Of a DNA stretch of 64,000 bases, positions 1 through 64,000 are shown in pieces. A program made the translations under genes and the position numbers. How positions within the stretch are numbered: the stretch's first letter is position 1; each line of letters opens with the position of its first letter. The notes below the pieces were generated by a model. It searched no databases. It had not been told where the DNA came from and worked only from the letters and a program-made list of their open reading frames with translations. The stretch comes from Anaerolineaceae bacterium (lineage in GTDB: Bacteria > Chloroflexota > Anaerolineae > Anaerolineales > Anaerolineaceae): the NCBI GenBank assembly GCA_029975475.1, contig JARKPB010000008.1:62001-126000 (forward strand), in the 5' to 3' direction.

Positions 1-103
1 TCAGTTCATTGTAAATGAGGGTACCGAATTTTTGTGGGCTGCGCGAAACCCCCACCACCGCCAGGCGTCTGGCGGTCAAGAAATCCCTGGTAATCGTGTC
101 CAT
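1..103 (-). CDS. CoA-binding domain protein, N-terminal fragment
   Basis: Only the first 34 codons are inside the window; the gene runs off the left edge. Read on the minus strand from the ATG at 103, the product begins MDTITRDFLTARRLAVVGVS and continues RSPQKFGTLIYNEL. The stretch AVVGVSRSPQKFG is the start of a Rossmann-like CoA-binding domain (the YccU / CoA_binding_2 type), where the glycine-rich turn binds a nucleotide. A GGAGATGG ribosome site lies just before the ATG. The gene is divergent from the dCMP deaminase gene. The family is of uncertain function, often a small stand-alone CoA-binding protein; the missing part prevents a firmer call. Confidence 0.6.
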   Translation of the reverse strand, partial: MDTITRDFLTARRLAVVGVSRSPQKFGTLIYNEL

Positions 104-234
104 GCCATCTCCGTTTTAAAATTAACAATGGATCTTATAAATATACGAACGGGAGGCAGAAAAGTTGCACGGACCGGCTTTCAGAGAGACGAATTCAGGT
201 TGTGTGCTATGCTTAAGAAAAACAAGGAGGATTT
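104..234. other. intergenic gap between divergent genes
   Basis: This 131-bp gap should carry promoters for the CoA-binding gene (minus) and the dCMP deaminase gene (plus). I see a clear AAGGAGG ribosome site at about 223-230 for the plus-strand gene, but no well-spaced -35/-10 pair that I would defend. Confidence 0.4.
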
Positions 235-687
235 ATGCGGCCCGACTGGGATTCTTATTTTATCAAGATTGCTTACGCCGTTTCCGAGCGCAGCACCTGT
301 GATCGGGCGCAGGTGGGATGTGTTCTGGTCCTGGACAAGCGCATCCTGACCACCGGATTTAATGGATCGCCGACCGGCCAGGCGCACTGTGATGAGGTTG
401 GTCACCTGATGGTGGACGGCCACTGTGTGCGCACAATCCACGCCGAGACCAACGCGATCATTCAGGCCGCGCTGCACGGTGTTTCAACGCGCGGGGCAAC
501 CTGTTATGTGACCCATTTTCCTTGCATCAACTGCACCAAAGCGCTGATTAACGCCGGAATTGTGCGTTTGATCTATCATGTGGCTTATCGCTTGGACGAA
601 AACGCGCTGCAATTCTTGAATGCCGCGAACATTGAGATTCAACAGGTTAATTTTAATGAGCCGGCCCGGACGACCCAGGCCACTTAA
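235..687 (+). CDS. deoxycytidylate (dCMP) deaminase
   Basis: Zinc-dependent cytidine/deoxycytidylate deaminase fold. It would convert dCMP to dUMP, feeding dTMP synthesis in the cytosol. The 150-residue length fits the family. The zinc site is complete: the HAE motif at residues 69-71 (His ligand and catalytic Glu) and PCINC at 96-100 (two Cys ligands). GFNGSPTG at about 41-48 is the usual substrate-side loop of the dCMP/ComE group. The start is set by an AAGGAGG site 5 bases upstream. A dUTPase gene at 41295 is the other dUMP-producing enzyme in this window. ComEB-type naming is possible, but no competence genes are nearby. Confidence 0.9.
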   Translation: MRPDWDSYFIKIAYAVSERSTCDRAQVGCVLVLDKRILTTGFNGSPTGQAHCDEVGHLMVDGHCVRTIHAETNAIIQAALHGVSTRGATCYVTHFPCINCTKALINAGIVRLIYHVAYRLDENALQFLNAANIEIQQVNFNEPARTTQAT

Positions 688-693
688 ATAAAT

Positions 694-720
694 CAGCCAG
701 CGAGCCTGTTTCGCTGGCTG
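694..720. terminator. bidirectional hairpin terminator
   Basis: A perfect 10-bp stem (cagccagcga at 694-703 with tcgctggctg at 711-720) with a 7-base loop sits between the convergent dCMP deaminase and secreted-protein genes. A/T-rich tracts on both sides suit use in either direction. Confidence 0.75.
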
Positions 721-743
721 AAAAATTTGTGAAATGCACCCGC

Positions 744-1202
744 TTATTTGTTTTTTCCCTTGCCCTTATTATCATTCTTGAGCTGGCCAACCCCAACCGT
801 GGCAGGCTTGCCGTGCTCTTTAAAGAGAGCTCCGATTCCGGCGCCGGATTTAAACGCGCTGATCAGTTCTTCAACGGTGACCGGTGTGCAATCGGTTTGC
901 CCTTCACAGAAGGCTTTTGACTCAGCCGCGATGGCATAAAATTTTACCATCACGCCAAATCCCATCCCGTCCGCATGGAGGGCGGCAATCTGATCGGAGA
1001 GGGGAGGCTGACCATCGACAGGCGCAGGCAGCAAATCGCCAAAATATGCTGATAGAACAGCGATCAGCGGATGAGGTGGAGCGCTACTGTCAGTTAAGGG
1101 TGGAGTTTCAGTCGGCAGGCTGTCATCGGCCGACACAGGCGCAGCAAGCGCAAAAATGAACGCAGCCGCGATGAATAACGCCGTGACGCGTTTGAGTGTC
1201 AT
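744..1202 (-). CDS. small secreted protein of unknown function
   Basis: I do not recognise a family. From the ATG at 1202, which has an AAAGGAG site, the product is 152 residues. It has a clear Sec signal peptide (MTLKRV, hydrophobic core, cleavage near APVSA-DD at about residue 25). A Pro/Thr/Ser-rich spacer follows, then a compact region with two Cys (SKAFCEGQTDCTPVTVEEL) and a Gly/Ala-rich segment, and it ends in a lysine-rich tail (KNDNKGKGKNK). An upstream in-frame ATG at 1268 would bury the signal peptide behind 22 residues, so I reject it. The gene stands alone, convergent with dCMP deaminase. It may be a cell-envelope protein. Confidence 0.6.
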   Translation of the reverse strand: MTLKRVTALFIAAAFIFALAAPVSADDSLPTETPPLTDSSAPPHPLIAVLSAYFGDLLPAPVDGQPPLSDQIAALHADGMGFGVMVKFYAIAAESKAFCEGQTDCTPVTVEELISAFKSGAGIGALFKEHGKPATVGVGQLKNDNKGKGKNK

Positions 1203-1348
1203 AGGTAGATCTCCTTTCAACCAAAATTCAACCATAGCATATCTGGAATCGCCGTTAAAGTCAACCAACGATATTGTAAAGCGGCGCGCAGGGGGAAACC
1301 GGTAACGCGGTATAATTCACGCTACTCCATGACAGAGGATGCGAAACC

Positions 1349-3028
1349 ATGAATCGTGATGCCGTGATTGAACAGTTGAAGAAAAACAACCAGGTCAGCG
1401 TGATGATTGTCGGCGCGGGAATTAACGGCGCGGGCACCTTTCGCGACCTGGCGCTGAACGGGGTGGATGTTCTATTAATTGATCGGGGAGATTTTTGCTC
1501 GGGCGCGTCCTCCGCGTCATCCCACATGGCACACGGCGGGATCCGCTACCTGGAAAACGGCGAATTTCGTCTGGTGCGAGAAGCCGTGCGGGAGCGCAAC
1601 CGGATGATCGAGAATGCGCCGCATATTGTCCGCCCGCTGCCGACCACGATTCCAATTTTTAAGTTCTGGTCTGGTTTACTGAACGCGCCGCTGAAGTTTT
1701 TGAATCTTCTGGACCGCCCAGCGGAGCGGGGAGCATTCATAATAAAAGCCGGGTTGATCATGTACGATGCATACACCCGCAGTCAAAAAACTGTGCCAAC
1801 CCACCGGATGCGCGGCCGAACAGCGTCTCTAGAAATGTTTCCGCGCTTGAATCCAGACATTCTGTTTACCGCCACGTATTATGACGGGCAGATCCTGTCG
1901 CCCGAGCGGTACACGGTGGAACTGGTCAAAGACGGGGAAGCCGAAGGTCCCCACGCGCGGGCGGTGAATTATCTGGCGTTTCTGCGGATGGAAAACGGGA
2001 CGGCCATTTTACGCGACGAACTCTCCGGTCAGGAATTTACCGTAAAACCCGGGATGATCATCAACGCGGCCGGGCCGTGGATAGACCCGGTCAACCGCCA
2101 GATGGGAATCAAGAAGCGTTATATCGGCGGCACTAAAGGTTCGCATCTGGTGCTGGACAACCCGGAGTTGCGGCGCGCGATTGGCGACCATGAATTTTTC
2201 TTTGAAAACAAAGACGGTCGGATTGTGTTAATTTTTCCCTTCTACGACCGCCTGATTGTGGGCACTTCGGATCTGCCGATTGAGGATGCGGATACAGCCC
2301 GCTGCACGCCGGAAGAGGAACAGTATTTCATCGATCTTGTCGCGCGGGTATTTCCTGACATCCCGGTAACCAAAGATCAGATCATCTTCCGTTTTTCCGG
2401 GGTCAGACCGCTGGAATTTTCGCATGCGAAATCTACCGGCCAGATCAGCCGGGATCATTCAATCCAGGAAGACCGCATCGACGATGTGCGCGTGCTTTCG
2501 CTGGTCGGAGGAAAGTGGACTTCTTACCGCGCTTTTTCGGAACAGGTGACTGACCGGGTTCTGGGGTATCTGGGGAAAGCCCGCAGCGCCGGCACGGAAG
2601 ACCTGCCGGTGGGCGGCGGACGCGATTACCCCAAGTCTGTTGAGCAGCGGAATGAATGGATCAGGCGCGTCTCCGCGGAAGGAAACCTGGCATTTGAGCA
2701 GGCGCAGCGGTTGTTCGACCGGTACGGCACGGGCGCGCTGCAGGTTGCCCGTTCTATCGCTGGAGGAAAGGACGCGCCGCTGCAGTCGCTGCCAGCTTAC
2801 ACCCGCCGGGAGATTCAGTATCTGACCGTTGAGGAAAAAGCAGCGCGGGTGGATGACCTGCTGCTGCGGCGCAGCACGATCGCCTGGCTGGGACACGCAT
2901 CGCGCCCGCTGGTCGAAGAACTGGCAGAAGTGATGGGCGAAACGCTGGGCTGGGACAGCAAGAGGCGTCAGGCAGAGGTCGAGCGAACCCTGACGATCTT
3001 AAAAGATTTGCACGGTTTGACTCTATAA
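1349..3028 (+). CDS. glpD: FAD-dependent glycerol-3-phosphate dehydrogenase
   Basis: Oxidises sn-glycerol 3-phosphate to dihydroxyacetone phosphate, passing electrons to the quinone pool at the inner face of the membrane. The 559 residues match the long GlpD form. The FAD-binding GAGING turn is at 22-27, followed by the GlpD-specific GASSASSHMAHGGIRYLE block near 52-70. FRFSGVRPL and the VGGKWTSYRAF block lie near 350-395, and the C-terminal DAO_C helical domain follows. AGAGGA precedes the ATG. No glpK or glpF is adjacent. In a sulfoquinovosyl-glycerol user it could process the glycerol released after phosphorylation, but that link is speculative. Confidence 0.93.
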   Translation: MNRDAVIEQLKKNNQVSVMIVGAGINGAGTFRDLALNGVDVLLIDRGDFCSGASSASSHMAHGGIRYLENGEFRLVREAVRERNRMIENAPHIVRPLPTTIPIFKFWSGLLNAPLKFLNLLDRPAERGAFIIKAGLIMYDAYTRSQKTVPTHRMRGRTASLEMFPRLNPDILFTATYYDGQILSPERYTVELVKDGEAEGPHARAVNYLAFLRMENGTAILRDELSGQEFTVKPGMIINAAGPWIDPVNRQMGIKKRYIGGTKGSHLVLDNPELRRAIGDHEFFFENKDGRIVLIFPFYDRLIVGTSDLPIEDADTARCTPEEEQYFIDLVARVFPDIPVTKDQIIFRFSGVRPLEFSHAKSTGQISRDHSIQEDRIDDVRVLSLVGGKWTSYRAFSEQVTDRVLGYLGKARSAGTEDLPVGGGRDYPKSVEQRNEWIRRVSAEGNLAFEQAQRLFDRYGTGALQVARSIAGGKDAPLQSLPAYTRREIQYLTVEEKAARVDDLLLRRSTIAWLGHASRPLVEELAEVMGETLGWDSKRRQAEVERTLTILKDLHGLTL

Positions 3029-3039
3029 GCTGTGCAGTG

Positions 3040-3073
3040 CCGGCGCGGGATAGAAAAGACCCGTGCCGGTTTT
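3040..3073 (+). terminator. intrinsic terminator after glpD
   Basis: A 10-bp stem (ccggcgcggg at 3040-3049 with cccgtgccgg at 3060-3069, one G-U pair) is followed by TTTTATT. It lies 11 bases after the glpD stop and abuts the convergent gene's stop codon. Confidence 0.8.
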
Positions 3074-4295
3074 ATTCTCTCGCCAGGAAGTAGTTCATCA
3101 AATCTGCGCCGTTCTCAACCGTCAGCCCGGTGGAGCGGGCGGCGGCTTCGTCGTAAGCGTTTGGGCCGCTGGAACGCGGTCGGGTCTTCTGATAGATCAA
3201 GAACGGCACCGGATCGGCGGTATGCGTGCGCAGCGCGAGCGGGGTGGGGTGGTCCGGCAGGATCATCAGTCGGTAATCCGCGAAGCGTTCCAAGCCTTCC
3301 AGAAGAATACCGAGCACCTGCTCGTCAATTCGTTCGATCGCCAGGACTTTGCCGTTGATATCCGCGTGGTGGCCGCATTCGTCCGGGGCTTCGATGTGCA
3401 GGTAAACGAAATCCTGCCCGGTTTCCAGTTCCCGCAGCGCAGCCTGCGCTTTACCGGCGAAATTGGTGTGCAGCGTGCCGGTTGCCCCCGGGACGTCGAT
3501 GGAGCGCATCCCGGCGCAAAGACCAATCCCTTTGATCAGGTCGACCGCAGAGATAACGGAAGCGCGCAGACCGTGAAGATCGTAAAAAGCGGGTAAAGCC
3601 GGCCGTTTGCCTGCACCCCAGAGCCAGATGGCGTTGGCGGGGTTCTGACCGCGTTCCCGGCGGGCGAGGTTCACCGGGTGATCTTTGAGCAGGGAATAAC
3701 TGGCTTCCATCATTTCGAGCAGCTCCTGGCTGCCTTCACCAGCGGGCAGATACTCCGCGATTGGCCTGAGAATGATATCGTGCGGGGGCGTGAGGCGCGA
3801 ACCGGTCTGACCGTTTTTCTGAATCAAACAGTGGCGGTAACTGATGCCAGCATAGAAGCGGAATTGGTCCGTGCGGAAAGTCCGATCGACCAGTGCAATG
3901 ATCTCGCGCGCTTCTTCGGTGGTGATTTCCCCGGCGGAGTAATCCAGCATGGTTTTCGAGGCGAAATCGGGTTCGTCCGAGAGGGTCACCAGGTTGCAGC
4001 GCAGGGCAACATCCGTGTCGCTCATCTGAATGCCCATGCTGACCGCCTCCAGCGGCGAGCGGCCTGAATAATACCGTTTTGGGTCGTAACCCATGACTGC
4101 CAGGTTCGCCACGTCGCTGCCGGGTGACATGCCCGGCGGGATGGTTCGGACCATGCCCAGAGTGCTCAGGCTGGCGAGCCGGTTCAGATTGGGTTTGCGC
4201 GCCGCCTGCAGGGGAGTCAGACCGCCCAGTTCTGGCACGGGATTGTCCGCCATGCCGTCTCCGAGCAGTATCAGGTACTTCATCGAACCGGTCAT
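3072..4295 (-). CDS. ApgM-type phosphoglycerate mutase family; candidate homoserine kinase
   Basis: Alkaline-phosphatase superfamily protein of the archaeal cofactor-independent phosphoglycerate mutase type. Visible marks are LLGDGMAD near the N terminus (metal Asp), PGSDVANLAVMGY with the phospho-accepting Ser near residue 65, and EAPDECGHHAD plus LPDHPTPL metal-binding blocks in the C-terminal half. The 407-residue length is normal. Its start overlaps the threonine synthase stop by 4 bases (ATGA, 4292-4295) and uses an AGGAGG site inside thrC. This pairing is the basis on which a subfamily of these proteins has been proposed as a substitute homoserine kinase, making O-phosphohomoserine for ThrC. 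A glycolytic mutase role remains possible. A second ATG four codons in could also start translation. Confidence 0.75.
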   Translation of the reverse strand: MTGSMKYLILLGDGMADNPVPELGGLTPLQAARKPNLNRLASLSTLGMVRTIPPGMSPGSDVANLAVMGYDPKRYYSGRSPLEAVSMGIQMSDTDVALRCNLVTLSDEPDFASKTMLDYSAGEITTEEAREIIALVDRTFRTDQFRFYAGISYRHCLIQKNGQTGSRLTPPHDIILRPIAEYLPAGEGSQELLEMMEASYSLLKDHPVNLARRERGQNPANAIWLWGAGKRPALPAFYDLHGLRASVISAVDLIKGIGLCAGMRSIDVPGATGTLHTNFAGKAQAALRELETGQDFVYLHIEAPDECGHHADINGKVLAIERIDEQVLGILLEGLERFADYRLMILPDHPTPLALRTHTADPVPFLIYQKTRPRSSGPNAYDEAAARSTGLTVENGADLMNYFLARE

Positions 4296-5800
4296 GCAAT
4301 ACCTCCTAAGATTCGGGAAACTTCAGCCTGCATTTCAGCCGGATGACAGACAGTTTGATGGCGGACGGGTTTATGCTGCAAATCGCGCAGATTTTCAGGG
4401 ATCGGCCAGCCCGTCGTTTGAGAGAGCCGGTTTAGCAGGGTGAATTCGTCCTGGCCGGCGACGGCTTCCTGACCGAAGACGGCTTCTGCCACTGTCTGGT
4501 TGAATTTAAACGGGCTGGCGGTGGAAGCCAGGATGGTCGGGGATGAATCGCCGGTTTGCCGGCGGTATTTTGAAAGCACGTTCAGGGCTACGGCGGTGTG
4601 GGTATCGACCAGGTACGCATGGTCTTGCCAGGTTTGGCGGATGGTCTGGCGGGTTTCGCCCTCGCTGCAAAAATCCGCCCAAAAAATCGCCTGCAGGGCA
4701 GTCAGGGGTTCGCCAGGGATCCGGTACGCGCCAGCGCTTTTCAATTCGGCCATCCACCGGTTGACCAGCGCGGGATCCTGACCGGACAGATGGTACAGCA
4801 GGCGCTCAAGGTTGCTGGAGATGAGAATATCCATGGAAGGGGAGCTGGTCTTGATAAAAGCGCGGCGGGTATCATAAACGCCGGTGCGAATAAAATCGGT
4901 GAGAATGCGGTTTTCGTTCGAGGCGCAAATTAAGGTCTTCACCGGCAACCCCATTTCCCGCGCGTACCAGGCCGCCAGGATGTTGCCAAAATTGCCGGTC
5001 GGGACGGCGATGTTAACCGGCGCGCCGGGTGAGACCGCGCCGGATTGGAGTAGATCGGCATAAGCGGAAAAATAATAGGCGATCTGCGGAACCAGACGGC
5101 CCCAGTTGATCGAGTTGGCCGAGGTAAAACGAAAGCCGCGCTTGTCGGCGGAATCAATCAATTCGCGGTTGGCAAATATAGCTTTGACCCCATTTTGAGC
5201 GTCGTCAAAGTTGGCGTCGCTCACCGCCACCACATGCAGGTTGCCGCCCGCCTGAGTGAGCATTTGCAATTTTTGCACCTGGCTCACCCCCTGTTCGGGG
5301 AAAAAGACGATCACGCGCGTGCTGGGCACATCGCGGAAGCCTTCCAGGGCGGCTTTGCCGGTGTCGCCGGAGGTGGCCACCAGGATGACCACTTCTTTCT
5401 CTTCCCCCTGACCGCGCAGCGCACTCACCAGCAGGTGCGGCAGAATTTGTAAAGCCATATCTTTAAAGGCGCTGGTTGGGCCGTGCCAGAGTTCAAGAAT
5501 GTATGTGTCAGGATCCAGTCTGCGCAGCGGAGCCACGGAGGGATGGTCAAAGCGGCCGCCAGAATAGGCGGCCAAAACGGCAGTGGTCAGGTCGGCCGGG
5601 GTGTAATCGGGCAGAAAAGGCTGGAGAACGCGCAGCGCGCGCTGGGGGTAGCTTAGATCGGTGAGCGCGGTGATCTGGTCAAGGGAAAAGGCGGGCTGGG
5701 TTTCGGGGAGATACAGACCGCCGTCCGGGGCGATGCCGGCGATAATCGCCTGCATGGAGGAGACAGGGGCGATGCGGCTGCGGGTGCTGATGTATTTCAT
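4292..5800 (-). CDS. thrC: threonine synthase
   Basis: PLP enzyme that converts O-phospho-L-homoserine to L-threonine and phosphate. The 502-residue product starts MKYISTRS and has the ThrC block APDGGLYLPE near 24-33. HGPTSAFKDMALQ near 105-117 holds the PLP lysine, followed by VATSGDTGKAALEGF. AVPTGNFGNILA is the phosphate-binding loop of PLP, and the ASPFKFN motif is at the C-terminal end. An AGGAGGAG site precedes the ATG. It is translationally coupled to the downstream ApgM-type gene. A TTGTATAAT extended -10 lies about 40 bases upstream, with a weak -35. Confidence 0.95.
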   Translation of the reverse strand: MKYISTRSRIAPVSSMQAIIAGIAPDGGLYLPETQPAFSLDQITALTDLSYPQRALRVLQPFLPDYTPADLTTAVLAAYSGGRFDHPSVAPLRRLDPDTYILELWHGPTSAFKDMALQILPHLLVSALRGQGEEKEVVILVATSGDTGKAALEGFRDVPSTRVIVFFPEQGVSQVQKLQMLTQAGGNLHVVAVSDANFDDAQNGVKAIFANRELIDSADKRGFRFTSANSINWGRLVPQIAYYFSAYADLLQSGAVSPGAPVNIAVPTGNFGNILAAWYAREMGLPVKTLICASNENRILTDFIRTGVYDTRRAFIKTSSPSMDILISSNLERLLYHLSGQDPALVNRWMAELKSAGAYRIPGEPLTALQAIFWADFCSEGETRQTIRQTWQDHAYLVDTHTAVALNVLSKYRRQTGDSSPTILASTASPFKFNQTVAEAVFGQEAVAGQDEFTLLNRLSQTTGWPIPENLRDLQHKPVRHQTVCHPAEMQAEVSRILGGIA

Positions 5801-5877
5801 CTTCTCCTCCTGGCAAAGCGGTTCATGGTTTGCTGTGGATTATACAATATCGTCAGCCTGCGAAACGGATAGGGATA

Positions 5878-5907
5878 GAAAAAGGCTGCCCCGAATGGGG
5901 GCAGCCT
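5878..5907 (-). terminator. intrinsic terminator of the DUF5692-like gene
   Basis: A 10-bp perfect stem (5883-5892 with 5898-5907) has a 5-base loop. Read on the minus strand it is followed by a TTTTCTAT tract. It sits 20 bases past the stop of the membrane-protein gene. Confidence 0.85.
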
Positions 5908-5926
5908 CTGAAGCAGCAGTAAGCGG

Positions 5927-6841
5927 CTACCGCAGCGCGGCGACTTGCCGGTAAGCGGGCAAATCGGTGTAAAGTTCTTCTTTCAGCGGGTTGCGGCGGG
6001 TCTTGCGAATGGTGTAGATCTCATACCCGAGGACACCCAGGTTAGAAGCCAGCGCCAGGGCGCTGACCACAAACAGGGCGACCGGATTGTGAGAAGATTT
6101 CACCGCGAAGATGGAAGTATCCACGAATGACGGGAAGGTCATCACGAACATCATCCAGAAAGCCAGAGTCTGGGCGCGGTGCTGCAGCCAGGCGCCGCGC
6201 TTAATGATGAACGCGGGAATGGTGCAGGAAACCAGCAGAGCCGCGCCGGCATAATAGGCGTGGTCTCCGACGCAATTGTAGACATAGGCGAAGTTCCAGA
6301 GGTCATAGGCGATGATCCAGAACCAGAGCATGTCCGGCCAGAGCATGTCTTTTTTGCTGTCCTTGCCGATAAAGATGCCCATCCAGCCCGTGATGGTGAT
6401 GATGTTGAGGATGCCGGCGACGCCGTTCATGATATTCCAGGGACCGCCGAGGATAAAGGTACCGTCCACGATGCCGTTGGCGCCAAAGGACTGAAAGTCG
6501 CGCACCACCGCTTCCATGATGTTGATCGCCAGGATCAGCGGGGGGAAGAGCAGGGCGTAACGGTTGTTCGCCCAGCCTTTGATATTGCGGATCGCCAGAA
6601 AACCGAGCGAACCGGCCAGAGCAGAATAGACCTTTGCCCAGTGGAACCAGCTGCTGACGCTGGAGCCGTGGCTGGCGGTGCGCGTCCAGACCGTGACGGT
6701 CAGTACAGCCGGCAGGACCAGGAAGAGCGCTAGCGAGACCCATTTGTTCAACCGCGCCAGTTCGTTCAGTAAAATCAATCCGCCCAGCACAACGAACCAC
6801 ATGAGGATGGAATACCAGGGAATGGGCTCAAATAAAAACAT
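5927..6841 (-). CDS. polytopic membrane protein, DUF5692-like
   Basis: A 304-residue integral membrane protein with about eight or nine hydrophobic segments and short loops. Recognisable blocks include EPIPWYSILMWF at the N terminus, WNIMNGVAGILNIITITGW in the middle, and DLWNFAYVYNCVGDHAYY. They resemble what I recall of the uncharacterised DUF5692 family; function is unknown. The ATG at 6841 is preceded by a purine-rich stretch (AAAAGGAG). Its promoter carries a near-palindrome next to the -10 box, and a TetR gene is divergent from it, so TetR control is likely. By analogy with TetR-paired membrane proteins it may move or sense a small molecule, but nothing in the sequence names it. Confidence 0.65.
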   Translation of the reverse strand: MFLFEPIPWYSILMWFVVLGGLILLNELARLNKWVSLALFLVLPAVLTVTVWTRTASHGSSVSSWFHWAKVYSALAGSLGFLAIRNIKGWANNRYALLFPPLILAINIMEAVVRDFQSFGANGIVDGTFILGGPWNIMNGVAGILNIITITGWMGIFIGKDSKKDMLWPDMLWFWIIAYDLWNFAYVYNCVGDHAYYAGAALLVSCTIPAFIIKRGAWLQHRAQTLAFWMMFVMTFPSFVDTSIFAVKSSHNPVALFVVSALALASNLGVLGYEIYTIRKTRRNPLKEELYTDLPAYRQVAALR

Positions 6842-6932
6842 GGTTGACTCCTTTTCAGTTTTGGGTTGGTGAATATCAGGCCAGCAGAGCCTGAGAAGGC
6901 CGTGGAAGGCGGATTTTGGGATATACTATAAC

Positions 6933-6950
6933 ATACCAATCGTTAGGTAT
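6933..6950. promoter_or_regulatory. candidate TetR operator
   Basis: Imperfect 18-bp palindrome ATACCAATCGTTAGGTAT (outer arms ATACC/GGTAT, CG centre). It starts 4 bases downstream of the -10 of the minus-strand promoter and lies in the gap between the TetR gene and its divergent neighbour. Size and shape are typical of TetR-family operators. Confidence 0.6.
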
Positions 6951-6954
6951 TTTT

Positions 6955-6983
6955 ATTATAGTCAGATTTTCTCGTGAAGTCAA
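6955..6983 (-). promoter_or_regulatory. sigma-70 promoter for the DUF5692-like gene
   Basis: On the minus strand, TTGACT (6983-6978) and TATAAT (6960-6955) are separated by 17 bases: a near-consensus promoter directed at the membrane-protein gene. The TetR-type palindrome covers the expected transcription start. Confidence 0.75.
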
Positions 6984-7029
6984 ATCATTTTTTCCAGGTT
7001 GGAGTAGAATCGACTGCAGAGGTGAAATC

Positions 7030-7650
7030 ATGGCAAAGGATGGAAAGCTTAAGATCATCGAAGCCGCGCAGCGTTTAATCGCCCGACAGGGCGTGGAAAA
7101 AACCTCCATGCGCGACATCGCTGCGGAAGCCGGGCTGACCACCGGAGCAATCTATTATTACTACCCTTCGAAAGAAGCGCTTTTGTATGATGTCATGGAT
7201 CATGCGACCGCGATCACGTCTAACATCATCGAAATGCTTCAAGGGTCGCCGGCCGAACCGCAGGAAGTGTTGAATGAAATCGCGCGTCAGGTGCGCCAGC
7301 GCTTGATGAGCGACAGCAGCACCCGCCGGCTGCGCTATTACCTGGCTTACCAGGCCGCGCTGGGGGATGAGGCGCTCAGGGAGAAATTCGCCGCGGATTA
7401 CGCCGCCCAGGCCGAACGAACCGCGCGGCTGTTCAATTATGTCTTCAGTACCGAACGCAAACCGCAAGACCTGGCGCTGGCGGTGATCATGGTGGCGGCG
7501 CTGGACGGGATTAATCTGCAGCAGTTCATCGGCGCGCTGCCCGTGGAAGTTGACGAGCTGGCCCGGGTTTATAACGAATTTTTCGCTTTCGCCGTTCCGC
7601 TGTACCAGGAAAACGCTGAACAGCTCAAACGGTTTGAAAATTTGGAATGA
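7030..7650 (+). CDS. TetR/AcrR family transcriptional regulator
   Basis: A 206-residue one-domain repressor. The N-terminal helix-turn-helix is at about residues 8-52: IIEAAQRLIARQGVEKTSMR, then DIAAEAGLTTGAIYYYYPSKEALLYDV, the standard TetR recognition pattern. The rest is the variable ligand-binding domain (all helical). The start at 7030 follows AGAGGTG; an in-frame ATG at 6916 would add a basic tail overlapping the operator region and is rejected. The most likely target is the divergent promoter at 6955-6983 through the palindrome at 6933-6950, which may also give autoregulation. Confidence 0.88.
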   Translation: MAKDGKLKIIEAAQRLIARQGVEKTSMRDIAAEAGLTTGAIYYYYPSKEALLYDVMDHATAITSNIIEMLQGSPAEPQEVLNEIARQVRQRLMSDSSTRRLRYYLAYQAALGDEALREKFAADYAAQAERTARLFNYVFSTERKPQDLALAVIMVAALDGINLQQFIGALPVEVDELARVYNEFFAFAVPLYQENAEQLKRFENLE

Positions 7651-7666
7651 GTCAGGCGGAACAAGA

Positions 7667-7700
7667 ACCGGCTCCCGGTTCAGATCGAACGGGAGCCGGT
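7667..7700. terminator. hairpin between convergent genes
   Basis: An 11-bp perfect stem (accggctcccg at 7667-7677, cgggagccggt at 7690-7700) with a 12-base loop lies between the TetR and MFS stops. There is no strong T tract, so termination is inferred from position and stem strength. Confidence 0.6.
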
Positions 7701-7710
7701 CAAATGACTC

Positions 7711-9030
7711 TTAAGCCTCAGCGCTCGCAGCGGATGGTTTACTCTCTCCCTGGGTGACAAACCAGAGGCTGAGAAAAGCCAGCACAAAAAATACCGGGCA
7801 GACGATGAAGATCATGTTGTAGTTTTTCCCGCTCAGGTCAATGATCCAGCCGTTCAAGATGGGTCCCAGGGTGGCGGCCAGGGTGGCGGCGATAAAATAC
7901 AACCCAGAATAAGTACCCATCAGACTTTCGGTGGTCGAGGTATCCAGAACCATGGGTAATCCATTGATGTTGATGGCTGCCCAGGCGGCGCCGCCGACAA
8001 ACAAAATGGCAATAATAAACGGCACCGAGGGGAGGAAATAGGCCGCCAGCAAACCGGCGGCAAAGACCGCCAGGCCGATCAGCATGGTCTTTTTGCGGCC
8101 AATCTTCCCAGCCAGCAATCCGCTGGGAATGGCAAAAATGATGAATGAAATATAGGAAGCGGAGAGGATAAAGGCTGCCGTTGATTCCTTAACCCCCAGG
8201 GTGGTTACCGCGTACGACGAAAAGAAGGTCTCAATCGAATTGAAGCCGAGCATGTAAAAGAAAATGGTCAGGATCAGTAAAAAGAGGCTGCGGGCATTCT
8301 CGCGGGGGATGCTGCGCAGATGTTTGAGCACTTTTAGACCGCCCTCAACTTCAGCGGCCTGGACAAGTTCCTCTGGCTCTTTAATTTTACAGAACAGGAT
8401 CGCCACAGCAGCCAGGGTGAGCAGGCCGCCAAACCAGAACGGCAGCGGCCGATAAAGGTTGTAGAGAAAACCGCCAATGATAAAGGCAAATATTCCGCCG
8501 ATACCGGCCATCAGATTGATCACGCCGTTAGCCTGAGACCGCAGCGGAGACGGGATCAGGTCGGGCATGAGGGCGAACAATGGGGTGCGCCAGAGAGCCA
8601 TGGCGATCAACATGATGAGCGCGGCAGCCAGCAAGAGGGTAAACGGGCCGCTTAGCTGGCTTAACTGGCCGTTCAACTCCGCCGGGATCATTTGCGGCGC
8701 CAGCGGGATGACGGCGAAGGCGATGACCGCGATGGGGGCGAAGATTAGGATATAGGGCATCCGGCGGCCAAAGCGGGTTCGAGTCCGGTCGCTGATCGGA
8801 CCCATGATCGGCTGGATGAAGAAAGCCGCGATGTTGTCCAGGGTCATGATGATGCCGGTCAGCGTGGCGCTTAACCCAAAGCCGCGCGTGGCGACCGAGA
8901 GATGAGCGTCAAATGCCGGGCTGCCCGCCTGCAGAAAGATTGGCATATAAGTGTTGTAAATCATCCACATCAATTGAGCGGCAAACAGTCCAAAGCCGAT
9001 GGTAAAGGCTTTTTTGTAATCGAGTTTCAT
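7711..9030 (-). CDS. MFS transporter, SLC45/GPH-like sugar or organic-ion porter
   Basis: A 439-residue, 12-helix major facilitator. It begins MKLDYKKAFTIGFGLFAAQL and shows the family loop signature between helices 2 and 3 (MGPISDRTRTRFGRRMPYIL), typical of the SLC45 and glycoside-pentoside-hexuronide groups, and a second copy of the loop (GKIGRKKTM) in the C half. GGGGAGG precedes the ATG at 9030; the ORF extends upstream to 9087 without a good site. It follows the MoaD-like gene by 65 bases, so it may be the last gene of the YeiH-LarA-AOR group. Substrate is unknown; a sulfonate or sugar linked to that pathway is a guess. Confidence 0.8.
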   Translation of the reverse strand: MKLDYKKAFTIGFGLFAAQLMWMIYNTYMPIFLQAGSPAFDAHLSVATRGFGLSATLTGIIMTLDNIAAFFIQPIMGPISDRTRTRFGRRMPYILIFAPIAVIAFAVIPLAPQMIPAELNGQLSQLSGPFTLLLAAALIMLIAMALWRTPLFALMPDLIPSPLRSQANGVINLMAGIGGIFAFIIGGFLYNLYRPLPFWFGGLLTLAAVAILFCKIKEPEELVQAAEVEGGLKVLKHLRSIPRENARSLFLLILTIFFYMLGFNSIETFFSSYAVTTLGVKESTAAFILSASYISFIIFAIPSGLLAGKIGRKKTMLIGLAVFAAGLLAAYFLPSVPFIIAILFVGGAAWAAININGLPMVLDTSTTESLMGTYSGLYFIAATLAATLGPILNGWIIDLSGKNYNMIFIVCPVFFVLAFLSLWFVTQGESKPSAASAEA

Positions 9031-9095
9031 TGATTCCTCCCCAAAAATTATTAAGCCATCTGCCAGCGCGCTCTTCCTAACCCGCAAAGAAGGAT

Positions 9096-9323
9096 TTATC
9101 CGCCGTTGACGCTGGAATAGATCGTCACTTCATCTTCATCTTGCACCAGAACGTCTAAATCTGCGAGAACCCGGTTGACCGCCACAAGATCCACTTCAGC
9201 CAGCGGAATTTGCAGATCGGTGAGAATTTCCGCCAGCGGCCGCGCTGCGGGCAAACGCATGCGCAGGGCTTTTTTTCGCCCCGGCATGTAATACGTCAGG
9301 TATCCGCCCGCGCGAAGAATCAT
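9096..9323 (-). CDS. MoaD/ThiS-like sulfur-carrier protein partnered with AOR
   Basis: A 75-residue beta-grasp protein ending in ...SSVNGG. The exposed C-terminal Gly-Gly is the hallmark of MoaD/ThiS carriers, activated as thiocarboxylate to give sulfur to molybdopterin. Its ATG lies one base after the AOR stop, with AAGG inside the AOR end, so the two are translationally coupled. MoaD-like genes are often found next to aldehyde:ferredoxin oxidoreductase genes, where they supply the tungsto/molybdopterin dithiolene sulfur. The same frame stays open upstream to 9590, but that part overlaps AOR and lacks family features. Confidence 0.85.
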   Translation of the reverse strand: MILRAGGYLTYYMPGRKKALRMRLPAARPLAEILTDLQIPLAEVDLVAVNRVLADLDVLVQDEDEVTIYSSVNGG

Positions 9324-9324
9324 C

Positions 9325-11220
9325 CTAACCTTGCGGGAGCATGACTGCCGCCCAGTCCAGCGAAAGGGCTCGCAGTTTTTCAGAGGTGGGAATGCCGGTT
9401 TGCGGGTCCCAGCCTTTGAGGGCGTAGAGGATCGAGAGCGACTCTTCAAACTCGTCCCGAGGCAGCGCGCAGCCCTGCAGCGAGCCGTTTTCCAGTCCCT
9501 GAAACAGGCGTTCAGGCAGGGTATCGTCCTTGCGGGTAAACCCTTCACGCAGGTTAAAGATTCGAGCCATGTTGGTCGCGCGTTCGCCAATCAGCAGCGC
9601 GTCCTCAACGCTCAGCGACCACCCGGAAGCGGCATTGATCGAAGTTATGACATCCTCCACAGCGATATACGAGCGCGGGGTTGGGCCGAAGAAGCAATAC
9701 CCGATCACCTTTTCCAGGCTGTTCCAACGTTCCAGGGTATAGAAGTGTTCCATTTTTTCCCGCCCGAAACTGCGCGCTGGCAGGGCTTTGGTGATTCCGA
9801 GGGCGGTTGCGCCTTTGAATTGCAGCGATTCCGGGTTAACCAGGGCGGTGTCGTGGGCGACCACCAGATGATCTGCTCCAATTTCAGAAATTGCGTACCC
9901 CATTCCCACGTTATACTTACCGCGCGGCTCGTGCATGGCCAGTTCCTGACCCTTGACCTGCATGGCAAAGAAAGCGGCATCTCCGCCGATCTTTTCCGCT
10001 GCGCGGCGGCTGCCTTCAGCCAGTAAATCTCCCAAGCCTTCGCGCCGGGCAATCATTTCAACCATCGCCAGCATAGCCTGCGCGTTGCCAAAACGGAGAT
10101 CGATTCCGCCGGTATCCTTCAGGGTGAGCAATCCGTGTTCAAAACATTCCATGGCGAAGGAAATCGTCGCACCGGTGGAAATGCTGTCCAGCATGTAGGC
10201 GTTGCAGAGTTCGTTTGCCTGGGCGATTGCCTGAAGGTCTGAAATGCCGCAGTTCGGGCCGAAGGCGCCCAGGGTTTCGTATTCCGGACCGCCGTACTCA
10301 GACACCCGGCCGTTCACGGCTACCTCTCGCTTGCAGCGAACGGCGCAGGCGTAGCATGACCGCCGGGCAGTCAGCAGCTGCTTTTCATAGGCGTCCCATT
10401 TCACCTCATCCACAGCCTCAAATGCTCCCTGGCGGAAATTGCGCGTGGGCAGAATCCCGCCGGCATTCATCGGTTCGACAATTCCCAGGGTTCCTTTATC
10501 CTGCAGATCCCAGGAGATGGGATTTTCTTTGACGCCTTTTGCCAGTTTTCGTCCGAGGGCCATCAATGCCTCGGGATCGGCGGCGAAGGACTGGTACCGC
10601 TGGCTGCCGCGCACTGCGACCGCCCGCAGGTTCTTTGAGCCCATCACGGCGCCCAGCCCGTTGCGGCCGTTAAAGTGGCGCAGGTCATTGGTCAGACCCG
10701 CGAAGCGCACCAGTTTTTCACCAGCCGGACCGATTTGCAAGACGCGAATTTTCTCATCCCCCAGCTCGGCACGGATCGCTTCCTGCACTTCGGCGGTCAG
10801 CCGCCCCCAGAGGTGGCTGGCGGATTTTAGCTCCGCCTCCCCATCGTGAATCCACAGGTAAAGCGGCTCGCTGGCGCGGCCTTTGACCACCACGGCTTCA
10901 AAGCCGGCCATCTTCAATTCAGGACCCCAGAAACCGCCCGCCTCAGATTCGCCGTACCCCAGGGTGAGAGGCGACCGCGCCGAGACGATGTAGCGGGTGG
11001 CGGTAGAAACCGGCGCGCCGGTGAGGAGACCGTTGGCGATCACCAGGACATTTTCTGGAGAAAATGGATCAACGCCCGCCTTCATTTCATTCAACAGTAT
11101 ATAGCCTGCAAGCGCCTTCCCGCCGGGATAAAGGCGGTAAAAATCTTCGGGCAAAATTTCGGTACGAATCTCTCGTTGTGTGAGGTCAACCCGCAAGATT
11201 TTGGCTGATGTTCCGTACAT
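9325..11220 (-). CDS. aldehyde:ferredoxin oxidoreductase (W/Mo-pterin)
   Basis: Tungsten (or molybdenum) bis-pterin enzyme of 631 residues that oxidises an aldehyde to its carboxylic acid and reduces ferredoxin. The N-terminal domain has LYPGGKALAGY, the AOR fold start. The [4Fe-4S] ligands are visible as CxxCxxxC at 289, 292 and 296 (SCYACAVRCK), with the distant fourth Cys at 509 (VIGYCFFG). DLRHFNGRNGLGAVMGSKNL near 179-198 is the pterin-binding block. AGGAG precedes the ATG. It lies between the M24-like gene and the MoaD-like carrier in a tightly packed group with larA and yeiH. In context the aldehyde could be 3-sulfolactaldehyde from the transaldolase, which is inference. Confidence 0.93.
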   Translation of the reverse strand: MYGTSAKILRVDLTQREIRTEILPEDFYRLYPGGKALAGYILLNEMKAGVDPFSPENVLVIANGLLTGAPVSTATRYIVSARSPLTLGYGESEAGGFWGPELKMAGFEAVVVKGRASEPLYLWIHDGEAELKSASHLWGRLTAEVQEAIRAELGDEKIRVLQIGPAGEKLVRFAGLTNDLRHFNGRNGLGAVMGSKNLRAVAVRGSQRYQSFAADPEALMALGRKLAKGVKENPISWDLQDKGTLGIVEPMNAGGILPTRNFRQGAFEAVDEVKWDAYEKQLLTARRSCYACAVRCKREVAVNGRVSEYGGPEYETLGAFGPNCGISDLQAIAQANELCNAYMLDSISTGATISFAMECFEHGLLTLKDTGGIDLRFGNAQAMLAMVEMIARREGLGDLLAEGSRRAAEKIGGDAAFFAMQVKGQELAMHEPRGKYNVGMGYAISEIGADHLVVAHDTALVNPESLQFKGATALGITKALPARSFGREKMEHFYTLERWNSLEKVIGYCFFGPTPRSYIAVEDVITSINAASGWSLSVEDALLIGERATNMARIFNLREGFTRKDDTLPERLFQGLENGSLQGCALPRDEFEESLSILYALKGWDPQTGIPTSEKLRALSLDWAAVMLPQG

Positions 11221-11229
11221 GGTCTGCTC

Positions 11230-12336
11230 CTAAAGTTCAAGTGCCAGGGCGCAGCGCACCGCGCCGGGCTGATCGGGGACGGACAGAGTTTCTTCGGGCC
11301 ACAGACTTGTGGCGGTTAACAGTTCCGGCGCCTGATCTGAGATCAGGTAGGTGTCTTCCATCTTCGCGCCGGCGATGGTCGGGTTCCAGGCCACCGCCTG
11401 CCCTTCTTTTAGTATATCTGCCGCTGCGGGTAAGGCAAGATATTCGCGGGGTTCATAACCGGTGACGCCGCCCTGGTGGTGGCGCTGCCATTCGTCCGGA
11501 AAGCCGCAGTCGGTATACGCTTCGCGGGCGAAGCCGAGCAGCGCGTCAAGCGACGCGCCCGGGCGGGAGCGGGCCACCAGCGCGGCGTTAACCCGAGCGG
11601 CGGCGCGGATTCGCGCGGTCAGGTCCGGGGGCGGCGGGCCAAAATGCACCAGGCGCGTCATCGAGCAAACCAGACCGCGCTGGCGGGCGTTTAAACCCAG
11701 CAGAGCATAGCGCTGCAGACCGCGGTCAGTGGGCAGGGGATGACGGTAGCGGTAATTGCGTTCATCCGCAGCGACCAGAAGGACGATGGGCTGGATGCCG
11801 CGGCGCTGGGCTTCCGCGCTCATCAGGGCGGCGATCTCGTGTTCGCTCATTCCAGGCCGCAGAGCCACGGCAGCCGCTGTGAGGATTTCGGCGCAGGCTT
11901 TTCCCAGGCGGCGGAAACGCTCACCTTCCCAGGGGGTTAAACAGGCTCGCAGGCGGGCGATTTCCGCGGCGATTTCCCGCGCCTGGTCGTAGGATACGTC
12001 GCTGATGACCTTTTGATCCTCCAGCAGGCGATTTAACCCCTGGAGGGGAGAATGCCAGGGCGAGATCACGAACTCCCATCCCTGATCTTCCAGATGTTCT
12101 TCATCCATTAATCGCGGGGCTTCAATATTATTCGTCGCCAGGTATTGACGGTCCGGGGTGATCACCAGCGAAGCCGCGCCTTCGGTAACCGCGGTATTGA
12201 CGTAAGACCCGGCGCCGCAGGTAGCCCAGGAAAAACTGCTCACCCGGCGCAGCAGGACGGCATCGGCACGGTGGCGGTTGAGCAGAGCGCGTAAGGCGGT
12301 GATTTTCTGTTGCAGTTCCGGATTCTGGGCGGGCAT
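11230..12336 (-). CDS. creatinase-like M24 (pita-bread) protein lacking metal ligands
   Basis: A 368-residue protein with a creatinase-type N-terminal domain (about 1-140) and an M24 pita-bread domain (about 145-360). In metal-using aminopeptidases this fold needs two Asp, one His and two Glu. Here the segment that should carry both Asp (YALLGLNARQRGLVCSMTRL) has neither, while HHQGGVTGYEPREY and the late Glu (AGAKMEDTYLI) remain. That pattern is like creatinase, a metal-free C-N hydrolase, rather than a peptidase. It sits between larA and AOR with 6- and 9-base gaps, so it belongs to the same operon. Substrate is unknown; a role on a nitrogen-containing side product would be a guess. Confidence 0.75.
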   Translation of the reverse strand: MPAQNPELQQKITALRALLNRHRADAVLLRRVSSFSWATCGAGSYVNTAVTEGAASLVITPDRQYLATNNIEAPRLMDEEHLEDQGWEFVISPWHSPLQGLNRLLEDQKVISDVSYDQAREIAAEIARLRACLTPWEGERFRRLGKACAEILTAAAVALRPGMSEHEIAALMSAEAQRRGIQPIVLLVAADERNYRYRHPLPTDRGLQRYALLGLNARQRGLVCSMTRLVHFGPPPPDLTARIRAAARVNAALVARSRPGASLDALLGFAREAYTDCGFPDEWQRHHQGGVTGYEPREYLALPAAADILKEGQAVAWNPTIAGAKMEDTYLISDQAPELLTATSLWPEETLSVPDQPGAVRCALALEL

Positions 12337-12342
12337 ACCTTT

Positions 12343-13602
12343 TTACCTGTTTATGAATGGGATGGTGCTCGAAGCGTGGGGGAGGATACCAATCAGCGCA
12401 TCGGGCGGCAAGTCCGCGAGGGCTTCATCCAGCGCGGATTGCAGATCGGCGGCGGGATTGAGCAGCAAGGCTTTCGCGAGGTCGGGATCCAGATCGGTTA
12501 CCGTGCGCAGGCGCACCTGGCTGGCATCCCGCGCGATGAGAAAGGCTTTATGAGGACCAACGCGGAAGCCCTCGGAAGCAAAGCGGTCGATCACCTGCGC
12601 ATAGGATGTCTTTCCGCGCATCCAGGCTTCATAGTGCGGACTGCCGCTGCCCTGCGGACAGGCGGCCACCAGGATCAAGACCGCACCGGGGGCGGCCACA
12701 CGGGCAGCGTGCGCCAGCGCTTTTTGAGCCTGATAAACGTTGAGATCTTTGGGATGCCCGCCCGCGGAGGCGATTACCAGCCCGCAGGGACGATTGATCC
12801 CGGCCTGGCAGGTCTGGCGCGCAAGCGGAACCCCGAGGTGCATCACCTCGCGCGGATCCCCGGCCAGCACGGCGGTGATTTCGCGCTGGCTGTTCAAAAC
12901 CACGTTGAGCGCAAGATGAACGCCGATTTTCGCGCCGATGTCTTCAATATCCTGCCGGGTGGGGTTTGTCTCGAAATCACCCAGACGGGACTCCGGGCGG
13001 GCGAGGAGGGAATGGTTGGCGTTGATTGTTTCCAGGCCGACTAGCCCGACCGCGGCGGTTTTCACCCCTCCAGAAAAGCCAGCGAACTGGTGCGGTTCGA
13101 TGTTACCGACCACGATTTTGAGATCCGCCTGATAGTATTCCCGGTTGACCAGCACGGGCGTGCCCAGACGGGTGCAGCCAAGTGATACGAGTCGGGACAG
13201 GTCTTCGGCATCATGCGAGCGAACCCGGCAGCGGGACAGCACTTCCGCGGGCAGCACCTGATTAAATTCGTCCGCCTTCATCGGCGGGTGGGTTCCAACA
13301 GCCAGATAGAGGGTGACAGCCGCGTCCGAAATACCCAGCGCCTTCAGGCGCGCCAGCAGCGGCGGCAACAGCAGGGCGTGCGGAACGGGGCGGGTTTTAT
13401 CGTTAACCGCCACAGCCGCGCTGCGCGCTCCGCGCAGTGAGTCCCAGGTGAGGCCTCCGGCCAGGCGATCCAGCGCGGCTTCCACCGCCGCCGAAGGATT
13501 GGCAGCGGGCGGCGAGGCGGGTGCTTCGATCACCACAGTTGGGCGGTTATCCGGGAGGCTGAAGGAGAGCGAGGTGCGGCCGTAGGGAATGCTGAAACGC
13601 AT
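12343..13602 (-). CDS. larA: LarA-family nickel-pincer hydroxyacid racemase/epimerase
   Basis: LarA enzymes use the nickel-pincer (NPN) cofactor to interconvert 2-hydroxy acid stereoisomers by hydride transfer. From the ATG at 13602 (419 residues) all known key positions are present: Arg71 (DKTRP), His105 (GTHPP), His171 and Lys181 (EPHQFAGFSGGVK; the Lys carries the pincer), His197 (NHSLLARP), and Tyr290-Gln291-Lys294 (VYQAQK). These sit 3-4 positions before those of the Lactobacillus plantarum enzyme. A TTG at 13614 is an alternative start, but ATG just after the upstream stop suits coupling. No larB, larC or larE is in the window. The neighbours (AOR, SuyAB-like lyase) suggest sulfolactate as substrate; lactate remains possible. 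Confidence 0.88.
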   Translation of the reverse strand: MRFSIPYGRTSLSFSLPDNRPTVVIEAPASPPAANPSAAVEAALDRLAGGLTWDSLRGARSAAVAVNDKTRPVPHALLLPPLLARLKALGISDAAVTLYLAVGTHPPMKADEFNQVLPAEVLSRCRVRSHDAEDLSRLVSLGCTRLGTPVLVNREYYQADLKIVVGNIEPHQFAGFSGGVKTAAVGLVGLETINANHSLLARPESRLGDFETNPTRQDIEDIGAKIGVHLALNVVLNSQREITAVLAGDPREVMHLGVPLARQTCQAGINRPCGLVIASAGGHPKDLNVYQAQKALAHAARVAAPGAVLILVAACPQGSGSPHYEAWMRGKTSYAQVIDRFASEGFRVGPHKAFLIARDASQVRLRTVTDLDPDLAKALLLNPAADLQSALDEALADLPPDALIGILPHASSTIPFINR

Positions 13603-13603
13603 A

Positions 13604-14707
13604 TCAGGCGCCAAGGGGGGTGTATAAAATGAAGATCAGGCTGGCAGCCGCCAGGACCAGGGCAACGCAGGTGCCGACCAGGAGCGGTTTCAGACCGATG
13701 CGGCGCAGGCTGGCTAGACTGGTGTTGAGCCCAACCCCAGCCAGAGCCGTCAGGATTAAAAATTTTGAGAGATCGTCCAGCGATTTGAGCGCCGCTGCTG
13801 CGGCGGTCAGTTCGCCGGGATTGCTGACCGACTGGGGCAGGATTCCGGCGGCCACACCCAGCGTGCGCAGGAGGGCCATAAGCAGGAATCCGATCACAAA
13901 ACCGGGAATAATTTTCTTCCAGTCCGGGCGGGCGGCCCGGGCCGCTGCATCACTCATGGGTTTCTTCAGCGCGCCGGTGTAGATCAGCCCGTAAAGAATG
14001 ATCAGCGGCGCCATCAGGGTGTTGCGGGTCAGTTTGACCACAGCAGCGGTATCCAGAGCGCCGTCGCCGTAGATCGTGCTGACCGCCACCACCTGCGAGG
14101 TATCGTTGACCGCGGTGCCTGCCCACAACCCGAAGGCATGCTGGGGTAAAGCGAGCGCGCTGCCGATGAAGGGGTAGATCAGCACCGCCAGCAGACCGAA
14201 GAGGGTAATGGTGGCGACCGCGAAACCCATCTCTTCCTCACCAGCGTCAATCACCGGAGCGGTGGCGATAATGGCGGTGTTGCCGCAGATGGCGGTGCCG
14301 ACGCCGATTAAGACAGCCAGCTTGCGGGGAACCCGGAAGAACCGCCCGGCAAGATAAGCCAGCCCAAGCGCCAGGGTGATGCAAACCAGAACCAGCAGCA
14401 GCGCGTTCCCCCCGGTCGCGGCCACATCCTGCAGGCTGAGCCGCAGGCCAAGCAGGATGATACCGGCGCGCAGCAGACGGTGAAGGGCAAACTTAGCACC
14501 GGCCCGCAACGGCGCATTCAATGGAAAGGCATTGCCAATGTAGAGGCCAAGCAGCACGGCGATCAGAATTTCGCTGATGGATTTCGCCAGCAAGGGCTGG
14601 GCGATCAGGCCGTGCAGATAGCGGCTGATGATGGCGACCGCCAGCGCCAGGTTGATGCCCATCCACCCCTGGCGGATTTCTTCGCGAATCTGACGAATCA
14701 ATGACAT
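13604..14707 (-). CDS. YeiH-family putative sulfate/sulfite exporter
   Basis: A 367-residue membrane protein with about ten or eleven helices. It has the family blocks SEILIAVLLGLYIGNAFPL, RAGIILLGLRLSL, GVGTAICGNTAIIATAPVI and WAGTAVNDTSQVVAVSTIYG, which identify the YeiH (UPF0324) family, annotated as putative sulfate exporters. The ATG at 14707 follows CGGAG; 24 extra upstream residues (to 14779) run into the hairpin and are rejected. It leads the group yeiH-larA-M24-AOR-moaD. Next to a SuyAB-like sulfo-lyase its obvious job would be to remove sulfite from the cell; the family's true substrate is not firmly established. Confidence 0.85.
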   Translation of the reverse strand: MSLIRQIREEIRQGWMGINLALAVAIISRYLHGLIAQPLLAKSISEILIAVLLGLYIGNAFPLNAPLRAGAKFALHRLLRAGIILLGLRLSLQDVAATGGNALLLVLVCITLALGLAYLAGRFFRVPRKLAVLIGVGTAICGNTAIIATAPVIDAGEEEMGFAVATITLFGLLAVLIYPFIGSALALPQHAFGLWAGTAVNDTSQVVAVSTIYGDGALDTAAVVKLTRNTLMAPLIILYGLIYTGALKKPMSDAAARAARPDWKKIIPGFVIGFLLMALLRTLGVAAGILPQSVSNPGELTAAAAALKSLDDLSKFLILTALAGVGLNTSLASLRRIGLKPLLVGTCVALVLAAASLIFILYTPLGA

Positions 14708-14757
14708 AAACAGCTCCGATAATGAGAGCAGCCTGGGAACACAGCGCATCCCGGCCG

Positions 14758-14806
14758 TAAAAACGCAAAGCATCATCAACCTGCGATCATGCTTTGCGTT
14801 TACGGG
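14758..14806 (-). terminator. hairpin separating the SuyAB-like genes from yeiH
   Basis: A 13-bp perfect inverted repeat (AAACGCAAAGCAT at 14761-14773 with ATGCTTTGCGTTT at 14789-14801) has a 15-base loop. On the minus strand it is followed by TTTTTACGG. It lies between the SuyB-like stop and yeiH, and no promoter is evident for yeiH, so partial read-through may couple the two gene groups. Confidence 0.7.
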
Positions 14807-14814
14807 GGAAATGC

Positions 14815-15981
14815 TTATGCGCTGCGGTAGAGTTTGGTAATGACGAACTCGTCGTGGCGCAGGGCTTCCGCGCTGGTCAGGCGGCCGTTAATGGTATGCG
14901 CCATGACCTCCAGGGTGCGGTCAGCAGCCCCATCCAGGTTGAATTCGAAGCGCAGCATGCCGGAAAGATCCACGTCAATATGTTCGGACATGGTCGCGAC
15001 TGTGAGCGGATTGGCGGTTAACTTAATCACCGGCTCCAGTGGGTTGCCGATAATGTTGCCCTGCCCGGTGGGGAAGAGGTGCAGGACCGCGCCGGCCGCG
15101 CAGCACAGGGTGACCATCTCCGCCGCGGCAGAGGAAGAATCCATGAAATGCAGGCCAGGTTTAGCCGGGGCTTCCGCCGGTTTAAGGAAGCCGGCAACGG
15201 TGCAGCGCCCCATTTTTTCCACATTGCCCAGCGCTTTTTCTTCAATTGTGGAAAGCCCGCCGCGGATGTTGCCTTCGGTCGGCTGGGTGCCAAGCAGCGA
15301 AACACCCTGCGATGCGACCAGTTCCTGGTAATTATCAAAGGCGGCTTTGAACTGGGCAGCGATTTCAGGCGTGGCGCAATTTTCGATGATCTTGTCTTCA
15401 GCGCCGGTGACTTCGGTGGTCTCGCCAAAGATCAGGGTGTTGCCAATTTTCTCCAGGCGCTCAAAGACCCGTCCGACCGTGGGGTTGGCGGCCAGGCCGC
15501 TGGTGGTGTCGGATTCTCCGCATTTGGTCGAGACCCAGATTTCGTTCCACTCCACTGGAACCCGCGGCAGTTCGCTGGCCCACTGGACGAATTCCTTCGC
15601 CTTGCGCGAGGCCATCTCAATGGTCTTGAGATCCCCGTAGCGTTCAATGCTAAAACCGGCCACGGGCTTGCCGGTTTCGGCAATCCCTTTAACAATGTAC
15701 TCGGTCCAGGTCGGCTCGATGCCGATGACCACCACAGCGGCGACATTCGGGTTGCGGCCAGTGCCGATCAACGTATTGAACGTGAGGTGCAAATCTTCGC
15801 CGAACTGCAGGCGGCCGTAGGGATGGGTGAGGGCATAGGTACCGCGAATTAAGCGAGCGACACCTTCGACCGCCGCGTTGGAAATATCATCAACCGAAAG
15901 AATGACCACGTGATTGCGGATGCCGACCCGGCCGTTTTCGCGCCGGTAACCAGTCAGGGGAATGTTGGGAAAAGCGGTCAT
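14815..15981 (-). CDS. UxaA/SuyB-type lyase large subunit (candidate sulfolactate sulfo-lyase)
   Basis: A 388-residue protein of the altronate dehydratase C-terminal (UxaA_C) family. It starts with the family block [19 protein letters not shown] and has [20 protein letters not shown] (metal-site Cys region), [12 protein letters not shown], and a C-terminal [20 protein letters not shown] stretch. Whole UxaA proteins are about 500 residues; here the SAF-domain part is a separate gene 8 bases upstream. That two-gene layout is seen in (2R)-sulfolactate sulfo-lyase SuyAB and in some split sugar-acid dehydratases. The nearby sulfoquinovosidase, transaldolase and YeiH favour SuyB (sulfolactate to pyruvate plus sulfite). 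Altronate-type dehydration is the main alternative. Confidence 0.7.
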
Positions 15982-15989
15982 GGTGCCTC

Positions 15990-16301
15990 TTATGCTTCAA
16001 GAACTTTGGATTTGCTGGCGGCCCAGCGCAGACTCTTAATATTGTGGACGTGGACGTGCTGTCCGAGTTTGATATCGGTGTACGCGTAGCCGATGGCGCG
16101 GCCGTACTCCCGGATATGTTTACCGCTGGCAAGATCGCGCATGGCGACTTTGTGCCCGAGGGGAATATCTTCAATGACTTTAACGACCGCGACCGGTTCG
16201 CCGTCCAGGGTTACCGCCTGGATCTCTTCACCGGCTTTGATGTCCAGCGCAGCGACGCCGACATCGTCACTGGCTTCGTGCAATAAAATCCCTTTTTTCA
16301 T
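15990..16301 (-). CDS. UxaA/SuyA-type lyase small subunit (SAF domain)
   Basis: A 103-residue SAF-domain protein matching the N-terminal domain of altronate dehydratase and the small subunit SuyA. Typical features are [16 protein letters not shown] at the start, a middle [28 protein letters not shown] block, and a His-rich [12 protein letters not shown] near residues 80-91. AAGGAGCCA precedes two adjacent ATGs (16304 and 16301); the second has better spacing. The large-subunit gene starts 8 bases after its stop, so the two should be made together as one enzyme. Confidence 0.75.
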
Positions 16302-16367
16302 CATTGGCTCCTTAAGTCTTTATTTTGTCAAAACAACAGCGCGGAAAGACCGGAGGCTGCGAATGGC

Positions 16368-17030
16368 CTATTCATAGGGAGTCGCGTCCCAGAACTGGCA
16401 AAACTTTTGAATGCCGTCCAGCGTGTAGGGATGCTGGAAACCTTCCTGGTAAACCGCCAGACCGGCGGTTACGATATCCGCGCCAGCCACAGCGCTGTCC
16501 ACGATTTGACGGGCGTTCCGCACCGCGGCGACGATGATTTGGGTTTCAAAGTCGTAGTTGTCGCGGATGGTTACGATGTCTTCAACCAGGGCGCGGGTTT
16601 CTTCGCCGTTGGCTTCTTTCCAGCCGACAAACGGCGAGATGTAATACGCGCCGGAGCGCATGGCCTGCAATGCCTGCATGGCGGAAAAAATGAGGGTGCA
16701 ATTGACGCGAATGTTCTTCCTGGCAAGCGCTTCGATGACCTTGAACGAAGGCTCGATGCACTGCAGCTTAATCACAAAGTTTGGGGAGATGGCTGCCAGT
16801 TTCTCGGCTTCAGGCAGCATTTCTTCATAGGTTGTGAAATGCGGGTTGACTTCTACCGAGACGGTTTTTGGGGTGCCTTCGACCAGGCTGGCGATTTCGC
16901 GGATGACGGTCATAAAAGGCTTACCGGAGGCCTGAATGTGGCGCGGATTGGTGGTAACGCCGTCAATTTGAAAAGCGTCGATTGCGTACGCAATTTCCTT
17001 TACGTGGGCGCTGTCCAGAAAAAATTGCAT
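16368..17030 (-). CDS. FSA/TalC-type transaldolase (candidate sulfofructose transaldolase)
   Basis: A 220-residue class I aldolase-type transaldolase. It starts MQFFLDSAHVKEI, has GVTTNPRHI at 24-32, and the Schiff-base lysine Lys88 in FVIKLQC, aligning with Lys85 of E. coli fructose-6-phosphate aldolase. The small, decameric-type length separates it from the long TalB type. An Arg follows TTNP where Ser or Thr is usual, which could bear on anion binding. AAGGAG precedes the ATG. Transaldolases of this size cleave sulfofructose in the known sulfo-TAL pathway, giving sulfolactaldehyde and fructose 6-phosphate. The position between a sugar isomerase and SuyAB-like genes fits that role. Confidence 0.8.
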   Translation of the reverse strand: MQFFLDSAHVKEIAYAIDAFQIDGVTTNPRHIQASGKPFMTVIREIASLVEGTPKTVSVEVNPHFTTYEEMLPEAEKLAAISPNFVIKLQCIEPSFKVIEALARKNIRVNCTLIFSAMQALQAMRSGAYYISPFVGWKEANGEETRALVEDIVTIRDNYDFETQIIVAAVRNARQIVDSAVAGADIVTAGLAVYQEGFQHPYTLDGIQKFCQFWDATPYE

Positions 17031-17042
17031 GATGTGCTCCTT

Positions 17043-19211
17043 CTAAAAAGATTTCAACTCAACACCGGCGGGGAGGTTGAGCAGGCGGCCGTTTTGATCC
17101 ACCTGCAGCGCAATACCGGGGAGCTGCAGCCCGATCCGGGGTGTGCCGAACGCCCAGATTTCCTGCAGATCCAGATCGGGTTTGAGCAGGCCGGTATGCT
17201 GGACGGCCGGGCCGAGCGGCAGCAGCCAGCCCTCGCGGCCGAAGACCGGGATGCGGTCAAGCGGCATGACCCGCTCAAACTGGCCAGGTCCCTCGACCCA
17301 GGTCTGTTCCCAGAGGTCAAACCAGCGGCCTCGCGGCAGATAATAGCGCACTTTCCCGCCGGGAACGACCACCGGTGCGACCAACAGGGCATCCCCCAGC
17401 ATGTACTGCTGCTCCGCCTGCCAGGCCAGGCGGTCTTGCGGAAAAGCCAAAACCATCGAGCGAACCACAGGCAGGCCGGTCTGGCTGGCCTGCAGCGCCA
17501 GCGACTGCAGGTAAGGGATCAGCCGGTAGCGGAAAGAAAGCCACCGGCGGACGATGTCTTCCGCTTCCTGGCCGTAGACCCAGGGTTCGCGTTCTCCCAG
17601 GCCGTGAAAACGGGTATGCGAACAAAGGACGCCGGCCTGAGCCCAGCGGACATACAGTTCTGGTTCAGGGTTGCCGACCGCGAATCCGCCGATATCATGC
17701 GCGTAAAAAGGTCCGCCGCTCATCCCCCAGGCCTGCGCGCCGCGAACGCTGGCGGCCAGACCTTCCCAGTCGGATTGCGGATCACCGCCCCACTGAACCG
17801 GATAACGCTGGCCGCCTGCCCAGGCTGCCCGGCCCCAGACCATGGGCTCATCCTGGCTGTATTGATCGGCGGCTTCATACACACAACGGTTATACAGGTG
17901 GGTATAGATATTGTGGAGGCGAGCGCCGGAATCCCCGTTGTAGGCGACGACTTCGGCCGGCACAGCCTCGCCGTAGTCAGTCTTCATCACACTGACCCCA
18001 ATCTCAAAAAGCGCTTGATGCTGATCGCGGAACCAGGCGTAGGCTTCCGGATTGGTGAAATCGAGGATCCCGGAAGGCATCAGGTGCGGCCAGGACTTAT
18101 CATACGGCCAGGGGAACCAGCGGTGGATGTAGGGGCTTCCATCCGGGTTTTTGAGGAAGAAACCGCGGTCAGCCAGTTCGTTGAAGAGCGGATTGCGGGT
18201 GGAAAGATACGAATACTCCCACAGATTCAGGCGGATGCCAAGATCGCGCAGTTGGCGCACGAAAGCCGGGGGATCGGGATAACGGGCCGGGTCCCACTGG
18301 AAATCGAAGCGGTCTTCCATGGTGTGCCAGGCGCGGCCGTCGAGGAGAAGCACATCGCAGGGGATCTGGCGTTCGCGCAGGGTGCGGGCAACATGCAGGG
18401 CTTCCTCGGCGGTGCGGTAGTAGGCGCGGGACATCCACATGCCGTACGACCAGCGCGGCGGCAGGGCCGCCCGACCGGTCAGGTGGGTGTAGCGCTCGAT
18501 CAGCCCGGCAGGATCGGGAGCGCTGATAAAGAAAAGATCCAGTTCGCGGTCAAATACCTGGAAAATATAGGAGCGGTGAGACCAGTTGGGGTAACCCACC
18601 CCGTGAATGACTTTTGAAGGGGTGTGGGTAAAGAGACCCCAACCCTCCGGGCTCCAGGCAAAGGGGGTGTTTTTATAGGAAAGTTCGGAATTTAAGGTGG
18701 TGGCATCTTCGTTCCAGGAATGGATGCGCTGGCCGCGCCGGTTGAGCGAAGCCCACTTCTCACCCAGCCCGTAAATTGGCTCGTCATTTCCCAGCGCCAT
18801 AGAAACCAGCCAGGAATCAGACCGGCGGGCGAAGGGCGAAAACCGCAGATGCCCTTCGATGGTGCGGTCGGTGACGGACTGCAGCAAGAGGCGGCTGCCG
18901 TCCCACAGGCGTATGCGCAGCGGTCCATTGAACAATTCCAGGGTGAGATTTCCCGCCCGGATCTGGCATCCATTCGGCAAATCCGCAACTTCAAGCGGCA
19001 GGTCTTCGGAGCTGGCGGCCAGGATTCCGTAATCCGGCTGGGCAGGCCCGGGAAAGCGCAGGCGCAGGATGCCGGAGGAAAACGCGCTGACCTCAAAATC
19101 GCCCGCCAGGGTGGAAAAGATCACCCGGCCAGGTTCCACAGTCTTGATTCGAAACGATTCGAGCGGCTCGTACCCTTTTTGTAACTGGATACCTTCGTGA
19201 TGGAGGATCAT
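17043..19211 (-). CDS. GH31 glycosidase, YicI (alpha-xylosidase)-like
   Basis: A 722-residue family-31 glycoside hydrolase: N-terminal beta domain (1-235), (beta/alpha)8 barrel (about 250-590) and C-terminal beta domains. The nucleophile is Asp412 in MKTDYGE and the acid/base Asp477 in QWGGDPQSDW. Both, and DFQWDPARYPDP near 303-314, follow the E. coli alpha-xylosidase YicI pattern. It lacks the Q-x12-R-x2-W sulfonate-binding block found in the second GH31 of this window, so it is not an obvious sulfoquinovosidase. No signal peptide is seen, so it should act inside the cell on glycosides brought in by the ABC importer. The start at 19211 follows TTGGAG; the longer frame to 19340 overlaps the permease gene. 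Confidence 0.88.
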   Translation of the reverse strand: MILHHEGIQLQKGYEPLESFRIKTVEPGRVIFSTLAGDFEVSAFSSGILRLRFPGPAQPDYGILAASSEDLPLEVADLPNGCQIRAGNLTLELFNGPLRIRLWDGSRLLLQSVTDRTIEGHLRFSPFARRSDSWLVSMALGNDEPIYGLGEKWASLNRRGQRIHSWNEDATTLNSELSYKNTPFAWSPEGWGLFTHTPSKVIHGVGYPNWSHRSYIFQVFDRELDLFFISAPDPAGLIERYTHLTGRAALPPRWSYGMWMSRAYYRTAEEALHVARTLRERQIPCDVLLLDGRAWHTMEDRFDFQWDPARYPDPPAFVRQLRDLGIRLNLWEYSYLSTRNPLFNELADRGFFLKNPDGSPYIHRWFPWPYDKSWPHLMPSGILDFTNPEAYAWFRDQHQALFEIGVSVMKTDYGEAVPAEVVAYNGDSGARLHNIYTHLYNRCVYEAADQYSQDEPMVWGRAAWAGGQRYPVQWGGDPQSDWEGLAASVRGAQAWGMSGGPFYAHDIGGFAVGNPEPELYVRWAQAGVLCSHTRFHGLGEREPWVYGQEAEDIVRRWLSFRYRLIPYLQSLALQASQTGLPVVRSMVLAFPQDRLAWQAEQQYMLGDALLVAPVVVPGGKVRYYLPRGRWFDLWEQTWVEGPGQFERVMPLDRIPVFGREGWLLPLGPAVQHTGLLKPDLDLQEIWAFGTPRIGLQLPGIALQVDQNGRLLNLPAGVELKSF

Positions 19212-19228
19212 GGACGCTCCAAAAATGG

Positions 19229-20281
19229 TTATTTCATACCGGTGGTGGCGATCCCGGTGGTAATGTAACGCTGCAGGATGCCAAACACAGCCGTGATGGG
19301 CAGAAGGGTCAGAACGGTCATTGCCAGGATCAGATTCCATTGAATATTTAATTCGCCCTGGAACGAGGCGAGACCGACCTGAAGGGTAAAGAATTCGTTG
19401 CGGCTGAGGACGATCAGCGGCCAGAGGAAGTCATTCCAGCGCCACATCACCGAGAAAATTGCCAGCACGGCGATCGCGGGTTTTGCCAGCGGCAGGATGA
19501 CCTGGGCGTAGATGCGCCACTCGCTGGCGCCGTCAATCCGGGCCGCGTCAATCAATTCGTCCGGGATGGTGAGCATATACTGGCGCAGCATGAACACGCC
19601 GGTAGGGGTCGCGGCGGCCGGGATGATCACCCCCAGGAGGTTATTGTTCCAGCCAATCTTGGTGATTACCAGGAAAACCGGCACCATGACGACCGATAAC
19701 GGCACCATCAGGGTGGAGATCATAATCAGGAAGATGGTTTGGCGGCCGCGAAAGCGGTATTTGCTGAGGGCGAAGGCGGCCATGCTGTTGACCAGCAGGG
19801 TTAAGAGGGTTGCCACGACGGTTACCACAATACTGTTCCACAGATACAGGCCAAAGTCAAAACTCTTGATGCCTTCAATGTAATTATCCAGCGTGAAAGC
19901 CACCTTCTCGACGGGTTTGCGCTGGTTGATATTGACCTTGATAATTTCACCGGGATTTTGCGGGTCAATTAACTGAGCTTCCAGACCAACCCGGCGCACC
20001 TGCGCCAGGGTGCGGGTAGAGCCGTCGGGAAATTGGACTTCGAACAGCGGCAGGGGTTTTTCGTAACCTTCCACGGAGATGGTTTGCTGCTGGTATGGGA
20101 GAAAGCGTGGTGGGAATTTGGCAATTTCCTGGGTGGTTTTGAAGGAGGACAAAACCAACCACAGGATTGGGCCAAACATCACCACCACGCCGGCGATCAA
20201 ATACAGGTAGGAAAGGACATCCGTCAGGTGCGGGCGTTTGCGGCCGCGGCGGGCTGTCAGGAAAGTGAATCGTTGGCTCAT
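19229..20281 (-). CDS. sugar ABC transporter permease, MalG-like
   Basis: A 350-residue inner-membrane permease. It has a first transmembrane helix near 25-48 and an unusually long extracytoplasmic insert of roughly 75 residues (FPDGSTRTLAQVRRVGLEAQ). The five-helix MetI-like core follows, with the EAA loop DELIDAARIDGASEWRIYAQ near 250-270 that docks with the ATPase. It ends with the MalG-type C terminus. GAGGAG precedes the ATG at 20281, which lies one base past the upstream permease stop (TGAGATG). No ATP-binding gene is in the operon, so a shared MsmX/UgpC-type ATPase must serve it. Confidence 0.9.
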   Translation of the reverse strand: MSQRFTFLTARRGRKRPHLTDVLSYLYLIAGVVVMFGPILWLVLSSFKTTQEIAKFPPRFLPYQQQTISVEGYEKPLPLFEVQFPDGSTRTLAQVRRVGLEAQLIDPQNPGEIIKVNINQRKPVEKVAFTLDNYIEGIKSFDFGLYLWNSIVVTVVATLLTLLVNSMAAFALSKYRFRGRQTIFLIMISTLMVPLSVVMVPVFLVITKIGWNNNLLGVIIPAAATPTGVFMLRQYMLTIPDELIDAARIDGASEWRIYAQVILPLAKPAIAVLAIFSVMWRWNDFLWPLIVLSRNEFFTLQVGLASFQGELNIQWNLILAMTVLTLLPITAVFGILQRYITTGIATTGMK

Positions 20282-20282
20282 C

Positions 20283-21293
20283 TCAGTTCTCCTCACGGCG
20301 CGCCAGCAATTGAATACCGGTCAGGATGATCAGGACAGCCGCCATCACCAGAGATGCCGCAGCCGCCAGACCGAAAAGTTTATTCGGGCTGGAAAAGCCG
20401 TAGTTATAAATGAATTGAACCAGGAAAAGCGTCGCCGTGCCTGGACCACCGCCAGTGAACACAAAGGCAATATCAAAGACCTGGACGGCTCTGATCAGAG
20501 AGAGAACCACCACCACCACCATGGTCGGGGTAAGCAGCGGCATGGTGATCCTGGTGAACGCCTGCCAGGGATTGGCGCCGTCGATGGCTGCGGCTTCGTA
20601 AAGGTCAGCCGGGATGGATTGCAGTCCGGCAAGCAGGATCAGCGTATAAAAACCCATGAATGCCCAGATGCTGATCATCACCACCCAGAACTGTGCCTGC
20701 TGCGCGTTGATCAGGAAGGGCATTTTTTGATAGCCGAGGGAGGTGAGGATACCGTTTAGCGCGCCGGTGTCCTGCAGGATCCATTTCCAGATTAAGGAAA
20801 CCACAATCGGGGATAATAAGACCGGGTAGAAAAATACCGAACGGAAAAACCCGCGGGCTTTGATTTTGCGGTTCAGGATCAACGCTGTCAACAGCGAGAT
20901 CAGAACCATCCCTGCCACCTGGAAGACAACGTACCAGATGGTGTTATAGACCGCCCGCCAGAAAAGGTCTTCGACACAGGTATTGGGATCGAGATAATTT
21001 TTACAGGTGAGCAGCTGCTCAAAGTTCTGCGTGCCAACCCAGGGGCGCTGTTCCGGGAAAAAGGAAGTGCCGCCGGTGAAGGCATAGACAAAGTTAAGCA
21101 GCATGGGGAAGAGGATGAAAATGCCAAAAATAAGCAGATTGGGCAGGACGAAGACATAGGGCATGCCTTTAATCCCCAGCAAGCGCTGGATAAAAGAGAA
21201 GATAAAATCCACAGCGGCTACCAGACCGTCATAAACGGCGGTGAAGAAGCGGTCAGCGGTATCTCTCAGTGTTTTCAGATTGGCAAGGGACAT
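20283..21293 (-). CDS. sugar ABC transporter permease, MalF-like
   Basis: A 336-residue MalF/UgpA-type permease with six or seven helices and the EAA loop ADLYEAAAIDGANPWQAFTR near 230-250. It contains a periplasmic loop with two Cys (LLTCKNYLDPNTCVEDLF near 97-114), which might form a disulfide. It pairs with the MalG-like permease and lies downstream of the lipoprotein gene, separated from it by a strong hairpin that probably lowers permease expression relative to the binding protein. The ribosome site is weak. Confidence 0.9.
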   Translation of the reverse strand: MSLANLKTLRDTADRFFTAVYDGLVAAVDFIFSFIQRLLGIKGMPYVFVLPNLLIFGIFILFPMLLNFVYAFTGGTSFFPEQRPWVGTQNFEQLLTCKNYLDPNTCVEDLFWRAVYNTIWYVVFQVAGMVLISLLTALILNRKIKARGFFRSVFFYPVLLSPIVVSLIWKWILQDTGALNGILTSLGYQKMPFLINAQQAQFWVVMISIWAFMGFYTLILLAGLQSIPADLYEAAAIDGANPWQAFTRITMPLLTPTMVVVVVLSLIRAVQVFDIAFVFTGGGPGTATLFLVQFIYNYGFSSPNKLFGLAAAASLVMAAVLIILTGIQLLARREEN

Positions 21294-21309
21294 GCTTCAC
21301 ATCCTGTGA

Positions 21310-21336
21310 GGGGCGCGGGGAAACTCCCCGCGCCCC
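21310..21336 (-). repeat. GC-rich hairpin between binding-protein and permease genes
   Basis: A perfect 11-bp stem of G/C only (ggggcgcgggg at 21310-21320, ccccgcgcccc at 21326-21336) with an AAACT-type 5-base loop. There is no T tract. This placement, after the binding protein and before the permeases, is typical of attenuating or mRNA-stabilising hairpins that make the binding protein the most abundant product. Confidence 0.8.
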
Positions 21337-21351
21337 GAAAATTAGCGGCGG

Positions 21352-22674
21352 TTATTTCTGGGCTTCGGCAATCGCCTTGTCAATATCCTGCTGCAGGTTC
21401 AGGAGCATGTCATCCAGGCTCAATTCTCCGCTCAGGTACTGGGCAATGCGGTTGGCGCTGTTGCGGTAATATGCGAAAGCATACGGGTGGACGTTCAGGC
21501 TGGCGGCCTGTTCGGTCAGTTTGGTGACTTCGTTGGTGTAAACGCCCAGGGCAGCGACCACATCGGGGTTGTCGGTCTTGTACTGCACGCCCTTGGCCGC
21601 GACTTCTTTGTGCGCCGGCAGGGCCAGGGTCCCGGCTGAGAATTCGGCGTAATTTTCCGCTTTGATCAAGAATTCGATCAGCATGGCGACTTCTTGCGGG
21701 TGCTTGGTGGAAGCAAAGCCGACCACCGCAGAACCGCCGGAAATGCCGGTTGAACCGCCGGGGCCGGTGGGATTCGGAACCACCACCCAGTCAAAGGTGT
21801 CGCCGACGTCTTTGACAATCCCGTTGATCTGCCAGGAACCAGACATGCACATCACCAGCTGGCCAGCCTTGAAGGGACCAATGCAGCTGTTGACCGGTTC
21901 AGCGGATAACCAGACCTGCACGGGGGTGATGCCGTTATCGAACCAGCCTTTGACAATCTGGGCGAAGGCGCGGAAGCCGGGGGTATCCACGGTGAACTTG
22001 CCTTCGGCGTTAATCAGGGTCGCGCCCATGCTCATCGCGGGGCCAGCGAAGCGGTGTCCGGTGCGGTCAATCGAGATGGCGTATTCAGCGCCGGTGGCTT
22101 CCTTCACTTTTTTGGTGATCTCGGTCCACTGCTCCCAGGTGGTGCCTTCGCCAGGGATTTCAATGCCCGCCTGGTCGAAGAGGGTCTTATTGACGTACGG
22201 CCCGGTGATGGTGAGGGCGTCCGGATAACCGCCAAAACCCAGCGCGTTCAGGATGGGGGCGGGGAAGTTGGCTTCGTAGTAGGCGGGGTCGGCCATGTAG
22301 CCGCGCAGATCAAGCAGTTTTCCGCGGTAGGCTCCGAAGTTGGTGATGCGGGCGAGATCCGGGCCTTCACCGGCTTCCACCTGGGCGGGCAGCTGCTCAT
22401 CAATGGTCTTGTAGGGTACCACGTCCAGAACCACGGTGATGTAAGGATACTCGGCCATGAATTTGTCCAGGATGGGTTTCATCACGTCCGCTTCAACGCC
22501 ATCCGCGTAGTAGGTGAAGCGCAGCTCCACCGGCTCCTTAGGCGCTTCGGTGGGGGCTTCGGTAACCACCGGAGCTTCGGTGGGGGCTTCGGTAGCCGGA
22601 GCAGCGGGGGCGCCGCAGGCCGTTAGAAGCAGAACGACCACCATCAGGAAAGCAAACAACCTGGCTGACTTCAT
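21352..22674 (-). CDS. sugar ABC transporter substrate-binding lipoprotein
   Basis: A 440-residue MalE/UgpB-type extracellular binding protein. The signal peptide ends in the lipobox LTAC (Cys near residue 19), followed by a TEAPTEAP low-complexity tether that holds the protein on the membrane. The mature part begins VELRFTYYADGVEADVMKPI and carries the cluster-1 binding-protein pattern (WEQWTEITKKVKEATG, GSWQINGIV, SGGSAVVGFASTKHPQEVAMLIEFLI). The start at 22674 follows AGAGGAG; the longer frame lacks a signal peptide at its own N terminus. The ligand cannot be read from sequence; the operon suggests a glycoside such as a sulfoquinovose or xylose glycoside. Confidence 0.9.
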   Translation of the reverse strand: MKSARLFAFLMVVVLLLTACGAPAAPATEAPTEAPVVTEAPTEAPKEPVELRFTYYADGVEADVMKPILDKFMAEYPYITVVLDVVPYKTIDEQLPAQVEAGEGPDLARITNFGAYRGKLLDLRGYMADPAYYEANFPAPILNALGFGGYPDALTITGPYVNKTLFDQAGIEIPGEGTTWEQWTEITKKVKEATGAEYAISIDRTGHRFAGPAMSMGATLINAEGKFTVDTPGFRAFAQIVKGWFDNGITPVQVWLSAEPVNSCIGPFKAGQLVMCMSGSWQINGIVKDVGDTFDWVVVPNPTGPGGSTGISGGSAVVGFASTKHPQEVAMLIEFLIKAENYAEFSAGTLALPAHKEVAAKGVQYKTDNPDVVAALGVYTNEVTKLTEQAASLNVHPYAFAYYRNSANRIAQYLSGELSLDDMLLNLQQDIDKAIAEAQK

Positions 22675-22745
22675 TGAATTATCTCCTCTATATGTTTTTG
22701 ATAGGTTAAACAGGCACGACAAAAGGTTCACACGGTCATCCTTTC

Positions 22746-24116
22746 TCAGTTCACCTCCGTAGAATCGATATTTAGCACAGGGGTGCGGGTAATTTCGGCA
22801 AACGCCTGCAGTTCCGCGGCGAAGTCTCCATACGTGAGCGAGATATGATGTTCCAGACCCTGGCGCATCAAGAGGTCTAAAAAGGTCTGCGCCCCACAGC
22901 GCAGCTTCAACACGCCGGCAGTGCCGCTGAAGGGTTTGGGTTCCGCCATCATCTGCCCGAGCCCGTACACCAGCCGCAAAGCGCCGGTAGACTGGCTGAG
23001 GCGGGCGAGGGTGACCGCACCGGGTTTGAGCGGGAAATCCATCACCAGGGGAACTTTGCGGTTGGAGTGAATTTCGCCGCGCGGCTGCGCAGTGGGATCA
23101 GCCATGGATAACGGCGCAAGGCCGCAATGCCACAGGGCGACGCGGTCATTTTCCGCATCCACCCCGACCATATCGGTTCCAAAAGCGGGCGCGTCCGCAA
23201 GCATTTGAAGGATTAATTGTGTGACGGTGCCGTTAATATCCGCTTCGCAGGAGCAGGGCAGCGGGCTGGCCAGGTTAAAACCGTCCGACAGCATGGACAT
23301 CGCCCCGCAGGCCGCGCAGCCCATCACGGTGAAAAATTCAGGCCAGCAGCGCACGGCAAGGCCGTCCAGTTTTTGGTCCAGCGCGATGGTTTTAAGCGCA
23401 TGGTAGACGCTCAGGGTCCCGCTTAAAGGTGCCTGGTCGAGTTCAGCCAGGTTGTTCAGGCGAAGATCCAGCGCTGCCCGGGTGCTGCTCACATCTTCGG
23501 AAGGGACGCTTCTGGCCAGGCTGAAGACCTGTTCCAGCGGAATGCGCTGGATTTGAATACCAAACTGGCTGGAGAGGGCGGCTTCATCCAGATGGCAGGA
23601 ATCCATCCCCGGGGGATGCTCGCCAACCACACCCAGGCGGGTATTGGAAAGGCGGCGGCGCAGCGCCCCGGCAGCCGCCCGGACCCGCACCTGGTTAATC
23701 ACGCCGGGATCCTGAGGGTCGGCGTAGGCGTAGGCGTATCCGCGGCCGCGCAGGGTGAGCGCGTGGGCTGCCAGATTAATTCCGCAAAGCGAATTGAGGC
23801 GCAAACGCCCGCCGCTCCACGCTTCGGGGACGGCCCACAAAAATACCGGCGCGCTGGTCTCTTCCACCAGGGCAGTCACCAGGGTGCTGTCCGCGAAGGT
23901 GGCTTGAAAAATCAGGAATAAATCCGCGTCCAAAGAATTCAGCTCGCTGGCCGCGGCCCGGGCCTGATCCAGGTCGCTAATCACGGCGGCCGGTTCAATC
24001 AACTCAAAACCAGCGTCGAGCAGCGCCTGGCGGGCCAGGCGGATTTTCTCTTCCGCCAGAGGGACGTCGAAGGTGGTGCGGATCAGGGGCAGAAAGGCGA
24101 GGCGGAGCGTTTTCAT
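22746..24116 (-). CDS. sugar isomerase, L-fucose/L-arabinose isomerase superfamily
   Basis: A 456-residue ketol-isomerase-type protein. Typical blocks are ADLFLIFQATFADSTLV (Rossmann-like N domain, about 64-80), SLCGINLAAHAL (109-120), a metal-site region with Glu260 (RCWPEFF), and CEADINGTV near 290-298. His330 in LWHCGLAP and a C-terminal HHISLTYGD block follow. It is shorter than E. coli FucI (about 590). It is the first enzyme gene after the ROK regulator. In a transaldolase-type sulfoglycolysis operon this position would be the aldose-ketose isomerase turning sulfoquinovose into sulfofructose. A plain pentose or deoxyhexose isomerase is the alternative. Confidence 0.78.
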   Translation of the reverse strand: MKTLRLAFLPLIRTTFDVPLAEEKIRLARQALLDAGFELIEPAAVISDLDQARAAASELNSLDADLFLIFQATFADSTLVTALVEETSAPVFLWAVPEAWSGGRLRLNSLCGINLAAHALTLRGRGYAYAYADPQDPGVINQVRVRAAAGALRRRLSNTRLGVVGEHPPGMDSCHLDEAALSSQFGIQIQRIPLEQVFSLARSVPSEDVSSTRAALDLRLNNLAELDQAPLSGTLSVYHALKTIALDQKLDGLAVRCWPEFFTVMGCAACGAMSMLSDGFNLASPLPCSCEADINGTVTQLILQMLADAPAFGTDMVGVDAENDRVALWHCGLAPLSMADPTAQPRGEIHSNRKVPLVMDFPLKPGAVTLARLSQSTGALRLVYGLGQMMAEPKPFSGTAGVLKLRCGAQTFLDLLMRQGLEHHISLTYGDFAAELQAFAEITRTPVLNIDSTEVN

Positions 24117-24134
24117 GCGGGTATCCGATACAGG

Positions 24135-25382
24135 TTAGTTTTGGTTGTGTAGGTAAAACAGATTCATTAATGCCAGGGCAGAAGCGCCCAGAACGCCAGC
24201 CTTCCAGCCAAAGCTGGTGGCTTCGATCCGCACGCGTTTGCCCATGCCGCCAAAAGACAGTTCGGCCACAGCGCGGCGGACAGGTTCGAGGAAGAAATCC
24301 TGTCCGCGGGCAAAGATACCGCCGAGGAGGATTAATTCCGGGTTGAAGATGTTCACCAGGCCGGCCAGGGCTGCGCCCAGGTAATACGATCGGTCTTCCA
24401 GCATGGCGCGCACCTGATCATCTCCGCTGCGGCCGGCGCGAAAGACGCGCTCAATTGGGGAGATGTCGTTTTCGTCAGCGAGCGTGTGCGCCAGGATCCC
24501 GCCCGGGTTGCGGCGGGCAATCTGATCCGCCTGGCGGAGGAGCGCGTTTTCAGAAACCAGGGTTTCGAGACAACCGCGGTTGCCGCAGCGGCAGGTTTCG
24601 CCGCCGCGCAGTAAAACCGGAGTATGGCCAATCTCACCCGCCCCTTTGGTGCTGCCGCGGAAAACCTGGCCATTAAAGATCAACCCTGCGCCAACCCCAA
24701 CCCGGCCGTAGACGAAAGCGAGCGAATCCACACCCCTGCCAGCGCCGAAATAAGTTTCGCCGAGCGCCATGGTGCGCACATTGTTATCAACCACCACAGG
24801 CAGGTTCAACCGCTGCGACAGAATTTCGCGCAGCGGCACGTCGCGCCAGTTTAAGTTGGGTGCCAGCAGGTTAACGCCGGTCTGAAAATCGACCAAGCCG
24901 GAAGCCCCGACGCCGACGCCCAGGATGCGGGCGCGGTCTACGCCGCTTTCAAGGATGACCTGCTCCGCGGTCGCGACCATCTGGTCAATCACCCGATCGG
25001 CCGGCAGATCGACCTCGAAGGTGACCAGACGGTTGTGCAGCATTTCGTTGGTGATATTGGAAACCCCGATGCGGAACAGCCCGACGCCGATGTGAATGCC
25101 GAGGACAAACCGGGCGTTGGGTTCGAGACGGATGCAGGTGCGCGGGCGGCCGACCGGGCGGTTTTCGGCGGGTTCCTGACAGTTGTCTTCAATCTCGCTG
25201 ATCAAGCCCTGGCCAATTAATTCCGCGATCAAATTGGTAATGGTGGTGTTGGATAGGTTGGTCTTCTGGGCGATTTGAACCCGTGACAGGGTGGCTTCAT
25301 GCAGAAGGCTGAGCAGCACGACCTGCAGATTATGCGACTTGACCAGATTTAACCCAGCGCCGTGATAGTTTTGAGCGGACAT
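24135..25382 (-). CDS. ROK-family transcriptional repressor
   Basis: A 415-residue ROK (NagC/XylR-type) regulator. The N-terminal winged helix-turn-helix (about 14-70) includes LLHEATLSRVQIAQKTNLSN. A sugar-kinase-like domain follows with the DNN loop (VVVDNNVRTMALGE), the GEIGHT block (KGAGEIGHTPVL), and the ROK zinc motif GETCRCGNRGCLE. It is the promoter-proximal gene of the isomerase-ABC-GH31-transaldolase-lyase operon and would bind the long inverted repeat at 25404-25434, giving autoregulation and sugar-induced release. Confidence 0.9.
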   Translation of the reverse strand: MSAQNYHGAGLNLVKSHNLQVVLLSLLHEATLSRVQIAQKTNLSNTTITNLIAELIGQGLISEIEDNCQEPAENRPVGRPRTCIRLEPNARFVLGIHIGVGLFRIGVSNITNEMLHNRLVTFEVDLPADRVIDQMVATAEQVILESGVDRARILGVGVGASGLVDFQTGVNLLAPNLNWRDVPLREILSQRLNLPVVVDNNVRTMALGETYFGAGRGVDSLAFVYGRVGVGAGLIFNGQVFRGSTKGAGEIGHTPVLLRGGETCRCGNRGCLETLVSENALLRQADQIARRNPGGILAHTLADENDISPIERVFRAGRSGDDQVRAMLEDRSYYLGAALAGLVNIFNPELILLGGIFARGQDFFLEPVRRAVAELSFGGMGKRVRIEATSFGWKAGVLGASALALMNLFYLHNQN

Positions 25383-25403
25383 TTGACCTGAAAGTGCGGG
25401 GAA

Positions 25404-25434
25404 TAATTATTTTATAAACTTTATAAAATAATTA
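25404..25434. promoter_or_regulatory. candidate ROK operator (perfect inverted repeat)
   Basis: Two 13-bp arms, TAATTATTTTATA (25404-25416) and TATAAAATAATTA (25422-25434), are exact inverted copies around a 5-base centre. AT-rich TTATTTTA/TAAAATAA halves are typical of NagC/Mlc/XylR-type ROK operators. It lies just downstream of a consensus promoter and 21 bases before the ROK start codon, so a bound repressor would block transcription start. Confidence 0.8.
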
Positions 25435-25439
25435 AGCTG

Positions 25440-25468
25440 ATTATAGGGGATTTCTGGAGGCTTGTCAA
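25440..25468 (-). promoter_or_regulatory. consensus sigma-70 promoter of the ROK/sugar operon
   Basis: On the minus strand TTGACA (25468-25463) and TATAAT (25445-25440) are separated by exactly 17 bases: a full consensus match. It points at the ROK gene and the operon behind it. Confidence 0.85.
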
Positions 25469-25494
25469 TCATCGGAGATTAAAAAAATGCAATA

Positions 25495-25527
25495 GAAAAC
25501 GGCGCGGAGGTGTCACCACCGCGCCGT
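25495..25527 (-). terminator. intrinsic terminator of pepD
   Basis: A 9-bp stem (acggcgcgg at 25499-25507, ccgcgccgt at 25519-25527) is followed on the minus strand by TTTTCTATTG, about 30 bases past the pepD stop. Confidence 0.75.
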
Positions 25528-25557
25528 GATGCGAGCATCGGGGCGTCTTGTTCTTGC

Positions 25558-26994
25558 CTAATCGGTGCTGCTTTTCAGCAGCGCCACCATAAAGTCCCAG
25601 ACTTTGTTAATCGAAGGGATGTAGAGCCTTTCCTGGGGCGAGTGGGGGTCGCGGATGGTCGCCCCCAGCGAGATCATATCCATTCCCGGGTAAATATCTC
25701 CCAGCTGACCGCATTCCAGCCCGGCATGGATGGTTTCGATCTTCGGCGGCGCGCCAAAAAGAGTCTCATAAATCTTCTGAGAACGTTCCAGCAGCGGCGA
25801 GTTCAGATTCGGTTTCCAGGCGGGGTAATGGTCGCTGCGTGAAACCTCTGCGCGGGCGAGCTGGGCGACCGATTCGATCTTGCGGGTGATCTCCATCAAT
25901 CCTGAGGTGGTCATGCTGCGCTGGCTGGAAAGGGCTTTCAGGCCGTCTTCGGCCAACTCGACGGTCGCCAGGTTGTTGGACGTCTCCACAAAACCGGCGA
26001 TCCGGGCTGACATTTTATGCACGCCGTGCGGCAGAGCCTGCAGGAAGGCGATCATTTTCCGCGAGTCGCTCTCTGTGGCGGCGCGCCGGGTGTGGACTTC
26101 TGACCAGGTCATGCTTAAACCGTCTTCAATTCCGCCGTATTCGTCCTGCAGGGTTTGTTTGAAACCCTTGAGGGCGTTTTCGAGTTTGGCGCGGTCTTTG
26201 CTGGCGATCACCACAACGGCTTCCGCCTCGCGGGCGATAGCATTGTGGGCGGAGCCGCCGCGCATTTCGGCGATGCGCAAATTAAGCGTCTGGGCAGCTT
26301 CTCCAAGCGCGCGCGCCAGGAGCTGGTTGGCGTTCGCGCGGTTTTTGTTGATATCCATCCCGGAATGGCCGCCCTGCAGGCCGCCGAAGGTGATTTTCCA
26401 TGCGATTTCGTGAGGTTCGGTCATGGTGAAGGTGACGGGGAGGTTCATGCGGCTTTTCAAACCGCCCGCGCAGCCGACGATAAACACCCCCTCTTCTTCT
26501 GAATCAAGGTTGATCAACCTTCGCCCGGAGACAAAATCTTTGGGCAGTTTAGCCACGCCGCCCAGACCGATTTCTTCTTCCACAGTGAAAAGCAATTCCA
26601 GCGGCGGGTGGCTGACTTCGGGGTCTTCGACCAGCGCGATGGCCAGCGCGACCGCGATGCCGTTATCCGCGCCCAGGGTGGTCTGGTCGGCGTGCAACCA
26701 GTCGCCTTCGCGGATGCAGCGGATGGGGTCTCTGGAAAAGTCGTGGGTCGAGTCGGGGGTCTTTTCACAGACCATATCCAGGTGGCCCTGTAAGACCAGC
26801 GTGGGAGCGTGCTCATATCCGGGAGTGGCTTTTACCCGGATCAACAGGTTGCCGGCTTCGTCGGTGACCGCCTGGTACCCGCGTTCTTCCGCCCAGGTTT
26901 GCAGCATGGCTGAAATCTTTTCCTCGTGGTAAGAAGCCCGTGGAACGGCGGCGATATGTTCAAAGATTTCCAGGACTTTTTGTTCAGGCTTCAT
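25558..26994 (-). CDS. pepD: cytosol non-specific dipeptidase (aminoacyl-histidine dipeptidase)
   Basis: M20C zinc metallopeptidase of 478 residues that hydrolyses dipeptides in the cytosol. The metal site is visible as LQGHLDMV (His and catalytic-side Asp), TTLGADNGIA (bridging Asp), FTVEEEIGLGGV (catalytic Glu and ligand), NLDSEEEG, and the late HAGLECG. An inserted lid domain lies near 205-390, giving the PepD length rather than that of shorter M20 enzymes. GGAGGTG precedes the ATG. It lies between the two sugar-sulfonate gene groups but has no evident part in them. Confidence 0.93.
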   Translation of the reverse strand: MKPEQKVLEIFEHIAAVPRASYHEEKISAMLQTWAEERGYQAVTDEAGNLLIRVKATPGYEHAPTLVLQGHLDMVCEKTPDSTHDFSRDPIRCIREGDWLHADQTTLGADNGIAVALAIALVEDPEVSHPPLELLFTVEEEIGLGGVAKLPKDFVSGRRLINLDSEEEGVFIVGCAGGLKSRMNLPVTFTMTEPHEIAWKITFGGLQGGHSGMDINKNRANANQLLARALGEAAQTLNLRIAEMRGGSAHNAIAREAEAVVVIASKDRAKLENALKGFKQTLQDEYGGIEDGLSMTWSEVHTRRAATESDSRKMIAFLQALPHGVHKMSARIAGFVETSNNLATVELAEDGLKALSSQRSMTTSGLMEITRKIESVAQLARAEVSRSDHYPAWKPNLNSPLLERSQKIYETLFGAPPKIETIHAGLECGQLGDIYPGMDMISLGATIRDPHSPQERLYIPSINKVWDFMVALLKSSTD

Positions 26995-27203
26995 GACGCA
27001 CCTCCGCGGCGAATAGGTTCAGACTGTTTTCAGCAGGCGGGGTCAAAAACCCACACCGGGTTGATTATAAGTCCGCAGACAGGCTTCGTCCAGTTGTCCA
27101 ACCGCTCCGCGGCTGGCTAAATTCGTGAGGAATTTTTCTCCTGTCCAAAACATTCTTCCTGTAGAATAAGCTCATCAATTTTCCTTTCACCTGAGGAGAA
27201 ACC
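26995..27203. other. divergent intergenic gap before the MFS-sulfoquinovosidase pair
   Basis: About 209 bp between pepD and the plus-strand MFS gene. A TGTAGAAT extended -10-like box lies about 40 bases before the MFS start, with a poor -35. I do not see a copy of the ROK inverted repeat here, so this pair may be controlled differently from the ABC operon. Confidence 0.35.
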
Positions 27204-28619
27204 ATGAGCCTTCAACCCAACAGCAAAACCTTACCCTGGCCGCAATATATTTTTCTCAACATCAACTGGTTCGCGCTGACCTTGCGCTCGCAGATGCTGG
27301 CCGGTCTGCTTGTGCCGCTGTTTGTGGAACAATTTGTTGGCCCGGAACAAAAGGGGACGTACTTCGGCATCATCCGCCTTTGGGGATTAATGGCTGCGGT
27401 GCTGTTTCAGGCGCTGTTTGGAATCCTCTCCGATCATTCCCGGCTTCGCTGGGGTCGGCGGCGCCCCTTTATTTTTATTGGCGCACTGGTCGAAGCCGTT
27501 CTGATCCTCAGCCTGGCCTGGGTGGCCGGTTTGAGCGGGATGACCGGCTATTTTGTGCTCTTCGGGATTTATATTCTTGCCATGGCGTCTTCTAATCTAT
27601 CTCAGGCCGCCACCCAGGGCTTTATCCCGGATCTGGTGCCTCAGGAGAAGCGCGGGATCGCTTCGGGGATTAAGACCCTGATGGAGGTGCCGCTGCCGCT
27701 GGTGGTCTTTGGACTGGTGATTGCGCCGATGGTCAAGAACGGGAATATTTTCGGCGGGCTGCTGGTAACCGCCGCGGGCATGGTTATCTGCATGGCGCTG
27801 ACCATGCTGGTTCGCGAGGAACGGCTGGAATCATCCGAACCGTTAAACTGGAAGCCGTTTGTTTCTCTGGTGATCATGACCGGTGTGTTCACCGGTATTA
27901 TCCTGGGGCTGGGGCAGCTGGTGAAACTGCTGCTGCCCGTGCTGCCGGCAGGCAGCCGCGTCCTGTACGCGGCGCTGGGGATTTTTGCCATGGGGGCAGC
28001 GGTGATCCTCGGGGTGTGGGCCAGCCTCTCCGTCCATCTGGGAAAGGCCGCCCGCGAGAACCGCGCTTTCTTCTGGTTGGTGGTTAACCGCCTGGCGGCG
28101 CTGGCGGCGATCACCAACATCAGCGTTTTCCTGCTCTATTTTGTTCAGGAGAAATTCAACCTGCCCGGCAAGGAGGCCGCCGGGCTGGCGGGTCAGCTTC
28201 CGCTGGTCTTGGGTGTGTGCGTGATTCTTTTTGGGCTTGTGGCGGGCTGGCTCTCTGATAAAGTTGACCGGCGCGTATTGACCATCGCTGCCGGGCTGAT
28301 CGGAGCGGCGGGCGTGGCGGTGATTGTCCTCGGCGAGACCAAAGCCATGATGTTCGTGGCAGCCGCCATCGTCGGCCTGGCTTACGCGCTCTTTTCGGTG
28401 GCTTCCTGGGCGCTGGGGTCGGATGTCGTGCCCAAGGAACGCTCCGCTGAATTTTTTGGCCTGCAGAACATCGCCGGGGCAGGCGCCGGGGCGATCGGCG
28501 CGTACATTGGCGGTCCCATCGCTGACGCTTCCGGCTTTGTGTTTCTGATGGTGATCTTTGGCGGGATGTTCCTGCTTTCTTCTCTGGCGGCGCTCTTTTT
28601 ACGCCCCAAACAGGAATAG
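27204..28619 (+). CDS. MFS transporter coupled to the sulfoquinovosidase gene
   Basis: A 471-residue, 12-helix major facilitator. The loop 2-3 signature is FGILSDHSRLRWGRRRPFIF, as in SLC45/sucrose-type and related sugar porters, with a second copy (GWLSDKVDRR) near residue 355. GAGGAG precedes the ATG. The next gene, encoding the YihQ-type sulfoquinovosidase, begins two bases past its stop, so the two are co-translated. The likely cargo is a sulfoquinovose glycoside such as sulfoquinovosyl glycerol; it is not evidently a YihO-type GPH protein, so this is inferred from context. Confidence 0.85.
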   Translation: MSLQPNSKTLPWPQYIFLNINWFALTLRSQMLAGLLVPLFVEQFVGPEQKGTYFGIIRLWGLMAAVLFQALFGILSDHSRLRWGRRRPFIFIGALVEAVLILSLAWVAGLSGMTGYFVLFGIYILAMASSNLSQAATQGFIPDLVPQEKRGIASGIKTLMEVPLPLVVFGLVIAPMVKNGNIFGGLLVTAAGMVICMALTMLVREERLESSEPLNWKPFVSLVIMTGVFTGIILGLGQLVKLLLPVLPAGSRVLYAALGIFAMGAAVILGVWASLSVHLGKAARENRAFFWLVVNRLAALAAITNISVFLLYFVQEKFNLPGKEAAGLAGQLPLVLGVCVILFGLVAGWLSDKVDRRVLTIAAGLIGAAGVAVIVLGETKAMMFVAAAIVGLAYALFSVASWALGSDVVPKERSAEFFGLQNIAGAGAGAIGAYIGGPIADASGFVFLMVIFGGMFLLSSLAALFLRPKQE

Positions 28620-28621
28620 GT

Positions 28622-30604
28622 ATGGTGATTGAAAACATCCCCGGCGGTTTTCGCCTGACCGTGGGCGGGGTGGAATTGCTGCGCCACAGTATCAGCCAGC
28701 CCTGTTTGCAGCTGGCGCGCGCGGATTTCCATTTCCGCTCCCGTTCCGGACAGCACCAGATTAAGCGCGGAATCAGCCGGTGGGCCGCGCTGCCGGGGTA
28801 TGAACTGGGCGACGGCTGCATCCGGTTTTTTGGCGAAGGGATTGAGATTCGCGTCGAAGTGGGGGTTGAGGAGGGCGGATTCTGGTTGATGTTTGACCTG
28901 CCTGACAGCTGGAATTATGCCCGCCTGCGGCTGCCAGCCGGAAGTGCGGACGCGGTCTACGGCGGGGGGATGCAGTTTTCTTATCTAAATCTGCGCGGAA
29001 AGGTTATCCCGATTTTTACCTGCGAAGCGGGTGTGGGCCGCGACAAGCGCAGACTGGCGACCATCCTGGCCGATCTGGTGGCCGGAGCGGGCGGCAGTCT
29101 CTGGTCCACCTATAACCCGCAGGCGGTTTTTCTCACCACCGGCGGAGCCGGGTACGCTCTGGAGGGAGAACAATACGCGCAGCTGGATTTTCGCGGGAGG
29201 GAAGAACACGTTCTGGAATTCCTTGGCCCGGCGCGGCTGCGAGCCTTCAGCGCGCCCGGTCTGGGCGGCCTGGTCAGCCAGCTGACACGGCGCAGCGGTA
29301 TTATGCCCGCTCCGCCGGACTGGGTATTTGAGGGGGGCATTCTTGGTATTCAGGGCGGACTGCCTTTTGTGCGCGAGACGCTGGATAAAATGTGCGAAGC
29401 CGGGGCGGTCTTGACCGGGGTGTGGACCCAGGACTGGCAGGGCATCCGCATGACCCCGACAGGTAAGCGCCTGTTCTGGAACTGGGAAGTGGATGAGAGC
29501 CTGTATCCCAATTTACAGGCTGAAATAAAACAACAGGCGGCGCGGGGAATTCGCTGGTTGGGGTATCTCAACCCCTATTTCAATGCCGAAGGCAGCCAGT
29601 TTAAGACGGCGCGCGAAAAGGGATACCTGGTGAAGAACCGCGGCGGCGGGGACACCATGCGCCTGATCTCGGAATTTACGATCGGCATGCTGGACCTGAC
29701 CAACCCGGAAGCGCGGGAGTGGTACAAAGACATCATTCGCAAAAATCTGATTGATCTGGGCCTCAGGGGCTGGATGGCGGATTACGGTGAAGATGTGACT
29801 GAGGATCTGGTTTTTGCCAGCGGGCAAAGCGGGACGCAGCTGCATAATGCCTATCCGCGCCTCTGGGCGCAGTTGAACCGCGAGGCGGTTGAAGCGGCCG
29901 GGCTGGCAGAGGAACTCCTGGTGTTTCACCGCTCGGGAGCCTACGGCCAGAACCGCTGGTATAACCAGCAGTGGGGCGGCGACCAGCTGGTCGGCTGGGA
30001 TGAGCATGACGGTTTTCCTTCGGCGGTGGCGGGCGGTTTGAGCGCTTGTCTTTCCGGTATTCAGTATTACCACTCCGATGCCGGGGGGTATACCACCCTG
30101 GGCTGGTACAAACGCTCGAAAGAATTGCTGGCCCGCTGGACGGAGGCGAATATCTTTTCGGCCGTGCTGCGAACGCACGAAGGCAACCGGCCGTGGGCAA
30201 ATGCTCAGCCGTGGACGGACAGCGAAACCATCCGGCATTTTGCGCGCTGCACCAGGCTTCGGGCTGCACTGGCGCCGTATCTGAAGCATGTTTCGGCGGA
30301 AGCCCAGGTGAGCGGGATTGGGATGCAGCGCCCTCTGTGTTTGAAGGCGCCTGGTCCGCGAACCCGGGATAAAAAAGACGCCTGGTACCTGGGGGACGAC
30401 CTGCTGGTGTTTCCTGTCCTGCGGCCGGGGCTGACCCGGTTGCGGGTTGAGATCCCGGAAGGGGAGTGGGCTCACCTTTGGAGCGGGCGGCTGCACGGAC
30501 CGGGAACCCACGTTCTGGAATGCCAGCCGGGGAAACCGCCGGTGTTTTACCGCCTGGGCACGCCCTTCAGCGGTTTATTTGAGGAAATGCGCGAAATCCA
30601 GTAA
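28622..30604 (+). CDS. yihQ: sulfoquinovosidase (GH31, YihQ-type)
   Basis: A 660-residue GH31 enzyme that removes sulfoquinovose from sulfolipid-derived glycosides such as sulfoquinovosyl glycerol. The family's sulfonate pocket is complete. Gln270, Arg283 and Trp286 occur in TQDWQGIRMTPTGKRLFWNW, with the same spacing as Gln288/Arg301/Trp304 of E. coli YihQ. Tyr490 in HSDAGGYTTL matches Tyr508. The nucleophile is Asp387 (WMADYGE) and the acid/base Asp454 (WGGDQ). Blocks such as RTHEGNRP and GKPPVFYR are also those of YihQ. No signal peptide, so it acts in the cytosol after import by the coupled MFS protein. The ribosome site is weak, consistent with coupling. Confidence 0.95.
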   Translation: MVIENIPGGFRLTVGGVELLRHSISQPCLQLARADFHFRSRSGQHQIKRGISRWAALPGYELGDGCIRFFGEGIEIRVEVGVEEGGFWLMFDLPDSWNYARLRLPAGSADAVYGGGMQFSYLNLRGKVIPIFTCEAGVGRDKRRLATILADLVAGAGGSLWSTYNPQAVFLTTGGAGYALEGEQYAQLDFRGREEHVLEFLGPARLRAFSAPGLGGLVSQLTRRSGIMPAPPDWVFEGGILGIQGGLPFVRETLDKMCEAGAVLTGVWTQDWQGIRMTPTGKRLFWNWEVDESLYPNLQAEIKQQAARGIRWLGYLNPYFNAEGSQFKTAREKGYLVKNRGGGDTMRLISEFTIGMLDLTNPEAREWYKDIIRKNLIDLGLRGWMADYGEDVTEDLVFASGQSGTQLHNAYPRLWAQLNREAVEAAGLAEELLVFHRSGAYGQNRWYNQQWGGDQLVGWDEHDGFPSAVAGGLSACLSGIQYYHSDAGGYTTLGWYKRSKELLARWTEANIFSAVLRTHEGNRPWANAQPWTDSETIRHFARCTRLRAALAPYLKHVSAEAQVSGIGMQRPLCLKAPGPRTRDKKDAWYLGDDLLVFPVLRPGLTRLRVEIPEGEWAHLWSGRLHGPGTHVLECQPGKPPVFYRLGTPFSGLFEEMREIQ

Positions 30605-30633
30605 GGATTGAGCCGGGAAGCTGCGAGCGCGGT

Positions 30634-32487
30634 TTAGACCGGGATGAGATGCTCGTAATCACTGACCGTGCCCCCGTCCAGACAGCACTGGATAATGGCT
30701 TTTCCGAGGGGGGAAAGGGCAGGGGTCAGGTATTCCTGCAGGCAGGCCTGCGCGAAGGACTCTAGCAGCTTGGCGCCTTGATCATAAGCTTCAGGGCCGA
30801 CTTCAGGCTGGGTATCAACCTGAAGAAATTCGCGCGGAATCTGGTAGCCTTCCACCTGAATGTGGTTCATGGCATATCCCAGAAGGGAGCAGCGGGCCGG
30901 GCGGATTTGATGCGGCTGAAAGCGCGAACTCCCGCGCCGGGCGAGGTATTCGCGGGCGATCCACTGCGGATAAAAACCCACCCGCCAGGCGCCGATGTGT
31001 TGATTGGGGCAGAGGATATACCGCGTGCGCCGGTAGGCGGTGAATTGATCCAGCAGGGCGTTAGCCTGCGGTACGCGCTGACCGCTGACAAAGGGCCAGA
31101 AGGAGCCAACCCCTTCGCTGCTCATGCCGTTCTGGTCAACAATACTGGGGTTGTCGTGCCCGCGCGGCGAAATCAGCCGCCAGAGCCAGGCCAGCGCCGG
31201 AGGAAGTAAATGAAACAATCCCAGAATGCCGTAGCTGGGGTGCTCCCGGGTGCAGGGCGGCGTGCGCACGCCGAAAGAACGGATATCCACAGCCACGGGT
31301 TGATTGACGACATTGGGGACGATATGGCGGGGGACGACCACCCTCGGATTGGGGCAGGGTTTACCGGGCTGGTCTTCAATATGCTCCCAGATCATCGCCC
31401 GGCTGTTTGGCACAGCGTCAATGTTCAGGAATAAGAGCGGGGCAGAGGGCACCGCGGTCAAACGTTCCAGATGCGGGTCGGTGCCGTAGGTTTTAATGTG
31501 ATCGACTCGCAGGAACCAGGCTTTTTCGGCATCGGTCAACACCAGCTTTCCGTTGCCGTCCTGAAGGCTGGGATGGCAAAGAGCCATGTCATCGGTTACA
31601 GGATGGAGCGCGCAGGCTCGCGGCAATTCCAGGTACACTTCTTCCCCGGTCAGGATATTCTTGCCGTAAGGAAGCCGGCCGTCGTCGCGGCGGTGAGCCA
31701 GCTCAAGCATTTCGCTTTTCCCGCCGCCGCTGGCGCCTTCGTGCATGATGACCACCTGATTATCATACGGGGTGACAACCTGAACCGCGGAGCAGTGCGC
31801 GGTGACCCAACCTTCGCGTTCACCCTGATCGAGGAGCATCCCAAAAACGCCTTTTTTCGCGGATGGCCCGGGGTAAAGGTTGTATGAAAACATTTCGTAG
31901 CGGTCAGGCGAACGGCGGTGGACTACCACCTGACGGCCGTTGAAATGAGTGTGGCGGAAGACCGGGGCGGTAAAGATCACCGCCTTGGGGGAAAAGCTGG
32001 CCGGCAGTTCCCGGGGCGGGATCAACCCTTGCAGCATGGCGAGGCCAAGCGCAAAGAAACCGGCATTGGCAGGTGCGACCGCGAGCGTGTCAATGCCCAT
32101 ATCTGGCAGACCGGCAGTGAAGTAAAAACAGATTAATTCCTGACCGGACAGCCATTGCAGGGTTTCGCGGCGGACTTCGTCGAAATCGCGGTTATAAACC
32201 GCATTGAAGCGCGGTTTATCGGATGGTAAATCATCGCCCACCAGCAGGCAGTCTGGGTCGCGTCTGCGCATATACGGGTCGAGGTAATTGGCCGACACAC
32301 CGTTGCGAACCCTGGAGACCAGCGCTTCGACCACTCTTCCCTGTCCAGGCACGTCGTAAGCTACCTCAAAAGAAGCGCTGCCTTTTCCCCCGCAGGCAAG
32401 ATCGATCAATTGATCCATGCTTTCGGCAAAGGTAACTTTTGGAGCCGAATCAAGCAATTGCTGAAGGTCGTCGGGCAGCGTTACCAT
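30634..32487 (-). CDS. DUF4914-like PEPCK-type P-loop protein
   Basis: A 617-residue soluble protein with a kinase-type P-loop, EGASGGGKSEML, at about 250-261, as in phosphoenolpyruvate carboxykinase. Later blocks include LTDAEKAWFLRVDHIKTYGTDP, PLLFLNIDAVPNSRAMIWEH and a C-terminal helical tail. It resembles what I recall of the uncharacterised DUF4914 family; the reaction is unknown. GAGGTGAG lies before two adjacent ATGs (32490 and 32487). The open frame continues upstream to 32766 as an apparent three-helix extension, but it crosses a good promoter and overlaps patA, so I reject it. It is convergent with the sulfoquinovosidase gene, with no visible functional link. Confidence 0.7.
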   Translation of the reverse strand: MVTLPDDLQQLLDSAPKVTFAESMDQLIDLACGGKGSASFEVAYDVPGQGRVVEALVSRVRNGVSANYLDPYMRRRDPDCLLVGDDLPSDKPRFNAVYNRDFDEVRRETLQWLSGQELICFYFTAGLPDMGIDTLAVAPANAGFFALGLAMLQGLIPPRELPASFSPKAVIFTAPVFRHTHFNGRQVVVHRRSPDRYEMFSYNLYPGPSAKKGVFGMLLDQGEREGWVTAHCSAVQVVTPYDNQVVIMHEGASGGGKSEMLELAHRRDDGRLPYGKNILTGEEVYLELPRACALHPVTDDMALCHPSLQDGNGKLVLTDAEKAWFLRVDHIKTYGTDPHLERLTAVPSAPLLFLNIDAVPNSRAMIWEHIEDQPGKPCPNPRVVVPRHIVPNVVNQPVAVDIRSFGVRTPPCTREHPSYGILGLFHLLPPALAWLWRLISPRGHDNPSIVDQNGMSSEGVGSFWPFVSGQRVPQANALLDQFTAYRRTRYILCPNQHIGAWRVGFYPQWIAREYLARRGSSRFQPHQIRPARCSLLGYAMNHIQVEGYQIPREFLQVDTQPEVGPEAYDQGAKLLESFAQACLQEYLTPALSPLGKAIIQCCLDGGTVSDYEHLIPV

Positions 32488-32527
32488 CATCTCACCTCGT
32501 CGGGGTTGGGCGGAAATAATTCCGCCT

Positions 32528-32556
32528 AGTATCCATGAAAAAAGGAAAAATGTCAA
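32528..32556 (-). promoter_or_regulatory. sigma-70 promoter for the DUF4914-like gene
   Basis: On the minus strand TTGACA (32556-32551) and GATACT (32533-32528) are 17 bases apart, about 40 bases before the chosen start codon. This supports the short start. Confidence 0.6.
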
Positions 32557-32758
32557 TAATACTGCCAGGCTGGAAAAGAAATGATTTCCAAATTTGATTG
32601 CGCGAAATTCGTGAACCAGATAAAGTAATGACACGATCAAAAGCCAAAAATTGGATTGAGTCAAAACCACAGTTAGAAAGGAGGTGCGCCAAGTCCACGG
32701 CATTTCCCCCCAGATTTGTTTTGCCCGCTGAAACACTACCGACAAAACAGGAGAGAGT

Positions 32759-34117
32759 ATGCCCAATTCTTATGATGACGCGCTGTCCTATTCATCCCGC
32801 TGGCTGGAGATTATCCAGAAAGATGAAGTTGATGAATCCCTCGGGAAAGAGATCATTACTGAATCGATCTATAACTTTTCCCATCACTTCAATAAGGGTT
32901 GGCTGGAGTATCGCAAATCGGTGACCGAGTCTGGCGACTGGGCCGGTACTGAATGGACCGGCAGTGGCGCGGTCTTCCGTGATGTGCTTGGGCGCGAGTT
33001 TATCGACTGCCTGGGCGGGTATGGAATGATGGACCTGGGCTGGTGCCACCCGGAGGTGGCGGCGGCGGTAAAGGCGCAGCTCAAACGGACGCCGATGCCC
33101 AGCCAGGAGTTGATCGATCCGCTGCGCGGTGTGCTGGCGCGGCTGATGGCTGAAATCACCCCGGGTGATCTTCAATACAGCTTCTTCTGCGCCAGCGGTA
33201 CCGAAGCCATCGAGGGGGCGGTCAAGCTGGCCAAGATGTACACCCGAAAGAGCGGTTTCATCGCAGCGCTCAAAGGCTTTCACGGCAAGACGATGGGATC
33301 GCTTTCGATGATGGGCAAGGCGGATTACCGCCAGCCCCCCGGAATTCTATACGGCGGGCCGGTGTACCATGTGCCTTTTGGAGATGCGGACGCGCTGGAG
33401 CGGCAGCTTGAAATTTGCCGGCAGGTCGGGGTAGAGATCGCCGGTGTGCTGCTGGAACCGATTCAGGGCGAAGCCGGGGCGATTGTTCCGCCAGATGATT
33501 ACTGGCCGCGGGTGCGGGAACTTACCCGCCGGTACGGGGTATTGCTGATCGCTGACGAGGTGCAAACCGGCATGGGCCGCACGGGGAAGCTTTGGGGACT
33601 GGACCACTGGGAGGTGGCGCCGGATATCCTGGCGGTGGCGAAATCGCTGGGCGGAGGGGTGATGCCGATCAGCGCCTTCAGTTCCACAGAGGAAATCTGG
33701 CAGGTGATGATGGAGCCAAATCCATTTATCCACACCACTACCACCGGCGGCGGAGCGCTGGCCTGCGCTGCCGCGATCGCGGCGATTAACGTGACCCTGC
33801 GCGACCGGCTCTGGGAAGCGGCAGCTGAAAAAGGCGCATATATTTTCAATATTCTGAACCGCTTGAAAGAGCGGTACCCCAAAATCCTGGCGGACGTAAC
33901 CGGCAAGGGTCTGCTGATTGGCATGCATTTTGACGATCCCCATCTGGGATACCAGGTGGCGGCTGGACTTTTCCGCCGCGGCGTGCTGGTGGCGGGGACG
34001 CTGATCAGCGCGCGCACGATTCGGATTGAACCGCCGCTGGTCATCACCTATGAACAGATCGACGCCGTGATGGAACGCCTGGAAGATACTTTCAGGCAAA
34101 TCAACGCGGCATTGTGA
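32759..34117 (+). CDS. patA: putrescine aminotransferase (class III, YgjG-like)
   Basis: PLP-dependent class III aminotransferase of 452 residues. The N-terminal YgjG-type region (FNKGWLEYRKSVTESGDWAG) is followed by CASGTEAIEGAVKLA (PLP phosphate loop), LIADEVQTGMGRTG with Asp266, and the PLP lysine Lys295 in LAVAKSLGGG. YgjG transfers the amino group of putrescine to 2-oxoglutarate, giving 4-aminobutanal, which cyclises to pyrroline. ACAGGAGAG precedes the ATG. A sodium:solute symporter gene follows by 34 bases and is likely the matching importer. Confidence 0.88.
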   Translation: MPNSYDDALSYSSRWLEIIQKDEVDESLGKEIITESIYNFSHHFNKGWLEYRKSVTESGDWAGTEWTGSGAVFRDVLGREFIDCLGGYGMMDLGWCHPEVAAAVKAQLKRTPMPSQELIDPLRGVLARLMAEITPGDLQYSFFCASGTEAIEGAVKLAKMYTRKSGFIAALKGFHGKTMGSLSMMGKADYRQPPGILYGGPVYHVPFGDADALERQLEICRQVGVEIAGVLLEPIQGEAGAIVPPDDYWPRVRELTRRYGVLLIADEVQTGMGRTGKLWGLDHWEVAPDILAVAKSLGGGVMPISAFSSTEEIWQVMMEPNPFIHTTTTGGGALACAAAIAAINVTLRDRLWEAAAEKGAYIFNILNRLKERYPKILADVTGKGLLIGMHFDDPHLGYQVAAGLFRRGVLVAGTLISARTIRIEPPLVITYEQIDAVMERLEDTFRQINAAL

Positions 34118-34151
34118 ACTATTTCCAAGCAAATCAGCGAAGGAGGGCGAG

Positions 34152-35810
34152 ATGATCCTTGAAGGCTACGATTATGCCTGGCTGGTGGTGCTGTTTATCG
34201 GGATATTCTTCGCGTTTCGCCTGGGGGTCGGGATTTGGGCCGGCCGCAAAGTTCAGGATAACACCGATTACGTGGTCGCGGGGCGGCGGCTGCCGATTTA
34301 TATGGCGGCGGCCTCGATTATGGCGACCTGGTTTGCCGCGGAGACCTTGATGGGGGCTTCAGAAACAGCTTACGACTACGGCTTCCAGGGGGTGGTTTTT
34401 GATCCCTTTGGCGCCGCGATGTGCCTGTTTCTTTCGGGCCTGTTTTTCGTCCGTCTGATGCGCCGGGCCAAATATCTGACGATCGTGGATTTCTTCGAAC
34501 GCCGCTATAACAAAACCATGATCATCCTTTCCACGTTTGCGCAGATTATGACCTATTTCTCGTGGACGGCTGCCCAGATAGTCGCCGGAGGCGCGATCGT
34601 TCAAGCCCTGTTCGGCATCGCGCCGCAATACGGAATGATCATCATCATCACGATTGTGGCGCTATACACGATGATGGGCGGGATGCTGGCGGACACGCTG
34701 CTGGATTTCTTCCAGATGTTTTTCACCGCCGGCGGCGTAACGCTGGTGTTTTTATTTTTACTGCAGGCGGTGGGCGGCTTTGCCGGTTTATTCACCGATG
34801 CGGGCTCGATCTACGTCTCAGAGCCTTTTAATTTGCTGCCGATTTCCGGGGAAGGCTTTTTGGGTTACACCGGCGCCACGGCCTGGATGTACTGGATCGC
34901 CGCCTGGATGGCCATCGGCCTGGGCTCTGTAGCCACCCAGGATTTGATGCAGCGTTCGATGGCAGCCCGCAACCAGGCCACTTCGGTTTACGGCTCGTAT
35001 TTCGCCGGGGGGCTGTACCTGTTCTTTGGGATCATGTCGCCGCTGATTGGTATCATGGTTTACAAGCTCTCGCCAGGGATGGAGGATACCAGTTATCTGC
35101 TGGTGTCGGCTGCCATGACTCACATGCCGGCTATTTTGACGGCAATCTTCATCGCGGCGCTGTCTTCAGCGTTGATGAGCACTTCGGACAGCTCGCTCCT
35201 GGCCGGGGCTTCAGCCGTCACGGAAAATCTCATCCCGGTGATCACGGGAAAAAAACTGGAGGGCAGGCAGGCGCTGTGGGCCACGCGGATCATGGTGCTG
35301 GTTAACGCGCTGGTGGCGCTCGCGATCGCGCTGTGGGCGCAAACAATATATGAACTGTCTGTTGTCGCCTGGTCTCTCCTGCTGGTCGGGTTGTTTACGC
35401 CGTTCGCCTTCGGGATGTACTGGAAGAAAGCCAACGGTCCCGGGGCGGTAGCGGCTTTTCTGGGCGGTTTCGCGGTCTGGATCGGCGCGACCATCTTTTT
35501 CTTCAATCAGGGCCTGGGCGGTCAGTCAACCGCGCTGGTTTGCGAATACACAGCGGAAATGGGCGCCTTTAGCGAGGGCTGGTGGTGCGCCTTCTGGGAT
35601 GCCATTTATATCGCCTCCTTTGTCGCTTTTCTCGCTGCCATGCTGTTAATGGTGGCGGTTTCTCTGGCGACCCAGAAAACTCACCCACCGCGTAAACTGG
35701 TGGATTACTACGGCGAACCCCTCGAGCCGAGTCTGCGCCTGAACCTCGGCTTGCTGCCGATCAAGGACGCATTCCGTAAGATCAGCCCGGAGGAAAAAGA
35801 AACCACCTGA
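34152..35810 (+). CDS. sodium:solute symporter (SSS family), likely for polyamine or amino compound
   Basis: A 552-residue, 13-helix SSS-family protein. DYVVAGRRLPIYMAAASIMATWFAAETLMGASE near 37-70 is the typical first-core block with the discontinuous helix. MGGMLADTLLDFFQMFF (about 175-190) and SALMSTSDSSLLAGASAVTEN (about 340-360) contain the Na+ site Ser/Thr pattern. The C-terminal tail is charged. AAGGAGGG precedes the ATG. Its place right after the putrescine aminotransferase suggests putrescine or a related amine as substrate; this is context only. Confidence 0.85.
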   Translation: MILEGYDYAWLVVLFIGIFFAFRLGVGIWAGRKVQDNTDYVVAGRRLPIYMAAASIMATWFAAETLMGASETAYDYGFQGVVFDPFGAAMCLFLSGLFFVRLMRRAKYLTIVDFFERRYNKTMIILSTFAQIMTYFSWTAAQIVAGGAIVQALFGIAPQYGMIIIITIVALYTMMGGMLADTLLDFFQMFFTAGGVTLVFLFLLQAVGGFAGLFTDAGSIYVSEPFNLLPISGEGFLGYTGATAWMYWIAAWMAIGLGSVATQDLMQRSMAARNQATSVYGSYFAGGLYLFFGIMSPLIGIMVYKLSPGMEDTSYLLVSAAMTHMPAILTAIFIAALSSALMSTSDSSLLAGASAVTENLIPVITGKKLEGRQALWATRIMVLVNALVALAIALWAQTIYELSVVAWSLLLVGLFTPFAFGMYWKKANGPGAVAAFLGGFAVWIGATIFFFNQGLGGQSTALVCEYTAEMGAFSEGWWCAFWDAIYIASFVAFLAAMLLMVAVSLATQKTHPPRKLVDYYGEPLEPSLRLNLGLLPIKDAFRKISPEEKETT

Positions 35811-36335
35811 CAAGGTACATGTTCCAGTCAAGCGCGGGGCGGGATAACCCGCGCCTGACTCGATCAAGACAGTTTTCGTGAATTTCCCTGAAAAAAAACC
35901 TCCTGGTTTTGGGACGGAATCCTGTTCCTCCTCATCAGCCGGGAGGTGACCGGCAGCGGTCCGATAGGGCTGGCAAGGGCACGCCAAACCGGCCGGCTGA
36001 ACCCAACTCAGCAGCCGATCCATTCTGAAGCGGCCGAACGGTCTTGATTAAACCCGGGTCACTATCCTCGCTGGCTGCGCAAGCCTGTGGGGCTGAATCT
36101 TTCCTTTTGCGCTGCTCGTCTGAACGGGTCTTACGCCTTCTGGATGGAAAGCCTGGCTTACCCGGTCTCGGCAGCCGCTGTTCGGGCGCGCTGGAAATTC
36201 AATCCTCACTGGGCCGCCGTGGATAACGCGGGGTTTACCCTGCTGCCAATTTTCTGATTTCTTTCCACCGGAGGCGGGCTGGAGGGGTTGACGCGCCTGG
36301 TTCCCCTGATGCCGGGGTATCTGGCGGTTCATCCG

Positions 36336-36366
36336 GTCTGGACGGCACGTCCGTCGCCGTCCAGAC
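36336..36366. terminator. perfect 11-bp hairpin, possible terminator
   Basis: gtctggacggc (36336-36346) pairs fully with gccgtccagac (36356-36366) over a 9-base loop. There is no T tract on either side. It could end transcription from the patA-symporter side or belong to the decayed remnant. Confidence 0.45.
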
Positions 36367-36378
36367 GCTGACCAGGCG

Positions 36379-36412
36379 AAAAGAACCGCCCGGTTTGGCT
36401 GCCAGGCGGTTC
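36379..36412 (-). terminator. intrinsic terminator of the alpha/beta hydrolase gene
   Basis: An 8-bp stem (gaaccgcc at 36383-36390, ggcggttc at 36405-36412) is followed on the minus strand by TTTTCGCC, directly after the hydrolase stop. Confidence 0.7.
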
Positions 36413-36419
36413 AGTTTGA

Positions 36420-37742
36420 TTAAGGCTGATCGGTTTGCGGGAGCACCGTTTCAATCATGATTCGATGGTAGAGGTCTGGTTCCTCCCAGATCATGCCGTG
36501 ACCTGAATCCTCAAAGTAATACAACGTTTTGAGCGGGGCTTGCAGACGGTCAAAATAATCCTGCGGGATTTCAGAGGGGTTGTTCATGTCGTGACGGCCG
36601 AGCAGCATGTAGAAAGGCACTTCCAGGCGGACAGCATCCCTGCGGAAGTCCAGGTCTTGAAGCTGAGGGTATACCACGTTGAAAGTGTTCATCATGCCCA
36701 GCAAATAATAAATTCGGTCGAGCCAGCCGTATTCTGGCTGCTTTAGCATGAGCAGAAGCGCGTCTCCATTTTGCAGATAGTCCTGACTTTTGATATTGGG
36801 CACTTCAAAAGCCTGGTATTCGCGTCCAAACAGGGTGGCGTAAGGGACGATGGCATTCCTGCCGGTGTAGGGTGGGGGTCCCTGTTTTTTAAGGGTTTGT
36901 ACGAATGCCTGGTCGCCGGTTTTAATCGAATGGTCCAGCATCAAATTGTAGATCATCTGGTCGGTTTCGCGCACGTTTACCATCTGTGCGCTGCCAACAT
37001 AAGCGTAATAAAGATCAGGCCGCGCCTGAACCGCCCGGATCCCGGGTATGGTGCCCCAAGAGTGTCCGACCAGATAAATCTTTTCCTGATTGAAGCGGGC
37101 GCGCAGCAGTTCGGTAAGTTCAATCAGGTCGCGGGTGTACTGATCGAGGGTCAGTTTGCTTTTGGGATAATAGGACGGGTAAGATTTGCCGCACCCGCGC
37201 TGTTCCCAGATGACGACCACGAAATGTTTTTCCAGTTCCTGGTTAAAACGCAGCACGCGCCCGGCTTCACTGGCGCCAGGCCCCCCAGAAAGGAAGAGCA
37301 GCACGGGTTTATTGACATCCTGACCGCGAATAATCAACCATTGATTCACACCCCCAAGGCGCACCTGTTCCAGGGAGGCGATGCTGTTTGGCAGCGGTCC
37401 GCCGTCTGGTCCGGTGATCGCCGGCGTGTGCGCCTGCAGTTGTGAAATGCCCACAAAGGCGGTCAAAATCAAGACGATTGTCAGTAGAAAAATCATTTGT
37501 CCTCGCAGGTGATGGGGAGCAGGTTTCGCTTTTGTTGAAACCAATCTCACGAAAATTGTGATCAAAAGGATGAGCAGAGCGCCAAACGTCAGCAGCGTGA
37601 GGCTGAGAAAGAGAACGCCTTCAACCAGGATCAGGGTCATGGTTGGATATTCCGGCCGCAGCAGGTAAAAATACACCAGAAACGCCAGGGCGGCGCTAAC
37701 CGGTAGAATCAGGAATTTGAGAAAGCGAGCAAACTTGTTCAT
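36420..37742 (-). CDS. membrane-anchored alpha/beta hydrolase, proline-iminopeptidase-like (S33)
   Basis: A 440-residue protein with three N-terminal transmembrane helices (about 9-28, 36-66 and 83-103), then an alpha/beta hydrolase domain. The oxyanion loop reads LSGGPGASE (HGGPG-type), the nucleophile elbow is GHSWGT near residue 219, the acid lies near GRHDMNNPSE, and the catalytic His is in EDSGHGMIWEEP. This is the prolyl iminopeptidase/S33 type; with the membrane domain it would sit at the outer face. The start overlaps the stop of the small gene upstream by 4 bases. Its actual substrate (peptide, lactone or ester) is open. Confidence 0.83.
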   Translation of the reverse strand: MNKFARFLKFLILPVSAALAFLVYFYLLRPEYPTMTLILVEGVLFLSLTLLTFGALLILLITIFVRLVSTKAKPAPHHLRGQMIFLLTIVLILTAFVGISQLQAHTPAITGPDGGPLPNSIASLEQVRLGGVNQWLIIRGQDVNKPVLLFLSGGPGASEAGRVLRFNQELEKHFVVVIWEQRGCGKSYPSYYPKSKLTLDQYTRDLIELTELLRARFNQEKIYLVGHSWGTIPGIRAVQARPDLYYAYVGSAQMVNVRETDQMIYNLMLDHSIKTGDQAFVQTLKKQGPPPYTGRNAIVPYATLFGREYQAFEVPNIKSQDYLQNGDALLLMLKQPEYGWLDRIYYLLGMMNTFNVVYPQLQDLDFRRDAVRLEVPFYMLLGRHDMNNPSEIPQDYFDRLQAPLKTLYYFEDSGHGMIWEEPDLYHRIMIETVLPQTDQP

Positions 37743-37978
37743 GGCAGGTCCTTTATTCGGGGGTTTTCGTTTTGGCGAACTTCGAGCAGATCCATTCCGA
37801 GATCGCGAATGCGGTTGAGGATGCCAAACAGCGCGGACTGGTCAAACGATCCGACGATCAGGGTCTGGTCATCATCCAGCACGTCGATTTGAATCCCATC
37901 ATAGGATGTCAGCCAGCGGGGATCCAGCTGGCCGCGCAGGCGGATCCTATAGGCGATCACACAGTCTCCGGGGGTCAT
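37739..37978 (-). CDS. small conserved protein of unknown function
   Basis: A 79-residue protein of a small family I have seen in Chloroflexota and Actinobacteria: YRIRLRGQLDPRWLTSYDGI, then a TLIVGSFDQSALFGILNRIRDLGMDLLEV core. The core looks like a small alpha/beta fold that may dimerise. No catalytic motif is seen. GGAGGT lies just before the ATG. It overlaps the downstream hydrolase gene by 4 bases (ATGA), so the two are co-translated, yet a functional link is unknown. Confidence 0.65.
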   Translation of the reverse strand: MTPGDCVIAYRIRLRGQLDPRWLTSYDGIQIDVLDDDQTLIVGSFDQSALFGILNRIRDLGMDLLEVRQNENPRIKDLP

Positions 37979-38076
37979 AGCACCTCCATCTTGGTTTGAT
38001 GACCCCAGTTTAAACCGGGTGAAAGCGCCTGTCGCCTATCCCCGGATAGGCTGGCGGATAGGTTTTACTAAAAAAC

Positions 38077-38101
38077 GCCGGTCAAACCGGCTGATCCGTT
38101 A
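38077..38101 (-). terminator. intrinsic terminator of the MalT-like gene
   Basis: Stem gccggt (38087-38092) / accggc (38096-38101). On the minus strand it is followed by a run of T (GTTTTTTAG). It lies 16 bases past the LuxR-type gene's stop. Confidence 0.75.
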
Positions 38102-38116
38102 GATTTCTGGAAACAA

Positions 38117-40753
38117 TCAGGACAGGTTCATTTCGCGGGCGCGGGCGATCGCCTGCGGGCGGTTAGAGACCCCCAGCTTTTGCAAAATATTGTGGACATG
38201 CCATTTTGCCGTGCCGACGCTGATGAACAATTCTGAGGCGATTTCCCGGTTGGATTTTCCAGCGGTGATCAGCCGCAGGACGCGCAATTCCTGTTCGGAG
38301 AGCGGATCCGGGAGAAGCTGCGCAGGTGTGAGCGCGGCGCTTTCAACCGGAGCAGCGGCTTGAAGAATTTCATCTACTAACTGCGGGGCTTCGTTTCGCA
38401 CCGCGGGGAGGAGCTCGATCAGGTCCTGGCCCTCATCTAGATAGAGGCGGATCCATTTTTCCGCAGCGGCCAGGCGAAGCGAGCGGCCCAGCCAGGAGCG
38501 AGCGGCGGGCAGGTCGCGCTCTGCCTGCGCGCAGCGCGCCAGGAGCAGACAGGCTTCGATTTGAGTTTTTAACCTGCCGGTTCGTTCGGCTTGCTCAAGG
38601 TGGGGCTGCACCAGCCGGGAAACCGGCGCCAGGTTCCTTTGGGCGATGAGGATGCGGGCCAGGGTAAAATCGATGAGCTCTGATCCAAGCCCCTCTCTGG
38701 AGTCCAGGATCTGATCTGCCCATTGACTGGCCGCCGCCAGACTGCCAGTGGCAAGGGAATAACGGGCGAGGTGGGCAGCGCCAATTTGCTGAATCCGCTG
38801 GAAATCAAAATTCTGGGTGCTGGTGAAGATGGCCTGGATCAATTTGTCGGCGGTCTCGCGATCTCCGAGCGCGAGGAGCAAACGAACCAGATGGGAATAT
38901 CCGGTCAAAACCACATCCTCAAGCCCGCCGCGCCTGGAAAGGGCGATGCCTTCCTCAAGCAGGGCGCGGGCTTGAGGGAGCAGGTTGTGTTCAAGCGCGA
39001 TCCAGCCCATCAGGATTTTTACCAGACCCAGCGGCGGGATGGGTTTTCCGCTTGCCAGATCCATGGCGGTTTTACAGGTCTCTTCCGCGGCGGTTAATTT
39101 CCCGGCGCTGATCATGACTTCGGCGGCGCCGCAGCGGGCGTGGATGGCCAGGAAGAGGACGCCGGCAAGCTGCGCCTGGCGGCTGGATTCGAGGTAATGG
39201 TCAATCGCCGGCTGGATTTCGCCTTCTAACTGGTAGGCGAGGCCCAGAGAATAATGGCCGCGCGCGATCGCGATGCGGTTCGATTCCGGGACGGCCGGAA
39301 GCGCGCTGAGGGTCTGCTTCACAGCGGCGGCTGTGTCTCCCTGTAAGGCGGCCAACGAACCGCGGTACAGCCGGCCAAGCGCCAGCAGCTCGTTCTTCTC
39401 CTGGCTTTGCGGCCATTGCGCCAGCGCCGCTTCGCTGAGCGCAATGAATTGTTCCGCGTCCTTTACTCTCCCGGCGATATACATTAACCGCGAAGCGTTA
39501 ATACACAACCGCGGCCGGTCGCGATAGGCTTCCGGCGCCAGGCAGCCCAGCCAGGAAAGCATTTCCTGAAGATCACCGCCGGACCAGGTCTCGTTTTGAC
39601 GCAAAGCTTCATCGATGATTTGCGCAGAGGTGTCCAGATCTTTACTGGCCAGGGCGTACTTTACCGCTTCAGGATATAAACCGCAGGAGGCAAACCAGTC
39701 AGCGGCAGCGCGGTACAGCCGGGCCTGCTCTTCGCGATGAAGCAGCGAATGCAAATATTCCGAAAAGAGATGGTGATAGCGGTACCAGCGGCGCTCTGAA
39801 TCGAGCGGAACCAGGAAAAGGTTGGCGCGCTCCAGACGGTCTAAAATTGCGCCAGCCTCCGGGTTACCGGTCAGGGCAACACAGGTTTCAGCGCAGAAAC
39901 GATCCAGCAGGCAGGTGCGGGTGAGAAACTCACGTTCGGGGGTGCTCAACCTGCCGAGCACTTCATCGCCAAGATAGTCCAGGATGTAGCGGTGGCTGCC
40001 GCGGAAGGTCTGGATGAACCCTTCAGGATCAGACTGGCGCTGCATTGCCAGCCCGGCCAGCTGCAGCCCGACTGCCCAGCCTTCGGTCCGTTGATCAAGA
40101 ATTAGAGCGGTATCCCGCGATAGATCCAGATTCATCACCTGCTCGAAGAAAATGACGGACTCATCCGTGCTGAAGCGCAGGTCCCTGGCGCGCAATTCGG
40201 TTAGCTGGTTCCGTGCCCGCAGGCGCGATAACGGCAGGGGCGGGTCCTGGCGGGTGGCGATAACCAGGTGAACGTGCGCGGGCAGGTGCTCCAGTGAATG
40301 CTCCACCGCGTTATGGATTGTGCTGTCATGGATAAGATGATAATCATCCAGGACGATCATCAGCGGCTGACCCAGGGCGTGCAGATCATTGAGAAATTCA
40401 TCCAGTAAGAGGGATAGATTGGGGTTGTTGGATTCGGCCAGAATTTGGGCTGTGTCGTTTGCCAGATCCGGCAGCGCTTTCCGGACCGCAGCGGTCAGGT
40501 AGCTGAGGAAGCGGGCCAGGTCATTATCGCTTTCCTCAAGTGAATACCAGGCGGATGCGCGCTCTGGGGTTAATCCATTTAACCAGCTGGAAATTAAGGT
40601 GGTCTTTCCGTAACCAGCCGGCGCGGAAATCAGCGATAATTTGCGCTGTTGTTCCAGCCCCCAGGTTAGCTGATGAAGAAGCGCGGAACGGGTAATTTCA
40701 ACGCCGCGGCGCGGCGGAAGAGTAATTTTTGTTTCGAGCAGAGGACCTGGCAT
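38117..40753 (-). CDS. MalT-like LuxR-family regulator (STAND ATPase)
   Basis: An 878-residue regulator. It has an N-terminal P-loop ATPase (SAPAGYGKTTLISSWL near 43-58; Walker B region LMIVLDDYHLI near 132-142), a winged and helical arm, and a long TPR-like region (about 350-800). The C-terminal LuxR helix-turn-helix is LSEQELRVLRLITAGKSNRE, continuing IASELFISVGTAKWHVHNIL. These proteins bind an inducer and ATP, multimerise and activate promoters. The target is not clear; neighbours on either side are unrelated metabolic genes. The ribosome site is weak. Confidence 0.9.
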   Translation of the reverse strand: MPGPLLETKITLPPRRGVEITRSALLHQLTWGLEQQRKLSLISAPAGYGKTTLISSWLNGLTPERASAWYSLEESDNDLARFLSYLTAAVRKALPDLANDTAQILAESNNPNLSLLLDEFLNDLHALGQPLMIVLDDYHLIHDSTIHNAVEHSLEHLPAHVHLVIATRQDPPLPLSRLRARNQLTELRARDLRFSTDESVIFFEQVMNLDLSRDTALILDQRTEGWAVGLQLAGLAMQRQSDPEGFIQTFRGSHRYILDYLGDEVLGRLSTPEREFLTRTCLLDRFCAETCVALTGNPEAGAILDRLERANLFLVPLDSERRWYRYHHLFSEYLHSLLHREEQARLYRAAADWFASCGLYPEAVKYALASKDLDTSAQIIDEALRQNETWSGGDLQEMLSWLGCLAPEAYRDRPRLCINASRLMYIAGRVKDAEQFIALSEAALAQWPQSQEKNELLALGRLYRGSLAALQGDTAAAVKQTLSALPAVPESNRIAIARGHYSLGLAYQLEGEIQPAIDHYLESSRQAQLAGVLFLAIHARCGAAEVMISAGKLTAAEETCKTAMDLASGKPIPPLGLVKILMGWIALEHNLLPQARALLEEGIALSRRGGLEDVVLTGYSHLVRLLLALGDRETADKLIQAIFTSTQNFDFQRIQQIGAAHLARYSLATGSLAAASQWADQILDSREGLGSELIDFTLARILIAQRNLAPVSRLVQPHLEQAERTGRLKTQIEACLLLARCAQAERDLPAARSWLGRSLRLAAAEKWIRLYLDEGQDLIELLPAVRNEAPQLVDEILQAAAPVESAALTPAQLLPDPLSEQELRVLRLITAGKSNREIASELFISVGTAKWHVHNILQKLGVSNRPQAIARAREMNLS

Positions 40754-40839
40754 TTAAAAATTATAAGGCATGCGGGTGCGCAAAAAAAGAAGTTCAACGG
40801 CTATAATTTGACTATCATCACGTTCCGGCGGAGGACCAA

Positions 40840-41298
40840 ATGCCCCATCGTTTTCATACGACCAGTACCAACCTGCTGGCTGAGGATTCAGCCAGCCCGG
40901 AATTAAAAGATCTGACCCTAACGGACCGCAGTCTGAAAGCCCTGCTGCTGGATTTTAACCTGGCAGTGGAAGCCAGTTTCATTGCCGGCGGGATGGAGGC
41001 GATGAATGCCTGGTGCACACCCGCTGGTGTAGAACGGATGAAAGCCAAATACGCCGGCTGGCGGCAGCAGCAGGTGGCCGCCCTCAAATTGGTTCGCTGC
41101 GATTTTCTTTCCTTTGATTTGAGCCCGGACGAGCAGCGCGCGCAGGTATTTACCTATGAAAAATGGTGCTTTGTCTATGAAGACGGACGCGAGGTGCCGA
41201 CCTCCGGATCGGTCGACGGCTATGATATTCACCTGACCGCTGACGGCTGGCGGGTGGATTCAGTCACCTTTTACGCGCCAAATGCCGAGCCAAAATGA
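40840..41298 (+). CDS. protein of unknown function, possible NTF2-like fold
   Basis: A 152-residue soluble protein. The first half is helical (LTDRSLKALLLDFNLAVEAS, FIAGGMEAMNAWCTPAGVER). The second half is a beta-rich run (ALKLVRCDFLSFDLSPDEQR, then YEKWCFVYEDGREV and GWRVDSVTFYAP). A helical start followed by a curved sheet ending in WRVDSV resembles NTF2-like/ARC6-IMS domains; this is a fold guess only. GGCGGAGG precedes the ATG and a TATAAT box lies about 40 bases upstream. It overlaps the dUTPase gene by 4 bases. Confidence 0.55.
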   Translation: MPHRFHTTSTNLLAEDSASPELKDLTLTDRSLKALLLDFNLAVEASFIAGGMEAMNAWCTPAGVERMKAKYAGWRQQQVAALKLVRCDFLSFDLSPDEQRAQVFTYEKWCFVYEDGREVPTSGSVDGYDIHLTADGWRVDSVTFYAPNAEPK

Positions 41299-41723
41299 AC
41301 CCTATATACACGATCCGTGCTGCGCTGATCCACCCTCAGGCCAGACCGCCTTCCCGCAAGCATCCGGAGGACGCCGGGCTGGATATTTTTGCCTGTGAAA
41401 CCGTCCGCCTTGCTCCGCAGGGGATGGCGGTCGTCCCGACGGGAGTGAAAATAGAAATCCCGGCCGGCTATATGATCAAACTATGGGCAAAAAGCCGCAG
41501 CGGTTTTCTGGTGGGAGCCGGGGTGGTGGATTCGGGGTACCAGGGGGAAATCAAGGTGCGCGTTTTTAACCCGACCGCCGAAGAGATCCTGATTGAGGCT
41601 GGCGAAGCCGTGGCCCAGGCGGTGATCTTACACTGCGAAACACCGCAGGTTGAAGTAGTCAGTGAAGCGGAATTATTTGAGCACCAGTCTGCGCGCGGGG
41701 AGAGCGGAGGCATCCATCTGTAA
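41295..41723 (+). CDS. dut: dUTP diphosphatase
   Basis: Trimeric dUTPase of 142 residues: hydrolyses dUTP to dUMP and pyrophosphate, keeping uracil out of DNA. The five motifs are visible: DAGLDIFA (I), AKSRSGF (II), GVVDSGYQGEIKV with the catalytic Asp (III), GEAVAQAVI (IV), and a short glycine-rich RGESGG end (V, reduced from the usual GSTG form). Its start overlaps the preceding gene by 4 bases. Together with dCMP deaminase at the left end it supplies dUMP. Confidence 0.92.
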   Translation: MNPIYTIRAALIHPQARPPSRKHPEDAGLDIFACETVRLAPQGMAVVPTGVKIEIPAGYMIKLWAKSRSGFLVGAGVVDSGYQGEIKVRVFNPTAEEILIEAGEAVAQAVILHCETPQVEVVSEAELFEHQSARGESGGIHL

Positions 41724-41836
41724 CAAAAGACAGGTTACGCATTTCCCGCTAAACAGCGCAGTTTGGCTATTCCATCTTGAGCCTGGTTTCTTATAATTTA
41801 ACCCGTACATACCGGAATTGACCGAAGGAGTCGAGC

Positions 41837-43936
41837 ATGGACGCGAAGAGCCTGATACCGTTTTTTTCCGCGAAGGGTGTGGCGATCATTGGCGCATCCA
41901 GCAAGCCGAATAAATTAAGTTACGGAATCGTCAAAAACCTGACCCTCTACGGCTATCAGGGAGGGATATACCCCGTCAACCCTGGGTCGGCTGAGATCTT
42001 AGGACTAAAATGTTATCCCAGCGTTGGCGAGGTGCCCGACCCGGTGGATCTGGCGGTGATTGTGCTGCCGGCCGGTCAAATCCTGCAGGCAATCGACGAT
42101 TGCGCCGCTCGGGGGATTCGCGCGGTTACGGTCATTTCCGGGGGCTTTAAAGAACTGGGTGAAGAAGGGGCGGCTTTAGAAAAACAGGTGCTCGCGCTGG
42201 TCAAAGCGCGCGGGATGCGCATGATCGGCCCCAACTGTGTCGGGACAATGAGCCTGCACAGCGGCTTAAACACGACCTTTATCTCCGGCATCCCGGATGC
42301 GGGCGGGATCGGTTTTCTATCGCAGTCGGGAGCGGTGTTGGGGGGAGTGGTTGACCTGGTCAAGGGGAAAGGAATTGGCTTCGCGCATTTCCTCAGCCTG
42401 GGAAACGAAGCCGATGTGACCGAAACGGATGTGATTGAATATCTCGGGGCGGATGACGCCACGCGCGTCATCGCCGCGTATGTGGAGCAAATCCGCGACG
42501 GGCAGGCGTTCATCCAGACGGCCCGCCAGGTTACCCGAAAGAAGCCCATTGTGCTGCTGAAAGCCGGCCGTTCGGAAGAAGGCGCGCGGGCGGTCTCTTC
42601 TCACACAGGTTCGCTGGCCGGTTCGCATGCAGCCTATCAGGCTGCTTTCCGGCAATCGGGTGTGATCGAAGTGGATAAAATGGGTGAACTGTTCGAGGTG
42701 GCGCAAGCGCTGGCGCTGCAGCATTTGCCGGCGGGCAAACGCGTGGCGCTGATCACCAATTCCGGCGGACCGGCGGCGCTGGCCTCTGACAGTCTGGCGG
42801 TTAATGGGCTGCGCATGGCCGATTTGAGTGAAGCCACACGGACCGAACTGCGAAAAATTCTCAACCCGAGCGCGCAGGTCGCCAACCCGGTGGATATGCT
42901 TGGTGGGGCTGAACCGCATGAATACGAAGCCGCCTTGCGCCTGGCGGCTGCCGATCCGGGTGTGGATATTCTTGTGCCAATCCTGGTGCCTCAGGCGCTG
43001 GTAAATCCGGTGGAAGTCGCGCAGAAGATAGTTGCGGCGGCGGGCGAAACTCAAAAAACAGTGATCGCCTGCTTTGTCGGGGACGCGCTGGTAGCGGAAC
43101 CGCGCAAGGTGCTGCACGCGGGAAAGGTGCCGATGGTGGTATACCCGGAAAGCGTGGGGACGGTGCTGGGGGCGATGATCCGCTACGCTGACTGGCTCTC
43201 CCGGCTGCTGGAAGGGGCGGACATTTTCACCGCTGTGGATACAAACCGCGCTGCTGAAATTCTGGGTCAGCAGCAGCCGGGCTCCGTCCTGGGAGAAGCG
43301 CAAACCCGTCCGCTGCTGGCGGCCTACGGCATTCCACTGGTGGCGGGCAGCCAGGCGGCCAGCCCGGAAGAAGCAGCCGCGGCCGCTGTACAACTCGGGT
43401 TTCCGGTCGCGATGAAGATTGTCTCACCGGATATTCTGCACAAGTCAGATTTCGGCGGCATACGCCTCAATCTGAAAAACAAAGGCGAAGTCGAGCAGGC
43501 TTACCTGGATTTGATGAAAGACACCAGCCTTCGAAAACCCGGCGCGCGCCTGGAAGGCGTGCTGGTGGAGGCGATGGCGCCCAAGGGTCAGGAAGTCATT
43601 GTCGGCATGCGCCGCGACCCGGGTTTTGGGGCGACGATGATGTTCGGGATGGGTGGGGTGTTTGTGGAACTCTTCAAGGATGTCGCTTTTCGGATTGCGC
43701 CGCTCACCCGGGATGATGCCTGGGAGATGATCCGTTCCACCCGGGCCGGGGTGCTGCTCGGCGGATACCGCGGCAGCGAACCGGCGGATCTGGAAGCGGT
43801 GGTGGATGTGATTTTAAGGCTGAGCCAGTTATCGGTGGATTTTCCGCAGATCAGCGAGATCGAAGTGAATCCGCTGTTTGTCTTCCCGCGAGGACAGGGA
43901 GCGCTGGCGCTGGACTGCCGCGCCATTCTGGCGTGA
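41837..43936 (+). CDS. ADP-forming acyl-CoA (acetyl-CoA) synthetase, fused alpha-beta
   Basis: A 699-residue single-chain NDP-forming acyl-CoA synthetase, which makes ATP from acyl-CoA plus ADP and phosphate in many fermenters. The order is a CoA-binding Rossmann domain (GVAIIGASSKPNKLSYGIVK, 14-33), CoA-ligase domains with the phospho-His at His256 (SSHTGSLAGSH), and an ATP-grasp beta part from about 475. The ATP-grasp part includes PVAMKIVSPDILHKSDFGGI, GARLEGVLVEAMAPKGQEVI and GMGGVFVELFKDVAFRIAPL. AAGGAG precedes the ATG. It could make acetate from acetyl-CoA at the end of fermentation; a protein-acetyltransferase (Pat) relative is less likely, as no GNAT domain is present. Confidence 0.9.
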   Translation: MDAKSLIPFFSAKGVAIIGASSKPNKLSYGIVKNLTLYGYQGGIYPVNPGSAEILGLKCYPSVGEVPDPVDLAVIVLPAGQILQAIDDCAARGIRAVTVISGGFKELGEEGAALEKQVLALVKARGMRMIGPNCVGTMSLHSGLNTTFISGIPDAGGIGFLSQSGAVLGGVVDLVKGKGIGFAHFLSLGNEADVTETDVIEYLGADDATRVIAAYVEQIRDGQAFIQTARQVTRKKPIVLLKAGRSEEGARAVSSHTGSLAGSHAAYQAAFRQSGVIEVDKMGELFEVAQALALQHLPAGKRVALITNSGGPAALASDSLAVNGLRMADLSEATRTELRKILNPSAQVANPVDMLGGAEPHEYEAALRLAAADPGVDILVPILVPQALVNPVEVAQKIVAAAGETQKTVIACFVGDALVAEPRKVLHAGKVPMVVYPESVGTVLGAMIRYADWLSRLLEGADIFTAVDTNRAAEILGQQQPGSVLGEAQTRPLLAAYGIPLVAGSQAASPEEAAAAAVQLGFPVAMKIVSPDILHKSDFGGIRLNLKNKGEVEQAYLDLMKDTSLRKPGARLEGVLVEAMAPKGQEVIVGMRRDPGFGATMMFGMGGVFVELFKDVAFRIAPLTRDDAWEMIRSTRAGVLLGGYRGSEPADLEAVVDVILRLSQLSVDFPQISEIEVNPLFVFPRGQGALALDCRAILA

Positions 43937-43951
43937 AAACACGGGAAATCA

Positions 43952-43985
43952 AAACGGGCGTCTTTTTGAAAAGAGGCGCCCGTTT
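43952..43985. terminator. bidirectional terminator
   Basis: AAACGGGCG at 43952-43960 pairs with the matching end at 43975-43985, with T/A tracts inside and outside. It sits between the convergent acyl-CoA synthetase and LacI genes and reaches into the LacI stop codon. Confidence 0.75.
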
Positions 43986-44997
43986 AATTTTGCGGCGGCG
44001 CGGTTGAACCGCGGATCACCAGGCTGGCAGGGAACAGCAGGGCCGTTTTTTGCGGAGCGTTTCCTTTAAGCATGGAAATCAACAACCGGGTGGCTGTTTC
44101 CAGCATTTCTTCGATCGACTGGCGGACCGTGGTTAAGCCGGGATAAATATACTTTGACAGGGTCAGGTCGGAATATCCGGCGATCGAAACATGGGCCGGG
44201 ATGGACAGGCCGCGTTCCTGAGCGGCGAAAAGCGCGCCGTAAGCGGCGCTGTCGCTGCCCGCAAAGATAGCGGTTGGCGGCTTTGGCCGGGAAAGGAGAA
44301 TTTGCGCTGCGGTGTACCCGCCGTCAAAGGTGAACTCGCTGGGTTCGATCAAATCGTCCTCGACGGGGAGGCCGCGCGCCTGAAGCGCTTCGCGGTAACC
44401 GTTCAGACGCATCGCCGCCGAGCGCAGGTTGCGCGGGCCGGTGAGAAAGGCGACCCGGCGGTGGCCGAGATCAAGCAAATACTCGGTCATGGCGCGGGCG
44501 CCCTGCAGGTCGTCGCCAGCCAGGTAGGGGATGGCCGGGGATGGAGCGGTCGGGTCAATCTGGACCTGGGGAATTTTGTAGGTGGTCAGCAGATCCGGAA
44601 CAAAACCATCTGCATCGCACGGCGGGGTGGTCACGATACCGTCAATGCGCCGGGCGGTGACCAGGTCAGCCAGTTTATTGCGCGAAAGCCGGTTAGCGGG
44701 GTAATACGGCTGGAAGAGGATATCGTAATTTTCATCGTAACCGATATCCATAATGCGGGAAAGTAAGGCTGAAGCAGCCTGATCAAAACCTGGATACATC
44801 AGGATGCAAACCATATAGGCTTTGTTTTGCACCAGCCGGCGGGCGGAGAGATTTGGCGCGTAACCCGAGGCGCGCACCGCCGCCAGAACTTTCTCTTTCA
44901 GTTCCGGGGTTACATGCGGCTCATTATTGATGACCCGGGAAACGGTTTTTATCGAGCAGCCGGCCAACCGGGCGACATCTTTGATCGTGGCGGTCAC
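43984..44997 (-). CDS. LacI-family transcriptional regulator
   Basis: A 337-residue repressor. The LacI helix-turn-helix and hinge are at 1-60: TIKDVARLAGCSIKTVSRVI, then VRASGYAPNLSARRL. A periplasmic-binding-protein-like effector domain follows, with GHRRVAFLTGPRN and AIFAGSDSAAYGALFAA. Effectors of this group are usually sugars. It is 2 kb from mtaCB, whose promoter is overlapped by a perfect CG-centred 16-bp palindrome of LacI type, the only such site I noticed nearby. The gene's own upstream region shows no copy of that site. Confidence 0.9.
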   Translation of the reverse strand: MTATIKDVARLAGCSIKTVSRVINNEPHVTPELKEKVLAAVRASGYAPNLSARRLVQNKAYMVCILMYPGFDQAASALLSRIMDIGYDENYDILFQPYYPANRLSRNKLADLVTARRIDGIVTTPPCDADGFVPDLLTTYKIPQVQIDPTAPSPAIPYLAGDDLQGARAMTEYLLDLGHRRVAFLTGPRNLRSAAMRLNGYREALQARGLPVEDDLIEPSEFTFDGGYTAAQILLSRPKPPTAIFAGSDSAAYGALFAAQERGLSIPAHVSIAGYSDLTLSKYIYPGLTTVRQSIEEMLETATRLLISMLKGNAPQKTALLFPASLVIRGSTAPPQN

Positions 44998-45089
44998 TAG
45001 TTCTCCATTCGAGAAAATCGTTGGCTGCTTAAACTATACCTTAAATCTCTGGGCCGCAAAGATCCTGCCGCGGGGCGTTTATCCACACA

Positions 45090-45115
45090 AACGGGCTGCT
45101 TTTCAGCAGCCCGTT
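45090..45115 (-). terminator. hairpin terminator after the surface-protein gene
   Basis: An 11-bp perfect stem (aacgggctgct at 45090-45100, agcagcccgtt at 45105-45115) with a 4-base loop, about 30 bases past the surface-protein stop. The T tract is short. Confidence 0.65.
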
Positions 45116-45146
45116 GATCACGACTATTCAATTGAAGCCTGTCCCG

Positions 45147-46607
45147 TTACTTGGTGCAGTGTCCCGGGCCGATCAGGCCGTTGTTGTAATTATCCAGGGT
45201 GGTCATCCAGGTCAATACCTTCGCCCGATCGTTCTTGTTCAGGCTTGCCCAGGCGAGATAGTCTTTGCCTGCCAGGAAGGCGTCGGCATTGGCGATGGTG
45301 GTCGCCACGGCAGAACCGTCAGCCCCGTTGGCAATGTTCAGCTTGGCCGCCAGCAGCTGGGCATACAGCTTGGTGATGCCGTTGGATGGATCGCCCAACC
45401 CGAAGGAGAGAATCTTGACAGCGTAGGCGGCAGAGGTGACAAAGACGGATTTACCGGACCCGGTACCGAGGGTAACCGGCAGTAATTCACTGACCACATC
45501 TGGCTGCGGGCCAAACCCGGCGTGATTCTTCCAGTATCCGATGGTCAGGGTGCAGCCGTTAACCTGGATGCATTCCACTTCGACGGTGGCGGTGGCGTAC
45601 TGGCCGGTTTCGCGGATGGTGGCGGTATTGGTGTGTTTTCCAGCATCGCTGCAGTAGAAGGTTTTGTCGTACTTGACCGAACCGCTGTCGTTGAAGATCC
45701 AGGTACCGCCGTTGGTATCATCCACATGAATGCTGGCATTTACTTCCGTTGGCGACGCGGGCAGCGAGAAATCCGCTTTGGGTTCGGGGCCGTAAGGCTC
45801 GCCAAGGTGTCCGGAATGGTTGGTGATGGTCACCTTGACGGTATTGCGGTAGATTGCGCCGTCAATGGGCGTGAAGCTAATTGAGTACTCATAGCAGCCA
45901 GTTTCTGAAGGACCGAGTTCAGCCGGGGTGATGGTCTGGGAGGCGCCGTCCAGGGGTTGGAACTGGCCGCTGCCTTTCTTGTATTGGACCTGATCTACCA
46001 GGGTCAGATTTTCGGTCGTAACTTCACCGCCGTTGGTAACGCAAATCCTGCCGTCTACCCAGATCTTGTCGGTGTACCCTTCTTTGACCACCGAGACGGT
46101 ATAGGTAGAAGTTCCGGAATCCCCGGAGTATAAGAGGAAATAGGTCGGATCTACTGATTTGGAGATGCTCCAGGACCAGGTGCGAACCCAGTGGCCGGCA
46201 GCGGTCTTATCAGCCGACAGGGTGGTGCCGTTCTGCCCTCTATTTTCGACCGTGGGAGCGGCGAAGAAGGACATCATTAGCATCGGTTCCTCGAGGGCTG
46301 GCGCTTCTTCTGGAATTGGGGCTTCCACAGGCGGGGTGAGATCTCCGGGGACTTCCTCCGGCTGGCCAGCCTCATCCGGGATGGGCAATTCTTCCTCCAG
46401 CGGCGGCTCTGCCGGCGGTTCCGCGGGCGCTGTTTCACCGCCGACGGGCTCGGTGACCTCTGGGACCTGTTCCTCACCTCCGGTTTCGGTTGTCCCGGGC
46501 ACCTCAGGTGTATCGGTGTCCGCCCGGACGGGCGATATGGCGGTCATGGCGAGCATGGCAGTAATGACCACCAGGACAGAGATGAATGACAGCACATTTT
46601 TACGCAT
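45147..46607 (-). CDS. secreted surface protein with GYWKNH C-terminal domain
   Basis: A 486-residue exported protein. The start at 46607 follows GGAGG. A Sec signal peptide (about 1-30, ending near SPVRA-DT) leads into a low-complexity Pro/Glu/Thr-rich spacer (about 31-110). Ig-like beta regions of conserved DUF11 or prealbumin flavour follow (SISKSVDPTYFLLYSGDSGT; NTVKVTITNHSGHLG). The C-terminal domain begins CTLTIGYWKNHAGFGP and ends in GPGHC; such GYWKNH domains recur in bacterial surface proteins. No LPXTG or transmembrane anchor is seen. Even numbers of Cys suggest disulfides. Function is unknown; adhesion or cell-surface structure is likely. Confidence 0.75.
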   Translation of the reverse strand: MRKNVLSFISVLVVITAMLAMTAISPVRADTDTPEVPGTTETGGEEQVPEVTEPVGGETAPAEPPAEPPLEEELPIPDEAGQPEEVPGDLTPPVEAPIPEEAPALEEPMLMMSFFAAPTVENRGQNGTTLSADKTAAGHWVRTWSWSISKSVDPTYFLLYSGDSGTSTYTVSVVKEGYTDKIWVDGRICVTNGGEVTTENLTLVDQVQYKKGSGQFQPLDGASQTITPAELGPSETGCYEYSISFTPIDGAIYRNTVKVTITNHSGHLGEPYGPEPKADFSLPASPTEVNASIHVDDTNGGTWIFNDSGSVKYDKTFYCSDAGKHTNTATIRETGQYATATVEVECIQVNGCTLTIGYWKNHAGFGPQPDVVSELLPVTLGTGSGKSVFVTSAAYAVKILSFGLGDPSNGITKLYAQLLAAKLNIANGADGSAVATTIANADAFLAGKDYLAWASLNKNDRAKVLTWMTTLDNYNNGLIGPGHCTK

Positions 46608-46827
46608 TTTTCCTCCAGCAGGCAAACTTAACTGGCCGATATGCCCGTTATTTTGAAAATGATCGACATATCGTTGAAAATGGATTGTTGCTGCGGTTAG
46701 TGGATTGTTGCTGGCTTAAAGAAAAAACCCGCCGCAATATCTGTGGCCGGTTTCGCTATTGGCTCCGAGGAAGGTCAAACATTAAGCGACCATTCCGTCC
46801 CCTCCTCCTCATCGCCTCCACACCCCT
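46608..46827 (-). other. long 5' leader of the surface-protein gene
   Basis: The promoter at 46828-46856 would give a leader of about 210 bases. It contains a direct repeat (GGATTGTTGCTG twice, near 46681-46713 on the plus strand), an inverted CGATATG/CATATCG pair near 46637-46673, and a run of T within a GC-rich block. I could not match it to a riboswitch class. Confidence 0.4.
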
Positions 46828-46856
46828 ACTATACAGAAAAAGCAGCTAAAAGTCAA
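46828..46856 (-). promoter_or_regulatory. sigma-70 promoter for the surface-protein gene
   Basis: On the minus strand TTGACT (46856-46851) and TATAGT (46833-46828) are 17 bases apart. Confidence 0.7.
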
Positions 46857-46955
46857 TTCAAGGTTTGAAATTTAAGAATTCTTATTCTTTTGGTCAGACG
46901 GATACCTGAAGCGTTTCAAGATCGGTGTAAGGATGATTTCATTTGGCGGTAGATA

Positions 46956-46984
46956 TTGACAACGTTGTCAATTTAAGCTATGAT
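46956..46984 (+). promoter_or_regulatory. mtaCB promoter with overlapping LacI-type operator
   Basis: TTGACA (46956-46961) and TATGAT (46979-46984) with a 17-base spacer form a good promoter about 34 bases before mtaC. TTGACAACGTTGTCAA (46956-46971) is a perfect 16-bp palindrome with a central CG, the shape bound by LacI-family proteins, and it covers the -35 box and half the spacer, so binding would repress. Confidence 0.8.
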
Positions 46985-47017
46985 GAAGTCAATTCAATGT
47001 CAGGGAGAGGGAAACCG

Positions 47018-47659
47018 ATGATGGAAGACGCACTCAAACCCATTTATGAGGCTTTGATTGAAGGGGACCACCGCGGCGTGGCTGCGCATGTGCAGGCAGC
47101 CCTGGACAGCGGGCTGGAGCCGGAAATCATCCTTAAAGACGGCATGGTTGCGGCGATGAACGAAGTTGGCCGGCTGTTTGAAGCCGGTGAATTTTATGTT
47201 CCCGAGATGCTGATTTCCGCGCGCGCCATGCAGAACGGGCTGGCTTTACTTAAACCCAGGCTGGTGCAGGCGAATGTGGCTTCCGCCGGTAAGGTCGTCG
47301 CCGGGACGGTTAAGGGCGATCTACACGACATCGGCAAAAACCTGGTGTGTATGATGCTTGAAGGAGCAGCCTTCGAAATCATCGATCTGGGTTCGGATGT
47401 GCCGGCGGAAAAATTTGTCCAGGCGGTCAAAGAAAGCGGGGCGCAAATTGTGGCGATGTCCGCGCTGCTGACCACGACCATGCCCAATATGAAAGAAACG
47501 GTTGCGGCGCTGGAAAAGGCCGGCCTTCGCCGGCAGGTAAAGGTGATGGTTGGCGGCGCGCCGGTTACCCAGGCTTACGCGGCTGAAATTGGCGCGGATG
47601 GTTACGCCGCGGATGCCAGCAAAGCCGTGGCTGTCGCCCGGACGCTGCTATCTACTTAA
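47018..47659 (+). CDS. mtaC: methanol-specific corrinoid protein
   Basis: A 213-residue corrinoid protein that carries the methyl group between MtaB and a downstream methyltransferase. An N-terminal helical cap (about 1-88) is followed by the cobalamin-binding domain with the lower-ligand His103 in GDLHDIGKN, then GSDVPAEKFV and SALLTTTMPNM. The start at 47018 follows AGGGAGAGGG; the upstream frame from 46943 runs through the promoter and is rejected. It is followed 19 bases later by mtaB. The pairing with mtaB, rather than sequence alone, decides the methanol call over other MtbC/MttC types. Confidence 0.88.
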   Translation: MMEDALKPIYEALIEGDHRGVAAHVQAALDSGLEPEIILKDGMVAAMNEVGRLFEAGEFYVPEMLISARAMQNGLALLKPRLVQANVASAGKVVAGTVKGDLHDIGKNLVCMMLEGAAFEIIDLGSDVPAEKFVQAVKESGAQIVAMSALLTTTMPNMKETVAALEKAGLRRQVKVMVGGAPVTQAYAAEIGADGYAADASKAVAVARTLLST

Positions 47660-47678
47660 CCAAGAAAAGGAGGTTTCA

Positions 47679-49064
47679 ATGACAGGGTTTGACCGCCTTG
47701 CGATTGATTCGCTTGATCAATTCTTATACGGCCGCTGCCCCAAACCGGTTCGCCTGAAGAACGGGATGCTGATCGGCGGCGGACAGGTATACCCGGAGTT
47801 GAATTTTACCCTTCCGGACATGATTATCAACCAGGACAGCCTGCCCGCGGTTCGGGGGCAGTACGAACAAATGATTACGGAGGCCGCCAACCGCGCGGTT
47901 GAACTGGGCGCGCCGGGACTGGTGGTTGAATTTGAGCTATTACCGGATCTGACCCTGCAGCCTGAGTGGGGCGCAGAGATCACCCAGATCTTACGTGAAA
48001 AGCTGGATCTGATCCAGGCAAGGCACGCGATTCAGGTGGGGCTGCGGGTTACCCCGAACGACATACGGGAATTTGCCCGCCCGCCGATGCTGAAAAGCGG
48101 ACGCTACGTTGAAGATATGTACCGTTCATTTGACCTGTGCGCCCGGGCGGGGGCAGATTTGCTCTCGATCGAATCAACCGGCGGAAAAGAAGTCCACGAT
48201 GACGCCATTCTCACCGGCAACCTGCCTCTGGCGGTATACGCCCTGGGGGTTCTGGCCAGCCGGGACATGCGAACCTTATGGGAAAATATTTGCAGCATCG
48301 CTGCCGATCACGGGGTGATTCCGGCGGGCGATACTGCCTGCGGTTTCGCCAACACCGCCATGGTTCTGGCAGAGCAAAAGTTCATTCCGCGCGTCTGGGC
48401 GGCGGTCATTCGCGTGCTCTGCGTGGCGCGCAGCCTGGTCGCTTATGAAGCCGGGGCGGTCGGCCCCAGCAAGGATTGCGCCTATGAAGGACCCTACCTC
48501 AAAGCCATCACCGGCTGCCCGATTGCCATGGAAGGGGCGGAAGCGGCCTGCGCCCATCTTTCACCCGTCGGAAATATCGCCAAAGCCGTGCCGGATTTGT
48601 GGAGCAACGAGTCGGTTAATAATGTGCGCCTGCTGGGCGCGATGGCTCCCACGGTCTCACTGGAACAGCTGGTATACGCCACCCGGCTGATGAATACCGC
48701 CGCCAGCCACGGGGCGGATGCCGCCAGGCAGCTGCGCGACTGGTGGGTGGAATCGGACGCGCTGCTGGATCCGCAGGCTTATGTATTACAGCCCGCGATC
48801 GTCCTGGAACTGGCTCGGACGGTGATCGCCGAGCCCACCCCGTACTTGCGGACGCGGCGGTCTGCCCTGGCGGTGCTCGAAGTGCTGCGCCGGGCCGGGG
48901 TGAGCGGCGCATTGCGCTACAGCAGGCATGAGCAGCGTTGGTTGGACCGCTTATCAGCGCAGGCGGACGATCTCCCTGAAGAAGAAGCTGCGCTCTACGC
49001 TCTGGTGAGGGAACACCTGGACAGCTCCAAAGTTCGGCTGCAGGAATACGACATCACGGTCTGA
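47679..49064 (+). CDS. mtaB: methanol:corrinoid methyltransferase
   Basis: A 461-residue zinc enzyme that cleaves the C-O bond of methanol and methylates the corrinoid of MtaC. The three zinc ligands known from the Methanosarcina enzyme are in place: Glu165 (LSIESTGGKE), Cys221 (GDTACGFANT) and Cys267 (SKDCAYEGP). Length matches the family. AAAGGAGG precedes the ATG. No mtaA or methylcobamide:tetrahydrofolate methyltransferase is in the window, so the methyl acceptor step must be encoded elsewhere. In a bacterium the methyl group would enter the Wood-Ljungdahl methyl branch. Confidence 0.92.
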   Translation: MTGFDRLAIDSLDQFLYGRCPKPVRLKNGMLIGGGQVYPELNFTLPDMIINQDSLPAVRGQYEQMITEAANRAVELGAPGLVVEFELLPDLTLQPEWGAEITQILREKLDLIQARHAIQVGLRVTPNDIREFARPPMLKSGRYVEDMYRSFDLCARAGADLLSIESTGGKEVHDDAILTGNLPLAVYALGVLASRDMRTLWENICSIAADHGVIPAGDTACGFANTAMVLAEQKFIPRVWAAVIRVLCVARSLVAYEAGAVGPSKDCAYEGPYLKAITGCPIAMEGAEAACAHLSPVGNIAKAVPDLWSNESVNNVRLLGAMAPTVSLEQLVYATRLMNTAASHGADAARQLRDWWVESDALLDPQAYVLQPAIVLELARTVIAEPTPYLRTRRSALAVLEVLRRAGVSGALRYSRHEQRWLDRLSAQADDLPEEEAALYALVREHLDSSKVRLQEYDITV

Positions 49065-49086
49065 CAGTCCTCCTTCCTGTTGGACG

Positions 49087-49116
49087 GGAGCCGCGCTCAA
49101 GCAGCGGCTCCTTAAT
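49087..49116 (+). terminator. intrinsic terminator of mtaCB
   Basis: An 8-bp stem (ggagccgc at 49087-49094, gcggctcc at 49104-49111) is followed by TTAATTTTT, 23 bases after the mtaB stop. Confidence 0.85.
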
Positions 49117-49187
49117 TTTTAAGCCCTGAAGTTGAACTTAGGATACAATCAGGCTGACGCCTTCTTATTTTTTATCCTGGAGTGAAT

Positions 49188-50471
49188 ATGACCCCGATTA
49201 CCAGAGAAAGTGCCCTGGAATACCACCACCGCGGCGGAAAGCCGGGAAAATTAAATATTCAGCCGAGCAAACCCTTGCGAACCCAGGAAGACCTGGGTCT
49301 GGCGTACACGCCGGGGGTGGCTTACCCGGTGCTGGCGATCGCGGAAGACCCGGAAGCGGCCTATGAATTTACCGCGAAGGGCAACCTGGTGGCGGTGATT
49401 TCCAACGGCACGGCTATCCTGGGTCTGGGCGACCGCGGCGCGCTGGCGAGCAAGCCGGTGATGGAAGGCAAATGCGCGTTATTTAAGAAATTTGCGGATA
49501 TTGACAGCATTGATATTGAAGTGGATTCGCGGGATGTGGATGAGATCGTGCAGGTCATTGCCCGGATCGGACAGACTTTTGGCGGGATTAACCTGGAAGA
49601 TTTTAAATCGCCTGAATGTTTTTCAATTGAAAACCGCCTGAAAGACTTGCTTGACATCCCGGTATTCCATGATGATCAGCACGGCACCGCCATCATTCTG
49701 GGGGCGGCCCTGATCAACAGCCTGGAATTGACCGGAAAAGCCATCAACGAGGTGAAGGTCGTGTTTTCAGGGGCCGGGGCGGCCGCGCTCGCTTCCGCCA
49801 ATCATCTGGTCCGTCTGGGGGTGCCGCGCGAACATATCTTTATCTGCGACCTTCATGGTCTGGTCTACCGCGGAAGAAAAGAGGAGATGTTCCCCGAAAA
49901 AGAGATTTTCGCCCAGGGGGAGCGGCCGGCCACGCTGGCGGAGACCCTGGAAGGCGCTGATCTCTTGATTGGCCTATCCGCCGCCAACATTGTCACCCCG
50001 GAGATGCTGCAGCGGATGCGCTCGCGGCCGATCATTTTTGCGATGGCAAATCCAGATCCGGAGATCCGCTACGAACTGGCAAAGGCAGCCCGGCCGGACG
50101 CGATTGTCGGCACCGGGCGGTCCGACTATCCCAATCAGATCAATAATTTACTGGGTTTCCCCTATATCTTCCGCGGCGCGCTGGATGTGCGCGCGCGGGC
50201 GATTAACAGCGAGATGAAACTGGCGGCCAGCCGCGCTCTGGCAGAGCTGGCCAGGGAAGCGGTTCCTCAGGAAGTGCTGGATGCGTATCACCTGGATCGG
50301 CTGGCGTTCGGCGCGGATTATGTGGTTCCCAAACCTTTCGACCGCCGCGTACTGGTAAAAGAGTCGGCCGCTGTGGCCGGCGCAGCCATGCAGAGCGGGG
50401 CGGCCAGAAAAGTGATCGATCTGGACGAATACGAGGATCAGCTCGCCTGCCGGTTTTACGATGAATGTTAG
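49188..50471 (+). CDS. malic enzyme (oxaloacetate-decarboxylating malate dehydrogenase)
   Basis: A 427-residue short-form malic enzyme: malate plus NAD(P)+ gives pyruvate, CO2 and NAD(P)H. Visible blocks are LAYTPGVAYPVLAI (catalytic Tyr region), ISNGTAILGLGDRGALASKPVMEGK (catalytic Lys and fold), and INLEDFKSPECF and FHDDQHGTAII with the metal Glu/Asp. The nucleotide-binding turn is VVFSGAGAAALASA. Short forms lack the C-terminal phosphotransacetylase-like domain of MaeB. GGAG lies 5 bases before the ATG at 49188; the GTG at 49182 overlaps that site. Its stop lies one base from the convergent stop of the next gene. Confidence 0.93.
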   Translation: MTPITRESALEYHHRGGKPGKLNIQPSKPLRTQEDLGLAYTPGVAYPVLAIAEDPEAAYEFTAKGNLVAVISNGTAILGLGDRGALASKPVMEGKCALFKKFADIDSIDIEVDSRDVDEIVQVIARIGQTFGGINLEDFKSPECFSIENRLKDLLDIPVFHDDQHGTAIILGAALINSLELTGKAINEVKVVFSGAGAAALASANHLVRLGVPREHIFICDLHGLVYRGRKEEMFPEKEIFAQGERPATLAETLEGADLLIGLSAANIVTPEMLQRMRSRPIIFAMANPDPEIRYELAKAARPDAIVGTGRSDYPNQINNLLGFPYIFRGALDVRARAINSEMKLAASRALAELAREAVPQEVLDAYHLDRLAFGADYVVPKPFDRRVLVKESAAVAGAAMQSGAARKVIDLDEYEDQLACRFYDEC

Positions 50472-50472
50472 T

Positions 50473-52518
50473 TCACGGTGAGGTCTGGCAAAAGGCGGCC
50501 AGCGCTTCGGAAAGCGCGCTTTCCCGGGCCGGGTCCGGCGCTGTTTCGCGCGCGATGCGCTGCCAGAGGCGGCAGAGCGGGGGGCGCATCAGCGGCGTAA
50601 TTTCAGCGGCTTTCAGGCTTAAAGCGCGGGCTTTCTCCCAGTCGCCGACATGCGCGTAGCCTTCAATAAATACCAGACGTTCCATCGGGTCATTGGAAGA
50701 GTCAGAAAGCGCGAAGGCGGTGTCTCCCAGTTCCGCCACTTTCTGCCAGTCTTTTTGCTGGCGGGCAAGGTCCGCTTTTTGATAGTAGTAGCAAAAATTC
50801 CGGGCTGGTTCAGGCGCGAAGATTCCGGCGGGCGGCCGGGAGGGGTTTCCCAGCGGGGCGGGCAAGATCCAGCGCGTATCGGTCAGGCGGGCTGAAGCGC
50901 GCATCAATTCGGTGATCATGATATTTTCTGGTTCCGTTTCTGGATCCAGAACGCGCAGGCACGCGGGCGGGGAATACTGAATGCTGATAATCTGCGACGT
51001 GCTTCCCTCAAAGCTGGTGGCGAGATAGTCCTGACGAATGGGCAGACCGGGGACTAAACCCGGCAGACCTTTGCCGAGGCGGACCGTGGGCCAGTACAGG
51101 ATATAGTCCATCTGGCGGCTGCCGCTGGCATTCGGAGAGAACATCCAGTTCAGGGGAGAGGTGAGCGAATTATCGCTGCAAAACTGGATGGGCAGGTCGT
51201 TGGTTAACAGGGTGGTGCCAGGCTGGAGGGCAGGCATCCGCCAGGCAAGCTGCCAGAAGAAGCGATTTTGCGTGTCCCAGGACCGGCGGTATTCGTTGGC
51301 AGATTGAAAATGAACGCCAATTGAAAAAGCTGCCAGCAGCGCGATGATTAATGCTTTGCGGCCCGGCTTCAACGGCAGCCAGACAAAGAAAGCTGTCAGC
51401 AGCAGGACGCTCCCCAGCATGAACGGCAGGGTGAATCGGTTGGCCGGATAGGAAAGGGCGGGCACCAGGTTGGTCAACCAGAACGGCGGGCCGGCCAGCA
51501 GGAGGGCAGCCCCGCTGAATATCAGCATGGATTTCCAGTCTGTGGCGGACCTCTTTTCCACATCCTGACCGGGCTGCTTCACCAGGTAGACCGCCAGAGG
51601 CGGGAGAGACAGGCAGACCAATCCGGCCCAGAAGAGAGTCGTCTGGCGTCCGAGCGCCTGAACATCCGGGATCCAGAAAGGACGGCTCCACGCGGCGAGG
51701 GTGACGGTGAATAGATCGCGTCCGGCAGCCAGCGCGAGGGAAGCCAGAGCGGAGAACGGGCTGGTTTTCAGCTGTTGCAGCAGCACCGATTCGTAATTCT
51801 CATTCTGGTAGGGGAACAGAAATGCGCGCCAGATCAGCGCGGCCAGGAAAATGGTTAGATACGGCAGCCAGCGCAGCAGGGTGCGGCGCAGCCGGTCGGT
51901 ACGATTGTCTTCCGCAGCCAGCCACAGCACCAGCGGGCGCAGCAGTTCCAGCATGAAGAAGTACTCCATCATAAACAGGTTGGCAGCGGAAGTCAGCAAA
52001 GCGAGCGCCGTGAAGACCCATTTTTTACGCGCACCGCGCAGCGCCAGAATGGAAAGGCACAGAGAAAGCAAAAAGAGATCCAGCACAATAAAAAAGTGAC
52101 CGTACGTGATCGCGATATGCTGCTGGGTGAAGGCTGGATACAGGACAAAGAGCAGCGCGGCCCAGAGGGCGGCTGTTTTCTGGCGAGGCCAGAGCAGTCG
52201 AACCAGCTGCCAGACCAGCACGCCGCTTAACCACCGCCAGGTAAGCGCGAATACCTGCCAGACCCAGGGCTCAGCCCCTAAGATGGGGGTCGACAGGCGG
52301 AAAAGCCAGCCCCAAACCGGGCGGTTGGTGGCGAAATAACTCCTCAGGCCGGAATCGCCCAGATTTTGAGAGATCCAGGCAAATGCCCAGTCATCCCAGT
52401 AATAACCCAGCCAGGGGATCAACAGGCCGTAAGCCATCAGACAGACCCCGAGAATGGCGAGGGGTGGTGTCCACTCTGGAAAATTGAAACGGATCAGCCG
52501 ATTAATGAGATTCTTCAT
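50473..52518 (-). CDS. large membrane protein, probable GT-C-type glycosyltransferase
   Basis: A 681-residue protein with about eleven transmembrane helices in the first 430 residues and a soluble C-terminal part with a TPR-like helical end (about 560-670). After the first helix comes YYWDDWAFAW, an acidic loop like the DD/DE catalytic loop of GT-C enzymes that use polyprenyl-phosphate sugars. Its start overlaps by 17 bases the upstream gene for a polyprenyl-phosphate glycosyltransferase, a common pairing in which the GT-C enzyme uses the lipid-linked sugar outside the membrane. Acceptor unknown. Confidence 0.65.
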   Translation of the reverse strand: MKNLINRLIRFNFPEWTPPLAILGVCLMAYGLLIPWLGYYWDDWAFAWISQNLGDSGLRSYFATNRPVWGWLFRLSTPILGAEPWVWQVFALTWRWLSGVLVWQLVRLLWPRQKTAALWAALLFVLYPAFTQQHIAITYGHFFIVLDLFLLSLCLSILALRGARKKWVFTALALLTSAANLFMMEYFFMLELLRPLVLWLAAEDNRTDRLRRTLLRWLPYLTIFLAALIWRAFLFPYQNENYESVLLQQLKTSPFSALASLALAAGRDLFTVTLAAWSRPFWIPDVQALGRQTTLFWAGLVCLSLPPLAVYLVKQPGQDVEKRSATDWKSMLIFSGAALLLAGPPFWLTNLVPALSYPANRFTLPFMLGSVLLLTAFFVWLPLKPGRKALIIALLAAFSIGVHFQSANEYRRSWDTQNRFFWQLAWRMPALQPGTTLLTNDLPIQFCSDNSLTSPLNWMFSPNASGSRQMDYILYWPTVRLGKGLPGLVPGLPIRQDYLATSFEGSTSQIISIQYSPPACLRVLDPETEPENIMITELMRASARLTDTRWILPAPLGNPSRPPAGIFAPEPARNFCYYYQKADLARQQKDWQKVAELGDTAFALSDSSNDPMERLVFIEGYAHVGDWEKARALSLKAAEITPLMRPPLCRLWQRIARETAPDPARESALSEALAAFCQTSP

Positions 52519-53488
52519 AGCCTGCGTCTGAGGGTTCCGGGGTCATGCTGCGCACCAGATAGATGGGCCTGCGCTTGACTTCCTGGAAGATGTATCCGAT
52601 GTAGATACCGATCAGGCCCAGGGTAACCATCAGGCTGCCGCCAATGATTAACAGCATGAACATCAGGGAACTCCATCCAGGCGCGAGGCGGTTCGTGTTC
52701 CCGCTGATCCAGAAACTGAGCACGTAGATAGCTTCTGCCAGGGCAAGCAGGAGGAAAATTCCGCCAATGGTAACCGCGGCGTAGAGCGGCATCAGAGAAA
52801 ATGAAAAGACAGCGTTCATTCCCAGGCGCAGCATCTTGCGCAGGGAATATTTAGACTGACCGGCAAGCCGATCTGGCGGCTGAAAAGGCAGGATAACGGT
52901 CTTAAAGCCCATCCAGGCAACCATGCCGCGCAGGAAGCGCTGGTATTCGCGCATAGTTTTTAATTTTTCGACGACCGTGCGGTTCATCAGGCGAAAATCA
53001 GCCCCGCCGGGAAGGATTTTCGTTTCACCCATTCGGTTGATCAGGCGGTAGAACGCGTTTGATGACCAGCGCTTGAACCCGGCTGAACGACCGGCTTCAA
53101 TCCGCTGGGTGAGGACGATGTCATAGCCCTGCCGGGCGAGCGCCAGCATTTCAGCGATCAAAGACGGGGGATGCTGGCCATCTCCGTCGAGGGTGACGAC
53201 GTAATCAGCGTTCGCCAGGTCCAGACCGGCGGTCAGGGCGGCCTGATGGCCAAAATTACGGCTCAGCTCCACAACGGTGACCCGCGGATCGGCCTGAGCC
53301 AGAGAAAGCAAGATTTGCTGGGTGGCGTCAGTCGAACCATCGTTGACATAGATGACCCGGCAATGATCCTTCAGGGGATTAATCGAGTCGATGAGCAGGG
53401 CATGGAATTGACGAATACCTGCCTCTTCGTTGTAAACCGGCACGATCACGTCTAGGGTAGGCTGGCTGGACGGTCTGGGTTTGCTCAC
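52502..53488 (-). CDS. GT2 polyprenyl-phosphate glycosyltransferase (GtrB/DPM1-like)
   Basis: A 328-residue GT2 enzyme that moves a sugar from a nucleotide donor to polyprenyl phosphate at the inner membrane face. GT-A features are DVIVPVYNEEAGI (8-20), VNDGSTDAT (45-53), TLDGDGQHPP (DxD-type metal site, about 96-105) and the FKRWSSNAFYRLINRM block. Two C-terminal membrane helices (about 230-255 and 265-295), as in GtrB, place the active site at the membrane. The product would feed the GT-C-like protein encoded downstream. Confidence 0.88.
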   Translation of the reverse strand: MSKPRPSSQPTLDVIVPVYNEEAGIRQFHALLIDSINPLKDHCRVIYVNDGSTDATQQILLSLAQADPRVTVVELSRNFGHQAALTAGLDLANADYVVTLDGDGQHPPSLIAEMLALARQGYDIVLTQRIEAGRSAGFKRWSSNAFYRLINRMGETKILPGGADFRLMNRTVVEKLKTMREYQRFLRGMVAWMGFKTVILPFQPPDRLAGQSKYSLRKMLRLGMNAVFSFSLMPLYAAVTIGGIFLLLALAEAIYVLSFWISGNTNRLAPGWSSLMFMLLIIGGSLMVTLGLIGIYIGYIFQEVKRRPIYLVRSMTPEPSDAGYEESH

Positions 53489-53555
53489 GGGGCCTCTCTG
53501 CGCGGCAGTTCTGGATGGTTTAATTATACCTTTCCAGGTCCGGCGCGGGTACAGG

Positions 53556-53583
53556 TAAAAAAACCGGCCGTGGGCGGGCCGGT
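53556..53583 (-). terminator. intrinsic terminator of the B12-protein operon
   Basis: A 7-bp stem (accggcc at 53563-53569, ggccggt at 53577-53583) is followed on the minus strand by TTTTTTTACC, about 18 bases past the last gene's stop. Confidence 0.85.
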
Positions 53584-53601
53584 GATTTTCAACCTGCGGG
53601 C

Positions 53602-54060
53602 TTACGCTTCGGAAGGCCGGCCGGGAAACAGGAAAGTGATCGGTTCTCCGACCTGGAAACCGGCTTCCAGCCCGGTGTAGAGGCTGCCGCTGATTTTGAT
53701 GATGATGTTCATGTGGTTGGGAAAGTGGGTCATGTCGTAACCGGCCAGGGTGCCGATTTCTTTTCCGCCGACCAGAACCCTGTCGCCAACCCAGATCACG
53801 CCGCTTTCGAGCACCTCAAAATAGCCGAGGTAGGAAATATCGTTGACCGCGGCCCCGGGGGCGGCGCTTTCTTCGGCGGTGAGGATGATCTCGTGAATTT
53901 CATTCTTCATCACTGCCCGCGAAGGAAACTGAACCAGTTCCAGCCCGCGGTTCCGGGCGCGCGCATCCAGGATCACGCACAATTTTCCATTAACAACGCT
54001 TTTATCCGCGCAGGGGTATTTGGTGTTCAGCTTTTTTGCCTCATAAGGGTCAGGGCACAT
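53602..54060 (-). CDS. protein of unknown function in a B12-protein operon
   Basis: A 152-residue, beta-rich soluble protein. No family is recognised with confidence. It has a short Cys-containing start (MCPDPYEAKKLNTKYPCADK), the motif VLVGGKEIGTLAGYDMTHFP near 96-115, and a late MNIIIKI strand; the pattern looks like a small beta-barrel. It is the last gene of a four-gene operon, starting 9 bases after the P-loop gene. AGGAGG precedes the ATG. Its invariant neighbours suggest it acts with the B12-binding protein. Confidence 0.5.
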   Translation of the reverse strand: MCPDPYEAKKLNTKYPCADKSVVNGKLCVILDARARNRGLELVQFPSRAVMKNEIHEIILTAEESAAPGAAVNDISYLGYFEVLESGVIWVGDRVLVGGKEIGTLAGYDMTHFPNHMNIIIKISGSLYTGLEAGFQVGEPITFLFPGRPSEA

Positions 54061-54069
54061 ACGATCCTC

Positions 54070-55143
54070 CTAATTTTTTGGGGTGATTTGGCAAAGGGCC
54101 AGCAGGTCCGGGTGTGGCGGCTGCAGAATATCCACCACCGGGGTGCGGGTTATTCTGGCTTGCACGCTGTGAAGAAGTTGCTGTTTATCGACATATTCAG
54201 CCACGTAGGCGCCGGTTTTTTGTAAATAGCGGGGAAAAAACGGGTTAACCGTTAGGAAGCAGAGCGGCAAAGCAGCCTGGTAACCCGCCGCGCCGCCCGC
54301 GGCTGACAAAGTCTCCAGCGCGCTTTGCCAGATCTCGGGCTTTCCGCTGGCCAGCAGGTGAACCGGGCTAGTAAAGGTGAAGCGTTTACCGGCGACGCGG
54401 TCGGGGAATTTTTGCACCATGGTTTGAAACAGGGTTGGGCTGAACACGCCTGGGATGAAGCAGGCAGCATCCGCGCCGGGGGTTAACTGCGACAGGAGAC
54501 TGGAAAGGCTTCCTTCATCCAATACGGACGAGGTGGACAATTGAATCAGCCGGCCGTTTTCCTGCCGAAGACAAACCAGGGAGGGGGCGTTTTCCGTCCA
54601 GTCGGATGAACGGGGCAGGTGAAAGAGGCTCTCCATGGCAGCGGCGTGCGCGGCGATGACCTCGATGCGTTCATCAAAAGCCGCGCCGGTGGATAACACC
54701 AGGCCGTCTGCCAGCGATAAGGCGGCCAGACGGTTAAGGGCGCCATCCACCAGGGTCAGGTCGACCTGAACCGCTGCGAGCCGATCCAGGAGCCGGCGTA
54801 AATCCAAACGCCGATTCGGGCCGGCCAGGGCGACGGTGCCAGGCCGGGAAACGCGCGCGATGACAATCTCACCCAGGATGGTTTGAAGCCCGGTTGGCTC
54901 GGTGCGGTCAAAATCCGCGCTGCCGTAATCCAGCAGGGAGTCAGCGGTGGCGACGAGCATACCCGGGGCGGCCTGGTAACGCGGCTTGGGCAGTCCGGTG
55001 ATGTGGTCGGTGCTTTCCCCATCAAAGCCGATGCTGGTCAGAGCAGTCGTCAATCCAGCCGCGCGAACCAATTCCAGGACATGGACCGCCGCGGTGGTCT
55101 TGCCGGTGTTTTTGGCCGTTCCAACAAAACCAAGCGTGCGCAT
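54070..55143 (-). CDS. P-loop NTPase-like protein in a B12-protein operon
   Basis: A 357-residue protein opening with a Walker A loop, GFVGTAKNTGKTTA (5-18), like MobB or dethiobiotin-synthetase-type P-loop proteins, then a DLTLVDGALNRLA Walker-B-like segment near 128-140. The rest is not recognised. The ATG follows directly after the stop of the B12-binding gene (TAA-ATG). P-loop proteins beside B12 mutases often load or repair the cofactor (MeaB type); that role here is inference. Confidence 0.6.
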   Translation of the reverse strand: MRTLGFVGTAKNTGKTTAAVHVLELVRAAGLTTALTSIGFDGESTDHITGLPKPRYQAAPGMLVATADSLLDYGSADFDRTEPTGLQTILGEIVIARVSRPGTVALAGPNRRLDLRRLLDRLAAVQVDLTLVDGALNRLAALSLADGLVLSTGAAFDERIEVIAAHAAAMESLFHLPRSSDWTENAPSLVCLRQENGRLIQLSTSSVLDEGSLSSLLSQLTPGADAACFIPGVFSPTLFQTMVQKFPDRVAGKRFTFTSPVHLLASGKPEIWQSALETLSAAGGAAGYQAALPLCFLTVNPFFPRYLQKTGAYVAEYVDKQQLLHSVQARITRTPVVDILQPPHPDLLALCQITPKN

Positions 55144-56976
55144 TTACTCCCCGCGGACTGTCCCGGCGCCAACCCGGCCAGGGTAGAGGCCGTCATCCTG
55201 GCTGCCGAGCAGACCTTCGTAAATCGAGGCGGCGAAATCGCCCCGGGCGGCAACCGCCGCCAGGGTGGCGGTGATTTTTTCATGAATTTCGGCTTTGATG
55301 CTTTCAGCAGCAGGCGAGAGACTGGCCTGCAGACTGCCCTGAAAGCGCAGCTGGTCGCGCACGGCGCGCAGAGTGTCTACTCTGGCCTGAACCGAAATGG
55401 GACCTTTGGAATACGCCTCGTCTGAAGAGGCGATGGTGACAGCGTCCACCCCGGCAGCAGCAGCCAGAGAGGCGTGCAGCGAGGTTTGCAGCGCGGACTG
55501 CACCCGGTCGGGAGTGTGGGTCATGAAACCGACTGGCTCGCCCGGCCAGATGGGCGTATCCACGATGTCGCGCCAGACCGCCAGTTTTGCCAGGTTCATG
55601 TCAATCATGTTGTCATCCATGCGCCCGTGAATGGTCATGTATGGTGAATAACACAGCAGCGGCTTTGGAATCGGACGCGCGCCAAGGCGTAAACCGAGGG
55701 ACATCATGATCAGCAGACCGGCGAAGGTTTTATAAGGGGGGACGCCGCTCAATTCGTCATTGCCCGGGATATCAAAGGGGATTTTATACTGCGCTGCCAG
55801 CTTGAGCGAATAAACGCCGTCAACCAGCAGGCGCTGCGGGTCCGTTCCACCGGCCGTGCTGCCGTAAGGAATATTGATCTTGAAGAGATCCGCGCCGGCG
55901 GCGTGACCCAGCACCTGGGTTTCGGGTGTGTTCAGCCCGCGGTGGCCGCGCACGTTCCAAAGGGTATACGGTTCGAGAAAACTGCGGATGAAGGAAAGGT
56001 TCTCCAGGGTCAGGATGGTGCCGTCGTGCTCATGCGTCAGATACCCTTCCAGTAAACCTTCACGCTGGGCGTTCCAGGACGGGTCAAAGTGAAAGACGCC
56101 GTCAATTCCCCAGGCTTCAGCCACCTTAATGTGATAGACATCCATGATCGGGCAGCCGGTTCCATACTGGGAGAAAAAGTACGGTTTCGGGCGGTTGTGG
56201 CGTAACGGCGTAAACGGTTCATGCCCGGAGGGGAATAACTCGCCGACCCGGTCGATTTCGGCGCGGTCCAGCCAGCGCACCCCGGCCGGCAGGCGGCCAT
56301 CCTTGTAGAAAGCCTGGATCTCGGAATCGCACAGGGTGATATACCGCGCGAGCAATTTTCCCCTGGTTTCCGGGCTGCCGCGGTGATCGCGCGTGGCGAC
56401 ATCCATTTCGAGCATTTCCGACCGAATTTTGGCCCGTTCAATCCCGTCCGTGGTTTTTCCGGCGGCGGCTGATAATATTTGATCGGTGATCTGATTCAGG
56501 TACGATTCAATTTTCGGATCAAAGAAACGGTACGTATAACCGGCGGTGATATCCGGTTTTTCGCGGGTGATTTCATCAAAAGCACGGGCTGTCTGGCTCG
56601 CGCTGCGGCCTTCGATGAAATCAATCACAGCGTTCATTTTAAGTTCGCCGACAAAGCACCCGTCGAAACCGAGTTCCGCGCCGATCTCTCTGGTGATTGC
56701 CATACCGCCAACCCCGATGCGGGTCGCGTCGCGCAAACCGGCGGCATCCGCCAGGTCAACCAGCTGGCTGAGGATCTCGGCCACTTTGTACCCCAGGGTG
56801 CGGCTGACGAGGATGGCGGCTGGTTTGAGGGTTAGAGCGCGCTGAATGACCTCTTCCGGGGTCGTACCGGGGGGCATGGCATGGGCGTCATAACCGGCTT
56901 CGCTCAATTTGCGCTTGAGCAGCTTGACCGCATTGTCGTGGACAGGATCCAGGGGAGCGAGCAGGACGGTTTTCAT
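55144..56976 (-). CDS. B12-binding-domain enzyme of unknown reaction, mutase-like
   Basis: A 610-residue protein. Residues 1-130 form a cobalamin-binding Rossmann domain. PLDPVHDNAVKLLKRKL carries His13 as a possible lower ligand, though the usual DxHxxG motif is altered (Asp three before His and Ala in place of Gly). The second B12 block is RIGVGGMAITREIGAELGFD. The remainder (about 200-590) looks like a TIM-barrel catalytic domain as in glutamate or amino-acid mutases, with PYFFSQYGTGCPIMDVYHIK, LKINIPYGSTAGGTDPQRLL-like and PLLCYSPYMTIHGRMDDNMI blocks. The closest idea is the large subunit of a methylaspartate/lysine-mutase-type enzyme; the substrate cannot be read. Confidence 0.6.
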   Translation of the reverse strand: MKTVLLAPLDPVHDNAVKLLKRKLSEAGYDAHAMPPGTTPEEVIQRALTLKPAAILVSRTLGYKVAEILSQLVDLADAAGLRDATRIGVGGMAITREIGAELGFDGCFVGELKMNAVIDFIEGRSASQTARAFDEITREKPDITAGYTYRFFDPKIESYLNQITDQILSAAAGKTTDGIERAKIRSEMLEMDVATRDHRGSPETRGKLLARYITLCDSEIQAFYKDGRLPAGVRWLDRAEIDRVGELFPSGHEPFTPLRHNRPKPYFFSQYGTGCPIMDVYHIKVAEAWGIDGVFHFDPSWNAQREGLLEGYLTHEHDGTILTLENLSFIRSFLEPYTLWNVRGHRGLNTPETQVLGHAAGADLFKINIPYGSTAGGTDPQRLLVDGVYSLKLAAQYKIPFDIPGNDELSGVPPYKTFAGLLIMMSLGLRLGARPIPKPLLCYSPYMTIHGRMDDNMIDMNLAKLAVWRDIVDTPIWPGEPVGFMTHTPDRVQSALQTSLHASLAAAAGVDAVTIASSDEAYSKGPISVQARVDTLRAVRDQLRFQGSLQASLSPAAESIKAEIHEKITATLAAVAARGDFAASIYEGLLGSQDDGLYPGRVGAGTVRGE

Positions 56977-57209
56977 GCTTCATGCTCCTTTTCCATCCAG
57001 CGGTAATGATCTCCGGGATGATGGATATAACTGCGGATGCGCACACGCGCTCCCCAGGCTTTAAATTCGAGGAAAACAATATCTCCGTGCGGCAGGCCAA
57101 GTTCAAGCGCCAGCTGTTCCGCCAGTTCTTTAGCCTCGTCTTCGGATGTGCAGTATAAAAATGTCTCAATATCGACAGCATCAACAACCCGGTCCATCGC
57201 TTTCATCAT
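56973..57209 (-). CDS. small protein leading the B12-protein operon
   Basis: A 78-residue protein, MMKAMDRVVDAVDIETFLYC onward, with a helical EDEAKELAEQLALELGLPHG segment and a final VRIRSYIHHPGDHYRWMEKE strand. No family recognised. GGAGG lies 6 bases before the ATG at 57209 (a TTG two codons earlier is also in frame). Its stop overlaps the B12-binding gene start by 4 bases, so the two are made together; it could be a small partner subunit. Confidence 0.55.
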   Translation of the reverse strand: MMKAMDRVVDAVDIETFLYCTSEDEAKELAEQLALELGLPHGDIVFLEFKAWGARVRIRSYIHHPGDHYRWMEKEHEA

Positions 57210-57272
57210 AAACAACCTCCAGAAATCTTGCGGCAGCGGCAGGTTTGCCTGCCTGAGCAGGGATCGGAAGCC

Positions 57273-60068
57273 TCAGGCTTTGGCCCGCTGCAGGGATTTC
57301 CGCAAGAAGATCTTGGTGACCTCAGCAGCAATTGAAGGGATCACAATCAACGGCAGAATGCGAGACCATTCAGGCAGGCCCAGCGGGACTGTCTTGAAAA
57401 CCACGTTGAGGAAGGGCACATACAACACCAGCAGGATCAAAATCAGTGAAGCGGCGATCGCGTAGTTCATCCATTTGTTGTTGAATACGCCGATCTTTAG
57501 CAGCGGGAAGTACTCTGAGCGGGCGGTATAAGCCCGCAGCAGTTCTGAAATTGAGAGGGTGGTAAACGCCATGGTGTGCGCGTAATCGGGGTTGTGCGCC
57601 AGGCCGATAAAGAACGCCGCCAGGGTGGTCGAGGTGATAAAGATGGTCTGGATCAGAACGCCAATTTGCATCTGGGTATTGATGATGGGTTCATTGTACG
57701 GCCGCGGTTTCTGTTCCATGATGTCCGGATCGCCTTTTTCGGTGCCCAGCGCCAGGGCGGGCGCGCCGTCGGTCACCAGGTTCAGCCAGAGAAGTTGAAT
57801 CGCCTGTAAGGGTGAACCGTAGCCCAGGATGGTGGGGATGAAAATGACCAGGATTTCCGCCATGTTGCAGGAAATCAGGTAATAGACGAATTTCCGGATA
57901 TTGCTGTAAATAATGCGGCCCTGTTCCACCGCCGACACAATGCTGACGTAGTTGTCATCGGTCAGGACCATATCCGCGGTTTCTTTGGCCACATCTGTAC
58001 CGGTGATGCCCATGGCGACGCCGATATTGGCCATTTTGATCGCCGGCGCGTCATTGACCCCGTCTCCGGTCATGGCGACCACGTGATGATTGGCCTGCAA
58101 AGCCTGCACAATGCGCATCTTGTGTTCGGGGGAGACGCGGGCATAGACGCTGGTGGTTTTTACCGCTTCCTGCAGCTCGGCGTCCTCCATTTCATCCATC
58201 TGCTTGCCGGTCAAGACGCTTCCGCCCGGTTCCAGCAGGGTGATGCTCTCGGCGATGGCCGCGGCGGTGTTGGGGTAATCGCCGGTGATCATGATGGTGC
58301 GGATGCCAGCCTGGCGGGCGGTTTGCAGCGCAGGTGCTACCTCTGCTCGCGGCGGGTCGATCATCCCTACCAGCCCGGCGAAGACCAGGTCTTTTTCCAG
58401 GGTCTTTTCCGCATATTCAGCCGGTTGACGGTCAACCACCCGGTAAGCCAGCCCCAGAACGCGCAGGGCATCCCGGGTCATGGCGTCATTCGCCGCCAGA
58501 ATCTCCGCGCGTTTCTCATCCGAAAGCGGGGCAGGCTGGCCGTTGTTCATCGGGTGATAATGGGTGCACAGGTTGAGGACCATATCCGGCGCGCCTTTCA
58601 CAGCGATGACGAACCATTCCCGCGGGGTCGAATCCTGGAAGGGAGAAATATCCGCCGTTTGCGGCTGCGCGACTTTATGAACCGTGATCATCCGCTTGCG
58701 GGTGGAGTCAAACGGGACTTCGCCGTCGCGGGGGTAAGCGGTGTTCAACTGCGAAGGGAACGCGCCGGCTTTGGCCGCCGCGACCAGAATGGCGCCTTCG
58801 GTTGGGTCGCCCACCATCCTTTGGAAGCTGCCGTCCTCGCTGTATTCCAGCAGGGCGTCGTTGTTCAGCGCGCCAATCCAGAGCGCGGTCTGGATTCCGG
58901 GCAGATCCGCGAGATTTACTTTTTCGCCGTTACAACGAAATTCGCCGATCGGGTTGTAACCGATGCCGGTGATTTCAACATTAACCCCGTCAACCCACAG
59001 GCGGGTGACCGTCATTTCATTCTGAGTCAGCGTGCCGGTCTTATCCGAGCAGATCACCGTGGCGGAGCCGAGGGTTTCCACTGAAGCCAGGCGGCGAATC
59101 AGCGCGTGGCGGCGCACCATCTCGCGCATGCCGAGCGCCAGGCTGATGGTCACGATCGCCGGCAAGCCTTCCGGAACGGCGGCGATCGCCAGGCTGACCG
59201 CGACCATAAACATTTCCAGGGGGTCGCCGCCGCGCAGCCAGCCCACGCCGAAGACCACCGCGCAGATCACCAGACAGGCCCAGCCCAGGGTCTTGCCAAG
59301 CTGTTCAAGTTTTTGCTGCAGGGGGGTTTCTTCCTGTTCGACAGATTGCAGCATGCTGGCGATCAATCCCAGCTGGGTGTGCATGCCAGTGCTGATCACC
59401 ACGCCTTTGCCTCGGCCGTAGGTAACCGTGGTTCCCATGAAAGCCGAATTTTTGCGCTCGCCCAGCGGCGCGTCGGTTGGCAGAACCACGGCGGCGCTCT
59501 TTTGAACCGGAACCGATTCGCCGGTTAGCGCGGCTTCATCCACCCGCAGATTGACGGCTTCCAGAAGACGCAGGTCGGCCGGCACGAAGTTGCCCGCTTC
59601 GAGGAAGACGATATCCCCCGGAACCAGTTGGTGGGCTGGCAGAGAAACCCGTTTGCCGTCTCGCAAGACCTGGGCTTCCGGCGCGGCAAGTTTCTTTAGG
59701 GCCGCCAGCGCCTGTTCCGCCCGGCTTTCTTGAATCACCCCGAGCACGGTATTCAATACCACGATAGCTATAATTGCGGATGCGTCCACCCATTCCCCCA
59801 GGATCGCGGAGATGATCGACGCTCCGATCAGCAGCAGGACCACAAAACTTTTGAGCTGATCGAGGACCATTTTTAAAAAAGTCGGGCGCGCGCCTTCGAT
59901 CAGCTGGTTCAAACCGTGCCTGGCCAGGCGCGCTTCCGCTTCCTGGGAGGTCAAGCCGCGGTCAACCGCGGTTGACAGGCGGTTCAGGACTTCATTGGTA
60001 TCCAGCGAATGCCAGGAGACGCTGATCTCCTCGCCATTTTGCGGATTGGGTTGGACTGTTTCTGCCAT
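57273..60068 (-). CDS. cation-transporting P-type ATPase, calcium type
   Basis: A 931-residue P2-type ATPase. The actuator loop is LTGESVPV (181-188), the membrane-site PEGLPA at 299-304 is the SERCA/PMCA calcium form, and the phosphorylated Asp342 is in CSDKTGTLTQNE. The nucleotide domain follows with KGAPDMVL, then the hinge MTGDGVNDAPAIKMANIGVAMG, and C-terminal helices with LLWLNLVTDGAPALALG. The N-terminal cation-ATPase domain (WHSLDTNEVLNRL) is intact. It would pump Ca2+ (or Mn2+) out of the cell. It is probably a separate transcript from the B12 operon 63 bases downstream. Confidence 0.93.
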   Translation of the reverse strand: MAETVQPNPQNGEEISVSWHSLDTNEVLNRLSTAVDRGLTSQEAEARLARHGLNQLIEGARPTFLKMVLDQLKSFVVLLLIGASIISAILGEWVDASAIIAIVVLNTVLGVIQESRAEQALAALKKLAAPEAQVLRDGKRVSLPAHQLVPGDIVFLEAGNFVPADLRLLEAVNLRVDEAALTGESVPVQKSAAVVLPTDAPLGERKNSAFMGTTVTYGRGKGVVISTGMHTQLGLIASMLQSVEQEETPLQQKLEQLGKTLGWACLVICAVVFGVGWLRGGDPLEMFMVAVSLAIAAVPEGLPAIVTISLALGMREMVRRHALIRRLASVETLGSATVICSDKTGTLTQNEMTVTRLWVDGVNVEITGIGYNPIGEFRCNGEKVNLADLPGIQTALWIGALNNDALLEYSEDGSFQRMVGDPTEGAILVAAAKAGAFPSQLNTAYPRDGEVPFDSTRKRMITVHKVAQPQTADISPFQDSTPREWFVIAVKGAPDMVLNLCTHYHPMNNGQPAPLSDEKRAEILAANDAMTRDALRVLGLAYRVVDRQPAEYAEKTLEKDLVFAGLVGMIDPPRAEVAPALQTARQAGIRTIMITGDYPNTAAAIAESITLLEPGGSVLTGKQMDEMEDAELQEAVKTTSVYARVSPEHKMRIVQALQANHHVVAMTGDGVNDAPAIKMANIGVAMGITGTDVAKETADMVLTDDNYVSIVSAVEQGRIIYSNIRKFVYYLISCNMAEILVIFIPTILGYGSPLQAIQLLWLNLVTDGAPALALGTEKGDPDIMEQKPRPYNEPIINTQMQIGVLIQTIFITSTTLAAFFIGLAHNPDYAHTMAFTTLSISELLRAYTARSEYFPLLKIGVFNNKWMNYAIAASLILILLVLYVPFLNVVFKTVPLGLPEWSRILPLIVIPSIAAEVTKIFLRKSLQRAKA

Positions 60069-60118
60069 GGATCCTCCGTTTGCGATATTTACAATTTGGC
60101 ATTCTGCACTGCTAAGAA

Positions 60119-61522
60119 TTAATCAACCGGCAGCGCGGTTTCCTGGCCAGACCGGTTGGCGGACATCCAGAAGGTGAAAGGGACCGTAAGGGCGGATAAA
60201 ATAATGATAAGTATAAATGAAAGATAAAATCCATTGAGTTGATTGCCGGATCCAGTTTCAAATAAAATTCCGAAAACGGTCGACCCCAGCGAAGCGCTGA
60301 TAAACCGTATCATATGAAAGAACCCGGTTGCAGCCCCGGAGATTTGCTTTGGGGAGGCCTGGATCGCAGCCACGGTGGAAGAGGATTGAATCGCACCAAA
60401 ACCGGTGCCGAAGATCATCAGACTGAGCGCGAACAGAACCCAGCCCGCCGCGGTCATTTGATTCGAACGAAATGTGAACAAGATCAGCGCTGCCAGCCCG
60501 ATGAACAGCGTCCCGGCCAGGCAGACCCGGCGGCTGGAAATGCGGTCGGTCAAGCGACCGGCGATCGGGCTGGTCACCGCCATCATGACCGTCATGCTCA
60601 TGATGATCAACCCCGCGATCTGTTTTTCAACCCGGTTGACATCGATGAGAAACACCGGCAGGGATACCAGCAGGCCAAATTGGGTAAAGGCTTGCAGCGA
60701 GATTGGGATCACCGCGGCGATGTAATTGCGGCGGGAAAACAGGGTGAGATTAAGAAAGGGATTGTCGGTTTTGCGCTCATACCACAGGAGAGCGCTAAAG
60801 GTCAAAACGGCGAAACCAAGCAGCGAAAGGGTCAGCGGGTTAATCAGGCCGTTGCGGTCCGCCAGCGAGATGGCGATCATCCCGGCGAAGACGAAGAGGG
60901 TTACACCCGCGGCGCCTGGCCAGTCAAAGGTCGGGTTGGGAATGATGCGGTCTTTGGGAAATACCTTCCAGGCAACCAGGATGCTCAGGACGGCAAGCGG
61001 CAGGTTGATCCAGAAGATGGACTGCCAGGGAAAATGGTTGAGGAGCAGTCCGCCAATGACGGGCCCGAACGCATGTCCCAGAGAATTGATTAATGCCCAG
61101 TATCCGGTGGCGCGCCCCTGAATTTCAGCAGGAAAGTAATGGGCGATGATCCCCATGATGGTGGGCAGAATGGTGGCGACGCCGATCCCGATCAGAATAC
61201 GCGCTGCAAGAAATATGGAGAAATTTGGGGCGACGATGCACAACAGCGAACTGAGAGCCGTGATGACCATCCCGCTGATGAAGAGGCGTTTGTAGCCGAT
61301 CGCCCGGCTGAGGCTTCCGAAAACGGGAATCAGGACCGAGAAGGTCAGGGTGTAGAGGGTAATTGACCACACCGCTGAGGTTAGCGGGATGTCATAATAA
61401 GCCATGATCGAGGGAATGGCGATGGAGACAATGCTGTTGCCCATGGTGCCAATCAACGTTCCGATCAGCAAGGCTGTCAGCATTGCCCACAAGGTTGGGA
61501 TGGGCAGGTGGTTGGTGGTCAT
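60119..61522 (-). CDS. MFS drug:H+ antiporter, DHA2 (EmrB/QacA-like)
   Basis: A 467-residue, 14-helix facilitator. GTMGNSIVSIAIPSIMAYYD near the N terminus is the DHA2 motif D1 region, FGSLSRAIGYKRLFISG the loop 2-3 motif A, and GHAFGPVIGGLLLNHFPWQSIFWINLPL the motif C region. It would expel drugs or toxic compounds with proton uptake. The ATG at 61522 is chosen over a GTG three codons upstream; neither has a strong ribosome site. No adjacent regulator is seen. Confidence 0.88.
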   Translation of the reverse strand: MTTNHLPIPTLWAMLTALLIGTLIGTMGNSIVSIAIPSIMAYYDIPLTSAVWSITLYTLTFSVLIPVFGSLSRAIGYKRLFISGMVITALSSLLCIVAPNFSIFLAARILIGIGVATILPTIMGIIAHYFPAEIQGRATGYWALINSLGHAFGPVIGGLLLNHFPWQSIFWINLPLAVLSILVAWKVFPKDRIIPNPTFDWPGAAGVTLFVFAGMIAISLADRNGLINPLTLSLLGFAVLTFSALLWYERKTDNPFLNLTLFSRRNYIAAVIPISLQAFTQFGLLVSLPVFLIDVNRVEKQIAGLIIMSMTVMMAVTSPIAGRLTDRISSRRVCLAGTLFIGLAALILFTFRSNQMTAAGWVLFALSLMIFGTGFGAIQSSSTVAAIQASPKQISGAATGFFHMIRFISASLGSTVFGILFETGSGNQLNGFYLSFILIIILSALTVPFTFWMSANRSGQETALPVD

Positions 61523-61618
61523 GCGGAGCACCGGTATTCGGTCAGTATATTAAGGTGATTTGAGCGCGTTAAAGGTATCCGAAGAGTCGCCTGCATCCCG
61601 GCAGGGCTTACCCGGGTG

Positions 61619-61813
61619 TCAGGTGTGTTCTTTGGGGAGCGCATCCACATCCAGAAACGTTCCACAGGTCTGGCAGCGGCTTTGGTTGTTCAATATTTCC
61701 GTCAGGCTGGCAGACGCGCCGCACTCAGGACAGCAAATCAACCGGGCGGATTGATCCGCTGAGGAAATTTGCCGCAGCGCGGTTCTGATTTGATCAAGCA
61801 AAGCGCCTGGCAT
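61619..61813 (-). CDS. small zinc-ribbon protein
   Basis: A 64-residue protein with two CxxC knuckles (CCPECGAS near 27-34 and CQTCGTFLD near 47-55), a classic zinc ribbon. A helical N terminus precedes it. AAGGATT lies upstream of the ATG. Function is unknown; such proteins may bind nucleic acid or a partner protein. It lies between the efflux gene and the ion-transporter-family gene, downstream of the latter's terminator. Confidence 0.6.
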   Translation of the reverse strand: MPGALLDQIRTALRQISSADQSARLICCPECGASASLTEILNNQSRCQTCGTFLDVDALPKEHT

Positions 61814-61828
61814 TCGTCTAATCCTTCA

Positions 61829-61871
61829 GAAAAGGAGGCGCTCCAGGCGACTGACCGGAAACGCCTCCTTT
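61829..61871 (-). terminator. hairpin terminator of the ion-transporter-family gene
   Basis: AAAGGAGGCG (61831-61840) pairs with CGCCTCCTTT (61862-61871) over a 21-base loop, followed by TTTTC on the minus strand. Confidence 0.65.
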
Positions 61872-61894
61872 CCAACGTTCATACGCGGTAGAAC

Positions 61895-63289
61895 TTACAT
61901 CAAGATAATCGCGACGATGGTCGCAGCGGTAACGCCCAGGATGGTCGGCCAGAAATTCTTGCGGGCCAGTTCCATGGCGGGGACGCCGGTGATGGCGGAG
62001 ACGGGCAGCAGCGCCCACGGGATGATCGTTCCGCCGCCAATCCAGATCATGGAGATCTGGCCAAGCGCGGCGAGGTACTGGGTCTTGAGGCCCAGGGCTG
62101 CCGACCAGGATTGAGCGAGCGCGCCCATCAGCGGCAGGTCATTGAAGCCTGAGCCGTCCAGGCCGGTCAGACCAGCCAGGATGGTGTGCATAAACCCAAC
62201 CATCACTTTATTCATCGGGATAATCGTGCTCAGGTTTTTGATGATGTCAAGAATCAGGGGAGCGCCTTTATCGCCAAGAATGGCGGTGGCGTGATCCGGC
62301 ACGCCGACCAGGTAAAAACCGGCCACCAGGAAGACGGGCGAAAAGACCTTCATGCCAAACTGGAAGCCTTCGCGGACGTGTTCGGTGATCCGTTCCATAC
62401 CCTCAGAAAAATCGCCCTTACAATCGACCAGGCAGAAGACAGCCAGAAGGATGAGGGAGATCCCGCCCAGGACCGCGGTCGCATCGCCGCCGCGGATTTC
62501 CAGGACAATGAAGAGCACCACGGCTGCCAGGAAGACGAGGGGAACGATCCAGGAGGCGGCTTTGGCGGTCTTGCAATATTCGATTTTCGCATCCGCCTGC
62601 TCTTTGAATTTCAGGTACTCGGTTTCGGCCTCGGTGTTGTTCTTGATGTCCTTGCGAACGACGAAGAACCAGGCCACGGTCAGCGCGACGACCGCAGCCG
62701 CGATATCCAGCGGAATGGAAGCGGCGACAATATCCGCGACCGGAACGCCGGCGGCTTCCGCGGTTAATTTTGGCGCGGCCTGGATGACAAAGTCACCCGA
62801 GAGGCCAATGCCGTGTCCGAAGAGGTTCATCGCCTGGGCGGCTGAAATGGCCGGTAGGCCGGCGGCGCGGGCAGCCGGGAAGAGCACGGACCCGATCAGC
62901 GCGGTGGCGGGGGAGGGCCAGATGAAGAGCGCAAAGAGCAGCATGACCACGCCAACCACCCAGAAAGCCACCCGCGGCCCGCGCATCAGCTTCTTGAACG
63001 GCTGAACCATGAGCTGCAAAGCGCCAATTTTCTCCAGGCCTTTCGCCAGGGCGACGACGACCGAGATGATGAAGACCACATCCAACAGCACGACACCGGC
63101 TCGCACCATGCCGTTGAAAATCGTCTGCAGGCCGCCAATTGGCGTTCCCAGGGTGATCCACCCGATGAGGAACAGGCCAATGATGGCGATCACCGAAGTG
63201 TCCCGCTTCATGGCGAGGAATACAAAGATCAGAACAACAAAGGCAGCATAAACCCAGTGCGCTGCGGTCAAGACAGGAACTGCATCCAT
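61895..63289 (-). CDS. permease of the ion-transporter superfamily, substrate unknown
   Basis: A 464-residue protein with about eleven helices and two re-entrant-loop-like segments: SPATALIGSVLFPAARAAGL, and GLTGLDGSGFNDLPLMGALAQ near 375-395. This two-fold layout is seen in anion transporters of the IT superfamily (for example citrate- or short-chain fatty-acid-type carriers). A charged cytoplasmic loop (about 215-240) divides the halves. TTGGAGG lies just upstream of the ATG. It follows a FAD-oxidoreductase gene by about 110 bases; the two may be one operon for an organic acid. Confidence 0.7.
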   Translation of the reverse strand: MDAVPVLTAAHWVYAAFVVLIFVFLAMKRDTSVIAIIGLFLIGWITLGTPIGGLQTIFNGMVRAGVVLLDVVFIISVVVALAKGLEKIGALQLMVQPFKKLMRGPRVAFWVVGVVMLLFALFIWPSPATALIGSVLFPAARAAGLPAISAAQAMNLFGHGIGLSGDFVIQAAPKLTAEAAGVPVADIVAASIPLDIAAAVVALTVAWFFVVRKDIKNNTEAETEYLKFKEQADAKIEYCKTAKAASWIVPLVFLAAVVLFIVLEIRGGDATAVLGGISLILLAVFCLVDCKGDFSEGMERITEHVREGFQFGMKVFSPVFLVAGFYLVGVPDHATAILGDKGAPLILDIIKNLSTIIPMNKVMVGFMHTILAGLTGLDGSGFNDLPLMGALAQSWSAALGLKTQYLAALGQISMIWIGGGTIIPWALLPVSAITGVPAMELARKNFWPTILGVTAATIVAIILM

Positions 63290-63400
63290 TTAGACCTCCA
63301 AAGTTGATTTAGGTGAGGGCAAAAACCATGAATACATTGAGATACTGCCTGGTTCGCTCGGGTGTCCGTTTGCCTCCTGTGATAAAGAGCTGGCCTGAAT

Positions 63401-64000
63401 TCAGGCGACTGGCTTTGAGAAGAAATCTGTCATTCCTGCGGCTTCCACCTTCTGGCGGATCGCCGGGATGTCCGTGAGATAGAGGCCTTTTTCTTTCATG
63501 CGGTTGAAGTAGGTGGCGCCTGAGAAGGTGAATTTCTGCGACATGCCTTCTTCGGTTTCCATCGCTTCCCGCACGTAAGTGATCGCATCACCGATGGCCA
63601 GGCTGGTTGGGATGGTCACCCTGGGTTTTGCCAGCGCCCAGCGAACGGCATTATGCCCCGCGAGCACGCCGGTGACGATCGCCTCGGTATGGCCCACCAG
63701 CAAGCCGGCTTTTTCTCCGGCGCAGAAGAGGTTTTCCATCCCGGTAACCTGCAATTCATCGTTGCGCGGCGAGAGCGCCAGGTAGCGGATGGAGTTGCCG
63801 CGGCCGCCCGCATAGGGATCTTCGTAACGGGCGTTTTCCAGCCCCGGGACCATGCGCAGTTCTTCCAGGGGGAAGAAGGGCGTCATCAACTTGACATGGC
63901 CGGTATCCAGCAAGACCACGTTTTCGGCGAATTCAGGCAGGGCGTACTGCTGGCAGGCTTTGGTTGCCAGTTTCTCGGTGTGAACCAGGTCCTTGGGAAC
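63401..64000 (-). CDS. FAD-dependent oxidoreductase, C-terminal part (cut by window edge)
   Basis: The frame is open from the right edge, so only the last 199 codons are present. Residues NLFCAGEKAGLLVGHTEAIVTGVLAGHNA form the C-terminal FAD-contact and GidA-like helix region found in FAD-dependent family proteins related to MnmG. A C-terminal helical tail follows (FSGATYFNRMKEKGLYLTDI). Without the N-terminal nucleotide-binding part the exact family is uncertain. Its neighbour downstream is the IT-superfamily permease. Confidence 0.65.
   Translation of the reverse strand, partial: VPKDLVHTEKLATKACQQYALPEFAENVVLLDTGHVKLMTPFFPLEELRMVPGLENARYEDPYAGGRGNSIRYLALSPRNDELQVTGMENLFCAGEKAGLLVGHTEAIVTGVLAGHNAVRWALAKPRVTIPTSLAIGDAITYVREAMETEEGMSQKFTFSGATYFNRMKEKGLYLTDIPAIRQKVEAAGMTDFFSKPVA

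Follow-up and report, generated by a model that had tools for sequence, protein, structure and literature searches.

A LarA-family protein encoded beside sulfolactate sulfolyase genes as a candidate nickel-pincer sulfolactate racemase in an Anaerolineaceae bacterium

Sulfoquinovose, a sulfosugar of plants, and the C3-sulfonates are among the largest organic sulfur pools. Their breakdown by way of sulfolactate raises a stereochemical question: oxidation of the sulfoglycolytic aldehyde, (S)-sulfolactaldehyde, yields (S)-sulfolactate, whereas the sulfolyase SuyAB takes the R enantiomer. To our knowledge, a pair of dehydrogenases is the only answer to this mismatch that has been described. A first-pass annotation of the DNA considered here, a stretch of 64,000 nucleotides of contig JARKPB010000008.1 from an Anaerolineaceae bacterium (hereafter the window), set out the mismatch, stated that known bacteria bridge it with two dehydrogenases through sulfopyruvate, and proposed that a LarA-type enzyme encoded in the window might be a sulfolactate racemase. 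The literature agrees on both enantiomers, and the two-enzyme route matches the published SlcC+ComC system. In this work, we ask whether the gene, its surroundings and its relatives in other genomes are consistent with a racemase that would act in one step.

The larA gene and its gene group

The first-pass annotation had placed larA in the same gene group as sulfoglycolysis genes and suyAB, and the group is indeed a tight one: all genes lie on one strand, and neighbours are separated by gaps of 1-63 bases or overlap slightly. The genes suyA and suyB lie just upstream of larA, and the exporter gene is the sole gene in between. The features of the group are as follows.

7711-9087, minus strand: MFS transporter (PF07690), at the 3' end of the group
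9325-11220, minus strand: aldehyde:ferredoxin oxidoreductase (PF01314/PF02730; 76% in locus L055), candidate for the step from (S)-sulfolactaldehyde to (S)-sulfolactate
11230-12336, minus strand: M24-fold protein (Peptidase_M24, PF00557; 60% in L055), between larA and the aldehyde oxidoreductase gene
12343-13602, minus strand: larA (LarAH5 type), candidate NPN-dependent sulfolactate racemase (PF09861/PF21113, NF052595, residues and fold)
12547-12552, minus strand: codons of the His-Lys pair H351-K352, a mark of malate-type LarAs and the presumed binding site for the second anionic group of the substrate (alignment; PMC11770544, PMC7583248)
13087-13092, minus strand: codons of catalytic H171 and the adjacent Q172, the substrate-loop position (alignment)
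13604-14779, minus strand: YeiH/PF03601 membrane protein, likely an exporter of sulfite or sulfate, separated from larA by 1 base (TIGR00698 below cut-off)
14815-15981, minus strand: suyB, (R)-sulfolactate sulfolyase large subunit (PF20629/PF04295)
15990-16304, minus strand: suyA, small subunit with a SAF domain (PF08666)
16368-17030, minus strand: protein of transaldolase/F6P-aldolase type (PF00923), candidate 6-deoxy-6-sulfofructose transaldolase
17043-19340, minus strand: GH31 glycosidase (PF01055; best NCBIfam match alpha-xylosidase, below cut-off), candidate sulfoquinovosidase
19229-22731, minus strand: sugar-type ABC transporter, two permeases and a binding protein (position and sequence)
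22746-24116, minus strand: SftI-like sulfoquinovose isomerase (NF048012, E=2.8e-88, below the equivalog cut-off)
24135-25382, minus strand: ROK-family regulator (NCBIfam search)

The SuyB of the window is 59-63% identical to plasmid SuyB-type genes, including that of the hps-suyAB cluster of C. pinatubonensis, and the transaldolase-type gene is conserved beside SftI/SuyAB in three further loci (L038, L054 and L055). Since the SftI, YeiH, transaldolase and GH31 matches fall below the equivalog cut-offs, the assignment of the upstream half of the group to sulfoquinovose breakdown is strong for the genes in combination rather than for each gene individually. For the aldehyde oxidoreductase there is a parallel in Desulfovibrio DF1, where a ferredoxin-coupled enzyme has been proposed for sulfolactaldehyde oxidation (PMC6278857).

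Several genes in and around the group are recorded here as observations in their own right. The M24-fold protein has no evident pathway role despite its conservation in L055. After the aldehyde oxidoreductase gene, positions 9096-9323 encode a short ubiquitin-fold-like protein with a Gly-Gly end (the Ub-Mut7C match is weak and below cut-off), which possibly serves the pterin cofactor of the oxidoreductase. Just past the sulfoquinovose group, the plus strand carries genes for a second GH31 glycosidase and an MFS transporter (27204-30604), and on the other side a gene for a DUF5692 membrane protein (5927-6841) is divergent from a TetR-type regulator gene (6916-7650).

The larA reading frame is intact, with 419 codons for amino acids counted from the ATG. 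Its product matches the Pfam domains Lar_N (PF09861, E=3.3e-50) and LarA_C (PF21113, E=9.2e-15), both above their cut-offs. With the required LarA residues listed in PMC7583248 as reference positions, the NPN-binding residues R71, K181 and H197 and the catalytic residues D68, H105, H171 and K294 are all kept, as the first-pass annotation had stated for the catalytic set; D68, R71, H105, H171, K181, H197 and K294 correspond to D72, R75, H108, H174, K184, H200 and K298 of LarA. An AlphaFold2 model has a mean pLDDT of 95.2 and aligns with the structures of LarA and Mar2 along its entire length (Z 48-50).

As a check on its proposal, the first-pass annotation had suggested a search for larBCE elsewhere in the genome, and these cofactor genes were found in one contiguous larB-larE-larC operon on another contig (C13), each above its NCBIfam equivalog cut-off. 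By its domains, fold, residues and cofactor genes, the window protein is thus a member of the LarA superfamily. Across the genomes compared, LarC is present in 18 of 20 with a suyAB-linked LarA and in 8 of 20 with linked SlcC/ComC (p=0.001), a distribution that is supporting rather than decisive because the compared genomes also differ in lineage; the two LarA-linked genomes in which LarC was not found are draft assemblies. The host genome contains two more LarA homologues, one of them LarAH5-like and located on the same contig 600 kb off (L007), the other distant (L006).

LarA beside suyAB and ComA in other genomes

For a survey that started from SuyB, we combined 16 wide Chloroflexota regions, 80 loci from named genomes, plasmid loci and the window into 99 distinct loci, and scored each for LarA, SlcC and ComC, the references for the latter two being taken from a Methylobacterium plasmid. 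A LarA gene no more than about 10 kb from suyB (10.5 kb at most) is present in 22 of the 99 loci, which is not an unbiased frequency because the 80 named-genome loci are those closest to the SuyB of the window. These cases come from at least five phyla, the linked lineages being Chloroflexota, Actinomycetota, Verrucomicrobiota, Acidobacteriota, Thermodesulfobacteriota and Bacillota, and the LarA gene is mostly on the same strand and frequently the immediate neighbour. The chance expectation is about 1.8% per locus under the generous assumption of three LarA genes per 3.5-Mb genome, but a nominal binomial value calculated from it should not be taken literally, since the loci are related.

The complete SlcC+ComC pair occurs in none of the 22 LarA-linked loci, compared with 28 of the 77 other SuyB loci (p=2e-4, not corrected for the tree). 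At least nine changes of the LarA label are required on the SuyB tree; among nine independent pairs, SlcC+ComC goes with LarA in none and is opposed to it in about 4.7 (median sign-test p 0.06), and the tree-corrected exclusivity is suggestive only. The clearest exchange is seen among the Chloroflexota clusters that combine sulfo-TAL genes with suyAB, where those of Anaerolineae type have LarA and others have SlcC+ComC: LarA is found in the window, L038 and L056, and SlcC+ComC in L039-L041, L043, L044 and L050. Both solutions also occur within Desulfovibrio (L069 versus L084 and L127). A single dehydrogenase is retained in some LarA-linked loci, namely SlcC in L070 and ComC in L088 and L105. 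In two Desulfitobacteriaceae loci, L191 and L192, a ComC-type dehydrogenase gene directly adjoins larA-suyAB, where it is perhaps a branch to sulfopyruvate.

Neither an SlcC nor a ComC gene is present in the window cluster. A search of the host genome for an unlinked pair gave one Ldh_2 gene (39% or less to the linked ComCs) and several genes of the 2-hydroxyacid dehydrogenase family, which lie on other contigs or at a distance and are linked neither mutually nor to suyAB. A route through such unlinked SlcC/ComC-like genes in the host is possible.

Because the SuyB scan is biased toward near relatives of the window SuyB, we added surveys that started from LarA. In 46 Desulfitobacteriaceae genomes, 11 LarAs were collected that are at least 62% identical to the protein of the Desulfosporosinus locus L105. 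Ten of them are accompanied by suyAB, and the eleventh lies at a contig end, adjoining TctC/TctA transporter genes. The order in L105 is GntR regulator, suyA, suyB, larA and a tripartite transporter; in another locus of the family (L187), larA is flanked on both sides by copies of suyAB. In 395 Thermodesulfobacteriota genomes, one of which (G401) is the genome of L084 in the SuyB-first survey, eight genes were LarAH5-like, defined as 457 bits or more: four are near suyAB, one is near ComA, one is accompanied by HpsO/HpsP and a transporter, and two are on contigs too short to judge. Weaker LarA homologues from the same phylum were near suyAB in none of the ten whose surroundings were read.

The genes near ComA (phosphosulfolactate synthase) form a second line of evidence. 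In one Chloroflexota genus, ComA is encoded directly upstream of the LarAH5 gene (L170:8258-9064 and L172), and in a Thermodesulfobacteriota locus (L226:6392-7264), a ComA above the equivalog cut-off is encoded about 2.8 kb from the LarAH5 gene, with no suyAB within the stretch read. This arrangement suggests sulfolactate metabolism that does not involve a nearby suyAB, and it is a second, independent tie of LarAH5 to sulfolactate.

Substrate pocket, LarA tree and alternative substrates

The NCBIfam model NF052595, named "nickel-dependent malate racemase, LarAH5 family", is matched by the window LarA with 510.9 bits against a cut-off of 462. In malate-type LarAs, His/Gln-Lys occupies the place of Trp-Thr in lactate racemase, the Lys being the presumed anchor of the second carboxylate (PMC11770544, PMC7583248). 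Sulfolactate differs from malate in carrying a sulfonate where malate has its distal carboxylate, so the H351-K352 pocket fits what would be expected of a sulfolactate racemase. The His-Lys motif is present in all 23 LarAs linked to suyAB or sulfo-TAL genes, and 22 of the 23 have Gln at the F175 position (Q172 in the window); the paralogue L007 of the same genome has His there. The signature is not in itself proof, because the same residues occur in some unlinked proteins (L151).

In a LarA tree of 55 rows, the window LarA belongs to a clade of ten (support 94/84), all linked to suyAB except L168, which is linked to transaldolase and exporter genes. The sister group consists of unlinked His172-type paralogues, L007 among them, from the same family as the window, and because these are not near suyAB, LarAH5 membership alone leaves the substrate unfixed. 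A second clade, of eight proteins from sulfate reducers, has full support and is entirely linked to suyAB; the ComA-linked set is its sister group, a placement with moderate support. The suyAB-link label needs five changes on the tree, at least four of them forced by the starred branches, so that a single origin of the linkage between LarA and suyAB is not supported. Separately, the gene of L007 (7304-8329) adjoins an alpha/beta hydrolase gene, and malate is a candidate substrate for its product.

Three other substrates or roles have to be weighed. The first is that the protein is a malate racemase whose place in the sulfoquinovose group is accidental or serves pyruvate/C4 metabolism. Its score above the LarAH5 equivalog cut-off and the fact that Mar2, with a malate KM of 0.38 mM, is the nearest solved enzyme by sequence speak in favour of this, as does Mar1, which also racemises malate and, promiscuously, tartrate (PMC7583248). 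However, Mar1 is the sole assayed enzyme of group 5, and its KM for malate is 55 mM, with a kcat/KM of 0.39 compared with 185 for Mar2; moreover, Mar2 has Tyr-Lys where the window LarA has Gln-Phe. A malate racemase would also leave unexplained both the recurrent adjacency to suyAB and ComA in unrelated lineages and the absence of the SlcC+ComC pair, and we regard it as unlikely.

Alternatively, the protein might be an epimerase of another dianionic sulfonate or hydroxyacid, or might be tied to sulfolactate made by ComA, for example to an enantiomer that is exported or imported, rather than to its lysis. The ComA neighbourhoods described above and the TctC/TctA transporter genes beside LarA in several loci are in keeping with such a role. 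The window and most linked loci nevertheless have suyAB, which according to published work requires (R)-sulfolactate, and the simplest common substrate remains sulfolactate, so that this alternative appears quite unlikely. A racemase of lactate or of short-chain 2-hydroxyacids in general, to which family membership and the Lar_N/LarA_C domains would point, is highly unlikely, as the bulky residues of lactate racemase (Phe-Phe loop, Gln-Trp motif, with the Trp in the pocket) are replaced by Gln-Phe and His-Lys, the match to the lactate racemase model NF033504 reaches only 276.9 bits against a cut-off of 460, and Mar1 does not racemise lactate (PMC7583248).

Proposed role and comparison with known systems

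The window protein is very probably an NPN-dependent LarAH5-type racemase that converts the S and R enantiomers of sulfolactate into each other in a redox-neutral reaction. The sulfolactate racemase suggested by the first-pass annotation is supported, at the level of sequence evidence, by the cofactor genes, the malate-type residues, the recurrent suyAB link and the lack of a complete SlcC+ComC pair in the LarA-linked loci.

For the host organism, we infer the substrate, the order of steps and the stereochemistry as follows. Sulfoquinovose would be isomerised by the SftI-like enzyme, and cleavage by the transaldolase would then release (S)-sulfolactaldehyde, which the aldehyde:ferredoxin oxidoreductase would convert to (S)-sulfolactate. 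In the accepted mechanism of LarA, the cofactor takes the C2 hydride, and two His residues serve as acid and base. By the same proton-coupled hydride transfer with two histidines, the window LarA would pass the C2 hydride of (S)-sulfolactate to the NPN cofactor and return it to the opposite face, giving (R)-sulfolactate, with enzyme-bound 3-sulfopyruvate as the presumed intermediate and no consumption of NAD(H). K352, together with H351 and Q172, may bind the sulfonate in the way that malate is held by its second carboxylate in Mar2. SuyAB would then cleave (R)-sulfolactate to pyruvate and sulfite, and the YeiH-type protein would export the sulfur product. A single redox-neutral step by LarA would thus take the place of the NAD-dependent SlcC+ComC pair.

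A complication arises from the product of this pathway: sulfite inhibits the LarA of L. plantarum reversibly and competitively, and it also shields the cofactor from oxidation (PMC11851776). Sulfite-carbon adducts are present in the structures 6c1w and 8ezf. Because SuyAB produces sulfite, an NPN enzyme at this place needs either sulfite tolerance or prompt removal of sulfite, for which the exporter gene 1 base from larA may be relevant. The first-pass annotation was silent on this inhibition and on the automatic annotation as malate racemase.

Beyond this genome, the pairing of LarA with suyAB across many unrelated lineages suggests that a step of sulfonate breakdown has been overlooked. We think it likely that Gln172-type LarAH5 proteins are nickel-pincer sulfolactate racemases, a family of wide phylogenetic spread that has been recruited beside suyAB (and ComA) several times. 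In many anaerobes, it would supply the missing S-to-R conversion when sulfolactate is respired or sulfoquinovose mineralised, and it would have to work despite sulfite. If so, a one-enzyme, redox-neutral nickel step would fill the racemase gap of pathways such as that of Desulfovibrio DF1, and the poor handling of malate by Mar1 would be explained. The name of a database family would be corrected as well, since the "malate racemase" label of NF052595 may need revision in view of the gene context that points to sulfolactate. Organosulfonate respiration that produces sulfite, a process from which H2S arises in guts and sediments, would then be tied to nickel supply. Surveys of LarA substrates do not mention sulfolactate, and we found no paper that pairs LarA or lactate racemase with sulfolactate; as this search covered the open-licence literature, priority is not certain.

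Among known enzymes, Mar1 of Desulfitobacterium hafniense (LarAH5) resembles the window LarA in its NF052595 group, in the His-Lys motif of that group and in the NPN chemistry expected of it. It differs from our proposal in that its assays covered malate-type and other hydroxyacids only and gave the high KM for malate mentioned above. Its discoverers doubted that malate is the native substrate, in a paper that does not mention sulfolactate (PMC7583248), and D. hafniense DCB-2 is cited in PMC12890257 as a user of sulfolactate as an electron acceptor. Mar2 of Thermoanaerobacterium thermosaccharolyticum (LarAH6; PDB 6d6z, 7s91) is the closest solved sequence (E=1.2e-68) and shares the full fold, the catalytic residues and the Lys of helix 14, but it is only 34% identical, has the different loop noted above and has a sub-millimolar KM for malate. 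LarA of Lactiplantibacillus plantarum (PDB 5huq, 6c1w) shares the fold and the NPN-binding and catalytic residues, whereas its different substrate-pocket residues, its substrate lactate and its lack of a link to sulfonates set it apart.

At the level of pathways, the SlcC+ComC system of Chromohalobacter salexigens, Paracoccus and Taurinivorans performs the net conversion that is proposed here for LarA, from (S)- to (R)-sulfolactate before SuyAB, and occupies the same slot of the cluster, but it uses two NAD(P)-dependent enzymes of unrelated folds and passes through free sulfopyruvate; PMC12421959, PMC10507020 and PMC9594981 cite Denger and Cook 2010 for this racemisation. In Desulfovibrio DF1, DhpA, SlaB and SuyAB were reconstituted, and S-type precursors lead to SuyAB with no racemase named (PMC6278857). 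Finally, sulfo-TAL clusters with SuyAB are already known in Chloroflexi: the pathway of Chloroflexi and Thermotogae outlined in PMC9594981 has the same set of isomerase, transaldolase and SuyAB as the window, but that review mentions no racemase in these clusters, and larA and the aldehyde:ferredoxin oxidoreductase gene are the additions found in the window.
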